In this document: in pieces, positions 1 through 64,000 of the stretch
Position numbering within the stretch: the stretch's first letter is position 1
Layout of the letters: the number at the start of each line of letters is the position of its first letter
Source of the DNA: Taenia hydatigena
Taxonomy: Eukaryota > Platyhelminthes > Cestoda > Cyclophyllidea > Taeniidae
Length of the DNA stretch: 64,000 nucleotides
Direction: 5' to 3'
NCBI GenBank assembly: GCA_036345935.2
Contig: JADWOT020000008.1
Location: 6,962,156 to 7,026,155 of the forward strand
Made by a program: the position numbers and the translations under genes
Notes under the pieces: generated by a model
Database searches by the model: none
Told to the model about the DNA's origin: nothing
Seen by the model: only the letters and a program-made list of their open reading frames with translations

Positions 1-1848
1 TTACAACTTATGATTGCCGATGCCTGAATTGCGCTCTCATGGTTTCTTGCCACAAAGTTATCGGCTCCAAGCAAGCAGACGCCCTAAGGCGGATGATTTT
101 TCTCCACAACCTCGGCATAAGCATACGTGAAGGCTGGTCGGCTGTTAACAGAAATGATAGGGAATGGAACTTTATGACAAGGCCTCGTTGATAAATGCTC
201 CTTGAATTTGACTTCCAATCCCACTTCCGTGGTTTCTTTGCGTCTGCGCGATATCTTTTGGCAACTCACCAACACACAAGCATCTGCCCTTTGGTGCTAT
301 GATAAAAAAAAAAAACGGAACACGTTTTATGTCTGCCGTGCGATAGTTGTATGGCTTTTATGGTCATTAAAAATGCTGCAGACAGTCCTTATCTTGCATC
401 TCCATCGTAATTTTAGTCACAAAGGTTTTTGTTGCTTAAATTTTGAAAGCTTTGAAAAAAAAAACACACTTTTAACTATTCAGAAAGCGCCAAATGCCAC
501 TTTCTTTCTAGTTGACTTCTGCTGCAATTTTGATGGCCCATAGGGTGCACTCACTCTGGGAGGTCTTGTTTGCCGAATGCAAACAATCGAGTCCTCTTTG
601 TACCATATGCGATTACTTCACAATTTCAAACGAGTTTTCTGTATATTGCATCACTCACAGCACACAAGAATGGTGTCAGTGATTGAACTGTGTTCCCTGT
701 GATATTCGAACTCGGCGCGACAATGATTCGTGCCACCTGCCATATCATCAAACGCCTAGCAAAAGACGTAAATTGAAACGAGCTTGTTACCTACCTCTTT
801 CATGGTGGTGGCAAAATTGAATCACCACATCGCATTCACTTGTGCCGTGGTTGTCATCCACTACATGATTTAATAAAGCAAGTTCTCCGGTCTTTTGAAT
901 CGTCTCATTTTTGGACTGCGTGACTCGCCATTCGTGGTATGATGGAACTCCGACTGTGTGGAGATGCCTGCGTCATCTTCATCCATAGGAAGTCGTGAAT
1001 ATTTGGTGGGGAAGAGGTGCTCGCCCTCACCTGTTAACATTTTTAAAATCACGATTGTCCCTTCCGATCTTTTCCATTGGCTTATGCTTGATAAGTGTAG
1101 GGAGGCAACTATGTTCCAGTTCATTGCATGCAACGAGTGGCCGATCAAGTTGGAAGGTAATTCTTCTCCGTCACTTGAATGCAGCCCGAATTCAAAGTTT
1201 TTTGCCGTTGATCCATTGTTGGGCACGCTTTGACCCACTGTGTCAACTTAAGAAGCACTCGATTGTCACTTTCAGCAGGCCGAATCTCACTTGCCGACTT
1301 GATCAAGAGCGTGACAAGCCGATTCCGACTTCCGCAAATGCCTGTGTGTGTGTTTGTGTGTGTTTATCCACTTCACAAACCAGACTGTTAATAAAACCGT
1401 TCCAATTTAGCGGATTACTTGAATCGAGATGCTCTTACGATTCAAATACCCCACTGACATTTCGAAAGGTCCAATCTACCTCCATTTTTAAACTGACATT
1501 TTGTGTACGCCTCAAGCTAGGCAGAATGCATGATGATTTGGAGGGAATAAAAAAAGCCTCTTATTCCTCGCTCGACTAGGGCGGAGATTTCCGCCTCACT
1601 TCAAACATTCCGAAGTATGTAGAAAAATAGATGCATTGCAATTCCTATGTTTTGATTGCTTTCCATTTCTCACGAGATTGAATAACTCTCTTGGACTTAC
1701 GATGAAATTGTTGGCTTGCATGCCCGTTCGTGCCTCCTGTCATTAAATAAGAACTCTACCAATCGGGTTGTTTTTCGTGCACTCCTTCTCCCCATTCGAC
1801 TCACCTTCAACCACTGAAAGAGTAGTCGCTGTACCTTGGTGAACTCAC

Positions 1849-2099
1849 CAACTCTTCAATTGCTCCGGCCACCTCACGAATTGGTTTTGAGTGACATTTC
1901 AGAAGCGTCAGTAGCTCGGTAGGCACAAGTCCCTCATGTCTGGTAAGAACAAGCGTTTTCATCACACCTACCGCATTCTGATCGTCAAAATTAGCCATCG
2001 GAGTGAAATATTTTTCGCGTCCACTGTCACCGTTTTTATTCTTCAACCAAGTTTGGTAGGTGTACGTAAATGCGGATTTGTCATGTTTTGGCATCCGTT
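1849..2099 (-). CDS. Candidate internal coding exon, unidentified
   Basis: This minus-strand segment is open for 83 codons. It is preceded by an acceptor-like sequence ending in CACAG (AG at 2101-2100) and followed by a strong donor (GTGAGT from 1848 downwards). The product is hydrophilic with an amphipathic helix-like stretch (VMKTLVLTRHEGLVPTELL) and resembles ordinary protein rather than random sequence. I do not recognise the family. Leading phase is two bases and trailing phase is zero. No matching upstream or downstream exon could be joined with confidence. A transposon remnant is an alternative explanation. Confidence 0.25.
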
Positions 2100-2759
2100 C
2101 TGTGTTAGCTCGCCTAATTAGCATTCAGTGGTGCCTCTCGAATCACCTTTGCAATGTGTGTCATCCACAAATCCGCGGCAAAACCTAATCTCCCGATGCT
2201 AGCTTACAGGCATGCGCTTTCTGGTGCGTTCTGCTGCTTTATCAGTGAGTGGGATCCGTTTCTGGAATGCAATTTTTCTGCTATTTTTAACAGCACGTCC
2301 GTGCTTGGCTCTTGGGTGCAATTTATTATGATTTCTTGGATTGCATTAAAATTGCTTCCAATAGACCAATGTTAATAACAATTTTAACAGCTAAAATCGT
2401 TACCAAAATTTGGTACAGTTTTTAAGAAGAAGTAGAAGTCTTGTAAATCTCAGTCACTTAGAATTATTTCTTCTAATCTCCATATTTAATTTAATAATGA
2501 ATTATCACCTTTAGATTGCCGATTTAAGAGCGCATTCAAACGGCCATTGTCTCCCTTTATTACGATAAATGTGCTTTTTAAAGAAGCAATGTTGCCTTCT
2601 GGCAGGTGACAATATTTTCGTAGCGTCCTGAGACTTCTCTGAAGACGGGAGAAGGTCTAGTACTTGGGCAGGGGATATGTAATTGACATTAGTCGAGTTT
2701 AAGGCTTTCGGCATGCTCTGAGGGACAATCCACCCTGTAAAGCGCCCCGTTTAACAAAA

Positions 2760-3340
2760 ACGAGTTTGGCAAACAATCAACGTGTCACATAACTCCTCTC
2801 CACCTTCGAGCGTCGTCTCCGGTGCTCTCCTTGTTCATCTTCCTGGGTCAGCCATCACAATGTAGCCGGTGCCACAGGGAAAACATTCACCGATCAACTG
2901 CGCTACTCATCAAAATTCCAAGCAATTGAGGATTTATCTGACTGCATCTTCACCCATCTCTACCGGAAGTTTCACTGGATCTGGAGTTTTGTTCTGTGCG
3001 GAAGCTGAATTCCGGGACGAGCAATTGTGCTGACCATCGCCCGTGTGCATTGTTAGTGATAATACCACTGGCTTAAAAGCAGAGTCAAATAACAAGGATT
3101 GAGGTTGGACATAAATCTGTTGAGTTTGGTTCCGCTTATATTCCTTGCCACATCGTTCTCACCTCGGAGCTGCCCAACTCTATCAAACTGGTCTCTCTCC
3201 AGCTTGGTCGACACCCTTATGCAGGCATGGTTAGCAGCTCCGCAACAAATTTCTCCAGATGGTTCACGAATAGTGCCGCTTCTGTTGTTGATAGCTCTTC
3301 TGTACACCACGAGGCTCGGGTAGTTGCCGAAGGTAGACAT
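2760..3340. repeat. Dispersed repeat family 3, degraded copy
   Basis: The stretch around 3015-3110 (a 'tgctgaccatcgcccgtg' region followed by 'cactggcttaaaagcag') resembles 44870-44950 and, after removing an inserted solo LTR, 33416-33500. The three copies share the order of several short blocks but are heavily diverged. No intact open reading frame remains. The class of element could not be identified by eye. Confidence 0.4.
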
Positions 3341-4474
3341 TCTTTACTCCTCTGCTAGAAGTCGTCACCATTTCTTCCATCTGTGGCATATGCGCTAAGG
3401 CTTACCACCGAGCAGTAGAAAACGGGGTAGATGTTCTTTAAAATTGGGCACAATTTCCGCCTCTACCAATGTGGATCTCCAAGTCTTTCTTGAAGACGAA
3501 AGGAGAATCGACACTCTGACACGTTATGCCTATTCTTTATGCAGTAGACTTTGTCGCTACTAATCAGTCCATCCGGCGAGGGTGCAATGGCGGAGCACCT
3601 AAGTCGCCCTTCACCGTGGGAGAGAGTTAGACAAACGATCAACGTATTGTATCGCATATTTTTAGTAGTTTTGTTGTTAATGGAACCAACTGACATTGAC
3701 TTCAATTGCTATTTTTGTGAAGATTTTTTTTCTAAATCATCCGCTTTTTTGCGTTATCGGTAAATGGTTTCAGCAACCTACTTTTCATCGGATTCACGAT
3801 TTTTTTTTTTTCATTTCAAATAAGAGATTTTACCTTCCTCCTCTCCTCTAGATGAATGTCAGTATCTCACTCCAACAAGGTGACCACCTCTAAGAGTTCA
3901 TCGTTGTTGTACGTTTTTTAAATCTTGTGTAGACCTACGCATTCCATTGTTCATCAACTATTTGGAGAGAAAGACTAGCTGATTGCTTATGGTGTCGCAT
4001 CTAAATCTCATGGTTGTGTGATGTGGCGAATGGATAGCTATGCATAATTCAAAGGCTGACTTTGTTTAACGAGAAAAGTATTTTTTGCTCCATTTTTTGC
4101 TTTTGTCTCGGTTGCAATTGCACTGGGCTAACATTTGTCCAAGCAAATTTTAGCATTTGAGAAGATAATCCGTGTGAGTACCTTTTCATCTGGTTATTAG
4201 ATCCAAATGATGCTTTTTATGGGCTGTCTCATTAGCAATAGCTGAGACAAGGTGGTCAGTACCTTCTAACTATTTTCATGTTTACCCAGATGTCAGTACA
4301 TCAATCTACCTGAGATTTAAGGCCTATTTCAAGGCAAAATATCACTCAAAGTATTAAGTCATTTCGCTTTACTGTGCTTCCCGTTTATTCATGCTTACAT
4401 AGTTCTTTTGCTGTTATTGAGTGGGTTGGTAAATGGAGTTGTTTTGTCGCCTACCTCTCGCGTTATTCTTACAG

Positions 4475-5248
4475 CCCAACGAAATGGTGCACTTTGACGC
4501 GATTCGGGCTCCCTTACGCTCTCGGGCGAAGTGGCGTGCCACACGCGTCTGGAAGTCGGATGATAATGACATTCTGCAACATGTCGTCGATCCGACTTCC
4601 AAGATGTCCAGTCAGCAGACACTCTACAACTGCGGTGTTGGAGGTGTTGGCAGCAGTGGCAGCGGTGAATCGGGCTTCGTCTCCTGCCATTCCTATGGGC
4701 TTCTCTGCCTACCTTTCCTTGCTCCTCCCTCTCGCTGTAAATCGAAGTCCAGCGTCGACTCCGCGCCCTCCCTGAACATCAGTGGTTCCACCTCGTCTGC
4801 TACCATGAAGCAGCGCCGTTGCCGCTCCTTGGATCGTCTGGACGCCGAGATAGCAGCTCAGTTCCACAGTGATGGGGGGTTCCCCAACAATGAGGACTAC
4901 TCCGGTTACTATCTCAGTGATGAGGACGACCTGAATATCGAATTGGATCCATCTAAGGCTACGAATGAAGAGGACTTTTTGCCCTTCCTTGCTTTTGACA
5001 CCCTCAAGCGTCCAATCAAATTACTCCATAATACAGGAGGCCTGCTGCCCGATCTAGAGTTTCCAGACTCGGATATCAGTTCATGGGCGCCGGGTGATGT
5101 TGACAGCTTATCAGTAGTGAATGGACATCCGGACAAAACCACTTGCAATGCCTCTACACAGACCTGGTTCACGGGCGTGGTCACCTCGGCCGAGTTCTAC
5201 CACGGACCTACGTGCACACACGAACAACTTCAGACGGTGAAGGAGTGA
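4475..5248 (+). CDS. Last coding exon of an unrecognised gene (about 257 residues)
   Basis: The exon begins after a good polypyrimidine acceptor (cgttattcttacag) and stays open in phase 0 to the TGA at 5248. The encoded C-terminal region is mostly low complexity: a Gly/Ser-rich stretch, then a Ser-rich stretch, then acidic segments such as YYLSDEDDLNIELD and DLEFPDSDISSWAPGDVDSL. It looks largely disordered and probably cytoplasmic or scaffold-like. A basic motif MKQRRCRSLDRLD precedes the acidic half. A CNASTQTWF motif near the end contains a TQT core of the kind bound by dynein light chain LC8; that role is inference. Upstream exons were not found in the window, so the gene may start outside it or behind the repeats to the left. 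I do not recognise the family. Confidence 0.55.
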   Translation, partial: PNEMVHFDAIRAPLRSRAKWRATRVWKSDDNDILQHVVDPTSKMSSQQTLYNCGVGGVGSSGSGESGFVSCHSYGLLCLPFLAPPSRCKSKSSVDSAPSLNISGSTSSATMKQRRCRSLDRLDAEIAAQFHSDGGFPNNEDYSGYYLSDEDDLNIELDPSKATNEEDFLPFLAFDTLKRPIKLLHNTGGLLPDLEFPDSDISSWAPGDVDSLSVVNGHPDKTTCNASTQTWFTGVVTSAEFYHGPTCTHEQLQTVKE

Positions 5249-5950
5249 TACTTAGGACGAAATCACCATCACTGGTGTGTGTGCGTGCATGTGTGGTGTT
5301 GCCCTCTGCTTTGTACAAACTCTTCATCCAACAAAGTACACTCTGCTGCTGCTCTTGCTGCTCACATAAGACTGCCTCTTATCATGCTTATTTGCTTTTT
5401 TTCCTCCCCTTGCTAATCCCACACACACACACGACGATGAAGTTGTAATTTAGTCAGTCAGTGTGAGGAGTACGAGTGATCATTTTGCACACCAAGTCTC
5501 CATTTACCTCAAAGTTGATTAATTTAACCTGGCCGCTGAGGTCACTACAGTCCACGGGCTAAACGAGTCGAGAGCAGTGCCATTCAGAGTGATTATCACT
5601 AGCCTGCATTGTCTTTTGCTTTACATAGAATTTGTTTGAATAGAATCACAACTGGTGTAGCGAAGTAGCTTTAAGCCTCAATCTTCAATTTATCAAACTT
5701 AACTTTGAATTCACATCTGTGTGCTTTAGTCCGTGCAATTTTCTCATAGCATAGCATTCAAAGCCCTTTGATGGGATGTTTCTCGTTTGCCACAAGCACC
5801 TAAACATAAAATGCCTTTTGTGTCTTTTGATGTGGCGCCAGTTTTCGATTTGGATTGCCTAGGCACTAATAACCGCTTGAAGTTGAGGCGTACTTCTCTG
5901 GTGTCATTCGCTAATCATTAAATTGAGATAATAAAGAGTCCCTTGCGAAA
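5249..5950 (+). other. 3' UTR of the unknown gene with AATAAA signal
   Basis: After the stop the sequence is non-coding, with TG/CA-rich tracts. A canonical AATAAA polyadenylation signal lies at 5930-5935, giving a 3' UTR of about 0.7 kb. No competing AATAAA was seen earlier in this interval. Confidence 0.5.
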
Positions 5951-6844
5951 AAAAGTGGACAAATCGCTTGGTGTTGGCGTTTCTGCCTCTCACAACCCAA
6001 CCCGCGTACAACGCAGGGTGGCTGGCTCATCCTCTTTTTTTCGACCCAAAATCTTTGACCAATCATAACAGCCTGGTGGTAGCTTCACGGTAGATTTCCC
6101 GTGTATCTGGCTGCAACAGCAAAAAGGTTTCCATTAAAATTTTTTGAATAAATCAATGGGAGGTAGTTTTAATGGGCTGCTCACCGATCAGGATGGACCG
6201 AAAAGTGTAGATTTATTTATTTAACAAATGGTCTCCGTGATCTTACGCAAGTCCAACGATTCGCGTGACTCAATGATCAAGGCTATGCCCCTCAGAGAAA
6301 CGATAAGGATCTAAATCCCTCGGTGGCTTAGGAATTCCCGACAGTGCCAAGTTAAGCACGTATGTCATGCTATTTACTAGCAACTCATTGCTTTTAGGTG
6401 TTACTTTATCTTCCAAGTGGGTTTCTTTCGTGCATCATAAAAGCGGAATGCAGTTTTTTCCCGCTCGACAAAGTAACCAACCTCTGACTAGGCGTCAAAG
6501 GGAAGGCAGAGTCGCTGCTTTGTGCCAACCAGTGCGGTGAAAGTCGGTGCGCCTCCAGCCAGCCCCTCCCCTAGGGTGTGTGTGTGTGACCTTCACGCTC
6601 GTATTTTTGGATTGGCCAGGGGTATTTTGGTGAGTTTAAGGCAACAGTTTGCATATATTATCATCGTGATTGAGTCAAGGAGGGTTAATTAAAGGAGACC
6701 GAAAAAAGAAACACTTTACTTTAGTGAGGGATTAATTGTAGGCGGGTTTACCAACTTACGCAAGACTTACATTAAGCGCTACAAAATGTACATTCATGTT
6801 GATCTGACCATTTCATTTGTGCTATTCAGCAAAAAATCCTACAA

Positions 6845-7700
6845 AATTGGTTGGTTGTTTATTCAACTCTCAGTTTTGGAAAGGGAGCCACCTGGACGGC
6901 ATACGGAGCGAATATTTTTTACCCCAGTATTGTCTTCTGTCGCCTTCATGGAAATCTCGGAGAGCTGTGTTGGTGGCAGCGGGTAACGAACCCCATCTTC
7001 AAGGGCAACTTCATTAATTTCTACCGCTGAGTGACATGTTTGCGGGACGGAAGAAGGGCTTATACAGCGGATGGGGTAAATAGTAACGACCGCTGAAGCC
7101 CGCCTTTAGCAGCAACCCCGGCCCCATAGTTTGCGAGAAAGCTATTAACAATTGAATTGACAGTAACCGTTAACAGCCAGGAAAAGCTCGTTACGGAGTT
7201 GTCTATAGTGACTGCATGGAGTCATTAAATATGCAAAAAATGTAATGCCTCCTCCACTCCTCTACCAGATGGATAGAACGCAAATGCATAGGACTGGACA
7301 GCTCTGAAGTGAGAATAATACGCCAAGGAGGGATTGGCCATGGGCCCACGGGGTGGTTGATTCAATCCTCTGTCCCCGAACCCAAGATGAAAATCCGGGT
7401 CCAGTAGGAATTGCCATGAGGAATGAGAGAGGCTGTGGCCAAATTCGATGTCTGGCATGTTTGACTAGTGAGTGTTTGTTTTTACAGCACCGATTGCGTG
7501 CATTGTGCTGGCTGACATGAGAGGTTTACCAAGGTGACACATCGGTTAGCTGTCTAACTCTCGGTTTTGTTAAGGGAGACGCTTTGGGTGCTCCCCCATC
7601 GTATCTAGAACCGGGTGGACTGGCCTCCGGGCCATGCCAGTAGCCTCGAGCCACTTTTACTATCCAAGCCGGCGTGATTACTATCGGCTGTACCTCACCA
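6845..7700 (+). mobile_element. Miniature LTR-type element, copy 1 (approximate limits)
   Basis: Two diverged direct repeats (about 6845-6968 and 7545-7695) flank about 570 bp of non-coding sequence. Immediately after the first repeat is TGGTGGCAGCGG (6970 onwards), which would pair with the 3' end of a tRNA-Leu whose acceptor arm ends CCGCTGCCACCA. Shared internal blocks occur in the same order as in the copies at 11.0, 48.7 and 54.0 kb: the 'gaaaagctcgttacgga' block near 7183, the 'ctgaagtgagaataa' block near 7302, and the 'tgtttttacagcaccgatt' block near 7477. The second repeat carries the conserved core GGCCTCCGGGCCATGCCAG. No gag or pol coding is present. The size fits a TRIM-like non-autonomous LTR retrotransposon. 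Confidence 0.55.
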
Positions 7701-8519
7701 TTAAAAAAGAAAAATAGCAATTTAGATCATCATTTAATTGTAAACCACATTTTCCTGGATAAGATTAAAAGCTAAATTAAAAGTAAACATCTGCAGAATC
7801 TCTTACAAAGAACAACTTGAGGCCATGGCATGTTTAAAAGCATGACCAAACATGCTCAAGGCTTTCAAAACCCAAAGAATTTTCTAAACAAGTGGAACCT
7901 CCTTAATTTCCAACTGACAAATCCATGCTGGTGCCATTTGGATAGTAAATTGAATTGGCCGTTTTCACTGATGCGTTGGGTACTGCACAACCTGTGAAAC
8001 AAGTTTGATCCCACTGGAACAGCCCAAGTTCTTCCCTTAAAATCGCGTTCACTAGACAGGTGGAAAGCCAGGCAGCTAAAGGTCACGTCTAGTTTAAAAT
8101 GAATTTCGGTATCCATAATCAATTTGAAGGAGGCAGCATATTAGAAATTCTTAACCGCCAATCGTCACTATCCCCGTCCCTGTTCAAAGAACAGCGAAAT
8201 ATTGTACGGATCACAATTTGATATTGTGGTACCTTTTCATACCATCCTACCGTAAATCAGATTACCAGAAAGTTGACCTGAGATTCAAATAAATTCATTG
8301 ACCGCTACAAGCCTCTGGGTAGGTTATGGTTTTTCAAAGACGAATGAAGAGGCTGACAGTCATCCAGTGACCCAAGCCACAAGTAATCGATGATCTAATG
8401 ACCTTAAGTTGATATGAAATGAGGATCCACCTTAAACGTGTTTGATGTTCTGCAGGATGAAAGAAGTTCAGACTCGAGGGTAGTGTGTGTGTGTGTGTGT
8501 GTGAATTTGTATAGGGAGC

Positions 8520-8950
8520 TCTCAACTATTTGAAAGGGAACACATTCTCCACCGATCTCCTCGCACTTTCTCCATGCTGACAATCCACACTCCAAAAGGC
8601 AAGAAACGTTTGTGTAAGGGGAGAGAGGAGAAGGTTATTGAGGTCCACTGTAGGTCTCATCACACAAATAAGCTCCACTCGACGCTTCAACAATACAGAA
8701 ATTGTGGTAGCAGGTATCTCACGAGAGTAGTCCTTCCAAGCTTTGTGGAGGCGTGCATCTTCAGCTTGTTAAGCATTCTCTCTTTCCAAACTCCACTACC
8801 CTTGAGCTTGCAATTGATGCACAATCTTTCCCCATCTCCTTCTCCATTACTCACCCCACTGCTGCCGTCAGATTCGTGTGATCCAAAGCATACGGAAATG
8901 TTTATTGATGTTCCCCATTAAATCAGTGCAAGGACAACATCTTCGGGGCA
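8520..8950. repeat. Dispersed repeat family 2, copy A
   Basis: This stretch aligns in order with about 12890-13350. Matching blocks include an 'aataagctc' block (8669 here, 13024 there), a 'ttactcac' plus 'ccactg' block (8848 here, 13266 there), and a conserved end 'cacggaa/tacggaa' followed by 'ttgatgt.ccccatt.aat'. Both copies contain incidental open frames that are not conserved in frame, so this is a repeat, not a gene. The class is unknown. Confidence 0.5.
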
Positions 8951-10504
8951 ATTGTTGTTTTCTCGAATTTAGTGTTTTGAATGAACTTGACGCAATTCTT
9001 CAGTGAGGTGGTCGGAAAGTGGACTTGACGCAAGGACTGTATTGAGGCGTAGTGCAACCTCCAGTCCATTGCCATGACATTCTTGATTAAATAATATGCT
9101 TAAACAGGAGTTGCTTATTTCCACTTCCACGTATTCACTAATGTGTCGAAAAATGAAAGCAAAACTTCATGGCTTGTCGGATTATTTCAGGTTTATTTGT
9201 CGGTGCTAAGAAAGCACTTTCCGATGCACTGGAAACAGAATATGTCTTCGTCCAAAGGATGGGTGCTTAAAATAGCTACACTAAGTTGAGGAAAATGGAA
9301 GACGTTATTAGCGAAGAGCATGAACTTACCCACTTGAAGATAAGGATGCGGAAAAGCACGATTGTTGTAGGAAGTGGGTAGTCCACAACACTTCTAGTAG
9401 ACCTTGTAGTTGAACAAAGAATGTGCACAGCGGCTCTGGTTTTTTGTCAACTTTTGTGTTGCCACAGACTTTCATGCCTTTGCCGGAGGAGAGGCTTCTA
9501 CTTCGCTAAGATTCATCACGGATCTTTTTATAGGTTAAATCTGAGTTGTTGAAGATTTTTGTCACCAACGCCTAATTTTTCATTTTTACAAGCAAATTTA
9601 CGAGCAATAATTTCCAACTTTAATGGCTAGTTGCTAGAGGAGGGGAACTGGAATTCCCCCACGCCTAGATACTTCCTTCCACGTCTACAGTGACTGTATG
9701 CGACTCGAAAGACATGGTAAGGTACGAGTTTTAGTGTCGTTTCAATGTTTAATGGATTTTGCTGAGTATCTGTCCTTTATTACCTCCACAATACAACTAT
9801 TTGGTTTGTTAAAGGTGAATCATTACATGCAATGGACTAGACTAAACAATCTCCGCTTATCATCCAGGTCGCTTCTGGTGGGAAGGCGACAAGGACTCTT
9901 GAGACGTCTTACTTAGTTGCACCTTTAAACAGGATTATCTGCGATATTCCACATCCGATGGAAACAGTATTGTATTGTAACATTCCGACTGTCTCCTGAT
10001 ATCAGAAACCGTATTGCCGGGCCATTGCCATGGCCAGGATGCCCGGCAAGGGTACAAGCAGCGGTCCCTCTAGTGACCGCAAAACCAAAACAAAGGAGTA
10101 GATAAATAATCAAACCATTACATGATGACTTTGACAGAGATTTAGGGCGGGTCTGGATTGAATGCTAGCTAGCATCATAAGTGTTACACGCATCAAAACG
10201 CAAAGTGGTAAATACTTTGAAGTTATTTACGTTATCATAAAGACACCTTCGGGTAGCCTCACTCCACCACGTCCACAAGGCAGTTCAGTTGAATTAAATT
10301 ATGATAACTCGCTTAATTGATGGTTGTGGCCGATTACAGAGTAGCAAAAGAACCACGAAATCGAAACACAACAAAAGATCATGTCAGGGATGATAGATTT
10401 TTTTTACTTTGTAGACACTGATCACGCACACTGCTTTCCATTTGTTCCACCCTCCGTGTATTTTTGCGTGCGTACGTGCCCATCCATGCACAATAAATTA
10501 CAAC

Positions 10505-10738
<234 letters not shown>

Positions 10739-11024
10739 GACTTTTAATACGACGGGTAGGTCCTGCACCGGCGTAAAGCGCTAGAGAATCATAACAAAGC
10801 TTTCGCCTATTTGTCGTCAACTCGCACCTAGAACAATCATGCGTGCCGTCTTCGAAGATTCTCTATTTTGCGTTGGAAAATTTATGAAAATAATGGTTTA
10901 AACACGCTCGCCTTTTTGATTGGTTGCGGGAGCAGTAACACGCCAAGTAGGAATGTAGTTTAGCAAGGAATGAATTTATCACTCAGGAAGTGCTTTTTTA
11001 TTCATCAATTGCAAGTTTTAGGAG

Positions 11025-11935
11025 GCTGACTGAATGTCTAACTCTCGGTCTTGGTAAGGAGCCACTTAGGTGCATGCAATGGTACCAACGCCGAGTGAGC
11101 TCACCGCTTGCCTGTGTTGATAGACCCCAAACCAGACTGTATGTTGAACACGTTTGTCTTTCTCGAGCATTAGGTCTTACTGGGCTCTCAGAGAGGTCTT
11201 AGGGCGCAGTATCGGTGGCGACAGAAAGCGACCTCAGTCCATTCCTACTACTGAAAGATAAACCTTGGCGGTTGGAAGATTTGCATATGCTGTGGATGGA
11301 GAAATCGGTGACGGCCCCCAACAGAAGGACTGAAAATGACGTCTTTCAGTCCTGTTGTCTGCAGAAATGCTATTCACGCCTGAAGCGGAAAAGTAAACTC
11401 GCGATGCCTCTCCGTCAGCTGGAGAGTACTCAGAAGGATATGGCTGGGCAGCACTGAAGTGAGAATAAAGTGGCAGGGAGAAATAAACATGGGACCTTAC
11501 CCTCATTAAATTACTTTAAATCCCGTTCCCTGTTATCTGACACTACTTCTAGGCCCGTGTTTCAATGAGCAGGTGCAGACGCGTGTAATGACCAGTAAAT
11601 TCCTCGTCTCCAAATCTATTTTCCACACAGGAAGAAACTCCAGATTTTATGGAAGTGCCAAGACTAATGACGGTGCGATCAGGCGCAGCTGTCTTGTGAA
11701 TGTTTTTCTTTACAGCGCTGATTAATTTGCGATGCCCGACATAGGAGGCTAGCCAAGGGGAGTGCTGGAGACAACGCACAAAAGAGAAGGGACCATGTAA
11801 CGCGTTAAACTCTTGGCTTTAGTGGTCGTCACTTGAACTCTCACTGAGTGGGCTGACCTCGCAGCTACGCCATTTTAGCCTTAAGCCCTTCTGTCCAAAC
11901 GCCACATCTTTCGTCTTCAGAGAAGTCTCGCAGCA
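11025..11935 (+). mobile_element. Miniature LTR-type element, copy 2 (approximate limits)
   Basis: A first terminal repeat (about 11029-11205, with the 'taactctcggtcttggtaagg' block) is followed by a decayed primer-binding-like site (cggtggcgacag near 11213). The internal 'ctgaagtgagaataaagtggcaggga' block is at 11453, and the 'tgtttttctttacagcgctgatta' block is near 11700. A purine tract (acaaaagagaaggga, from 11779) precedes a second repeat starting TGTAACGCG at 11796. The repeat-to-repeat distance is about 765 bp. No coding capacity is seen in the interior. Confidence 0.55.
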
Positions 11936-12889
11936 AAAGTCATGCACTAGACACTTTCCCAAGGCTAATTTCCTACAAGTGGGCAGATTACCTCGACTCC
12001 GAGTGGGCACTTGAATATTGTTTTGGAATGAGTACCTCCTAACAGACGCTGTAAATGATGGTCAGAAGTGCCAACACAAACCACGACGTGAATGCGTGAA
12101 TGAAACCTGAGAGTCAATGTATCATAAATGATGAATAAGGACGCTTCCAACCCACACACCAGTTATTGACTGTTATGTAACAAAACCGTGACAACTTTAC
12201 CGTCATGTACGCTTAAACATTGGATAACAGGCATAAGAATACTTCGCCCAGCACAGTAATGTGAATTCTAACTCAGCAGAGCAAAATAATTCCAATTAAT
12301 TGCTCAAGTTGGCAGTTGAGTAACGTACGTTCCACACCCGCACGTCACCTCCGGCAATCGCTGGTACCCAAATTGAAAAAAAACATGGTCTGTACTTTCA
12401 CACTTTTATAGTCTCCTCTAGTGTAGTGTTAATTGGGAAGATTTTTATACCAGTAGTTGAAGGTCATCAATGAAGTCAACAATTTGCAACCTCATATACC
12501 TACCACGCTTCCAAGTTATTGGAAGCACTTCAGGCCTACTTTGTGTTACTGGAAAGTCCCCAAATCTCTGCTATTTCAATTATTTGGTAAATGTCATGGC
12601 ATAACTTCTACAGGTTGACATTAAGAGTTCCTTTCACCTCTCAGTTTCTGAACAAGTAGAATATGATTTGGACGAGAGGCTAACAAACTGTCTTATGGAG
12701 CCAAAAGATCCAAGGCGGTCTAATCTTCGAGAACAGCAAGTAGAGAACGAATATGTACAGATTCAAGAGGACATTACTTACGCACTGATGCATGACAAAG
12801 GACTGATGAGGAATAAAGAATGCGTCTCGGAAAGCATTGAGATTCTACGGAATGAGAGAACCTCACAAGAAGAAATAATGTGCGCGAAT

Positions 12890-13400
12890 GTACAGTGGAA
12901 GCCTTCTACCATTTTCATGAACTACTTACCGCTTGAAGAAGGTTCTCTACCAGCTTCTGTCCGTTCTCTTCATGTTTACAACCCGCAAAAGTTTATTAAA
13001 CTCCATAGAGGATCAAACCATCCGAATAAGCTCGGCTTCACGCTGTCACAGCATAGGAATTAGAGCAACAAGTACTCCGTGAGGGTATCCCTTCTGTGCC
13101 TCGTAGAGGTTCGTTTCCTCTCCCTTGTCAGCTTGTCCAGCATCCTTCCTCGTCAACTAACACAACTCAAATTTTCTCTTTCCGACATCCACCAGTTCTG
13201 AACTTGCGACAGGCTTGAGGAACATCGACTTACGATCCTTCCCTTTTGAATTATTCCTACTTCATTACTCACTTCACCACTGTTGTCAGATCTGCGTAAA
13301 TTGAAACACACGGAAGCAGTTCTTGATGTCCCCTATTGAATATCCACACGTACAAAACCTTTGGATATGTTAGAAAAAGAAGCAGGTACCACTTGAGCCA
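12890..13400. repeat. Dispersed repeat family 2, copy B
   Basis: Same order of blocks as the copy at 8520-8950, with similar orientation. A 131-codon open frame beginning at 12668 runs into this copy, but its end is built from repeat sequence, so I do not call it a gene. The divergence suggests an old insertion. Confidence 0.5.
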
Positions 13401-14504
13401 TTGTGACTTTCAAACTGTGTTTTAGATGAGATCAGCACAATACATCAACGACGTGACTGGAGAGCGGAGACTTGAACACTAACAAGTGTCGTTTCCCTTA
13501 AAAATTTACACGGGAGGAATTGAAGTCCCTGTTCTGGTCTCTATCAGTCCTTCTAGACGCATTGATGCAAGCAGCACATAGTCACGGGAGCGCGCAGATA
13601 TAATCTTAACTCACAACTCTGACCTGCGAACTTTCCAGTGCATGGTACAGCCTGCTATCAAATGTCACGTCATGTCATGCTATCTGTTATTCACTGACTG
13701 GTTGAAAACAGAAGGCAGAAGTTGAGGATCCGCCTGCTCATTCTTACTTTGGTTGGTGGAATAAAGGAAGTTCCTTTTATATTATGTTAGCCTTCTGGAG
13801 CGATTTACAAACGACTTCCAACTACTTCCATCGAAAAAAACCTTGCACCATCAAAGGTATCGTTGCGCGTTACGGGAACAAAAGGAACAGTTTCACACTG
13901 ATTCACCCGGTAATGGCAATTTTTTGACCAAGAATGTGCGGACATCCTGGGGCAGAGATGGTTAATTCACAATTCATAAAACCAAAACATTACGCTGAGG
14001 AACGTCATTTGCACATTGTCCGTAATAATTCTCACAAGCACTTAAACAGGCGGAAATGAACTAGCGGAAATGAAAGGCATTAATGCAGACAAAAATAAAT
14101 CGGAGGTGATTCATTTCAATTACTTCCCAATGTATCGAGAGTCCAACGAATAAAACCACCCAAAATCAACATTTCAGACGCAGCACTTCACGCCTGTCAG
14201 GGATGTTGAAAAAGTCTCAATGAAGTCAACTCCCGTCAAAGAAAGCGAATTCTAGCTGAAGACAACGGAAAAGTAGTGAACTATAGACGGATGCTGATAA
14301 TAGGCAAAGCTGGAAGCACATTTAATAGCCCTTCCCCTCAGTCAATGTTCTTTCTAATTGTCATTTTCTCCCATCTGTCAGTTGAACCGGAAGCCTACGT
14401 GAAATATTGTGACTTCCATACTGAGTTGACAATCGTCCCAAAACGAAGAGATGAAGTGAATATATTAGGGACTTTCATTGCGTAAGAGTAAAGCGCAGGC
14501 CGAC

Positions 14505-17500
14505 CTATGACGCCAGTTGGAGGAAATCAGTGGAAGGACACTCGCCATCGACGTCCGTAGCACATCTGTCTGCGCCTCGATCCAGTAGGAGCTGGGCCAA
14601 GTCGCGACGCTGGCAAAAACAGGCTAAAAAAGACAAAGAGATATCACAGTATTGCTAGGGGCGATCAGCTAAGCCATTTAAAAAAGGTTAAATCAAGATG
14701 TAGTCAGAGAAGCACTGTAGTACGTAAAACAGGTCAATATGTGGTAAAATCGCTTTTCCATTGTCCACAGCTATCATAAAACCGCACAATTTCCCTCCTG
14801 CCAAGGTGATTCGCTATGCAACAATCACTAGGTCTTCCATCCAAAGTGATTTAATTTATCTTGACGACATCTGTGGACTAGAGTTTGGTAAAAAATCCAA
14901 GGTTACTTGGAGTCTCGACGAAGAAGATGCATGTGTATTTACTAGTTAACAACTAGTTATTTCATAGCATTCCCATAAACCTTTGAGGCTTCAGCAATTG
15001 TTCTTTTTGTAGATTCGCACTAGTAATAGCCGCCTTAAAGGCGTTAGTATCGCCGCTCAACGATGTTACTGTACTTTTCAGGTAGAATTTTCCTATTGGT
15101 ATCGTGATATTTCTAAGCAGGTGAATAAAAAAAATTGAAGGACCCAAAATCGTACATATGAAATACCGAAAGTCCCTTTCAAAAAATAAATGACGCTCAT
15201 CCATGAACGAGAACGACAAAAGTAAGTTCAATTTTAGGCAACAATCTTTCTCAAGTCATAAATAACGGTACCTACTTGATTATGCTCTAATGACCCAACA
15301 TAAAGTTTGTAAACTAATGATTAACCTCAGATGGGCGTTGATTGATAACTGAAGATTGTGGCGATGAGAGGGTCGGCAAGAAAAAATGGGCTCACCATAG
15401 TGGAGTGGCGTTTGTTTGTCCTTGTCCTGAGCATTGATGTCGGCTCCACATTCGATCAGAGCCACCGCAATGTCATAAAAGCCGCGATCCACAGCCCAAT
15501 GCAAGGGAGTCAGTTTCTGAAATCAACTATGCACTTCAATCACAGTGGCTTTAGCAGTTTAACACACTCTACTGCTCCAACTTAAGTAGCAGTTTTCTCT
15601 ATAACCCAGAGTGTTGAAGGTTGATAGGGCCAAATTAAGACCACAGAAAGATGAAAAGGAATAGAAAATTGCTGCCGCCTAACGAAATTCATTTAGTCTT
15701 GGAAGCCAAATGTTTAAAATGCCATTTAATGGAAGTATTCGGAGGGAAAAAGCTGATGGCAACACATTTAGGCATAGCAGCAGAAAAAGGGGAGCCATGA
15801 AGTCAATGCCCCATTCTCAAAGGAGATCCAGTATCATTACTCTGGGCTCAGAACTAGGAAGCGTTCCATACAAAGTAGCAGATTTACAATTATGAATTTC
15901 TCTAACGACTATTCAGTAATGTGGAATGTGGGAGATATTTCGTGATGCTTTTTGGATCAAATGTGAAAATTTACTTATTTGATATGAGAATGTTGAGAGA
16001 TGAACAAGTCAAATTCCATAATGAAATAGAGCGCAAATTGTTAAGGCAATTACAGTGCCCACCGAGTGATGCTGTGTTTGAATGTCAGAGGGTACAATGT
16101 GGGCTCACAATTAAATAATATGATGGTAGATATCACAAATTCAAATAACTGAATGGGATGACCTTAATAGCTAATTTTTTACGTGTTAAAGAAATCCCAC
16201 AGAAATGTGTTAATTTCCGTAGGTCAAGGAGAGTAAAAAAAGGCGGCGACCTATGCAGAAACTTTTGTCCCTTGCACCCGCAACCGTGATTTGCTGAAGC
16301 CCCAAAACATTAAACGTTTTCAATAGAGACAAAACTTATTCTAGATTTCTTTAACCTCAGAATTGGCGAAAAGTCAATTCTGGTAGGGTAATAACGACCG
16401 GTTCCATAAATTAATGCCATAACCACTCAAAATTTTCGAAACTTTTGGAGTAAGATGGTCCACGGGATGATGCGCTGTGACTGCTAAGCCACTCCCACAG
16501 CTATTCTCCACCCAGAGACGAATGCTTAAACATACCGAGGTCCTACTTGATTCAGAAGAGATAAAAGCCAGGTCGGAGTTGAGGCAGACCATGGTTTTAC
16601 CAAACAACGCCCTAGAAATAAACGAGGAGACGCAAATTCTTCCTCTAAAACCATGGCATAAGCGGAGCAATGTCCCCCTCAAATTGGAACACGATTCGAC
16701 TTGAAATACATTGAATACCGCAAGAGGTAGAAGAATACGGCCATTTTACCGGTTAAAACAAGTAACTAGAGTATTATTAATTATGGACGTAAAAGCATTT
16801 CATACACATAGTCTCAACAAAATAAAAAAGGGCTTGGAACTATTGTCAGATTTGCCCTGTCTTTATTGAGTTCCACCACCAAAAAAAAAAAAAATTCAAA
16901 CGGCACTAGGGAAGTAATTTTGCTGCCATTAGAAAATGAGTAGCCACAAATGCTGCATCAAGCCTTGTTACCCTGGATTCAATTACCATCTACTACTAAG
17001 CAGACTAATATAGACACGCATCGGGTAAGGTGAGTTTAAGTTATGGCTCAATGCGTCACAATCCTCCAAGAGAAACTTCAGGACTGTCAGAAAAACCATT
17101 GAAAGGTGCATAATGCATTCAAGGAGAAGGCAAGGCTGCAAGGGGAACAAAGGCTGAGAAAACAGCCAGCCCTTTATGCCAGCGGTCTTTTACATCACTT
17201 ACATCCAGATCTTCCTCGCCAACAGCTGTCGGGTGACACCGAAGATAACTTTTTACGGGATCAAGGACACCGTCCTTCACGAGTTCGATAAGTGGAGTGG
17301 AGTCCGAGTCACCTCCATCATTGCTGTCACCGATAAGCTCTGCCGGTCTGCTCACACGCGGTCCCGTCTGATTATGTGATGCCTGTAGAAAGTTGGTTTT
17401 TAATGCATGCAGTAAACGGCAAGTAAAAGGCTTCGGAGTTCGGTTCGAAATGCCATCCAACCGGCGGAAACTTCGAGAGCGAATGTGTCAGCTACCAGAC

Positions 17501-19819
17501 TTCAGTTAAATTAAAAAACGGCATTAAGATTTCACGATAATACAGAGCTTTACCACAACAAGAAAAGCGGAACCCCGAGAATCTGCAGCAATTTTTAAGA
17601 GCAGCAATAAAAGTTCAGGCAATTCACATCCTTTTTTGCCCCCATCTATGGCATAAATTGCCCAACAAATGATGTTATAATCAAAACAGATAATAAATTT
17701 AGGTTAAAAATGCACTTACGATTAAAAGAACAGAGAGAATAACCACGCAAAATCGACGTTAGATTGTTTAACAGCAAAGCATAACGGGGAAAGGATGCAG
17801 GATCAAACAAAAGGCGACAGAAATACTGCAGATCAGCGTTTGATTTGCAAAACTTTGAAAACAATGCCGAATTAATACATAAATTTGACGAAGTGATAAA
17901 TGTGAAACACTTAGGATTGGGCTGAGACAAACATGCATGAACCTCTAAAAAGAATTTGTTGTTCTTTAATGAAATTCTGCCTTTGATTATGGTAAAAGGC
18001 ACTTCGGATCTTGTGTCCTCCAAGGCGTTACTTCACAACTGTTTCCCTTTTCTATTGAAGATCATTTCACCAAAGAAGACTTCACATGCGAAAAGATGTG
18101 ACGAAGGATTCAAGTTAATCACAAAATCCTAGAAGTTATTCCTCATATTCATCAACCAACGCCTTGTGGTGAAGACGAGTTGCGTTGTGCACATTGTAAA
18201 TGAGTCAAGAGAAGACAAACATGCGTCATGAGCTGTTGCAATGGAACATCTACACTTTTTTATCGAGGAGTCATTCGGATTAGGAATAGAAACATTTTTG
18301 ACAATGCTCGAAAACATTATGTTCACAGCCAAAAAAGATTTTTAAAAAATTTATAACTCAGAGCTTCATCATGCAGCTTCAGTGTCACCTCGCTGCTCCA
18401 ATCGGGTGAAAGTTCTGTCAGTTTCTCCACGTATTGTTGCTTTGCATCATCCATGGAGAGATCGCCTAGGACCTTCCAAGCCATCCTGAAAAGGAAATGC
18501 GCGCAGACTTGCGATAGCAGGAAGAGAGGAGGAGTACACCTCTCCCATTGGTCTTAGTTGTCTACCATTTTTGGCGTGCCTTGTACTGCGAAAATCCCGG
18601 TTTCGGTGTGGTACACGGACCCTCTGTTGCCTGTAAGAGGAGAGGTGACCACAAATTTTGCCCCGGGAACATCAAATCCTTACTAAAATTAGCATTCAGA
18701 TAAAAAATTGGCTTGGCAAATCATTAAATCAACCTGTGCCAATCGGATTATAAAAACTGCGTGAACCCAGATCTTTCCAGATTTTCGAGAGAATGAGACA
18801 CAATGTTGACAGTGTGTTAGTAACGAGTCTATCGTAATGCCTAATATGCACCGGTGCCATTTAACTCGACAAAAGGATAAAGCAGCAAACGAAAATGCCT
18901 TATTGAAATGCAAAACTCAGCTCAGCACAACCTAACAGTTTTTGGGCCCATTTTCGCAAAAATGACTATCGTTAAATTCGCTGATAAGCAAACTTTAAAG
19001 GTCACTAAACTACGGATGGTTCTTCCGTTTTAAAAACTTCAAGGGAAATGTAGTGCTATCACTAACGCTCAAATTCAACGACAGGCACCAACAAGCCTTC
19101 ATCTTGCAACCAAAAACGATTACAACATTGCATAAACCCGACACGGTTTTGACAGTACTAGAGCTGAGTTAAAGCTGGTTACCGAAGCTTACTGAACAGT
19201 TTAAAAAAGGCCACCATCTGAGAGGTGAGAAGACGGCGTGTTACCTCAATTCTTCGTCATTGCAACACCCGAGCCAAAATGGCTAATCCCAAATAATGAT
19301 CACACTGTCGATATTGTAGAAGCAACTGCATCTAACTTCAAATATATGAATAGCAGTCTTGTTGTCACTCAGTAAATGGCCAAACCAAAAAAAACCCTAG
19401 TCTTATGGCATTCTGACCTCAACAGCACATGGCAGTGAACGCATGTCATGCAAAACAAGGGTATCGATAATTGCTTCCAAGACAATCGATGCGGAAATTG
19501 AAAAAGGCACTGAATTTACAGAAAGAGATGCACCCACCAACACTAAACATTACATCCATACGGAGATAAATGGTGTAAAATTATGAGGTACATTCATGCT
19601 ATTCATCATGCCTGATTGGCACAAGCTAGCCTGCTTAAGGCTTGTTCATGGTTAACACCCTTCCACCACCGAGTGGCAATTTCACGGAGGAGACAAAGGA
19701 CATACCTGTTTATACCTTGAATAGAGATAAAGGAGGTCTTCAGAGGACAGTGATCCCGCGATTTTCGGCACATATGCTGCCGCCCGCGTAAACTCGTCTT
19801 CAAGTTTCAAATATGGCAT
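14505..19819 (-). CDS. ACBD6: Acyl-CoA-binding domain protein 6 (ACBD6-like), six exons
   Basis: Exons on the minus strand: 19819-19706, 18630-18566, 18485-18389, 17382-17203, 15516-15396 and 14623-14505. Every junction has GT/AG ends and compatible phase, giving about 231 residues (human ACBD6 is about 280). The N-terminal half is an acyl-CoA-binding domain with the ligand motif LLYLYSRYKQ, then TEGPCTTPKPGF and KWMAWKVLGD. It is followed by an acidic linker and two ankyrin repeats (KLTPLHWAVDRGFYDIAVAL; then RRDLAQLLLDRGAD). The order and repeat number match ACBD6, which binds long-chain acyl-CoAs and supports lipid acylation and protein N-myristoylation. The start ATG directly follows a CCAG acceptor, and the lipin stop lies only 186 bp upstream, suggesting co-transcription. 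The introns contain no recognised genes. The protein lacks the N-terminal extension of the human form unless another exon exists. Confidence 0.88.
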
Positions 19820-19833
19820 CTGGCAAAGGATGA
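19820..19833 (-). promoter_or_regulatory. Candidate spliced-leader acceptor of ACBD6
   Basis: On the minus strand the sequence 'catcctttgccag' runs directly into the ACBD6 ATG. With a same-strand gene ending 186 bp upstream, this is best read as a trans-splice acceptor resolving a two-gene transcript. A cis intron from an unseen 5' exon is the alternative. Confidence 0.45.
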
Positions 19834-19905
19834 GTCGCTCGGTTAGGCTGATCGTCAAGCAGCACCACGAGCTGTTAAGCAGAGCGAGTGCTTAAGCAAA
19901 TAAAA

Positions 19906-19911
19906 TTTAAT
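19906..19911 (-). other. ATTAAA polyadenylation signal for lipin
   Basis: Minus-strand ATTAAA, about 95 nt after the lipin stop and about 87 nt before the ACBD6 acceptor. This is the spacing expected when cleavage of the upstream message is coupled to trans-splicing of the downstream one. It is a common variant of AATAAA. Confidence 0.4.
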
Positions 19912-20005
19912 GATTTACAGCTAACAAAGTAACAAAATCCAAGAAAGCCAAGTAAGTTTTCCTCGTCACAGTAAATGCAGGTGGAGCAAATATTGTCCAT
20001 TCAAT

Positions 20006-22123
20006 TTAAGAGCAGGTCGATGTTTCGGAAGGAATGACTTCGCGCCAAAAGGAGAAGGATGAAAAGAGGGACATATCTACATCAGAGGTGGGAACATCAT
20101 GGAGAGTGGATGAGACCTCTTCATTCGCCTCTATTAGATCCGATTCGATTAATCTTGACGAAATACAAGGGAAGAGGTGGTCAGCGAGACTGACCATCTC
20201 GTCGAAAGATTTGCTGAGGCAGGGTAGGCGTTCGTTTCGTAGCTCGCCTCCCGAATTCACCGTATATATCCGACCTAATTCAAAACCAGATTCAATGTAA
20301 GCCTTCACATCATTGACACGATTCCCAAATGCAGCGTAGAAAGGATTGGAGTCTGGTCCAAACAATTCCTTCACCTCTTTAAGACACTCAATTTTGAAAA
20401 GCTCTGGTGTCCGAGCGATTACCTCGCGATGAAATGCATCAAGTAGAGATGTAGGTGACAGGAGAATCGGTCCACTTGGAAGGCGATATTTGCCACGTTG
20501 ACAAACCTGATCAATGTAACTCCGTGTCAAACTTGCCTCACCGATGGCTCTAGCTGATAGGTAAATAAATTTGTAGCCGTTATCGGCTGCTCTGGAATAC
20601 AATTCGGCAACTCCCTCGTGGCTCCAATCACGCCCCAGCACAGGGAGAACGTGGCCGAGAAGGTCTGAACGGGTTATGGTTCCGTCAACGTCGGAAACAA
20701 CCACTTTGTCGTCTGACCGCCAGAGATAAATCTTTGCCGTGCAACTGGCAGTGCCTTGGTACTTGGTAACTACCCGAAACTCAATGTCATTCACGCCTGG
20801 CCTTAAACTGAGACACTCCACCTCTCTTGAAGTGAGAGTGATTCTGCGTTGGAGGGCTTGGCACTCCTCAGCCAAGGTAACAGTAGTGGATTGAGAATGG
20901 ACATTTTGCATTTGCTGCTGAACCTCAGCCGTCGTTTTATTAACCTCCGCGCTCACAGTAGATTGCGGTCCAGAACAGCTAGTTCCCCACGTGAACCAGG
21001 CTCTGCGACGCGGTTGTTTCTTTGGCATAAAGGATTCTTCTAGCCGAAGAATGGAGCCATATGGTAAGTCAGCTTGGAAGCAAACGCGACTCAGTATTAA
21101 GGGAGCAACGGTATTCCAATTATAAAATTTTCCATTAAACAGAAGGACTAGATTTGGGTCGGCGATGATGCCAGCGGGATCCTTGGCAAACTCCTCAAAT
21201 GTCACCAAGTGAGCACAAAAGCGCTCGTGATCCATTTGACCATCAGCGGAAAGACCACCACATAAAGAGATTTTGAGTTCCAAGTTATTGAAGAAATCAA
21301 GTTTCAGACAAGAGGCGTTTTCTGAATCCGACTTATATCCGGCGTCAGTAGCCTTTTGACTCACGCTCATACGTTCAATGGGTTTTCCAACATACAAATA
21401 AGTTCGTTTAACGTTTTCATCAACCGATGATGCCACAAGATCTTCCAAGTATACTCCCTTTTGATTGGTTGTGTCGTTTTGAACAATAGGCCCCACATTT
21501 GAGCAGCTACCGAATCTTCTTGAATCCATATCGCCACAAACTTCAGCTATTTGAAGAGAACAACTTCCCATTTCACTATCCGACATATATGCAGGTGAGG
21601 TGGGAGGAGAGCCATGGTACTGAGCATCCTCTCCCAAATTTGGTTGGACCTCGCCGATAGACATATCCTTCCTTGACTTTTTGACCCGCCGACGGTGTTT
21701 ATGTGGATTTAAACTCTTACCGTTAACATCCTCAACTGAACGCGCGCGCAGGATAGGTTTGTCCGAATCATAAAACGCCTCTACGGACTGAGAATCCGAA
21801 TCGCTGTCAAAAAAGAGTGATTCGACATCGTCTACGAAATAGCCACTTCCAGCTCTGCCTAAACGCATGTGCAGATTTTCGGCTTGTTGCCCATTTATGT
21901 AAATCTCAACAAGCTTATCAGTCGCACTGATTGCACCCATTTTACCAAACCGGACATGGAACGGTCCGCACCTGAAAATGCCATTATTGTCTTCCACAAT
22001 GATTATGTCATTGGCCCCAGTAAGTGTAGCCGGATTGATTTCATTGTATACATTCTTGAACCCCGACCAAAGGCGGCCTAGAGAGCGTCTTTGATTGGTA
22101 AATAGGAAATGGGACCAAAACAT
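20006..22123 (-). CDS. LPIN: Lipin, phosphatidate phosphatase (single large exon)
   Basis: Lipins dephosphorylate phosphatidic acid to diacylglycerol with Mg2+ on ER membranes and can also act in the nucleus. The open frame spans 705 codons. Residues about 15-105 form the N-LIP domain (NEINPATLTGANDIII, CGPFHVRFGKMG). A basic nuclear-localisation-like cluster (HKHRRRVKKSRKD) is at about 141-153. The middle domain is marked by ISLCGGLS and YNWNTVAPLI. The catalytic HAD-type domain carries DVDGT at about 478-482, within KVVVSDVDGTITRSDLLGHV; LGHVL overlaps the LxxIL-type coactivator motif of vertebrate lipins. FYAAFGNRVNDV and the C-terminal FWRE motif are conserved. The length is shorter than human lipin (about 890) because the linkers are reduced. 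The N-terminus is uncertain: residues before about 14 align poorly, and AG sites near 22077-22090 could be an acceptor for a short 5' exon. ACBD6 follows 186 bp downstream and ZFPL1 is divergent upstream. Confidence 0.93.
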   Translation of the reverse strand: MFWSHFLFTNQRRSLGRLWSGFKNVYNEINPATLTGANDIIIVEDNNGIFRCGPFHVRFGKMGAISATDKLVEIYINGQQAENLHMRLGRAGSGYFVDDVESLFFDSDSDSQSVEAFYDSDKPILRARSVEDVNGKSLNPHKHRRRVKKSRKDMSIGEVQPNLGEDAQYHGSPPTSPAYMSDSEMGSCSLQIAEVCGDMDSRRFGSCSNVGPIVQNDTTNQKGVYLEDLVASSVDENVKRTYLYVGKPIERMSVSQKATDAGYKSDSENASCLKLDFFNNLELKISLCGGLSADGQMDHERFCAHLVTFEEFAKDPAGIIADPNLVLLFNGKFYNWNTVAPLILSRVCFQADLPYGSILRLEESFMPKKQPRRRAWFTWGTSCSGPQSTVSAEVNKTTAEVQQQMQNVHSQSTTVTLAEECQALQRRITLTSREVECLSLRPGVNDIEFRVVTKYQGTASCTAKIYLWRSDDKVVVSDVDGTITRSDLLGHVLPVLGRDWSHEGVAELYSRAADNGYKFIYLSARAIGEASLTRSYIDQVCQRGKYRLPSGPILLSPTSLLDAFHREVIARTPELFKIECLKEVKELFGPDSNPFYAAFGNRVNDVKAYIESGFELGRIYTVNSGGELRNERLPCLSKSFDEMVSLADHLFPCISSRLIESDLIEANEEVSSTLHDVPTSDVDMSLFSSFSFWREVIPSETSTCS

Positions 22124-22865
22124 ACAACGGTATCATCCAACCAGGGATAAGCTAGCTTGAATAGTTTTAAATACAATGACAGAATGCAAAAATGCTCAAT
22201 TAGTGCATTCAAATAATGGAGATGCACAGGAGATAACAAATGTCCTGAATAACAGGGAAACAAAAGCACTCGTTGTTGGTTAATGGTTATCATAAATATC
22301 TATTAGGTGTATCACAATGAATTGATTGGCTAGCAATAGTGCGAGCAACAAGGAAACATCTACTTAATGCACTAAAAAACTAGGTTTCGATTTGACATCA
22401 ATGCACTCGTTGCGACACTGTATATGACACCAATATAAAGCAATCGTCATTGACAGTGCTCCCACCTCTTATGGTAGATGCGGCTGCCGGTTCACCGATC
22501 CTTGGGTTGCGGTGCTTCTACTAAAAGTTATAGTTGCTTATCTTAAGCACTTGCAAGAGCTTTCGCAAGTTACATAGGTCTTAACAATTAAAGTTTTCAT
22601 GTCAGCGCCACTGTGGAAGTGTTATATTTATTTGACTTTCTTTAACAACCAAATATTTGAATAAAACTCCACTGCCATGTGCTTTTAAATTTACTATAGC
22701 TTTAAAGTAAATTTAAATTAAATTTTATAAGTTAAACTAATTAGATATTTAGGGTTGCCAATTTTTGCTGATTGTTTTAGGCAACCGACGCTTGGGGCGC
22801 TCCATTGGAGTCTGGGCAAGCCAGCGTAGAGGTGTTTTAGCTGTTTATTTGCTGTTTGTCTCTAG
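22124..22865. promoter_or_regulatory. Divergent promoter region between lipin and ZFPL1
   Basis: About 740 bp separates the lipin open frame (minus) from the ZFPL1 ATG (plus), so both promoters probably lie here. The half next to ZFPL1 is very AT-rich (about 22610-22770). No TATA box or named motif stands out. A short 5' coding exon of lipin could also be hidden in this interval. Confidence 0.4.
22852..22865 (+). promoter_or_regulatory. Candidate trans-splice acceptor of ZFPL1
   Basis: The pyrimidine-rich run 'ctgtttgtctctag' ends exactly at the ZFPL1 ATG. An acceptor with no 5' UTR left behind it fits spliced-leader addition directly at the start codon. Another AG acceptor-like site (gattgttttag) lies about 85 bp upstream. 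Confidence 0.45.
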
Positions 22866-24270
22866 ATGGGTCTTTGTAAGTGTAAACGGAAGAAAGTCAC
22901 TAACCTATTCTGCTTCGAGCATCGTGTTAATGTTTGCGAGTTTTGTCTGATAGCGAATCATCCTAAGGTTGCTTCTGTTAAGTGTTTGATTTTTCCTTAG
23001 TGTGTGGTTAAATCCTATCTTCACTGGCTCAAGGATAGTGACTATTCGTCACAGTGTTCCCTCTGTTTAAAAGAGCTGGATAATGGTGAAGAGTGCATTC
23101 GTTTATTGTGCTTGGGTGGGTGTTCTTCTTCTAATGACCCTCCCTTTAGACATTTTCCACTGGCAATGTTTGGACACTTATGCCTCGCAACTCCCTGAAA
23201 CAACAGCGCCAGCAGGTTATGTGTGTCCGTCTTGCTCCATGTGCATAATACCTCTCACAAACCAAGGCGGTCCTGTCGCCGAAGTTCTGCGTCAAAAAAT
23301 CCTGTCTGCCAAATGGGCGAAATCGAATCGCCAGAGAAAGGCTACCATCCCAAAATCAAAGGCTGCGATTCAGCCCAAAGCCAAAGAAACTCTTGCTGTT
23401 TTTGATGGTATGAAATGTACCCATCTGATTCAGAAATGGATCTACAATTAACGGCACTGTTTCTACTTAGATTCTAAACTTCTTGATACATCAGTGGATA
23501 CATATGCAAGTCAATTTCTTCGTGATCAAGAGATGATCACTCCTCCCACGGCGCCACCAAAGCCTGTTGAGACAGTAGTGCCTATTGAATATCCTACAAT
23601 TGGCACCTCGTCGATATCCCGATTAGAGCACAAAGGGAGCTGTTCTGACGACCCAAAACAACCTCTTCAAAAATTGGCGAATCCTCGTAACTTAGTAATT
23701 GATGACGAAGATGCAGATAAGTACAGACGCCACTCGGTTACCGTCTTTAACTCCAGTGGTCGAGTTTTGGGGTAAGTGGACCTTATTTACACTTGAAAAA
23801 CTGCTAAATGTGTTTTATCTTTTCTCACATTTTCGGTCAAATGCCCACAAATTTAAGTTATTGTGAGTTCGCCGTTTGTGTGTGTCCAGGTTCACGTCGC
23901 TATTATACTACTTTGTATTCGCATGTAATGTAAACTTAAAGTTACTCCAGACCTTCACATAACTGATGCTGATTTTCGTGGTGCACTTCGTTTGGCATCT
24001 GCAAAAAAAAACACTTCCTCGCTATAAGATTCCCTCAGATTTGAACTTAACGACACCCCTGATGTTACATAATGATTGGGTTTCAGTTTGACGCGTTGCA
24101 TCTCCTCGACCCCACCACGACTTCCTTACCGCCGCCGAGTGCTTTGTATATTTATCCTCGTCATTCTCACCTGTTTTGCAACAATACTGATCACAAACCT
24201 GTTCGCCATTCCTCCACCTCCGGAAGATACCCTGGTTCCTGCCCGTCCTCACCTCCCCGCTGGTGTGTGA
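22866..24270 (+). CDS. ZFPL1: Zinc finger protein-like 1 (ZFPL1), five exons
   Basis: ZFPL1 is an integral cis-Golgi protein that helps keep Golgi structure, in part by binding GM130. Exons: 22866-22967, 23001-23115, 23150-23407, 23471-23771 and 24087-24270, giving about 319 residues (human 310). The N-terminus [20 protein letters not shown] forms the B-box-like zinc module with [12 protein letters not shown]. The RING-like module follows ([38 protein letters not shown]). A conserved segment [15 protein letters not shown] comes next, then an unconserved hydrophilic linker. The last exon supplies one transmembrane helix ([20 protein letters not shown]), giving the expected type II-like C-terminal anchor. 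Introns 1 and 2 are only 33 and 34 bp, verified by reading phase and family similarity. The start codon abuts an acceptor. All phases match across the five exons. Confidence 0.94.
22968..23000 (+). other. Ultra-short intron (33 bp) in ZFPL1
   Basis: GTTGCTTC...TTCCTTAG between the codons for HPK and CVVKSYLHW. Removing it restores the conserved B-box/RING spacing. It is among the shortest introns seen in animals, and a sister intron of 34 bp lies at 23116-23149. Confidence 0.9.
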
Positions 24271-24774
24271 CTCAGTCGACCAACACCAAATCTGCTTTAT
24301 TGTGGTTCCTCGAATCGAACACCCATCGAATTTTCACTTTATTGAAATTACATTTATCCAGTATTGATTATAAGGAGCGAGAGCTAATCTTAGAAATGGG
24401 GGCTTACTCTGCTCACTAATGGAACTTAACATTTTCGGACAGCTGGTCTGGACGACGGGAGTCACCACTATGGCAGGAATGACGTCAATCCACCCGTCGG
24501 TTTTGTCAAGAAGTTAGTTGCAACTGCTCATGTACAAAAACATCCGAAATTGCCGACGACTCCTGTGGGGATGCCGACGTAGCGGTAGTGCGTATACGTG
24601 GGTGGAGTCGCTAAGGCGGGAGTCGAGCCACTTTAACAGTGGGATCGTTGCTATGCACCATCGGGGAGACACATGGAATAGTAAGACAGGACAATGAGTG
24701 CGGATGTATTATGATTTAGAAACGACACATAGGATTAAGGTAACAGTGAGGAGTACAAACGCGAAGAGTTAAGT
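24271..24774. other. Convergent intergenic region ZFPL1 / histone H4
   Basis: The two genes face each other across about 500 bp. No canonical AATAAA was seen for either gene. On the minus strand about 130 nt past the H4 stop there is a weak hairpin (CCACT-GTTAA-AGTGG). No histone-type 3' stem-loop consensus is evident. Confidence 0.45.
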
Positions 24775-26265
<1,491 letters not shown>

Positions 26266-29200
26266 TTAGAATGATAAAAAACTGCCTTTAGGTCCAGAAA
26301 TCATGCCGCCACGATTATCAATGAGTTTCTCATTCATTTCCATGATGCTGTTCACCTTGTCCGCCAGTTGGATAGCCAAATTTTGCAATCGAGATCGCTC
26401 ACCCTTGTGCATCGTGAGGAAGTCCGCAGGAACTTCTAGTGAGGCCTTGACAAAGAGAATTAAGCACTCGACTACTTCAGACAAAGCATTGATCGACACT
26501 AACGCTAAATCAACGATGGTACCCACTTAGGTTTGCATTAAGGAGGATTTATGTCATGTCTAACAAGAATAAGATGAAAGGATGAACCTACGGCAAGTTC
26601 CTGATTGATTATCATTTTACTGATGATGGAGTAGATTTGAGATCTGGGGAACTCAAAGTGTTCAGCTAGCCTGGAGAGGCTAACCGACTCGTGGACCGAG
26701 GAGTAAGTGAAAAGGTAGCACCTCAAGCACTCCTCCTTAATCTTCTCCTCCAGCATCTTCTTTACATTGTTTGGATCATAGAACAGGACCCAAATCTGCA
26801 CAAAACAATGTCATGAGAAAAATGGAGTGACTGAAATAAAGTTACTTATACCTTGGCATCCATTTTAGGGCTGAATATGTACTTTGTAGCATTGCGCCAG
26901 TTGCCAAACCGCATGGCTTTAGAAGCAGCGATTACGTGATCTCTCGGAGACTCGGGCGGACCAATCAAAGTAGCTCTGTCTTGAATCCTCAGGACAGTCG
27001 AGAAAGCCTTACTGAAGACACGGGCCCGGGTATCGTCTTGTGAAGCTGAAAAGCGAATGGACATTAATGGATTGTGTTCCAGGTCGCCAAGCAGTTGACT
27101 TACAAACAAGGAACCCACCGGCAAGAATAGGGACCTCTTGCAACATAGCACAGATAAGAAAAACTGTCTCAATGAGTTCCGTGTTGATGTGCATATGATA
27201 GGGCATCTGGAGAGCCTTTTCGCGTTTCTCCTCTTCCGGAGTGCGCTCGTAGCGCTGGCCCTGAGCCAACAGCTCACGGATTTTGCTGGAACCGGTCAAA
27301 TCGGAGAGAGCGGAGTGCGCATCCTTGATGTGACCTTGCCGGAACGCACATAAACCCATTTGCACCATGGCACGGTTGTAAAGAATCTGCAATGGCACGG
27401 GTTTGCCTCAGTTACAACACTTGCTTAAGCTCGAAAATGAGTAAAGCGAAGCATACCATAGTGGAATGGTCGGCATGATCAATGGTGGCCTGGAGGTTAG
27501 ACATAAGCATCAGATCACGCGCCTTGTACCAGTGATCGAATAGAGCGAGAAAGTAGATGTGACAGAGAATGGCGCGTGTGCGAAGACGATCCGTCTTATC
27601 GTTCTTGTAGATGTAGTGACAGAGCCTTTCCACCACCTCATAGCCCGGATTCAATCCTGCAGCCTCGAGACCCTCGGACTCCACCTTCTTTCCCCACTCA
27701 AAATCAAACTAATGGAGGAATGAACAAGGCATGTAGCTTAACGCTATGAATGACCTTAAAAAGACAGCTACAATGGCATGAGCAAGCCAGAAAACGAAAT
27801 ATAGGGCTTAGCACAGACTATGGGTATGGGGAAGAATTGCGTTTGCTCACTTTGTAATACAAATGTTCGACTTTGCGTAGGTAAGCCACACACAAAGCCT
27901 CGGAAGGGGCCTTGGTCCGTTCGAGGTACTCAATGAGCAAGTCGATTAACTCGCACACTCTTGGCTCATCTCGAAGTCTGAAAACAACAAACAAAATATT
28001 TAAAAAGGATGTTAAGTCACTTCCGGAGCCTGCAATTCATCTACCAACAAAATCAAACATTTAAACGCGTAAACACATCAAGGCGATGACTAGGCCATCT
28101 TGGGTTGGCACGGCAGGGGGAGCAGCATACCTTTCATCATACTCCATTTCATGACCATTGGCATTTTGCAGAATCTTGAAATACTCATCGTCTAGTCGAC
28201 CAACACAGCCCAAAATTGAGCCACGGATTCGATAGGGACGTTCCTGAAAAGTGCGCAAAACAGAATAGAATAGAGTAAAATACGCTACTAATATCTGAAA
28301 CAATGAAGTATTAACAATATGGGGGGTATAGAAAACTAGTGCAACTGTCATTCACTATTTAACACGAAGCAGAATTTCTCACACATTGAAATTTCATCAG
28401 GCTTGTCTTAATTGAGGACAGAATAATCCTTCACACATTACAATTTTAATTAACCGAAAACTCAGAATGCAAATGAAACATCCGCGTACCAAAACGGATT
28501 CGGTCTCCTCAGTTATGGATTCCGATATCTCAAGATCTTTCGGGTTGTTTTTCAGAATCTCAAAAAGTTTTCTGAGCTGTTCAATGGTCCTAAAATGAAA
28601 GTAAAGCAGGCGATGATAATGTGGCATGAATACCAAAACGTAGCGCCCAACAAACCTTTGAAACTTCGCAATTGGCATGAACGCAGGATGCCTTGACTCG
28701 TAGTCGAAGAGTACGGTAATTAAGGATAAGATAGCTTTCACGTTAATCCCAACACCAAGACGCAATTCCTCTGAAAGAAATTTTGATAGGAAAACATTAC
28801 TAAATAAATATGGAGGATCACATTTACGGACATATACAAAGCAAACTAACCGGCTTTCTGGCAAACTTGATCAAGAAGACAAATTTGTTCAGCGATGCTA
28901 GAGGTACGCTTGCCACGGTTGGCAATGATCTCGGCAACTTTTCTAATTACCAACTCCTGAGTGATTTCAACACCCTTCTCAAAGGCCTGCACCGTAGGCT
29001 CGAGTGCAGAACCGTCTCCCGGAGCAACAACACGCCATTCATCACCACTTTCCTCACTGCTAAGCTTCACTACCTGTTTAACAGGCTTCGGTTTGGGAGC
29101 CTTCTTCTTAGTCTCCTCCTTAAGTGTTAAAAGCCTCAATTAAAACAATATATATATATATATGCACCCATTGGCCAAGTTACATTGGATAGCCAAAACG

Positions 29201-30003
29201 TTACTTACCTTCTTGGGCTTTCCTTCAACTTTCAAGAAGTAAGTGTAAGGGTGCTCCATGTCAAGTTCAGGACCACTATCACTTGACTCGGATTCATCAG
29301 AAGTTCGGAAGTAATCATCATCATCCTCATCCTCATCCGAGGACTCATTTGAGCCTTTGGACACAGGCGCTCCCTGCAGGGGGAAAAAAATCCACAATAA
29401 GCATAGAGTAAGTAATAAAGGGAAACGTAACCATGGATAACGCACCCCAGGCTTGGCAATTACTTCCTCTTCCTCCGCCGATTCCTCTCCTTCTTCAATT
29501 TCTTCCTCAGCCTCTTCCTCATATAACTCGGGATTTTCACGGTACTTCTTAATTTGTTCCTCAAAATCCTTGTTGTATTTACGAATTTTTTGTTTGAGAA
29601 CAGTGAGCGATTTGGCCCCTACTTTGCTGAGTGTCTTTTTTTGACTCCACGATTCGTTTACAAAATCCTCCATTTGGGCAAGGACACGAATGTAAAACTT
29701 CGGATAGATGTCAACTTCGTTCATTTTATGAGCTTTTTCGTAGACCTTCACCAACTCGTCGAAGTCTGTCTCGACCTTGGACATATCCTTAATTTTCTTA
29801 TGATTGTTAAGATTCCTCAAAATGCTTTGTATTTCCTCGTGTCGTTTGTCCTTAGCGCTACGCACGACACGTTTCTCGTCTTCACTGTCACTTTGGACGG
29901 GCCGCATAAAGCGTTTCACGGGGACCTTTCCCGAAATTTCATCACTTGATTCATCATCACTTGAACTGTAAGCAGCGGTATACAAGCGCGACGTCATTGC
30001 CAT
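26266..30003 (-). CDS. EIF3C: Eukaryotic translation initiation factor 3 subunit C, 12 exons
   Basis: A core scaffold subunit of eIF3, which binds the 40S ribosome and recruits the pre-initiation complex. Exons (minus): 30003-29446, 29373-29209, 29118-28851, 28770-28656, 28589-28490, 28243-28131, 27977-27851, 27708-27457, 27386-27119, 27045-26852, 26795-26592 and 26445-26266. All junctions are GT/AG with matching phase. The product is about 847 residues (human 913). Diagnostic segments are [41 protein letters not shown], an acidic Ser/Glu/Asp-rich linker, [89 protein letters not shown] and the PCI domain ([29 protein letters not shown]). The C-terminus is short and lacks the Gly/Arg-rich tail of the human protein. 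The start is placed at MAMTSR; a second ATG follows two codons later. Confidence 0.95.
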
Positions 30004-30025
30004 TTTGTCTACAATGGGGATGGTA
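30004..30025 (-). promoter_or_regulatory. Candidate trans-splice acceptor of eIF3c
   Basis: On the minus strand 'acctaccatccccattgtag' is followed by only five bases (acaaa) before the ATG. The extremely short leader parallels the other genes of the window and fits spliced-leader addition. Cis-splicing from an untranslated exon is also possible. Confidence 0.4.
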
Positions 30026-31236
30026 GGTGTAATAGACAAGATACAAAGTGCTGACAAAGTAATAGTTAACCAGTAAAATGGTTCTACATAACTTGCAATA
30101 TAGAGGCAAAGTTTATTTTAATAAAGTTCGAGAAGGTCTGGGAGCCGAGCGTCAATAATCAGAACACCAGCTGTCTACTCAACAAAAGTGAACAGTGTGG
30201 ATAATTAAAGGTCCAGGTGATTATAATAATTGGCACCGTTTCCAAAAAAAGCATTAGCGAACGCTGTGTAATCAAACGAGGTAGATAGACATGGCCATAG
30301 GATTGAAGAGCTACGGACCAGAAGTAATGTAATCACACGTGGCTGTCGATTTTAACCGACCAATCGAAAAGAGCAAAATGAAAAAGTGCCGAGAGCACCC
30401 GCACTTTGCTAGATAAATGGACCTTAAAATCACAACGGCAGACCGATTGAATAAAAGTGCAAAGCGTGCCAGCGCCGACCACCGATTTGCTAATTCATAA
30501 GTGAGCATCTCTTAAAACAAAATTCAACCAGAAAATGCAAAATTATCTCCACACAGAGACTGCTATAAAAATTAATCAATTTAAAATACTTTCAAGGCGT
30601 TAGCAGCACACCAATCAATTTAAAAGGAGCTATTACTCTAAAAAGTTGTTTCTCTAACATAGACATGGGAAATTAGCTCAAACCCCAGACATAATCTAGA
30701 TTGCCTTTATTAGAATAAAAATAATGCAACGCCTCTGAAGCGTTCTTTAAAATCGAACAACAACAGCCCATATTTGGCCATCCTAACTCGCACCGATGTA
30801 AAGTTAATAACTATGGGCGATTCGAAAACAAACAATATTGGATTTACTACTGTAATTTTAGCGTTGTCCGATGTGCCCTATTGTTTTGCGACTCCCGTGA
30901 AGGCAAAGCGAAATGCAAGACCTGGACGGCGTAAACATATTTGGCGAACAGAAGGGATTAGCGTTGACTATTCCTTCCTTTTCTCCTCTTCCCTTCTTTC
31001 ACCCTTTCCATGAAAGATTGGGTATTTCTAGTCATCTTTATTATAGTGCAGAACAGGTGTGCGGTAACAGGGCTAAAGTATCCACGACTAAGGAGCTTCA
31101 GGCTCGGAAGAACTACCACGTGCGCCAACGACCAGGTTGAAATAGTTCTCCCGTTTCCCGCCTACAAAACACATTTGAAGGGCATAAGCCTTACAATAAG
31201 GACCAAGTTTAAAGTTAATATGGACGTCAGTGTGCT

Positions 31237-31420
31237 TGTAGCGTCTCGAGGCTCCCTCGAAGGCTAAAGAGGGCGAAATACTAAGGTAGAATATATACAT
31301 TCAACGTACAGGGAAATAGGCTGTCGGCATGGCCCGGAAGCCAGCCTACGCAGCTTGGACAATACGGCCACAACTGTAACCCTGATCAAAACCAGTAGTA
31401 CAAACAAACAAGGCATTACA
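31237..31420 (-). mobile_element. Solo LTR of the miniature LTR-type family
   Basis: In LTR orientation (minus strand) it starts TGTAATGCC and ends GACGCTACA, with TG...CA ends. The flanks are GTGCT on the left and GTGCC on the right, so four of five bases of a presumed target-site duplication agree. The core GGCTTCCGGGCCATGCC is present. Length is 184 bp. Confidence 0.65.
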
Positions 31421-32544
31421 GTGCCTTTTGTAATATCTTGTTTACTTTTCGACTTAAAGTTTTGATTGCTATCTCTTAGATGAATATTTTGACTTTGCAA
31501 GGTTGGCCGGCCTCCGGGCCATGCCATCAGCCCTAGTCCCTTTCTGCTCAGGTATCATATCTTCCCATGTCCTCAGTTAAGCTTCGAGACTAAGGGTTGG
31601 ACAAAGAGCAAACCCACTAATGTGCATTTAGAAACTCGAAAGCTTGCAGCAAAATCCTTGCCTAATCTGCGCTCACTTCGGTCAGCTTATGTATAATTGC
31701 ATCTTGAAAATTATTGTCAAGATGTAAGCGTAGCTATGAATACAAAACTTACCGCTTGTGGACACTTACGCCATTTGTCTGGGCTTACGCTGTTCATATC
31801 CTACAGCGAGACTATCTTACACCACTTGCTAGCTGTAAAAAATACTGGTTCTAAGTAAATCCGCCCAACAAAAGGCAAGATTTTAAAGAAATTATAAAAC
31901 CGCTGTTTCTAACCTGCGCCACTTTGTGTTTTTTTACTTGGAGTTGCTCGGACCTTCATTTAATGTTTCATCCGTCAAGTAGATTAGCGTAGATGCAAAT
32001 AACGCCTCAACATAGCTGTTATAAATAGTCCTAAAAAGACGTATTTAGGTCACTTAAATCTACCGCCGCTGGATTCTTAAAACCTTCCTGCAGAACACGA
32101 AATTTCGAGTAATCCTAATAGGCAGATGTCAACTCTAGCAATTATGTCGGGACCGGTCACACATTTGGCCAACATAATCAGCAGAAGAAGAAGCGCATAT
32201 CCAGCGAACGAGGGAATCACTTACTCTCCATACCAAAAGTATTAAAAATCAATTCGTCGTCGGGGTTTCATTACCACACATGCATAAAGCTCTCGAAGAT
32301 GCGAATGGATGCGAAACCTTGTTTTCACCAAACTGTGTTAAATCCTCTCCTATCCATGCCGATTTTGCATGAACTGGCTATAGATGCGCGTCCACGAACC
32401 TACTTATCAAACAGAATTAAACCCGCAATTTTGACGAGTTGCTAAGAAAGATCAGTGACATTGCGATCAAGTGTCGCCTCAGCTGCATTGAAATTTGATG
32501 ACTGGCACGATTGTTGCGTGGGTGTTTTCGTTCGGCGCTGATTA

Positions 32545-32765
32545 CCTTATGGTAGCTGACAAGGGAGGTTGGCCGAGGTGAGTGCCAAGGATGCCGCTTA
32601 AAAGAAAAGGAAGACTGTGCGATACACTTTTGTCTGTTGTACCTTGGCTATTTTGGCAATCCTCCGAACCGCGCCAGTAGCGCTGTACCCTTTCTGTAAG
32701 CAAATTTATGCATTCTGCACGCGTATTATGTCTTTTATGCCTTCTGAGAGGTCTTGATGCGATTC
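32545..32765 (+). mobile_element. 3' end of a miniature LTR-type element
   Basis: The shared internal block ('gttttcgttcggcgctgattacctta' region) is followed by a purine tract (about 32598-32614, aaaagaaaaggaaga) and an LTR-like start TGTGCGATACAC at 32616. The LTR decays after about 150 bp. The order matches the 3' part of copies 1-4. The 5' part of the element is not recognisable. Confidence 0.45.
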
Positions 32766-33230
32766 AGCATGCGTACGGAAGCCGTTATCGTGACTCGAAG
32801 TGAGTGCAGACTTCCTACCCTCTCCATAACATGGTATCTGGGGTTCCCAGGTCTTCTATACATTAGTGATATGTGTGCTCCATCAAACTGCTCTCTAGTG
32901 CCTCGAGACTTCTCTGAAGACAAAAGAAGTCATAATTCCAAGGCAGATTACATATAGTCAACAAACAGGCAGCTTGGCTGCCAAAGCAGAGTATTACATA
33001 GTCCCTCTCTCCTTTAGGGCGTCATCCTTGGCTTTTTCCTTGGTAAGCTGCCGCATCATTCATCAAAATGTAATTGGTATCGAAAAAAAACACCCACGAT
33101 CCAAGCGTTATCGTCATCAAATTTCTATGCATTTGAGGGGGTACTTGACCGATAAGTCGCTGATCCCTCTTGACAATTTTGCTGAATCTGAAGTCTCTTC
33201 CGGTTCGAGAACTGAATTTGAAGATGGCAG

Positions 33231-33415
33231 TGTAGTGCTTTATCTGTTTGTGCTGCCGATTTCTGTCAAGGTCACAGAGGTGGCCATATTGCCCAAGCTG
33301 CGTGGGCTGGCCTCCGGGCCATGCCAGCAGTATATTTCCCTCTGTCCGGTGAATATATATATTCTACCCTGCCAGTTTGCCTTCTTTTGCCTTAAGGGAG
33401 CCTCGGGACGCTACA
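33231..33415 (+). mobile_element. Solo LTR with perfect 5-bp target-site duplication
   Basis: The sequence runs from TGTAGTGCT to GACGCTACA (185 bp) and is flanked on both sides by GGCAG (33226-33230 and 33416-33420). The internal core TGGCCTCCGGGCCATGCCAG is intact. It interrupts a family 3 repeat. The duplication shows integrase-type insertion followed by LTR-LTR recombination. Confidence 0.8.
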
Positions 33416-33708
33416 GGCAGATTCTGTTGACCATCACGCATATCTACAGCTTGATGTTGAAACACTGGTCTAATAGTGAATTTGTGAAAAAGGGTTATAG
33501 AATTCAACACATTTTCTTAGGAATGAGGCTTAATGTATGCTAATATTTTTGACATCTTTGTGCGGGTGTGGTAAAGGCAATCCAAAGCAAAACTTATCTA
33601 AATAGTCCACGGCTAGTACTGCTTCCACTATAAATAGCTTTTATGCAGAACCTCGGAAAGGGGTGGATAGCAAGGGTAGACGGCATCCTCAGCTCTTCTA
33701 TTACGGGG

Positions 33709-33894
33709 TGTAGTACTTTGTTTGTTGGAACTACCGGTTTCGGTCAAGGACACTGAGGTGGCCGTATTGCTCTAGCTGCGTAGGTTGGCCTCTGGGCCAT
33801 GCCAGCAGCTTATTTCTCTCCACCTGTTGAATATACATATTCCAACCTAGCATTCTGCCTTCTTTTGCCTTCGAGGGAGCCTCGGGACGCTACA
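33709..33894 (+). mobile_element. Solo LTR with GGGG target-site duplication
   Basis: It starts TGTAGTACTTTG and ends GACGCTACA (186 bp). GGGG precedes it (33705-33708) and GGGGG follows it. It is closely related to the solo LTRs at 33231 and 61562 (opposite orientation). The core is GGCCTCTGGGCCATGCCAG. Confidence 0.75.
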
Positions 33895-34160
33895 GGGGGC
33901 ACCAGCATTTCCCTCATCTGTAGCATATGTACTGTCTTCGCACCGCTAAAGCTTGTCAAAAACAATAGAATCTGCGGTGAAAGTTCTTTTAAAGTTAAGT
34001 TTACTTTCCAACACTCCTAGTGCAGCTTCCCAAGATTACTTTAAATAAAGAAGTTATAATGCTTATGCAGAACTTATGTGTGTATGTGTTCAGCATTGAA
34101 AAGAAATTTATACTGCTAGCATGGGCAAAGGCCAGCCCACCTTTCAAAGGCATTAAAGCC

Positions 34161-34356
34161 TGTAGCGTGCCGAGACTCCCCTAAATGCAAAATAAGGCAA
34201 AAATACCAGGGCAGAATGCGTATATATTTAATCGAGAGAGGGCGAAGGGAATGGAGCAACTGCCACAGCCCGGAGGCCAGCTTACGCGGCCAGAGCAATA
34301 TGGCTACATAAGTGACCAGGAGCGATGCCGGTGGACTTATAAAACAGAGCGTTACA
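34161..34356 (-). mobile_element. Solo LTR, older copy
   Basis: In minus orientation it begins TGTAACGC and ends GGCACGCTACA. The core AGCCCGGAGGCCAGC is still readable on the plus strand. The flanks (AAGCC and GGGCC) agree only in part, as expected of an older insertion. Confidence 0.6.
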
Positions 34357-35849
34357 GGGCCATTTAGATGACTGAAACTGAAAACGACAGTCAAGATTTT
34401 TTAGTCTGTCTCACCAGAAACTTCAAGTCATACCAAATTGCTTGCAACCATTTAGATTTTTTACAGCTCAAAAGGTTTTGCTTATAAGTTTAAAAATAGG
34501 ACTCTGATTTTTCAAGCATTTAATATGGCAGCAAATTTGTTTAACTGTTTGGCTAATATTTGTACAGTAAAATCTAAATGAATCTAATTTTTAAAGTTAT
34601 ACTAGCGCGTAACTAAGTTGTTATTATGTGTGCTGCTCCAATCTTAGTCTTTTAACATAGTTGCTCTGTAGCCTTGTTATGTTTAACTGCTCCAAATAAT
34701 TGACTAGCCTTAATTAGCGGCAAGCTCGAGGTTTAAGGTAGGCTGGTTATCTTGTTTTAGTTCGTATCAACGGTGGAGTGATTTGTTTATCACTTTAAAT
34801 ACCTTATATACTTTGCATTTGTTTTATGAAGACATCTTCTTGCTGCTTTTATGGGGACGTTTATAAGGATTTGCGTCCAAATATGCTAATGAGTTTATCG
34901 GCAGTTTCTGCTGAATGCTTCTAATACTTTTCGGAAATTATGCTAATGTAACTAGATTTTTTTAGATAATCATGGAAGTTTGAAGGAATGTACTTTTGGG
35001 AGTTGTAACCTTTGCATAGCTTGTGATAACTAATATGTAATTATTCTCATTGATTTTGAAAGACCCTCAAATAATCGTCCATATACTGTTCATTGCATTG
35101 TACCTTATAATGCAGCACGTGCACAGCTGTTTGCTGGTTAAACATGTACACTGAGTAGTTTTACCACTCTTGCTATTTACTCTCACTGCTTTCTGCTCAC
35201 AACTGTGACTTTTTGCTATGACCGTAATAGCTTGAATTTATATTTTTTTTGTAAATCAAGGGTATACCTTTTCCTTGAGACAGCTTAGAAATTGGGTTTT
35301 CAAGCGACAATGCTCCCCCTACATGCCGCATTCTATTCTGATTACAGGATATGTAATTACGTTTGTTGTTGATCAATGGATGCATTCTCTTCATGCTGTT
35401 TGTTATGGGATGTGTGTTGTTTGATTCACAAATTTATCTGTAGGAATCTTTCTTTTAAAAACAGTCTTTGTTCTCAGAAGTGCTTTTTTATTTGAATAAG
35501 TCAGGCTTGGTACGACGTAAATGATAGGACCTGAGCTGCAAAAAATTAACTTGGATCTAGACGGTAACTTAACAGCTTACAATGCGTTATCGCGATAATA
35601 GCAAGTATACGTGTTTCGTATCGAGACTTAAAGCAATACAGGTGTTAAATGTCAAATTCGTGGTCATTTTTATGCTTAATTTGTCTGTTTTATCCGAGTT
35701 TATTATGTATGGATTGCGCTTCTTATATCTCCCCGCTCTAATTTATCTAGATTTTCAAAGTATTCTAACGCGTCAAGTCAATGGAAAAGAGGAAGGGAAG
35801 TAAAAAGAGATCAGGTGAAACAAAGTCTTTACCTCACCGTGACTTATAG

Positions 35850-38800
35850 ATCCCCACGCACGTCGGACGCCTCAGCCCTCAAAGCCGGAACTTGAGGAAT
35901 TTTTTGAGTCTGTCCATGAGCGAATGAAAAGGTGTGCCACTTGATCATCTTGTCGTAGTGCTATTCCTTTTTGCTTTTAACCATGTTTTATTCTAAAGAA
36001 GTAAAATTCAAGAAAGAGAATCGTATACTCAATGCAAAGTGCTATCCTCTGTCCTTGAAGTCACTGGTCTTGATGCATTGTGTTCCATATTTTAAGGTTT
36101 ATGGTGCCTTCGCTTCCTCATTTGAAATTGTGAGGCTTTTTACTGCTCAAATTTTAACCTACTTGGTTCATTTCTGGGACACATAAATTTATCAACTGTT
36201 AGTGCAAATGTGATTATATCCACATTTTCGTTGAATTTGCGGAGTAGTCTGAGCAATACTACTTTTTATATATTGTCCCTTTTCAGTGTCAAAAGGTGTA
36301 ATATAAGAGGGCGAATGCCTAGGCCGATTTCTGGTGCGGCTTTGGAGGTTAGAAAGCAAGTGGATGGCATGGATGAAATGTAACTGGGTCAAAATGCATT
36401 CTAGGTAGTACGTAGACTCACATGTGCCTAAATTGCGTAGGCACTAACTAGATATGAGTGTGAAAATCCAAGACTCACTTGTTTTTTGCATTTTTTCCTT
36501 GGGTATTAGCTGATAGTCTGAAGTATGAACTCGTTAAAACCTTCGTGGGAACTTGGATCGCTTGAATCGTTTAATCATGCGAATTCGGTATCTCTTTCTC
36601 TCTCTCTCCTACGATGGTTTCCTACTAATATTTTGAAGGTGCTAATACAATACCATCATGACCATGTTATTTCTAGGCTTAAATACTTCTATTTAAATGG
36701 GGTTTGTTTCTAGTTGGAGAAATTTGGTGTTGGATCTCTGGTTGACTATTAGGGTTTACCTCCATTACACCAGGTACCTATTGGTACCCATGCTTCCTGT
36801 TCATTTTGTACGCTAATCACCAGATCGGTATATTTCTTCAACTTCACTTTATTTGGAGGTTAAGTTGCAACTCACCCACCTCTATGGTTGCTGCTTATGC
36901 AATTGCAGTTAGGGACTAGATAATGAGGAATCTACTGAAATTTGTGCCATTTTTGACTCCACAGACGGCACATCGCCCAAGCTTTCCAATCCTGCTGTTA
37001 TTGAGCTACCGTTGCTTAAATTAGACTTTCATCCCAATTTTTCATAGATGGACATGAAATCATTCTGTTAACCCTAAGGTTTGACTATTTCTTATATGCC
37101 CGAAATTAATGCTAAATTTTTCCAGTAATTAGTCCACAAGCCTTTTAACGGTCTTAGACGTGGAACTAAACAACAGGATTGTGTCGCAATGAGTTCTCAG
37201 GTTGAATGTTTCCGCACTCCAAAGCTCTAGACGATCAATGCTGATAGCCTCGTTGAACCGAGTTCCAGCTTATGCGCCGTTTCACATTGCCCTCCTATGG
37301 AGGGAGAGGAAGAGAGAGAGCGTGCAAGCGAGCAAATTTAGCGTAGGCCCTTTGGAGCAGCAAATATTCTCATGGCGTTGGTAATTATCAAACCGACTGT
37401 AACAGTACATCACATTTTTACCCTTTCAAGCTGCTCTACTGACATCTCGTCACTGGCTGTAAACTATTATTTTCCCTCGTTTGGCACGCTTGCATTCACA
37501 TAAGCAAATTAGAGCAAATAATGAGGATTAATTATATTATCACAAAAGCTGTGTGAGTGGGCACTTCGAGGCTATTCGCCAACCATAAACCTGTTCGCGG
37601 CTAGCGGTTTAGACGCATCGCCCTCGCAACAACCAACCACACAGCGTGTCATTTGAAGTTGGCATTGACAGCTCTGTGTGGTTGAAGGTGTTAGTAACTC
37701 ACTGGGGCTTATCGTCGATAAAATTTCACGTCGGGTGTCTCGCTCTATTTCGTCTGCTGAGATCATGTCATTACCTCCCTATCATCATGCCTACGTGCTT
37801 TTAGAGGTCTTTTTTGAAGCATCACGAAAATGACGTTACCTTAGTGCACTTTTTCAATGAGGAAACTAAGGCAATTAACGAATCATTTGGAAATTGTGTG
37901 GACAAGGCTTTTTGATAGCCAATCGCGTATTGTGATGCCCAATAACAACTGCTACCGGTTCAAGGGTGAAAAGGCTAATTCCATTTATTTCATAAACATG
38001 GCCAAAAAATGCTTATGTAGCCCTTTCTTGTCAAACTGTACCAAATGCCTCAGTAGACTGTTTGTCCCGTTGTGTTCGAAATGGAACTACTTTCAGTCTG
38101 GATGTCCGCTTTTAGCAATGTCTCAGATGAGTGGTTTTATAGGAACTGGTTTTAAGAGTATTCCATTGAATCAATCAAAAAATGGGCAATTTTGACTATT
38201 TATGCTGCTCCTTGATTGGTGAATCATTTGTGGGTTACTGAATGAAATAGTGAGAGGCGCTAAATTAGGTTGGGTGAGGACCATGCTTTTGAATAAGCTA
38301 TGCATAATAAACCAGACTGTTTTCCGCTTTTAGATTGAATCGTTGAGGAAATAAAAGATTTAAAAGCTTTACCTTTATTTTCAGTTTGGCGATCGCCCAG
38401 AAATCCTACAGGGCAAGAAACGATAAGGAGCTTTCGGTTCAGCCTGGAGAATTTTTTGAGGTAATTGCTTACTTCAACAAATGCACTTCTGTTTACCTAA
38501 GTAAAAAAAATACAACCTAAGTCTCAGTAATGATGATGACAATTCACATAGGCAGACCCACCCTTTCTAATACTTGTTTGTAGTCGTGATCTTTGAATTG
38601 GCATTCCGATGAGCCCTCGAATAGATAAATGGATGACTTACAGCCGTGGTTGTACCGTTTGCAAGATGAATTGCACAGTTGTTGAGGCTACTTCTTTGAT
38701 CCCTTAGGCACATGACAATCCTCCTGTCACTAATAAGATCAGCACCCCACAAATGATAGGTTCTTAGCATGTGGCAAGTTTGAACTTATGCCTTATATTG

Positions 38801-41444
38801 ATAAAGCAGTGAAATTCGGCAACATTTGACCACTTTGGTTAATGCCTAGGCGGCAGCACGGTTCCGATACCCGTGGTTCATGGTGTTCTAGTGAAAGTGA
38901 TAAAGATTTCACTCTCCTAGCCAGTCTGCTTGACGTGTTGGTGATGTAAATCACTCAAGGTTAGGTCACTTTTTAACCTATGAGAAGTATCTTGAAGGAA
39001 CTGGTTTGCCAATATGATTCGTCTGGATGAAACTTTTTTAGCTAATATAATTGTTATTCATTTCACCCTCCTGTTCTACCGATTCCTACTAAGGTGTTGT
39101 GCTGTTAAAGCTCTCTCGTATTCGATGAGGCCCACTGCAATTTCATATTGGAAACTAGTGGACTATATGCCAATTAAAATTTTTTTTTCTTGGTGAGAGA
39201 AGTGGAGGAGCCTGAATTTAATGAGACATTTTTTTAGCAAAATGAATTTGAAGCACCCTCTTCGAATAATTCTCACTACGCAAAGGAATTTGTTGGGAAA
39301 ATATGAGGAATGGCAGTGAGGCATTTTAATTGAGACGTCGCTTTGATGGAGTGCGCTTCTTGTCACTCAACAGTCATTGGGAGCGCAATTATTTTGTTAA
39401 TTATAGCTTTGAAAAGCGATTGATATTTCTTCGCTAATTGGTTGATTTGATTCATTTGAATGCAAATAACTTCCAAGTAAGTAGCATACTCTGTACTTGA
39501 TGAGGAGTTTGGGGATTTGTTGTCGGTTCATGCATTGCCAAGCCAATCGTGGGGCCCACAATGCCATGTAAGGGATCACCCACGTCAGGTTTTAACTGTC
39601 TCCATCTCTTCATTGGGCACTGAAAGGTTGAAATTCACCTTGAGATTTTATAACATTGTTTTCTGCTTTTTTTGGATTTCGACAATAGTTCATTTGAATA
39701 AGCTTCATTTAGTAGTAGTTCGGTATCGTAGGATTTTTTTACCATCTTTCTAATCACATTTTATCAGAACTAGAATTTAATCTGAACGTAATGTATTAAT
39801 TAAATAACTCACTAGTACTTCAAAATCAGTAAAGCAGCTTGTGTTTCTTGATGTATTTAATATTTTCTCAACTTATTGTCAATACGCCTGATCCGAAAGA
39901 AGACCAGTATTTACTTGCAGACATATTTTTAGCAAATTTTTAATGCACACTTACTCAGCCTTCGAAAGCTTTTCATTAGAATATATGGACTTCACCAAGC
40001 GGCAGTACTCCTTGTCATTAGTTGTACTCTCAAATAATCCAAAGCATGTGACTTGTGATTATGCAAAGTTAAGACGCATTCGGAAAGAGCGAAAAGATTG
40101 AATTCTTCAAGTCGAAGTCTAATTAATAAAAAATAAACCCTTTTTGCAAACAGATAGTTGAATTTTTCCTTATTAAAATGAATTTGATAACGCATCGCAT
40201 CTGAAATTCGGCTTCAAGTTGCGCTTTTACTGATGTCAAACCACTTGACATCTTCAGGCATTAACAATATTGAGTGAAGAAAATGCATTAATTGTTTTAC
40301 ACCCCTCCTGCAGGTTTTGGATGACGAGGGCTCTTGGTGGTGCCTACGAGCCCCCTCCGGTCGCACGGGGCACGTCCCAAAGACGCATCTTGAGATTATT
40401 CCAAATCCCACTAGGGAGGCCGAACGCTTCAACGACCAACCCATTGATCCTATTGTTGTGAAGGTACCCGTAATAGTCAAGGCCTCGGTTCAACATCAAG
40501 AAGTTGAAGAGAAGGTTAAGTCTAGTGCTCCGAAAAAGCCGGCCACACCACCACCCGTCGTACCGCCACCAGAGCCAACTCCACCACCAAAAAAGCCCGA
40601 ATCGCCGGCTCCTGCACAGAGCGAACAGAAAGCCGCTCCTGTGCCGCCCCCTCAGCCCCTCTTCCCTCCTCCAATGAGCTACCATGATAGACCACCCTAC
40701 CATACGGTGGTGAAGGAGGTCATTCGGGAAGTGCCGCCTTATCGCCACTATCGTCGTGCAAAGTCGAGGCACCAGAGCAAACGGAACCTATCTCCAGTGT
40801 ACTCCGACGGATCGAGCTCCTCTTGCACTTCCAAGACCAGTTCATCTTCAGGCGTAGCCTCGTGGATCTCCGACGGTGGGTATGAGAGAACGATTCAGCG
40901 TCAGCCACCTCCCTCTCGACCTCGACGTCCGAAACCACAATCACACCAACAACGCTCTTCTCATCGTTCCGTGCCTCAGCCTCTGAAATCTCCGGAACCG
41001 TCGACACAGTCACACCACTCGGGACAATGCTGTCATAGCGGAGCTAGAAATTCAAACTGTCGGTACAGGAGCGTGTGTTGCTACTCGTCAGCTCGTTCAC
41101 GAGCCCGGTCTTCAATAACGGATATGTCACACCGAGGTTCGAGTAAAAAGGAACAATCACAGCAGGCCCAACAACAACTGCCACAACAACAGCCGCAACA
41201 ACCAATGATAATTCTGCTTGAAGCACCAAAACAGGAAGCCCCACAGCCGGCTCAAGTGGTCGAGGAGCAGTCACTGGATGATTACTACGATCCTAACAAC
41301 CAGCCACAAATCTCAATTGTGCTTCCCCCCAACGCACAGGTCACACCCCAGCTGTCAGCCTACACCCCACTGCAACAGCCGCAGTACATGCAAGCGCCCA
41401 TGTACTACAACTGGTCGCCACAATACTACCAGGGCTATGCGTGA
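35850..41444 (+). CDS. SH3-domain protein resembling EPS8, three 3' exons (5' end missing)
   Basis: Exons 35850-35931, 38385-38460 and 40314-41444 join in phase. The first ends with PELEEFFESVHERMK and carries no recognised domain. The SH3 domain is split across exons 2 and 3: AIAQKSYRARNDKELSVQPG, then VLDDEGSWWCLRAPSGRTGH and VPKTHLEII. The closest match I can recall is the EPS8 SH3 (ARN-x-x-ELSV and LDD-x-x-x-WW), a scaffold linking receptor signalling to actin. Exon 3 then encodes about 340 residues of low complexity: poly-Pro segments (PPPVVPPPEPTPPPKKPESP), a basic Ser/Arg-rich stretch, Gln-rich runs and a Tyr-rich end (QYMQAPMYYNWSPQYYQGYA). The C-terminal SAM-like effector region of vertebrate EPS8 is absent. 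The first exon is the weakest call. Upstream exons, including any PTB domain, were not found. The identification as SH3 is firm; EPS8 kinship is an inference. Confidence 0.65.
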
Positions 41445-44400
41445 TGGAATGAGAATAGGGATTCCCTGACTTGATGGTCACTTTGCGAATTAACTTATCT
41501 CCTTTTTTTGTCTTCCTAACAATCTTAAGCAATTAATTTTTTTCTCAAGAAGTAACATGGTGGCACTTAGGGCTGAGATAACGTGTTACCAACCTGTGGG
41601 AAGTAATTTTTGACTTCAGTGGATGTAATTAGGTTGATGGAGTAAAACATCCTTATTTTCTTCAACGCTTTTATAGTTTATTCAACTGTGCTTTAGATTA
41701 TCACCTGGTATCTCCATTGGCTTCCTTGCGAAGAGGCATCTAAGTTAGATTTGCACCTCTGTCTCCTTTTATACTTACTGAGCAACCTTACTGCTGCCAC
41801 AGTAGTAACGTAGAAAGGTTTAAAGAATCTGGGTCCAGGTCCAGTCGAGCAAAAGTAAAGGTCAACAGCTAGAGACTAAGCCCTTCTAGGTAATTGGATT
41901 TTTTGAGGTCCTGTATATCACAGTTCCTGGCAGTGAAGCTGTGGAAAAGAGCTCTTGTAAGGTAGACATGTTTGGATCCACCTAGCAGCAAAATCACCGG
42001 TAAGACTTGGGTGTCGGGTTGCAAAGTCATCAAATTGAATTGCAAATGTATTTGAAATTTCATAAATTATTAGTGATTTGAGGTTTCAAGAAATGGCCTA
42101 TACTAAGTTAATATTGAAGTGTAGAGCTGGCTTAATACAATTTTGCTAAAAATACTTTGCAAAAATGTCACTTTGATGGGTAGCTAGTGGATAAATTTTG
42201 GTATTGGTACACGTATTTATTACTGCTCATTATAATCTTTCAATGACAGTGAAGGAGGAATGCAGTGCTCATCACTGAGTCTTCCTTGCAGACCAAAGGG
42301 CTCATAAACTCCGGGTTGAAAATGCGATTTCGGCATAGAAATTGACTTGAAGCTGCTCGCATGGCCTGGTCATCAGACCGCTCACCGGAGCTGCAATGAC
42401 GGAGCTCTAAGTGGCCCATTATCAAACTTGAGAGTTAATCGAAAGATCAAAGCAGTACAGAGATCCTTTTCCTTTTTGAAGGTCGTTCTCACTGGCCATC
42501 CATCACAACATTGTCAGCTTCGTAAAGAAGTTCCCACTAGCCACTCATTAAATTTGTGTGCAACAAATATGCTTAATTACAGCGTTACGCATCATTCTTA
42601 AAAATTCTATCGGACCTGAAGTTTTGCCCTGTATGACTACATCGGTAGTTGTGGGAACATTAGCATAAAAGCATAATGTGGTGGGAGTGAGGTTTCATAC
42701 CCAGTTCTCATTACTACCTTGCTCTAGCTTCGGCGCTGTCCAACCATACCTATCCCGATCTTATTCAGCTAGTAGAGAGATGAAGAGGGTATCACGTGTG
42801 CACTTAATTGGCATCTTCAAAAAGTTTTCGCAGCTAACTTGTTTTCATAAATTACGGCTAGCGTTGCCTTGATTGCTAATAGCATTACTGCAGACCGAGG
42901 GACTGCGGCAGTTGCCGAAGGTGGACACCACTTTCGACCCTTCCCCTAAGGGTCATCATAGATTTATTCATCCGCTGTACATGTCTTTCATCCATCAAGT
43001 TAAGGTTTAGCAGACAAGAATTGAAATCAATTTGACTGTTCTTTAGAAACGATTTTGTCTTCCATTGCTAGTAACGTAACACTCAAATTTCTTCTGGGAG
43101 GCATATTGGCATAATACTAGGGTGGAATGAGTATTGTCGACATAAGTAAGACCTGGGGAGAGGGCTATCTCCGTGGTTCGGAGGCCATACAGCCCATAGG
43201 AAGCACAGATACGGAAGCCTTAGGGAACCGCGAAAACAAAGCGAAAAGTTGAAGTTGAAGTTGTTGATGAGGGACGATTTATAAGTTGTTTATAAATGTA
43301 GATTGCTTAAGGTAAAACGGACTATTTTTCATATTTAACCATGGATATTCAAGCCTAACTAACACAGAGGATCCTGGACTGCGTCGCGTACGATATACAA
43401 GCGGAAAGTTCAATAAATTCCCACAGATGGGATAATTTCAATCAACCTTTTTGATTGCAAAATTGAAAGTTAAATTACATGCTTTAGCTTCTCTATGAAT
43501 GCGAATTCTACAATGAATGCACTAAAGGAGTGGCGAAGGAACTATTAAAAGCGCCTCAAAAAAGCATAACTCTCAGATCCACTCTCCAATTCAAACTACT
43601 GCGGGCCCAAAAAGCGGTGCATTAATTGCCCCATAGATAGCTATAAATGAGGCATTTTGTTAGGTGTGAAAGAGATGTCATTAAAAGGTGGTGAGATGAA
43701 TAACTTCGCCGGTGGGGTGGTTTGACACTCGTGTGCACACAGCGCATGCATTGATGGAGACGATTTCACTTACATCAAGAATACGAGATTGATTGCAACA
43801 AGGAATCGTGTTTTGTCATAGGATTAAATTCGAGGCAAAGTAATGGCAACAATTGGTCGATAATTCGCATTATCATTATTTTTACTGTCTTGAGTATTTG
43901 TGTAGTCCACCCACCAACATGACATCTCCTATGCTTATAAAAGCCTCAAACAGTAAATTCGCTAGCATATTTCTGAGAGAGTCATCATTAGCATTCAAAA
44001 TTACTTTATTTGTGCTGATAGTAAAAATTCGTTATAAATCAGCGAATAGTATAGTTCATAGAAAGAGAAGCATGAAGGGTTTTGAACTGACAGTTCAAGT
44101 GTAGCAGAAAATCACAAACAAAGTGTCAAATGGTTAATTTATCAATTAGTGCAAATTGGTCTTTTATGTTACATTAAGTGCCATAATAAAGGTAATGCAT
44201 TTATTGATGACATGTGCCTCAGTCTCGGTTGGAGGGGATTGCACACTTGAGGCAGAAGATGAAGCAATGGAGGCACGAACTATTACCGTGTGGTGCACAT
44301 CCACTCAAGTACGCAACGCCCCATCAAGTTACATTCGACTCTTAATTGTGGTGGCACAGCTCATGCTTAAAGCTTTTGATCTGATCCTCCTTGCATCTCA

Positions 44401-44477
44401 AATTCATTTTTTAAATAATTAACCGAGCAAAAGGTGTTACCTACTTAGCCTTGATTTGCGTGCAAGGTCATTTTGTG

Positions 44478-44650
44478 TTGCCTCGAGACTTCCTTGAAGA
44501 CAAACGAAGGCAAAATACTCAGACAGAATGTATACATTCGACACACTGTGAAAATTGGGGCTGCTGGCATGGCTTAGCAAAAAATACAATGAAAGAGCAC
44601 TTAAGTGACCTACAAACCAAAACCGGGAGTTAAGCAAACAGCCAAGATAC
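44478..44650 (-). repeat. Diverged LTR-like repeat copy
   Basis: The plus-strand order 'cctcgagacttccttgaagaca', 'tgtatacattcgaca', 'gctgctggcatggc' and 'accgggagttaagcaaacagcca' matches, in the same order, the copies at 45365-45540 and 61952-62140. Central GC-rich core sequence is partly deleted. It belongs to an older subfamily ending CTCGAGGCA rather than GGACGCTACA. Confidence 0.5.
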
Positions 44651-44689
44651 TACATACTGTCGTACCGACACTCCCCTTGATCTACCTCC

Positions 44690-45120
44690 CGCGTCAACCA
44701 TCGCAAAGTAATCACTGTTCTACGGAAACATCCGCAAGCCAACTACGCCAATCATCGGATTTCCGCACATTTGAGAAGATATTTGATCGCAACGCTCCTG
44801 ATTCCTCTTAACAATACCTTAGATCTGTAATTTCGTCCCTTATAAGAACTTGTATCAGTGAAGGGAAGTTGTACTGGCCATCACACGTCTCTATAGGTGG
44901 TTACAGGAGCACTGGCTTAAAAGCAGTTATGTAAAAAAAGGACTGGACTGGGCAGTTCCGTAGAAATATGATTTTGCCTGCATCGCTCATTGCTGCTTTT
45001 TTATTCGGTTCAGTACTGTTCGGGCAAATCTATCCGACCCCATCCAGCAGTAGAGAAGTGGAGAGTGTATCGTGTTATCACATATTTGATATTTTCATGC
45101 GAGAACGTTAGACAGCTTTG
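44690..45120. repeat. Dispersed repeat family 3, copy
   Basis: Blocks match about 33120-33520 (interrupted there by a solo LTR) and about 2900-3130. For example, 'catttgagaagatatttgatcgcaacgctcctgattcctcttaacaa' has a recognisable counterpart at about 33130-33180, and 'ggccatcacacgtctctatagg' has one at about 33433. No intact open frame remains. Confidence 0.4.
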
Positions 45121-45364
45121 CAAAGTAATTTTCGAGATGATTCACGATTAATGGCGCTTCACTTGCAAACTGCTTTTTTGCAAACCAAGTGAGTAGGTAG
45201 GTTTCGAAGAAAGGCTTCATTTTCAACCCCTTTGTCAATAGTTGTTGCAGACTGTCCCATCCTCGTCGTGTGCAATTCCTTCGCCTTGGCAAGGTGTATT
45301 CCCCATCAGGAGAAATCAGGATAGGCTTCTTAAGATCGGGTTTGCTTTTCTCTGCTACCAAAGT

Positions 45365-45540
45365 AGTGTCCCAAGGCTTCCTTGAAGATGGAAGAAGACA
45401 TAATGCTGGGACAAAGTGCACATACATTCGACATAATATAGAACTTGAGGCTATTGACACAACCTAGAAGCCGGCCCACCGAGAGAAGGTGCAATGGTGG
45501 AGCCCCTAGGTAGACCCCTTACCACGACCAGAAGTTAAAC
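45365..45540 (-). repeat. Diverged LTR-like repeat copy
   Basis: It shares the blocks 'aaggcttccttgaagatggaagaagacata', 'cacatacattcgacata', 'agaagccggcccaccgag' and 'gcaatggtggagcccctagg' with the other copies. The ends are too decayed to define termini or a target-site duplication. Confidence 0.5.
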
Positions 45541-47143
45541 AACCTTCCCAAAATGTCTTTCCTTGGAATGAGTGTTACAGATGCACCAGTTGAATAGTGA
45601 CAACGAGGGTCCCATGATTGTCCATAACTCTTTTCATTTTATTCAATGTACTACTTGGAGGCATTGATCGGAATTACATATGTGCATACAAGTATCTTTC
45701 ATCTAACCTTACCACCTTCTGTGATGATTTTTTAAACATTTATTGATTAGAAGAGAGAAATAGTATCAAGACTAAATGTGGTCTTAGACGTATTATACAA
45801 TTTTAAGACTGCATGGGAGTGGATATTTGGGTGTGCCTGATTCGAAGAAGAGCCTAGAGCGCGCAAGGAACTCTTGTACGCTAGCTAGACTGACGCTGTC
45901 TGACAGGCTCTCTGCAGCAAAAGCACTTACATTAAATTATTTCTGCTTGAAGACAACGTGTGAAATGTTGTCACGGCTTAAACCGGTGGAACCGAAATTC
46001 AATTCCTCCTCAAGGGCGCAAATTCTTTGGGAACATAAAAAATTGCTCCTCAACACATTTTTTTTGAAAAATTGTTTCCTAACTGTTACAAACTTGGATA
46101 GTGGCAGTACCTTCCATTTTCAAACAAAAATTAGGCCTAAAAACCTATGCCAGTTAAATTTTTAAATTGATTTAAAACATACTTTTAGTTCTACGACAAA
46201 CATAAAACAAATTATTGTAAACGCCTCAATTGTAGCACCGTGAGGCTTCTCAGAAGACAATGATCTCGCAATGGCTCGTCCCAGAGGCCAGCTCACCTAA
46301 GTGACTCCTTTACCCAAACCAAAAAGTAAACAAACAACCAAGGCATCAAACCACAATTTATAGTGTTCTAACTTGTATGCAGGCAATTATTTCCGTTTTA
46401 TCCTGTGCTAACCATTTTGAACAATTATACAAGCCAATCACTCTCCTAAGAGAAATTGAACAATGCTTGAAATTTATAGAGGAACGCTGCATCGAATACG
46501 CCATTTTCTCTGTCGGCTTTGTTTAAAGCATATAACGACGATGTGAGAAACTAGAGCCCCGCCATCGTGCTATTGATGGGCGCCATGCCGCCGGACCATG
46601 TTATTTGCCCCTAAGCCATTCTGTACGTAGGCAATGCATTTTGATTTAAAGGAAGACTCGAGGTGCTCCATTAATGACTAAGCCTCTTGAGAAGGCATTT
46701 AATGTGAATTGAGAGCGATGCCATTACTTAAGATTTGACTCTGAGTGATTAAATATTTTAGGTGAAATCAAATTCAAAGCAGACGACGGTAAAAAGTACA
46801 CATTTTCCAACATTTAAAGTAGTAGGTTGCACTAAACATGAAAAAAGGATGAAATTGACCTGACTAGTCATTCAACATGGTATTGAGGTGAGAAGCAATC
46901 AATGATAAAGGCATAACAGCAGAGGGCAACAAGAAGAGATACCAACCTGCACGATTATCGCAGAAAAGGCATTTGCAGTGGGCTAAGGAGTAGCATTTTA
47001 ATAACCAATCGGCGTCCAAATGTCTGAGCATTTAGGCACATGATGACTCACCGATTGAAAATCGATATACCTCAATACCATTATAAAGCTAACTACAACG
47101 CTAAAAATCGAATGATCAGTTAGAAGTTTTGAGACAACTTGTG

Positions 47144-48505
47144 ATGGGAATAGGCAATGGTGATTGCTCTGCGAGCAAATCTGAGTCTAACGGCAGGCAA
47201 GAACAGACAGTCACATCGCCCTGGAAAATGTGGAAACACCTCATCCGGAGAAGGAGGGGCTCCATCGGCGGATTAGGCAAGCCAATCGAGACTCGAAACA
47301 CTGAAAATGCTAGTTCCTTAAGATGTAAAAACTTTGCCGTATCAGAGCTAAAAATTGTGAGCATATTACCCTATCTTCCCTGCAAGAGGGATTCTTCCAT
47401 GCACACTGAGGAAAGCATTTTGAGAAGAGAACATTTTAGTGTCCGTCAAAGGAAACCACTTGAAATATCAAAACCGGTTATCTTAAACCATCAGCCTCGT
47501 ATGTGTTCATTAATTGAGGCAAATGTGCAGGCAGGAGTAGTGACAGAGTCTGCATCGACACAAACTTTAGACGTGAGAGAAAGGAAAAGCATGAACTTAC
47601 TCATTGATGCCAGCTTCCAAACATATGAACAAATTCTAGAACTGGGAGAATTTCTGTTGCCGGAAGTCTTGCAGAGTGACCAGTCTTGTAAAAATATGAA
47701 AGGGGATAGTGGTAAGCAATCATATCCTGCTGATCCACCAAAAAGTGGTTGTGGCGATTGCCAAAGTGGCACTTCAAGTATTGAAAAATTCGACGATCAT
47801 ATAGGAGAGAATAGATGCAAGGGCACTAGCATAATGATAGCTGCCTTGGAGGAAGAATTGAATCGCATTACTGAATTGATGAAAGTCCGTTGCAACTCCG
47901 CCTGCAGTCCGAATAAGCGCAGAAGACTGGACTTTCGGTTTGGCCAACCCGCCGCAGACCAACATGGTTTCACCGAGGAAATGCTGCAGAATGCCACAAA
48001 TGATTTGATCAAAGAACTTGAACGAGTGCAAATTAGAAATGCTGGGGGGAATGAGGAACCTCTTCCACCTAAAGCTGAAATTGTAAATCAGCCGATGCTG
48101 AAAAGTGGTTTACCAAATACAGAGCACGATTGGGTCCTGACAGATGGCAAAACAAAACATCAAGACGGTTCATGTAGTGAGCATGGGTGCTTGAAGAGTC
48201 AGACTAAAAGTGGATCAGGGCAAACTACGGAAGCGGCTGTTATTCCCAAAACTCTGCAATTTAATCAGGAGTTTAATAAAGCAAAACGTCCAAAGGAAAA
48301 TTCAAAGTTAAATATACCAGAGAGTGAAGGCACTTTGGAGCCTGAAAAATTCGATTGGTTGGGTTGGGTTCGACAAGTCACTCATGACGAGACCTTGACA
48401 CCCCAGCAGAAAGACAGGGAATTGGACCACATTGTTAATGCCATGATAGAACGACAAAGCCGAAGAAACCCTGGTGGATCTAAGGCTGACAGACGTGTTG
48501 AATGA
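47144..48505 (+). CDS. Unrecognised single-exon protein, about 453 residues
   Basis: An uninterrupted frame from the ATG at 47144 to the TGA at 48505, followed by AATAAA at 48583, makes a complete gene or terminal exon likely. I do not recognise the family. The N-terminus MGIGNGDCSASKSE has a Gly at position 2 in a context compatible with N-myristoylation. It is followed by a Trp/Arg-rich basic stretch (PWKMWKHLIRRRRGS), a combination typical of membrane-tethered proteins (inference). Around residues 120-170 there is a pseudo-repeat of the form L-I-[ED]-A-x-x-Q (SLIEANVQAG, LLIDASFQTY) with an intervening SASTQTLD; TQT cores bind dynein light chain LC8 in other proteins. A leucine-rich helix (IMIAALEEELNRITELMKV) and a second (MLQNATNDLIKELERVQI) suggest coiled coil. 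The C-terminal WLGWVRQVTHDETLTPQQKD looks folded. Much of the rest is hydrophilic and probably disordered. Confidence 0.65.
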   Translation: MGIGNGDCSASKSESNGRQEQTVTSPWKMWKHLIRRRRGSIGGLGKPIETRNTENASSLRCKNFAVSELKIVSILPYLPCKRDSSMHTEESILRREHFSVRQRKPLEISKPVILNHQPRMCSLIEANVQAGVVTESASTQTLDVRERKSMNLLIDASFQTYEQILELGEFLLPEVLQSDQSCKNMKGDSGKQSYPADPPKSGCGDCQSGTSSIEKFDDHIGENRCKGTSIMIAALEEELNRITELMKVRCNSACSPNKRRRLDFRFGQPAADQHGFTEEMLQNATNDLIKELERVQIRNAGGNEEPLPPKAEIVNQPMLKSGLPNTEHDWVLTDGKTKHQDGSCSEHGCLKSQTKSGSGQTTEAAVIPKTLQFNQEFNKAKRPKENSKLNIPESEGTLEPEKFDWLGWVRQVTHDETLTPQQKDRELDHIVNAMIERQSRRNPGGSKADRRVE

Positions 48506-48582
48506 ATATATCTTTGTCAGTATAATCAGCTACCCAAACTTCAAACTATTTTACTTATAAAGTATAAATTTGTTTATAAATT

Positions 48583-48588
48583 AATAAA
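48583..48588 (+). other. AATAAA polyadenylation signal
   Basis: A canonical signal 78 nt after the stop of the single-exon unknown gene, supporting a real 3' end there. Confidence 0.6.
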
Positions 48589-48699
48589 CAGTTCTTCAGA
48601 TATTTCCCGAGTCGTCTAGAAGTACTTGATAGGACAATAGTAGGTACTTGTGCCATATTCCTGATCAACTTGTTTAAAACTTATGCTGAATACTGCAAT

Positions 48700-49640
48700 G
48701 CTTTGATTGGTTGTTTCACTCTCGGTTTCAGCGCCAGGCCACTTGGAGATCCGCCATTCTACCTCTGCTAGGTGACCTGGCTTCTGGGTCAGACAAGTAT
48801 CTTCCGTGCCCTTCTGGTAGCACATTTTCTAGCCTAGTATGATGTCTTCTTTCGTTCTCAGGAAAGACTTGAGATGCTATATTGGTGACAGCGAGAAGCG
48901 TACCCGATCCTAAAGGGTAAGTGCTTTCATTTCAAATAATGAACGCAAAAGATGGGAATCCACTACGGTTTGGAGAATCTGTAACAACATGCATGGCAAC
49001 CATCTCAGTTCTGGAAGCAACACTAGCCAGAAACAGTTCGTTACGGAGCAGTCTGCGGTGTTTGTAGGAAGGTGTCAATTGAGTGAACACGCGATACCTC
49101 CTTCACCTTCCTAACGGTGGGATATTAACTGGCTAGATGTGAATGAGCAGCATTGAAGTGAGAACAAGGTTGCAAGGAGGAGTAGACGCAGCACCTTATC
49201 CCCACGAAACTATTTTAAACATCAGGCTTTATTAATTGACGGCTTTTGGGTCAGGGTTCTTGCGGATGGCGCTGGACACATTCCCTTTCCGCAATACAAT
49301 TCGTAAGCGGGAAGCAACGCCTGATCTAGTAGAATTACTAAGGCGTGTCGGCAAAGTTGCAGTTCAGTATATCCTCATTTACACGCAATTTCGACTACAC
49401 CGACTGCATTGTGGTATTCAACGCCGGAGGTTGCCCAAGAGAGAGAGCCGGGGCCGGAGTTTAAGAGCGGATTGTTCGCTCAACTCTTGGTTTTGGTTTC
49501 GGGTCCCTTAAGGACCCGCTATTGTCCAGACCACACCAATAACCCCAAACCCCTTCTACACATAGACTATGCATAGTCTCTCCGAGCAGCATGTCCTCTT
49601 TCCCCTTCAGGGAAGTCTCCGGGCGCTTTAAGCCTACATT
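48700..49640 (+). mobile_element. Miniature LTR-type element, copy 3 (approximate limits)
   Basis: The first terminal repeat at about 48705-48880 is followed by TTGGTGACAGCGAG (primer-binding-like, one mismatch to the consensus TGGTGGCAGCG). The 'cagttcgttacggagcagtctgcggtg' block is near 49035 and the 'attgaagtgagaacaagg' block is near 49155. A purine-rich run (about 49440-49460) precedes a second repeat at about 49475-49640 with 'caactcttggttttgg' and 'ttcagggaagtctccgggcgctt'. The repeat spacing is about 775 bp. The open frame at 49236-49511 lies inside this element and is not conserved between copies. Confidence 0.5.
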
Positions 49641-49940
49641 TATTCAGTGTTAGTGATACAAAAGGTAAACACTAGTAAATTCATGAAAACTATAGCGTAA
49701 GCTTCCAAGTCTGACAATTACTTGCTCATGAATGCTTAAAAGTAACATTTCCATATTTACGTTCCAGACTTGAACGCTCATCTTTTGGCAGATCAATCAA
49801 GTGTGGTGGCATCCTCAGCTCTCTCCCTCTCTCTTTTTCTCTCACTTTCTAGTATAGAGGTGGAGTATAATAGTACAAGTAAAGTACTTAAATGTGTCTG
49901 ATAGTATCAAATCTACCCGGCGTTATCTGTGCCGCCTGAC

Positions 49941-50155
49941 TCAGTTAACGATAATTGAGGGTAATTGAGTTTCCCCTCCAATCGTGGGAACAGTTAGCTG
50001 AGAAGGCGTACGAGACTCCTCCGTTGCCTTGCGATTGGGTCCTAGCAACGGTTTCCTAGGTGAGACGACCTCTGAAGTGGATTGCGCCTGCTTAAAGAAA
50101 GCTGGATCAATTGGGTTGATGCTTTTTTTACTCCCCTCTTGATGCATCCAACTTT
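49941..50155 (-). CDS. Candidate terminal exon, unidentified
   Basis: On the minus strand an acceptor-like 'actttcatag' is followed by an open frame reading KSWMHQEGSKKSINPIDPAF and ending LPSIIVN and TGA. Its composition (Ser, Pro, Lys, Thr) looks like a hydrophilic C-terminal tail. No family is recognised and no upstream exon could be joined, although open segments with hydrophobic character occur on the same strand at 50.6-51.1 kb. Confidence 0.25.
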
Positions 50156-51870
50156 TTCCTATGAAAGTACCCTGTGATGCGAGTAATAAACATTCTTTGT
50201 GCGTTGGTGACTTCTTACAAAAGCCTACGTAATTACTGGTTAAAGTGTTGAGGGCGAAAGGAGGCTCTGCTAGTGTGTCTTAAACAACACCCGATTTGCC
50301 GCCTCACTTGGAAACCAAATGACAAATTAAAGCAATGCTTCGAAAATTCCTAAGGAAATGCAGTTGAACTCCATGCAACACACTCAATTTAAATCAAATT
50401 TGCCTTGTAATTTCTAGATTATTGGAGAAGTGTAGCAACAATTCCTGCAGCATTTAGTGTTGCAAAAGTCATAAATGTGCCGAAAAACCTCGTTATTATT
50501 CATTATTACATACTTTTCTCAAAAAGGCCACATCATGAATAGTTTAAAGGTAGAATTGCTTCTCTGCAGCAGTACCCGAACCACTGAACTAACGAGCTTT
50601 CGCAGCGATTGACCAAACACTCTGAGCTACGCCAAAAACTCTCAGGAAAAGAATAGCGGTGGCATGGCTCTTGTGATGTGAAAATGCAATGGTAAGTTAG
50701 AAGAAGGCACAGTTGCCTAAGGAAGGTAGAGAGAAAGACAAAGCAAGGAGTGGGACCCAACCATACTTTAAAATAAACAATCATTAACCCCAAACGCGTT
50801 CTGAGCATTCACCTGAACGTGTGAAACTTGAAGTCGAGTTTACTAATGGGGCAACTGAATTCACACAGACAGCAGAGAAGGTTTAACCTGACCTCTAAGT
50901 GACATTGCAGAAATCAGGCTGAGGTGGTCTGCCTCCAACATCCGCGCGCTTCAGCACATAGACACGATTTTCTGAAGAGAAGAAGGCTCTTAAAGCGCCG
51001 TTGAGTACTATGCAAAATAGATAGAAAATTCTAAATATGGAAATAGCATTCGGGATAAGAAAATGAAGGTTTACTGTGGCACAGATTCCTCCCTCAGATG
51101 TCATTAAAGTAGTCCTATTAAAGTGGTTCGTTCAAGGTGGAGGGAAAGTCAAATACTCAATCTCAGAAGGTCATTTTTTTCAGTAACTCAGACCATTAAA
51201 AATAAGATCATTTTTTATTGTCAGCATTTGGCGGAAATTAATTTTATTTAAACACACCTGAAATTCACCCCTTATCGCACTTTCAGTTAAAATCACATCA
51301 TAATGTTAAAAATCTACTTCTTGCGCTCAGAGAGCGGTTTCACTTTAGTTTAAAATGAATTTTAAAGCAATTTTTATATTGAGTATTTTCGGCTAGCTGA
51401 ATCGTCAGGCCTATTCGCTTGATAGAAATAATTCTTTCGTGCAAGGGAAATGCTGTCTGCCGAACGCATAAATATAAACAGACGCAAAGATGCGCTCCAT
51501 AATAATAATAACGGTTCGAAAAAGTTTTTGTTTTTTTTTGCTGTCGGGTCGGAAAGAGGGAAGACGAACTCGGCTTCTCTCCTCGTATTGCCACAATACA
51601 CGAGGCCTCCCACTAGCCAATCTTCTCAACTCGAGGCTCTAAAATTGGAGGCAGAAGAAGAAGATGATGAAAAAAGGAAATATTACAATGCATAATTCTA
51701 CTGCGCGCGTACGACTTGCATTGTTCTCATGCAAGAAAAAATGTTCTGGGAAAAAAGTACTGTCGTAATTTTACCAGTCGGTGGTAATTTTCTATGTGCG
51801 AGGCACTTTAACTCGCAATATAAGTTTCGAAGGTTAATGAGGGAGAAAAATTACTAATAGTGGTGCGAAA

Positions 51871-52062
51871 ATGCCTTTTAAGTTTAAAAGGACAAATAAT
51901 GGTCAAGGCGGAGGGAGTTCTCCTAAAAAATTGACACGAATCCTCAGTCTAAGATTACCAGAGGTCGACATTTCTCCAGGGGAGGCTCGAATTATTTTAC
52001 CGTTCCGAAAGTTGTTCAATTATTATAGTGGGGAAAGCATTGGTGCTGTAACTCGTTTCTAA
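51871..52062 (+). CDS. Candidate small ORF or first exon, 63 codons
   Basis: The ATG has a favourable context (gaaaATGcc). The frame encodes MPFKFKRTNNGQGGGSSPKK and then RILSLRLPEVDISPGEARII before a stop. A basic start, a glycine-rich linker and a balanced following sequence look coding-like. It could be the first exon of a gene continuing to the right (a GT at the SIG codon) or a short independent protein. The family is unknown. Confidence 0.25.
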   Translation: MPFKFKRTNNGQGGGSSPKKLTRILSLRLPEVDISPGEARIILPFRKLFNYYSGESIGAVTRF

Positions 52063-55000
52063 TCCTAAAAAAACTCATCCAAACTGAGAATGTGTAGTAC
52101 AGGATGCAAAAAAGCCTTTCTGGTCTATGGACAATTAGAATATCTAGGCAAACGTGAATTGATGTACCGAAGTAAAGGCGTTTCGAAGCGTTTGCCTAGA
52201 GGAAAGATGGCAAGAGATACCATAATGACGAAGTCGTTGCCATTAGGGGGTGACAATCGGTTCCAGTGATTAAATGAGGCGTCACCTGCAACACGTGCTT
52301 GGCAATCATTGTCACTTGGAGAGGTCAAAAGAGCTCTCGTTGGTTCACAGCACCACCACTTTGATCACTTTATGTATCACAAAATTATGCATTCAAACCA
52401 CTATCAAGTAGAATTATGCATTGTTTTTCACTGTTTAATCAGATTTCGCTGAGTGGTGACTCGTCATTTCAAGTGATCACTGTCATTAGCCTTAATCAAA
52501 TAATACGTGACGTACCTGACCATTCATTTAATTACCAACAAAGGTCTCTTCAACTTCAAATAAAAACACATTTCTCCTTGGGCAATCAAGAGCTAAAGTT
52601 ATAAGAAAAGGGGCGGTCCAAGCTCTCATTGTCCTACTACTTGCCTGGAGCATCACCACAAAGGTGATCATTTTTAGTTTTGTTAACTGATTAACTTGAA
52701 AGCTGTCCCGGGTGGTTTTCGCTGCATTCTCGCAGGTCTTGCAATGCCAGATCCTTCCCTTAGCGCATGAAGAAAGCAGGGTAAAACTCTCATGCCGACG
52801 TCGTTCTAAAATGATTGCTTTGAGGTATAATTGAAGTATTTACTTAAATTTGCTTTAAGCGGGAAATATGCGAGTTCGCGACTAACTTTTAATCAAATCT
52901 GCAGTGGCATTAATTCTACTTTGCCCAGTTCTAATGAATGCCATCGCTACTTGCCGAACGCACTTTGGCGCTGAAATAATTCTTCCAGAACTAAAATAAT
53001 CCAAAACAGCCATGTGCTTTGCATGCCACCTCTTATCAGATTATGGCATCGAAGATGGGTTCCAACCTCCGTATCGACGACGCCTTGCTTGCACCAACTG
53101 CATCCCAACAGGCGTTTCAAATCCACCCTCACACGGTTTCGGCGTTTCGCATTTAATGATAGGAACGGATTTCAAAATATGACCTTTGGGATGAAATTTC
53201 AGTAAGGGGTAGTAAGGTCAACATCATGGCACATCTCAATGTGTGAAGAACTGTGGCACAGTTGTGCCGTTGGGGCGAATGCAAAATTGTGGAATCTTTA
53301 TAATATACGCAAAATTTTACATCAGTATTAGATGTGGGCAAGTGTACTATGGCTTTGTGGGAAACAATTTCCCATACGATAACCGAACTTTTGACATCGC
53401 TATTGATGAAACTTGTGCCAGCTTTGCCAACCGATCAATTGTGACAGGTTTGAGTTGGAGGAGGCCCTATGCCAATGAGTTGACAGGAGACTGCATTAAA
53501 CTTAAAGTTGCTTCATTGTTCGACTAGAAGACTAGTCCAGCACCATCGTGGATGACGTTAGTCGTTGGAAAAGGTTTGAATCAGCTGAAGAATTATATGG
53601 ATGATTTTGGGTACTGAGGAAGGCAACGAGACTTTGTAAATCGTGCTAACGCACAATGTACTCTGCTACAACCATTATTTCTCCAAGGAACAATTTGCAC
53701 AAAAAGTCACCCCACGTAATTGTCAAGGCGTAAACATATAGCAGGAATTGAAGAACTTGCCACAATTGTTAGGGCTACTAAACGCCTTGAATGGGTCAAG
53801 CTGCATCGATAGGTTCACTTAATTTTATTTAACATCATTTTTAGAATAAAATGACGTGTCTTTATTCTCTAGTGAACCTAGCTATACAGAACAAGGAAAA
53901 CCTAGTTGGAGTAGTCGAACAGTCAAAACTAACCCCTAATATGGAGGGATGTTCAAAATAGCCTAGCATGTGAGGTTTGGATGGCAAAGTCGGATAAAAA
54001 ATCGCAAGTGGTTCACTAGTCATCCCTTTGTAATAGTCCGGTCGTTAATTTTAACTCTTCGGTTTGGTTATTTGAGTGACTAAGGCTCCGCAGATTGTGC
54101 TTCTGTTAAGCCTTAGTAATATATCCTTTGCCATATCGCTATAACTCCATAAGAATCGGAGCACTACGTTGGTGGCAGCGATGGTGGTAAGTCAACCCTA
54201 TCCTAAAGGACAAAGAAGCTGATTTCTATCCCTTAATACTGAAGCGTTCCTTGCTGGAATATAATCATTCGTCGGTTTGAAAACTCTTAAGGACAGCAGC
54301 TACCCATTTCGGTATTCAGTGGGAATGTTATTAACAACTGAAGCAGCACTAACAATGAACCACCTGGAAAAGTTCGTTACGCTGGTGTCCACAGTACCTG
54401 TGTGAGGATTCCAACTAAGTGAATACCTGGATGGAAGCCAGATGGACGTGCTTTGACGACACTGAAGTGTGATCAAAGTGACAGAGAGAAACTGACACAA
54501 TTTCCTATCCCAGTGCTATGAGGAATAGAGATGAGCACATGGAATAGCCAGCACATTTTTTCCTTCTGCCGCTAGAGCTCCTGAACATGCGAGAAACCCA
54601 GAACCAGTAGAATTGTTAAGAGGTGTCAGTGACATTGCAGGCTGGTAACCTTTCAGCTGCATCCGAAAGCAATGATTGGCGCGGTTGATTCGTGAGGTTT
54701 TTCCTAAAGCCGCGGGTTAACAAATGGAGCGTCAAAGACGCTCATAAGGAGAGGAGATGTGCAATGCTTTGACAGTTTGAATAAGCAGCTAATTAAGTCT
54801 CCGCAGATTATGACCCTATTTGGCGTTTTGGACTTGGAGTCATGTCGGTAGCCTCAACTTTTCTACGCATCAGTAATATATATTCTACACTATTTACATG
54901 ATTTATTTAAAGTTTATAAAAGACTCGAGGCACTTAAGAGGTCGTGGACACAGCTCATGTACCAATGGACATTTATTATAACCTCAAAGGGCTACAGAAA

Positions 55001-57056
55001 GTATTACAATTCTTTGATGCCCCAATGAAGGAATTTTAGGATAAAAACGAGTTACAAACTCCAACACGAGGCCCTGGAATTTAGAAGTTGCCAACACATG
55101 TTTTCGACAAACTTGGTGTTGAATGTGCAAAGTCAGAACCTACAGCAGCACTAGTTACTGCTAAAACTCATATTTATCCAGGTAGATTGCAATCGAGTAA
55201 AGAGTGCCCACCTTTCATTAAAAAAGATTATTTGATCGCACTTTTTCGCTAAACGGGAATAATTAAAAAGCACCGTCCCCACATTTCGAATGGCATTTAG
55301 CCCGTAGCTGCCGCCGCTGGCCGATGGAAGGCGAACCGGCAGTGCTCATACCTGTCAAACCGTCATTTTTCAAGTCAACTTTGTAATTAGCCACTTTGGC
55401 ACAACGGCATCTCCCTTCAAGCTATTTGTTCCATCGTTGATCTGCTTGTGACATCCATCGAATTTCAACCAGTCGATTCATAGCTGTGATTCCGCTTTAG
55501 AAAATATTTATGCAAAAAGTGACTTTCCCACCATGAATCAGTGAATTGCTAACTTTGCTACTAAAGGTGAACAGTGAAAACCAGTTATTTTCCGAAGTAC
55601 TCATGGAATGATTTAAAATGCGTTTGAAATAAATAAAGCCACATTTTTGCAGCTCTTCGAGACTCTCCTGAGGAGGAAAGAAGTTAGGATACTTGGATAG
55701 AATACGTGTTGCTGACGCACACTGGAGCTTGGGATTACTGATCCGGCCTAGAGGCACAATAGCTGAGCCCTGAGAGGCCCGTTGCCGAAACCGAGAGCCA
55801 AACCAACAATTAATGCATTACATTTCAAAGCATCTCATTATTAAACTTGGGCAGTTTTTTTCTTATTGTTATAACAGCAGGTAGTTAGAAAATTTAAGGG
55901 TGAAAACTTCTCTGACCTCAATAAAAATTAATTTTACAGAAGGCACTCCCGCCTCCCCAAAATTGCACAGGATATGGGTTTCTGCAGTGGAAAATCCCAG
56001 ACAACTTTGGTGATGATTTCGTTCTCGAACGCGGATACAACCGGTTCAAAAAATCACGGCCACAACTTAAAAGAGGACCACAAAACATTTTCAATAAGAG
56101 TCACGAATTAGCCTGTAAAATCTTCAAGGGATGAGGATTTTACTGAATTAGAGAGCCCAGCCCCTCGCATTCGATACAGCTTGTCATACTGACTTGAAGT
56201 AAATTGTTACTTGATCTTTAATATCATGCCCACATTTATCATGCCACCCACCATGAGCATGAAACATAGGGATTCTCAATGAACGTATCTTAGCCTCTCC
56301 ATGTGACACTCTTAAACCATGAGAAGTGGAATGCTCTGCTAAATACGAGTGAAAAAACGTGTCAGTTTTGCCCGGTAAAAAGGAATTATAAAATACTTTG
56401 AGGGAACTAAGAAAGCATTTGACTGTACCTTCATCCTACTAATGCCGGGAAATTTGACATGTAATGCAAGAAGTTTTCGCTTGGGGAGAGAGGGCTCATG
56501 ATTTGGTACCCTATGTGGATGAGTAATATGGTTCATAAATTTTGTCCAACATGTGCGCGTTGTCAAGCTTAATGCACTTGGCAGGAAATACTATTTCCAT
56601 GACGAAATAAACTTTTAAATCGCTACTTGTCTGAATTAAAAGGCGTAGTGCCAATTGTTTGACTCATTATGACCACGGCCTACAGAGACCTTAACTTACA
56701 GATTTTAAAGGCACTAGGAGCAGTCAGTAAGAAATTTCCACTAAAAGATTGTAAACTTGATTGTTATTTAGACTACAAGAAAAAAGAACGTCTGAGATGA
56801 GGGAAGTTTTAACATATATTGGTGTTTGTTAAGAAGTCGCATTGATAAATATATGTAATTTTTATTATTTGGACTACATTTCATTGGGTCGATTCAAAAT
56901 GTATGTAACTAAAAATCAGCCAAAACAAGTCTACTGACAAAAAGCAAAATACTTGTGACTTAAAAGCATTAACAAAGTTGTGTTGAATGGGAAGTTGGGT
57001 CACAGTTACGAGTAAAGTACGTAGCACATTTACTAAAAAGATTAGGTTCTATGCAG
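52063..57056. other. Intergenic region, no confident gene
   Basis: It holds miniature LTR-type element copy 4 (about 54050-54945) and an old LTR copy near 55655-55800. The remaining short frames (for example 53243-53527) show no recognisable family or splice context. Confidence 0.45.
54050..54945 (+). mobile_element. Miniature LTR-type element, copy 4 (approximate limits)
   Basis: The first repeat at about 54054-54168 is followed by TTGGTGGCAGCGATGG (54170 onwards), a near-perfect primer-binding-like site for tRNA-Leu. Internal blocks are 'gaaaagttcgttacgctgg' (54369) and 'cactgaagtgtgatcaaagtgacaga' (54461). A clean purine tract aaggagaggaga (54746-54757) abuts a second repeat starting TGTGCAATGC at 54758 and running to about 54940 (agactcgaggcactt). 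Repeat spacing is about 720 bp. No coding region is seen. Confidence 0.6.
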
Positions 57057-59479
57057 AAGATTGCTTAAAGTTTGTAAAGAGCATGGGTTTATTGCGGCCT
57101 TTGAGCACAGCATCGAACGCATGAATATTTCGTTTAGGCGCGCTGAGCATTTCTCTGACGCCGCGTTGTTTAAGAGCATGACCGACGTTCACGAGTATGT
57201 TAGCATCTCATGTCCCACAACAAATGCCAAAGAGTTGCTTCAGCAGTTTCTTGCAGAGCTTCCGGAAGAATTCTTCTGCGTTACAGAAAAAGAGGCCGAC
57301 TCGCAGCTCAAATCTCACATGATATCCCTGCTGGGCAGTGAAGAGCTGTTTGAGGAGTTACAAAAAGATTGCGAGTGAGTTTTTTTGCTATTTGAGCTTG
57401 ACTTTGAGTCCACTTTGGGACTAAATGTACTTCTCATTTTAGCTTAGGCAATTTGTACATGGAGGACGAGTTTCATACTCTGGATGAATTGCTTCATGTT
57501 GTACCAGATCGAGCAAGCCGCCACTTAGACCCACTCAAAACGCTCGAGGCCATTCCGAAGGATCTCTCCGAAAAAGACATTGAGAAAAACTCACTGGGTA
57601 TACGAAGTCGCTTTAGAAGGCCCCTCGTGGACATGGGGTACCTGAACTCACCAGATGGTCTTTTTGACTGCGGCTTGCCAATTCAAGATGTCGTTCTCAC
57701 AGTATTCGTATACCGACCTATCGCACTGACCGTCGCTGACTGTAGTAATGCTGTAACTTTTTATACTTATATCATGCGTGCATTATATTATGTTCAAACC
57801 GCTGCGAAATGTCATCTCTAGCTTGCTTTTTAGCTCGTGTTTTAAATGTGCTAATCGCTGCCTAGTGTCATTCATCCGATGCTGATCTTTGTCATTTCAG
57901 CCCTGGACAATGGTAATGCAACAGCGGATTGAGATCTTGGGTTCTCAGACGTTAAGCACTTTGCGAGACGCGATAAAGTGTCCGCAGGATATGATATATT
58001 TGGGTGATTGTTCAGAAGCTATTGACAATCCCAGTGTGCACATTCCTGCTCGGGCCATATATCCATCCTCCTACTTTTTTATTGAGGGGGTTTTCTACGA
58101 TGACTTGCGTGATCCCAGGGCCACTAGATTGAGCACGTAAGTGTATTCTCTTTGTGTGTCCTTTCTCCAAATCTTCCGACTTGACACAATCCGAAACCAC
58201 TTTCCTTCTTAATGTTTTTTGACTTTGGGCGCCGACTACTTTTTTGAGTTCTAGCTTACTTTGCGATGCCTCTACTCGGTTCGCTAGGGCAAATTTAGGT
58301 CTTAATAATCCACTTTTTCTGAGTTCCCTTGCTTTTACTCTTTAGTCCCGTCATCGAATGGCAAGACAATCGTAAGGAGAAGGCTACTGAAGCCTATTCC
58401 GCCTCTACCATGGCTGATCACGTGTTGGGCGATCTTACTGTTACACTAGGAAAGCCATATCTTTTTCTGCACCAAGGAAACTGCGAACACGTTATCATTT
58501 TCACCACGATGAGGTGCGTGATACTACTCTGCTGACGTTTTCCTGTTTCATGGCCTTGGCATTGCACAAAAATTGAGCGTTTTTATGTTAGAACTTTAGA
58601 GGTGCATTTCATTGATTAGTTTTGGTCCCGATTTTTAAAAATTCCCGACTTATTACGGTTACCCACGATGATTTGTATGAAGCACGTGTTGAATGATTGG
58701 GAAATGAGCGTTTGACCGTTGAAAGCACTCAGTGTTTGCTAGAATGTCCAGGCCGATGTGCTTCATGACATTTCTTGCGAATCTAGCCACAACCAGTATG
58801 TTAGGGAGCCGACATCTCCCATCGGCACTGAGCAAGTTTCCCCTAATCACGCCTTACATGCATAGTCTTTATAGTTTTGGTTCTGGCATTCATGATACGC
58901 TTTTTTGCAGTGGACATTGTCCCACTAGTAAGGTCTAGAAGGATAGGAACATAGTTTGTGTGACTACCCATTTTGTATAGGTGGTCATGTAGGAGACAAA
59001 TTCTGTCGCACGATACTATGCAAAATCAGATTTATACCGCATTTGGGAACGTTCCTCTAACATTAAAGGTGGACATTGGTGTTCATACCCATCCACTTAG
59101 AACAGTGTTTTCTGTCGATTTGATTGTCTTTTACCAGGCATTGTTTTGGGACGGTAGTATGGTTTTCGAGTTGGTACTTCAGTCCCTCCAAAGGGTGTAG
59201 TTTTATGCGACTTTTAGGCTAACCGACCGGACTTGCGCTCAGTCCGTGTCGGCCTACCCTAAGTGTACGGGCAAGGCGCCGCAAAAGCGGATGTCATGCG
59301 AGGCGTGCAATAGTGGGCGGGCGCAGTGGTTGGTGCATGACGCTGGCGACTTGCTTCCCAAGGATCCCACCATGCTTTGCATCACCTGCCTCCGCTACCT
59401 CCTCTACACCCCTGACGGCAAAAAGATCCATTCTCGCTTCCGCGTGCAAAAATTTTTCGGCTATGAGTTCTGTCGATGA
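57057..59479 (+). CDS. SNAPC3: snRNA-activating protein complex subunit 3 (SNAPC3/SNAP50-like)
   Basis: SNAPC3 is a core subunit of the complex that binds the proximal sequence element of snRNA genes and directs RNA polymerase II or III transcription. Exons: 57057-57374 (5' limit uncertain), 57443-57707, 57901-58136, 58346-58513 and 59218-59479. The junction phases agree. Diagnostic segments are RIEILGSQTLSTLRDAIKCP, YFFIEGVFYDDLRDPRATRL, PVIEWQDNRKEK, LGKPYLFLHQGNCEHVIIFT and the C-terminal zinc module with SCEACNSGRAQWLVHD and CITCLRYLLYTPDG. The family's two CxxC pairs and the HQGxCEH motif are intact. The donor of exon 2 is set at GTATAC after the codon for F in LTVF; the alternative after LT would be two codons shorter. 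The N-terminal part is poorly conserved, and a further 5' exon carrying the start codon probably exists. MZT1 follows 207 bp downstream. Confidence 0.9.
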
Positions 59480-59686
59480 GACTGTCGCTCCCCCTTTGCT
59501 CAAATTTTTATTGACCTAACCATGTAAATATAAGCTTTCGTACTATTACCGCTTGCTCTTTTATGTCCGTGTAATACGGTCCCTTTTGTCGTCCCATGAT
59601 TGTGCGCAGATTATCCCTAAAAGCGGTTGAACGCGTGCCCCCAGGTTTATCTCTTTAATGGGCCATTGCGAATATTTTTTGCTCAG
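59480..59686 (+). promoter_or_regulatory. SNAPC3-MZT1 intercistronic spacer with candidate SL acceptor
   Basis: A 207-bp spacer. An AATATA-type polyadenylation variant lies near 59527 and a T-rich run 'gaatattttttgctcag' ends exactly at the MZT1 ATG. Short spacing, same strand and an AG|ATG junction together suggest polycistronic transcription resolved by trans-splicing. Confidence 0.45.
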
Positions 59687-59975
59687 ATGTCCGATTTACG
59701 TGAGCTTTCTGCTAACGCGGAAGTGTTCGGGATTCTATACGAAATCTCAAGGGAACTAAGCACTGGTAGGTGACTCATGGCTCCTGGGGGCTCTAGTCGA
59801 TGCGCCTTTATCAAGCTTTACGATTTCAGGTTTGAGCCAGGAGGAGCTCCGAGCGTCCTTACGACTCATAGAAGATGGTGCTGATCCCACCGCCTTGGCT
59901 CTGCTGATAAAACAGCTCAAAGAAGAAGCGAGGAGAATGAAAGCGGAGAGGACTGGCACGCGGCACATCTCCTAG
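59687..59975 (+). CDS. MZT1: Mitotic-spindle organizing protein 1 (MZT1/MOZART1), two exons
   Basis: MZT1 is a small obligate partner of the gamma-tubulin complex that stabilises GCP N-termini and recruits the complex to microtubule-organising centres. Exons 59687-59765 and 59830-59975 give 74 residues, near the usual size (human 82). The conserved core is EVFGILYEISRELSTG, LSQEELRASLRLIEDGADP and ALALLIKQLKEEARRMK, matching the family pattern of EISRxLxTGL, then C/RLxExGxxPEAL, then VIKELR. The 64-bp intron falls between the T and L of the TGL region, and its phase is consistent. A start ATG with an abutting acceptor defines the N-terminus. The exons are too short to stand out as long open frames, so the gene is easily missed. 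Confidence 0.9.
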
Positions 59976-61561
59976 CGTGCTGAGAAACAGCCTTGGTGGT
60001 TGCACATCCTTGCATTCGACGCCGCCCTTGTCAACTTCTGTACATAAGGCACACCAACTCTGAAATATACTTCAAAGCACAAAACGACTCGACTCCTGAC
60101 GCCAGCGGTTAGTGGTCCAGGGCAACTGAAAGCAGGCGCGCCTGCCAGGTGACATGCTCCAAAAATGGATGAAGCGAATAACGCGTCCGCCGGACTAACC
60201 CAACCTTGCAGTCCCGTAACCTTACCAGTATGTTGCACGACCGCAGAACTCATCACCGCAGGTGAAGTAGCACAGGCCGGCACTACGATCGGACACTTTA
60301 AGGTCGGACCACTAAGCACTCGCCGCCCGACTGAGCCCCGGACCAAATCACCAGCAGAGCGAACAGCAGGCAGCAACGTCCTACCTTTCTTTCCCCCCCC
60401 CCCCCCTTCCCTAATATACTAGTCACCTCGACTCCCTCCCTTTAAGAATAAGAACTTAGCGTTCATGAATAACGAAGATTCTTGCAAAGCACACACCAAA
60501 GGATAGCAAGGTGAAGTACATTCCGATAGCGCTCAATGCCGATCACTGAAAGCCGGCAGGCGCACCTAGAACAAAGACTCCAATTAAGCTAAGGTGGAAT
60601 AGAGGACCGCGTTTTTTTACCCGAAGGGAGGTGTGGGCCTGTCGAATCCCACCACAGCTACCACCCCAGATCTGTAATGGAAGAAAGTATCGAATACACA
60701 TGCCCAGAGAAGTCAGGTGTGAGTTATCATTAGAAAGCAGACATATGCTTGTCATTAGTCATCATATTTTGACATTTCTCACCTTGGTTATTGTTTCACA
60801 GCAATCTAAAAATAAAGAAGGCACACGTAACGGAAGAAGCAGGAGGAGATCAGATTACTAAAACTTGAAGCATTAACAGGATAGGCGCATCAGCCGACGC
60901 ATGAGTATGAACAATGTAGCTCACGAGCCAGGCTCCGTGTCGCTCTGTGCGGAACCCTTGGAATATGAGCAAGTCAGTATTCCTTTGTCTTACACCCACA
61001 TTAGTGCTTAACCATGCGAGTAAGATTGCAAAGAGTCGACACCGATGCTACCCTGACACCCACTTCATAACAGCCTTTCCATCATCACTTACCCGTTCAA
61101 CACCGACACAGCCGAACCGCTCCACCACAGACCGACGCTCAGAGACGCGCGAGCCATGCCTCGACGGCGGAAGCTGTTGCAAACTCAGTATAACAAAAGT
61201 TCTAGTTTGATTAACACGGTATATCCAAAACCGCGCAGAGCATGAGTACTTGTCATTTTTTACCCTTACATAATATTTTATCATAGTTTTGTGACGCAAT
61301 TTTCGAAAGCATAATTTAATGTTAAGACAAAATTCGTGTTCTTTGCTTAAAATTAGCATTCTTAAGTGGGAACGAGAGCATTCAGTTTTAATATTAGCCT
61401 TTACATTTGTTTAGCAGTTAAAATAATTGCGTTAGCTTTTAAACTCTATAAGAGCCTACCTTCTTTCTTAATGAACCGGTTGCATTGCATCTTTAGGTAA
61501 AGTTCCTAAAGTTCATTTTATATTAAAACTGGTCCTTTGTTTTGATTTTACGCTATTTACC

Positions 61562-61753
61562 TGTAGCGTTCCGAGGCTCCCTCGAAGGCAAAAGAAGGCA
61601 GGATGCTAGGGTAGAATACATATATATATATTCAACGGACAAAGGGAAATAGGCTACTGGCATGGCCCGGAGGCCAGCCCACGCAGCTAGGGCAGTACGG
61701 CCACCTCTGTGACCTTGACCGAACCCGGTAGTTCCAACAAACAAAGTACTACA
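61562..61753 (-). mobile_element. Solo LTR with TACC target-site duplication
   Basis: In minus orientation it starts TGTAGTACTTTG and ends AACGCTACA (192 bp). TACC lies on each side (61558-61561 and 61754-61757). The core GGCCCGGAGGCCAGCCCACGC is intact, and a short AT repeat occurs at about 61620-61630. It is very similar to the solo LTRs at 33231 and 33709. Confidence 0.75.
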
Positions 61754-61951
61754 TACCCTTCACTTCAGGCGAGATGTCATGATTCTTTAGACTATACCGT
61801 TCTTGTTTTTTAATGATCATATATTCTTGAATTGTACCTTTAGATCGCATCAACTCTGGTGATAATGTGATGTCGAGCTTCAAAATGTAATGTAGACGAT
61901 TCCGGACTTGTTGGAATAATGCAGTTAAATTTTAAAACTCATAAAACTTGG

Positions 61952-62140
61952 AGCACCCCAAGACTTCCCTGAAGGACGTAAAAAAGGCGTAGTACTTGGA
62001 AAGATTGTATATGCATTTAACATACGGCGGGGCTTGGGGCTACTGGCATGGCTCTCAGGCCAGCCAACGCAGTGGAGGTACAATGGCGGAAATACCAAGT
62101 GCTCTCTGTACCAAACCTGGGGCTTAAACAAACAACCGAA
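61952..62140 (-). repeat. Diverged LTR-like repeat copy
   Basis: The plus-strand blocks 'caagacttccctgaaggacg', 'tatgcatttaacatacgg', 'ggctactggcatggctctcaggccagccaacgcag', 'caatggcgg' and 'cttaaacaaacaaccga' match other copies in order. It belongs to the older subfamily. It lies about 200 bp from a younger solo LTR in the same orientation. Confidence 0.55.
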
Positions 62141-62420
62141 GTGGTACGATTTCGTTCAGGTTACGATAAGAAGTGAATCGGCAGTCTTTTTCACCTGTCT
62201 ACGAATTTTATTTACAACCAAAGCCAGATTACCCCAGTAATTTTCAGCTAGTAATTTAGACTGAATGCATAACGCACCGCCTACTTTTGCGGCTAATATT
62301 CCGCACTTGGTTTTTCCAAAAGTCTTTTCTTCAGTCCTAATATTCCACTTTTTTGAAAAAAGCCGGGCGTATGGGCAAAGGGTTGGCCTTTTAATTCCGC
62401 ATACACAATTGTGGAATTAA

Positions 62421-62930
62421 TTATACTCCAGCTGGTTCCGTTTTGTCGGGACAAAACCGAGGTGGACGTTCAGTTGAAAGAACAAAAGTGGCTTCTGATT
62501 GTTGAAGGGAGTTAGAAAATAGCACAAATTGTTGTGCGTTGCTAATCCCACCATCGCCGACCAATGTCGCGGTCTCCACGATCTTGACGCCGTCGATGGG
62601 CAGACTGGGAGGAGTAGGAGAGGGGGAGGACGTTCTATCAATCACTGAGAAGACTCTATGCGGAGGCGGTCCGAATTTTCGCTCGAGAGGCGGTGGCACT
62701 GCGGAGAGAAGGTGAACACTCTGCTCACCTATGGTCGGCTTTCCCTGTTGCAGGCGATGATACAGACTGCCGAGGGACTGGAAGATGCCCATTAGGCCAA
62801 ACATCACCACCGCTATACAGAGCGCGATGACGAGGAAGTGGCTTACTACCAATGGACTTGCGAGGCTTAATCCACCAATCCAGCTAGCCAAGGCCTTCCA
62901 GAGGTAGGTGATGGGGCTCGCACTTGTGGT
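62421..62930 (-). CDS. Last coding exon of an unidentified single-pass membrane protein
   Basis: On the minus strand an acceptor at about 62931 (ctctggcag) leads into a frame of about 169 codons ending TAA at 62421, with ATTAAA 26 nt further (62395-62390). The product begins TTSASPITYLWKALASW, continues into one strong hydrophobic segment (LVVSHFLVIALCIAVVMFGL), then a hydrophilic tail of about 115 residues with Pro-rich stretches (PPPLERKFGPPPH; SSPSPTPPSLP). This suggests a C-terminal transmembrane anchor followed by a cytosolic or lumenal tail. No family is recognised. Upstream exons presumably lie to the right, possibly outside the window. Confidence 0.5.
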   Translation of the reverse strand, partial: TTSASPITYLWKALASWIGGLSLASPLVVSHFLVIALCIAVVMFGLMGIFQSLGSLYHRLQQGKPTIGEQSVHLLSAVPPPLERKFGPPPHRVFSVIDRTSSPSPTPPSLPIDGVKIVETATLVGDGGISNAQQFVLFSNSLQQSEATFVLSTERPPRFCPDKTEPAGV

Positions 62931-63392
62931 CTGCCAGAGCTGGTGCTCTTTCGATTAAAAGAAGGAAATGACCAAATAGTATGCATTGAAACTCAAATGT
63001 ATTTTATACCTTTGGAGAGAAATAAAGTACTCATGGTTATTAAGAAGGGCCTCTTCCTAGTTCGCATTTCTCTCACAATTGATGTCTTATTATTAATCGC
63101 AGGTATAGAAATTTGTAGTAAAAGCGGTCAATATTCGTATTTACCTGTATTAAATATCGTACTGAGATCTTGACCACTGAGCGACAACTTCGTACAACGA
63201 TTTTATAACAACCTTTACCTTAACACTACAAGTTAATTACGGAGGAAAAAAGACTTAGGAATAAGGTAGCTTAAAGGGACAAAGCAACAGATTTCGCATC
63301 CACCTGAGGCAACACTGACAGTGACTGAAAAACTTCCCTTTCTCATGCTCTTTTAACATCCTCCTTTCAACTCCTTTTTCCCGTCCCTACAG
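62931..63392. other. Region between two terminal exons; nothing assigned
   Basis: It probably consists of intron sequence of the minus-strand membrane-protein gene and of the plus-strand gene ending at 63522, whose introns would overlap here. An open stretch at 62943-63173 has no convincing splice context or family. Confidence 0.3.
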
Positions 63393-63522
63393 GACGTCAG
63401 CTTCCAGTGAATCAAAGTCACTGTCAAAGCTATCAAAGAAATATTGGCAATGTAAAGAAGACGAGGAAAATGTCGTTGAGATGGCAAAGTTTCTTCTTTA
63501 CCCAGGGACTCTGGTTTATTGA
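63393..63522 (+). CDS. Candidate terminal exon of an unidentified plus-strand gene
   Basis: A strong acceptor (ttttcccgtccctacag) is followed by a frame in phase 1 reading TSASSESKSLSKLSKKYWQC, then KEDEENVVEMAKFLLYPGTL and a TGA. An AATAAA at 63541 sits 19 nt after the stop. The combination of acceptor, frame and polyadenylation signal supports a real 3' exon of 43 codons. No upstream exon was recognised. Confidence 0.4.
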
Positions 63523-64000
63523 AAAGTGTCTTGGTAACTTAATAAAATTTCTACATAATACAACACTTTTTTAAATAACCAATTGTGTAAATATTTATAT
63601 ATCCATTTGCTCCCGAGTTTTATTTCAGTGGCAATTTAATGCCTTATTACGTGTGGCATTGCGTGCGCTCTCCATCACCCCTCCCAACTGGAATAAAATG
63701 TGTAGATTTATTTAAATATTTAAAATAATGAATTTACATTTCATCGAAGGCTTGATTTCTCTACCGCTAACTGGGAGTTTCCTCCTCTCTGCTTCCACAT
63801 TTTTGAGCCATTGCTGACGGCTTGAGACTTTCATGGGGAACTTTAAATGGGATGGGCATCGCCGAGATTTGAAGCACGTTTTGTGGAAGTGGAGAAGCAA
63901 CAAGGATTTAATGTCTAATTAAAAATAAGAGACCCTGACATAGTATAATGGGACAGCGGGTCCATCACTTGCTTTAAGTGTTGACCGTAGTTAGCGCGGT
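63523..64000. other. Right edge of the window; nothing firmly assigned
   Basis: A minus-strand frame at 63903-63712 ends in TAA overlapping an AATAAA-like sequence. It could be a convergent gene's last exon but shows no family similarity. Several AATAAA-like motifs occur on both strands here because the sequence is AT-rich. Confidence 0.3.

Follow-up and report, generated by a model that had tools for sequence, protein, structure and literature searches.

The repeats dispersed through the window, that is, the whole 64,000-nucleotide stretch of Taenia hydatigena DNA that was analysed, are almost certainly ta-TRIM, the taeniid non-autonomous miniature LTR retrotransposon, in old and decayed copies within a Taenia genome. 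ta-TRIM is already known, and the element itself is ordinary. At least two age layers of it lie at this one Taenia locus. A preliminary description had recognised a TRIM-like non-autonomous LTR family, a reading that stands on the LTR-like repeats, the tRNA-Leu-type primer site, the non-coding interior and the purine tracts of some copies. It stated that no described flatworm equivalent was known to its author, but one exists: Koziol et al. (2015, PMC4558846) reported ta-TRIM from both Echinococcus and Taenia, and it agrees with the window copies in primer site, purine tract, sizes and sequence.

Four loci had been reported at the outset (copies B, C, E and F), and blastn between loci (best E 4.6e-12) together with an alignment that runs in order over the unit unites them in a single family. 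The number four was too low, as seven two-LTR copies (A to F and J, of which A, D and J had been missed), two broken copies (K and G) and eight solo LTRs were found, the last comprising the old H, I and M and the young y1-y5 (Table 1). LTR and interior profiles were trained on copies A-F and y1-y5, whose own matches are thus built in; independent matches came from J, K, G, H, I and M, all outside the training set. The 57 matches at E below 1e-3 merge into 35 stretches that together cover 9,363 bases (14.6% of the window); the reversed window, searched with the same profiles, gave zero matches at E below 1. Weaker LTR fragments lie near 10.0 and 46.3 kb (E 1e-4 to 5e-4) and 30.9 kb (E 0.004). 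Once stretches under 1 kb apart are merged, there are 9 loci per 64 kb, a density that is not representative of the genome, the window having been picked for its noticed repeats. One cluster of 3.1 kb (31237-34356) holds both broken old copies together with four of the young solo LTRs, two of which are nested in an old copy.

Table 1. Copies and solo LTRs of the ta-TRIM family, in positions of the window
Feature	Position	Strand	LTRs	Interior	Primer site, purine tract, flanks and remarks
Two-LTR copy A	2620-3640	-	3640-3470 and 2778-2620		purine tract three bases ahead of 3' LTR
Two-LTR copy B	6853-7714	+	5' LTR 6853-6967, internally deleted; 3' LTR 7544-7714, 3' end decayed	6971-7546	primer site TGGTGGCAGCGG from 6971
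Two-LTR copy C	11029-11937	+	5' LTR 11029-11211; 3' LTR 11802-11937	11214-11789	primer site degenerate; purine tract three bases ahead of 3' LTR
Two-LTR copy D	44474-45547	-	45547-45363 and 44643-44474; pair 61% identical over 189 columns		
Two-LTR copy E	48695-49630 (refined start 48705)	+	5' LTR to 48881; 3' LTR 49470-49630	48883-49471	primer site TGGTGACAGCG at 48883
Two-LTR copy F	54043-54935	+	5' LTR 54043-54167 (deleted); 3' LTR 54765-54935	54178-54756	primer site 54170; purine tract, then 3' LTR
Two-LTR copy J	42275-43253	-		43063-42495, E 9.7e-57	outside profile training
Broken copy K	32895-34158	-			old; interrupted by younger solo LTRs 33231-33415 and 33709-33894
Broken copy G	31486-32764	+	5' LTR remnant 31486-31588; 3' LTR 32655-32764	3' part 32304-32608	decayed
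Young solo LTR y1	33231-33415	+	TGTA..TACA		flanks GGCAG/GGCAG
Young solo LTR y2	33709-33894	+			flanks CGGGG/GGGGG
Young solo LTR y3	34161-34356	-			flanks GGCCC/GGCTT (3/5)
Young solo LTR y4	31237-31420	-			flanks GGCAC/AGCAC
Young solo LTR y5	61562-61753	-			flanks GGTA/GGTA at 4 bp; 3/5 at 5 bp
Old solo LTR H	55648-55821	-			
Old solo LTR I	61952-62137	-			
Old solo LTR M	46507-46668	+			E 2.2e-9

In the alignment the unit has the order first repeat, a boundary at which CTACA is followed by TTGGTGGCAGCGG, interior, purine tract (in some copies) and second repeat, and the primer site does sit at the repeat boundary, where the preliminary description had placed it. At this boundary the majority of copies A-F reads CTACA, then TTGG, then TGGCAGCGG. 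In the published element nine bases complementary to tRNA-Leu lie four bases past the 5' LTR (PMC4558846), the position that the nine bases TGGCAGCGG occupy here after TTGG; the complementarity is taken from that paper. The motif TGGTGGCAGCG occurs without mismatch at 6971 and 54170 and with a single one at 48883; the copy near 11025 has only the degenerate form TCGGTGGCGACAG. As a motif alone it is weak (3 matches vs a shuffle mean of 0.68, with 3 reached by 5 of 100 shuffles); its weight lies in its fixed position at the repeat boundary, not in mere occurrence. Counting the CCA tail of the mature tRNA, the site would comprise twelve bases, TGGTGGCAGCGG, beginning one base past the LTR, and the matching 3' end is presumably carried by the tRNA-Leu with anticodon AAG. 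A search for tRNA genes in the window, run with bacterial settings, found none.

The young LTRs are 184-196 bp long and have the ends TGTA..TACA, and the ends of the old LTRs are decayed. That the unit is framed by a pair of LTRs was confirmed, with weak points: the LTRs within a copy are barely alike, at 46-63% identity, and 4 of the nine two-LTR loci (C, F, J and K) have a pair score no higher than the top one among 200 shuffles. Solo LTRs that match both ends of another copy establish that the two ends are one repeat, I matching D5 (4e-11) and D3 (3e-9), and H matching E5 (3e-9 and 2e-5) and E3 (2e-7). The purine tract reported for copies C and F is visible by eye, as is one in copy A (3640-2620); among the seven two-LTR copies these three have it, three bases off the 3' LTR in A and C and adjacent to it in F, and in the other four it is decayed or absent.

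The interior, 569-714 bp long in the seven copies, is non-coding, as first described: there is no codon-phase signal (the observed value is reached by 2420 of 5000 shuffles), and 61 of 76 alignment gaps are not multiples of three. A frame of 122 aa (45095-45463, minus strand) spans LTR, primer site and interior of copy D. A relic gag, suggested by this open frame across copy D, was rejected, since the frame has no match in Pfam and the seven copies lack a codon-phase signal, as was a structured RNA, with no Rfam match at the gathering threshold. An autonomous element within the window was likewise discarded, the reverse transcriptase, integrase and protease families being absent from 35 of the 39 window ORFs of at least 110 aa; the four left out of the scan are frames of TG/CA repeats near 10.4-10.9 kb. 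A (TG)n microsatellite of about 114 units lies at 10508-10735, some 300 bases upstream of copy C.

Comparison with described elements places the family closely. According to PMC4558846, ta-TRIM has LTRs of about 198 bp with TG..CA ends, about 590 bp between them, a purine tract of 15 bases that stops three bases short of the 3' LTR, and many solo LTRs; its target duplications measure 4-5 bp, each of the ten counted in Taenia being 5 bp long, and E. multilocularis holds 142 two-LTR copies and 1,939 loci. The window copies are alike in LTR length (for the young LTRs), TG..CA ends, primer-site distance, non-coding interior, solo LTRs and primer sequences. The purine tract is common to both, but in the window it occurs in three of the seven two-LTR copies only; the Taenia-type 5-bp duplication is shared, but at young solo LTRs only; and the two-LTR copies of the window are denser and older, their pairs being 46-63% identical vs a published divergence of 2.2-27%. 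The lennie and Saci2-like Ty3/gypsy elements (PMC4558846, PMC12471100), of which lennie has the same tRNA-Leu site and LTR start as ta-TRIM, encode pol and have duplications mostly of 4 bp, and none was seen in the window among the 35 of 39 ORFs scanned; lennie is grouped with Saci2, and the Spirometra elements have 4-bp duplications (PMC12471100). PbTRIM of ants and biv-TRIM of bivalves are the same kind of element, with two terminal repeats, a short interior and no autonomy, but from other hosts, and are likened here by description, not sequence. Animal TRIMs are listed, and the taeniid one cited, in PMC6934838, and PMC8016263 and PMC6880638 mention the 2015 work; a literature search on 'ta-TRIM' together with 'Taenia' found nothing beyond PMC4558846.

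Target duplications are evident in one layer of the family. The young LTRs start with TGTA and end with TACA, and therefore their boundaries are fixed independently of the flanks. At 5 bp the flanks of y1-y5 match at 19 of 25 positions (p 1.3e-7), a value reached by 0 of 20,000 random placements; for a 4-bp length 11 of 20 positions match (p 0.004) and for a 6-bp length 9 of 30 (p 0.33). The duplication is perfect at y1, and y3 and y5 have 3/5 only. The younger solo LTRs thus have 5-bp duplications, and none is evident at the old two-LTR copies, whose flanks were judged by eye. Two of the young LTRs interrupt copy K, in which the profile continues across y1 (positions 477 and 476 at its edges) and across y2 (121 and 117). 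When y1 and one duplication are excised, hits of 82.8 and 13.7 bits become a single hit of 115.8, and eight shifted cuts give at most 82.8; excising y2 turns hits of 29.1 and 4.1 bits into a single one of 43.4, the shifted-cut control having been made for y1 alone. Copy K was thus already in place when y1 and y2 inserted into it.

The two layers differ in age. The LTR pairs of the nine two-LTR loci are 46-63% identical in alignment vs about 50% between different copies, and the young LTRs form a separate group, 72-89% identical among themselves. Published ta-TRIMs with intact LTRs diverge by 2.2-27% between LTRs, and introns of E. multilocularis and T. solium by 30% (PMC4558846). The divergence of the LTR pairs in the window exceeds both values, which suggests, identities being rough at such distance, that the old copies were inserted before the Taenia/Echinococcus split. 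The two-LTR copies in the window look dead. Loci of the family are about 8 times as dense in the window as published for E. multilocularis (1,939 loci, with 114.9 Mb assumed, the genome size of E. granulosus given in PMC12471100), in a comparison of differing methods and of a window chosen for its repeats.

Identity in sequence with ta-TRIM was judged from published primers, not from full-length published sequences. Against the majority sequence of the window copies, six of the eight published E. multilocularis primers each fit better than any of 300 shuffles. For the in situ probe primers, one at either end of the interior, the fit is 18/18 (WMISH F) and 20/24 (WMISH R), and the old-LTR majority is matched by U5a (23/25), locus 2 (25/27) and locus 8 (21/25), which overlap in U5 and are not independent. 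The two layers fit these primers differently: U5a matches the young LTR at 17/25 vs 23/25 for the old majority, and U5b the young LTR at 20/23 vs 18/23 for the old. The better U5a fit of the old LTRs agrees with an age before the split, and U5b goes the opposite way. Searched against the raw window, U5b finds five sites of 4 mismatches or fewer, compared with none in 100 shuffles, and U5a has seven sites with at most 6 mismatches, more than in shuffles (mean 0.12, largest 2). The top U5a site, with 5 mismatches, is attained by a shuffle (best 4), and the best WMISH F sites, with 3 mismatches, are equalled or beaten by shuffles (best 2).

The lower U5a fit of the young LTRs, and their standing as a group of their own, would also be expected if y1-y5 were not ta-TRIM at all but the LTRs of its autonomous Taenia partner, sharing the LTR ends. 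All five are solo, so that no interior is visible, and published ta-TRIM and lennie have the first eight LTR bases in common (PMC4558846). Such an origin is nevertheless unlikely, for these LTRs fit the U5b primer of ta-TRIM, are of ta-TRIM length and have a 5-bp duplication, against mostly 4 bp in lennie (PMC4558846) and 4 bp in the Saci2 elements of Spirometra (PMC12471100). Very improbable is an unrelated, undescribed TRIM family with the primer site alone in common with ta-TRIM. The window copies are indeed very divergent, and the locus 21 and locus 60 primers, both locus-specific and the remaining two of the eight, have no fit to the window majority, but the primer matches run through U5, primer site and purine-tract region, each in the published part of the element.

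A tandem satellite or segmental duplication in place of a retrotransposon is scarcely credible even with several copies within 64 kb, as the copies are scattered over both strands at distances of kilobases, the solo LTRs have 5-bp duplications, excision of the nested y1 joins the hits of copy K, and LTR identity between the seven copies is equal for 5'-5' (0.496) and 5'-3' (0.494) comparisons, with 0.510 for 3'-3'. Positions, strands and nested insertion led to the satellite being rejected; the equal identities also dispose of a duplication of already-diverged ends. Tandem Repeats Finder covers periods up to 500 only and has no bearing on a unit of ta-TRIM size.

The repeats lie among genes of a taeniid. 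Lipin (20006-22132, minus strand), the one gene tested, has T. solium nearest at 91%, followed by T. crassiceps (87%), Hydatigera taeniaeformis (80%) and Echinococcus granulosus (78%), which on this one gene places the window in a Taenia species. Further coding exons belong to eIF3 subunit 8 (eIF-3c_N), in two pieces on the minus strand (27009-27407 and 29140-30117). A frame at 40278-41444 (plus strand) has an SH3 match slightly below Pfam's cut-off, and an open frame of 466 aa at 47105-48505 (plus strand) has zero Pfam matches.

Mobility of the family can be pictured by analogy with the published ta-TRIM, whose LTR promoters yield non-coding RNA in stem cells and for which mobilisation in trans by an autonomous LTR element has been proposed, lennie being the candidate partner in Echinococcus (PMC4558846). 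Transcription from the LTR promoter would give a non-coding RNA in stem cells, tRNA-Leu would prime its reverse transcription, and the enzymes of an autonomous LTR element would act in trans; recombination between the two LTRs would then leave solo LTRs. A different partner is likely in Taenia because the duplications there are of 5 bp (PMC4558846).

What the window adds to the known element is its stratigraphy, in at least two age layers, and the observation that old copies can be very dense. Repeats of T. hydatigena are reported as 14.5% LTR elements and 46.7% unclassified (PMC8384839). It is conceivable, though the balance tips slightly against it, that Taenia genomes have a dense ancestral layer of ta-TRIM, inserted before the Taenia/Echinococcus split and mostly missed earlier, which makes up a sizeable share of the 'unknown' repeats and lies beneath a younger layer specific to Taenia, whose mobilising partner makes target duplications of 5 bp. 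If the window is typical, the published counts for E. multilocularis (142 two-LTR copies, 1,939 loci; PMC4558846) would leave out the oldest layer, and the origin of the ta-TRIM family could be dated from insertions that Taenia and Echinococcus share at identical sites.
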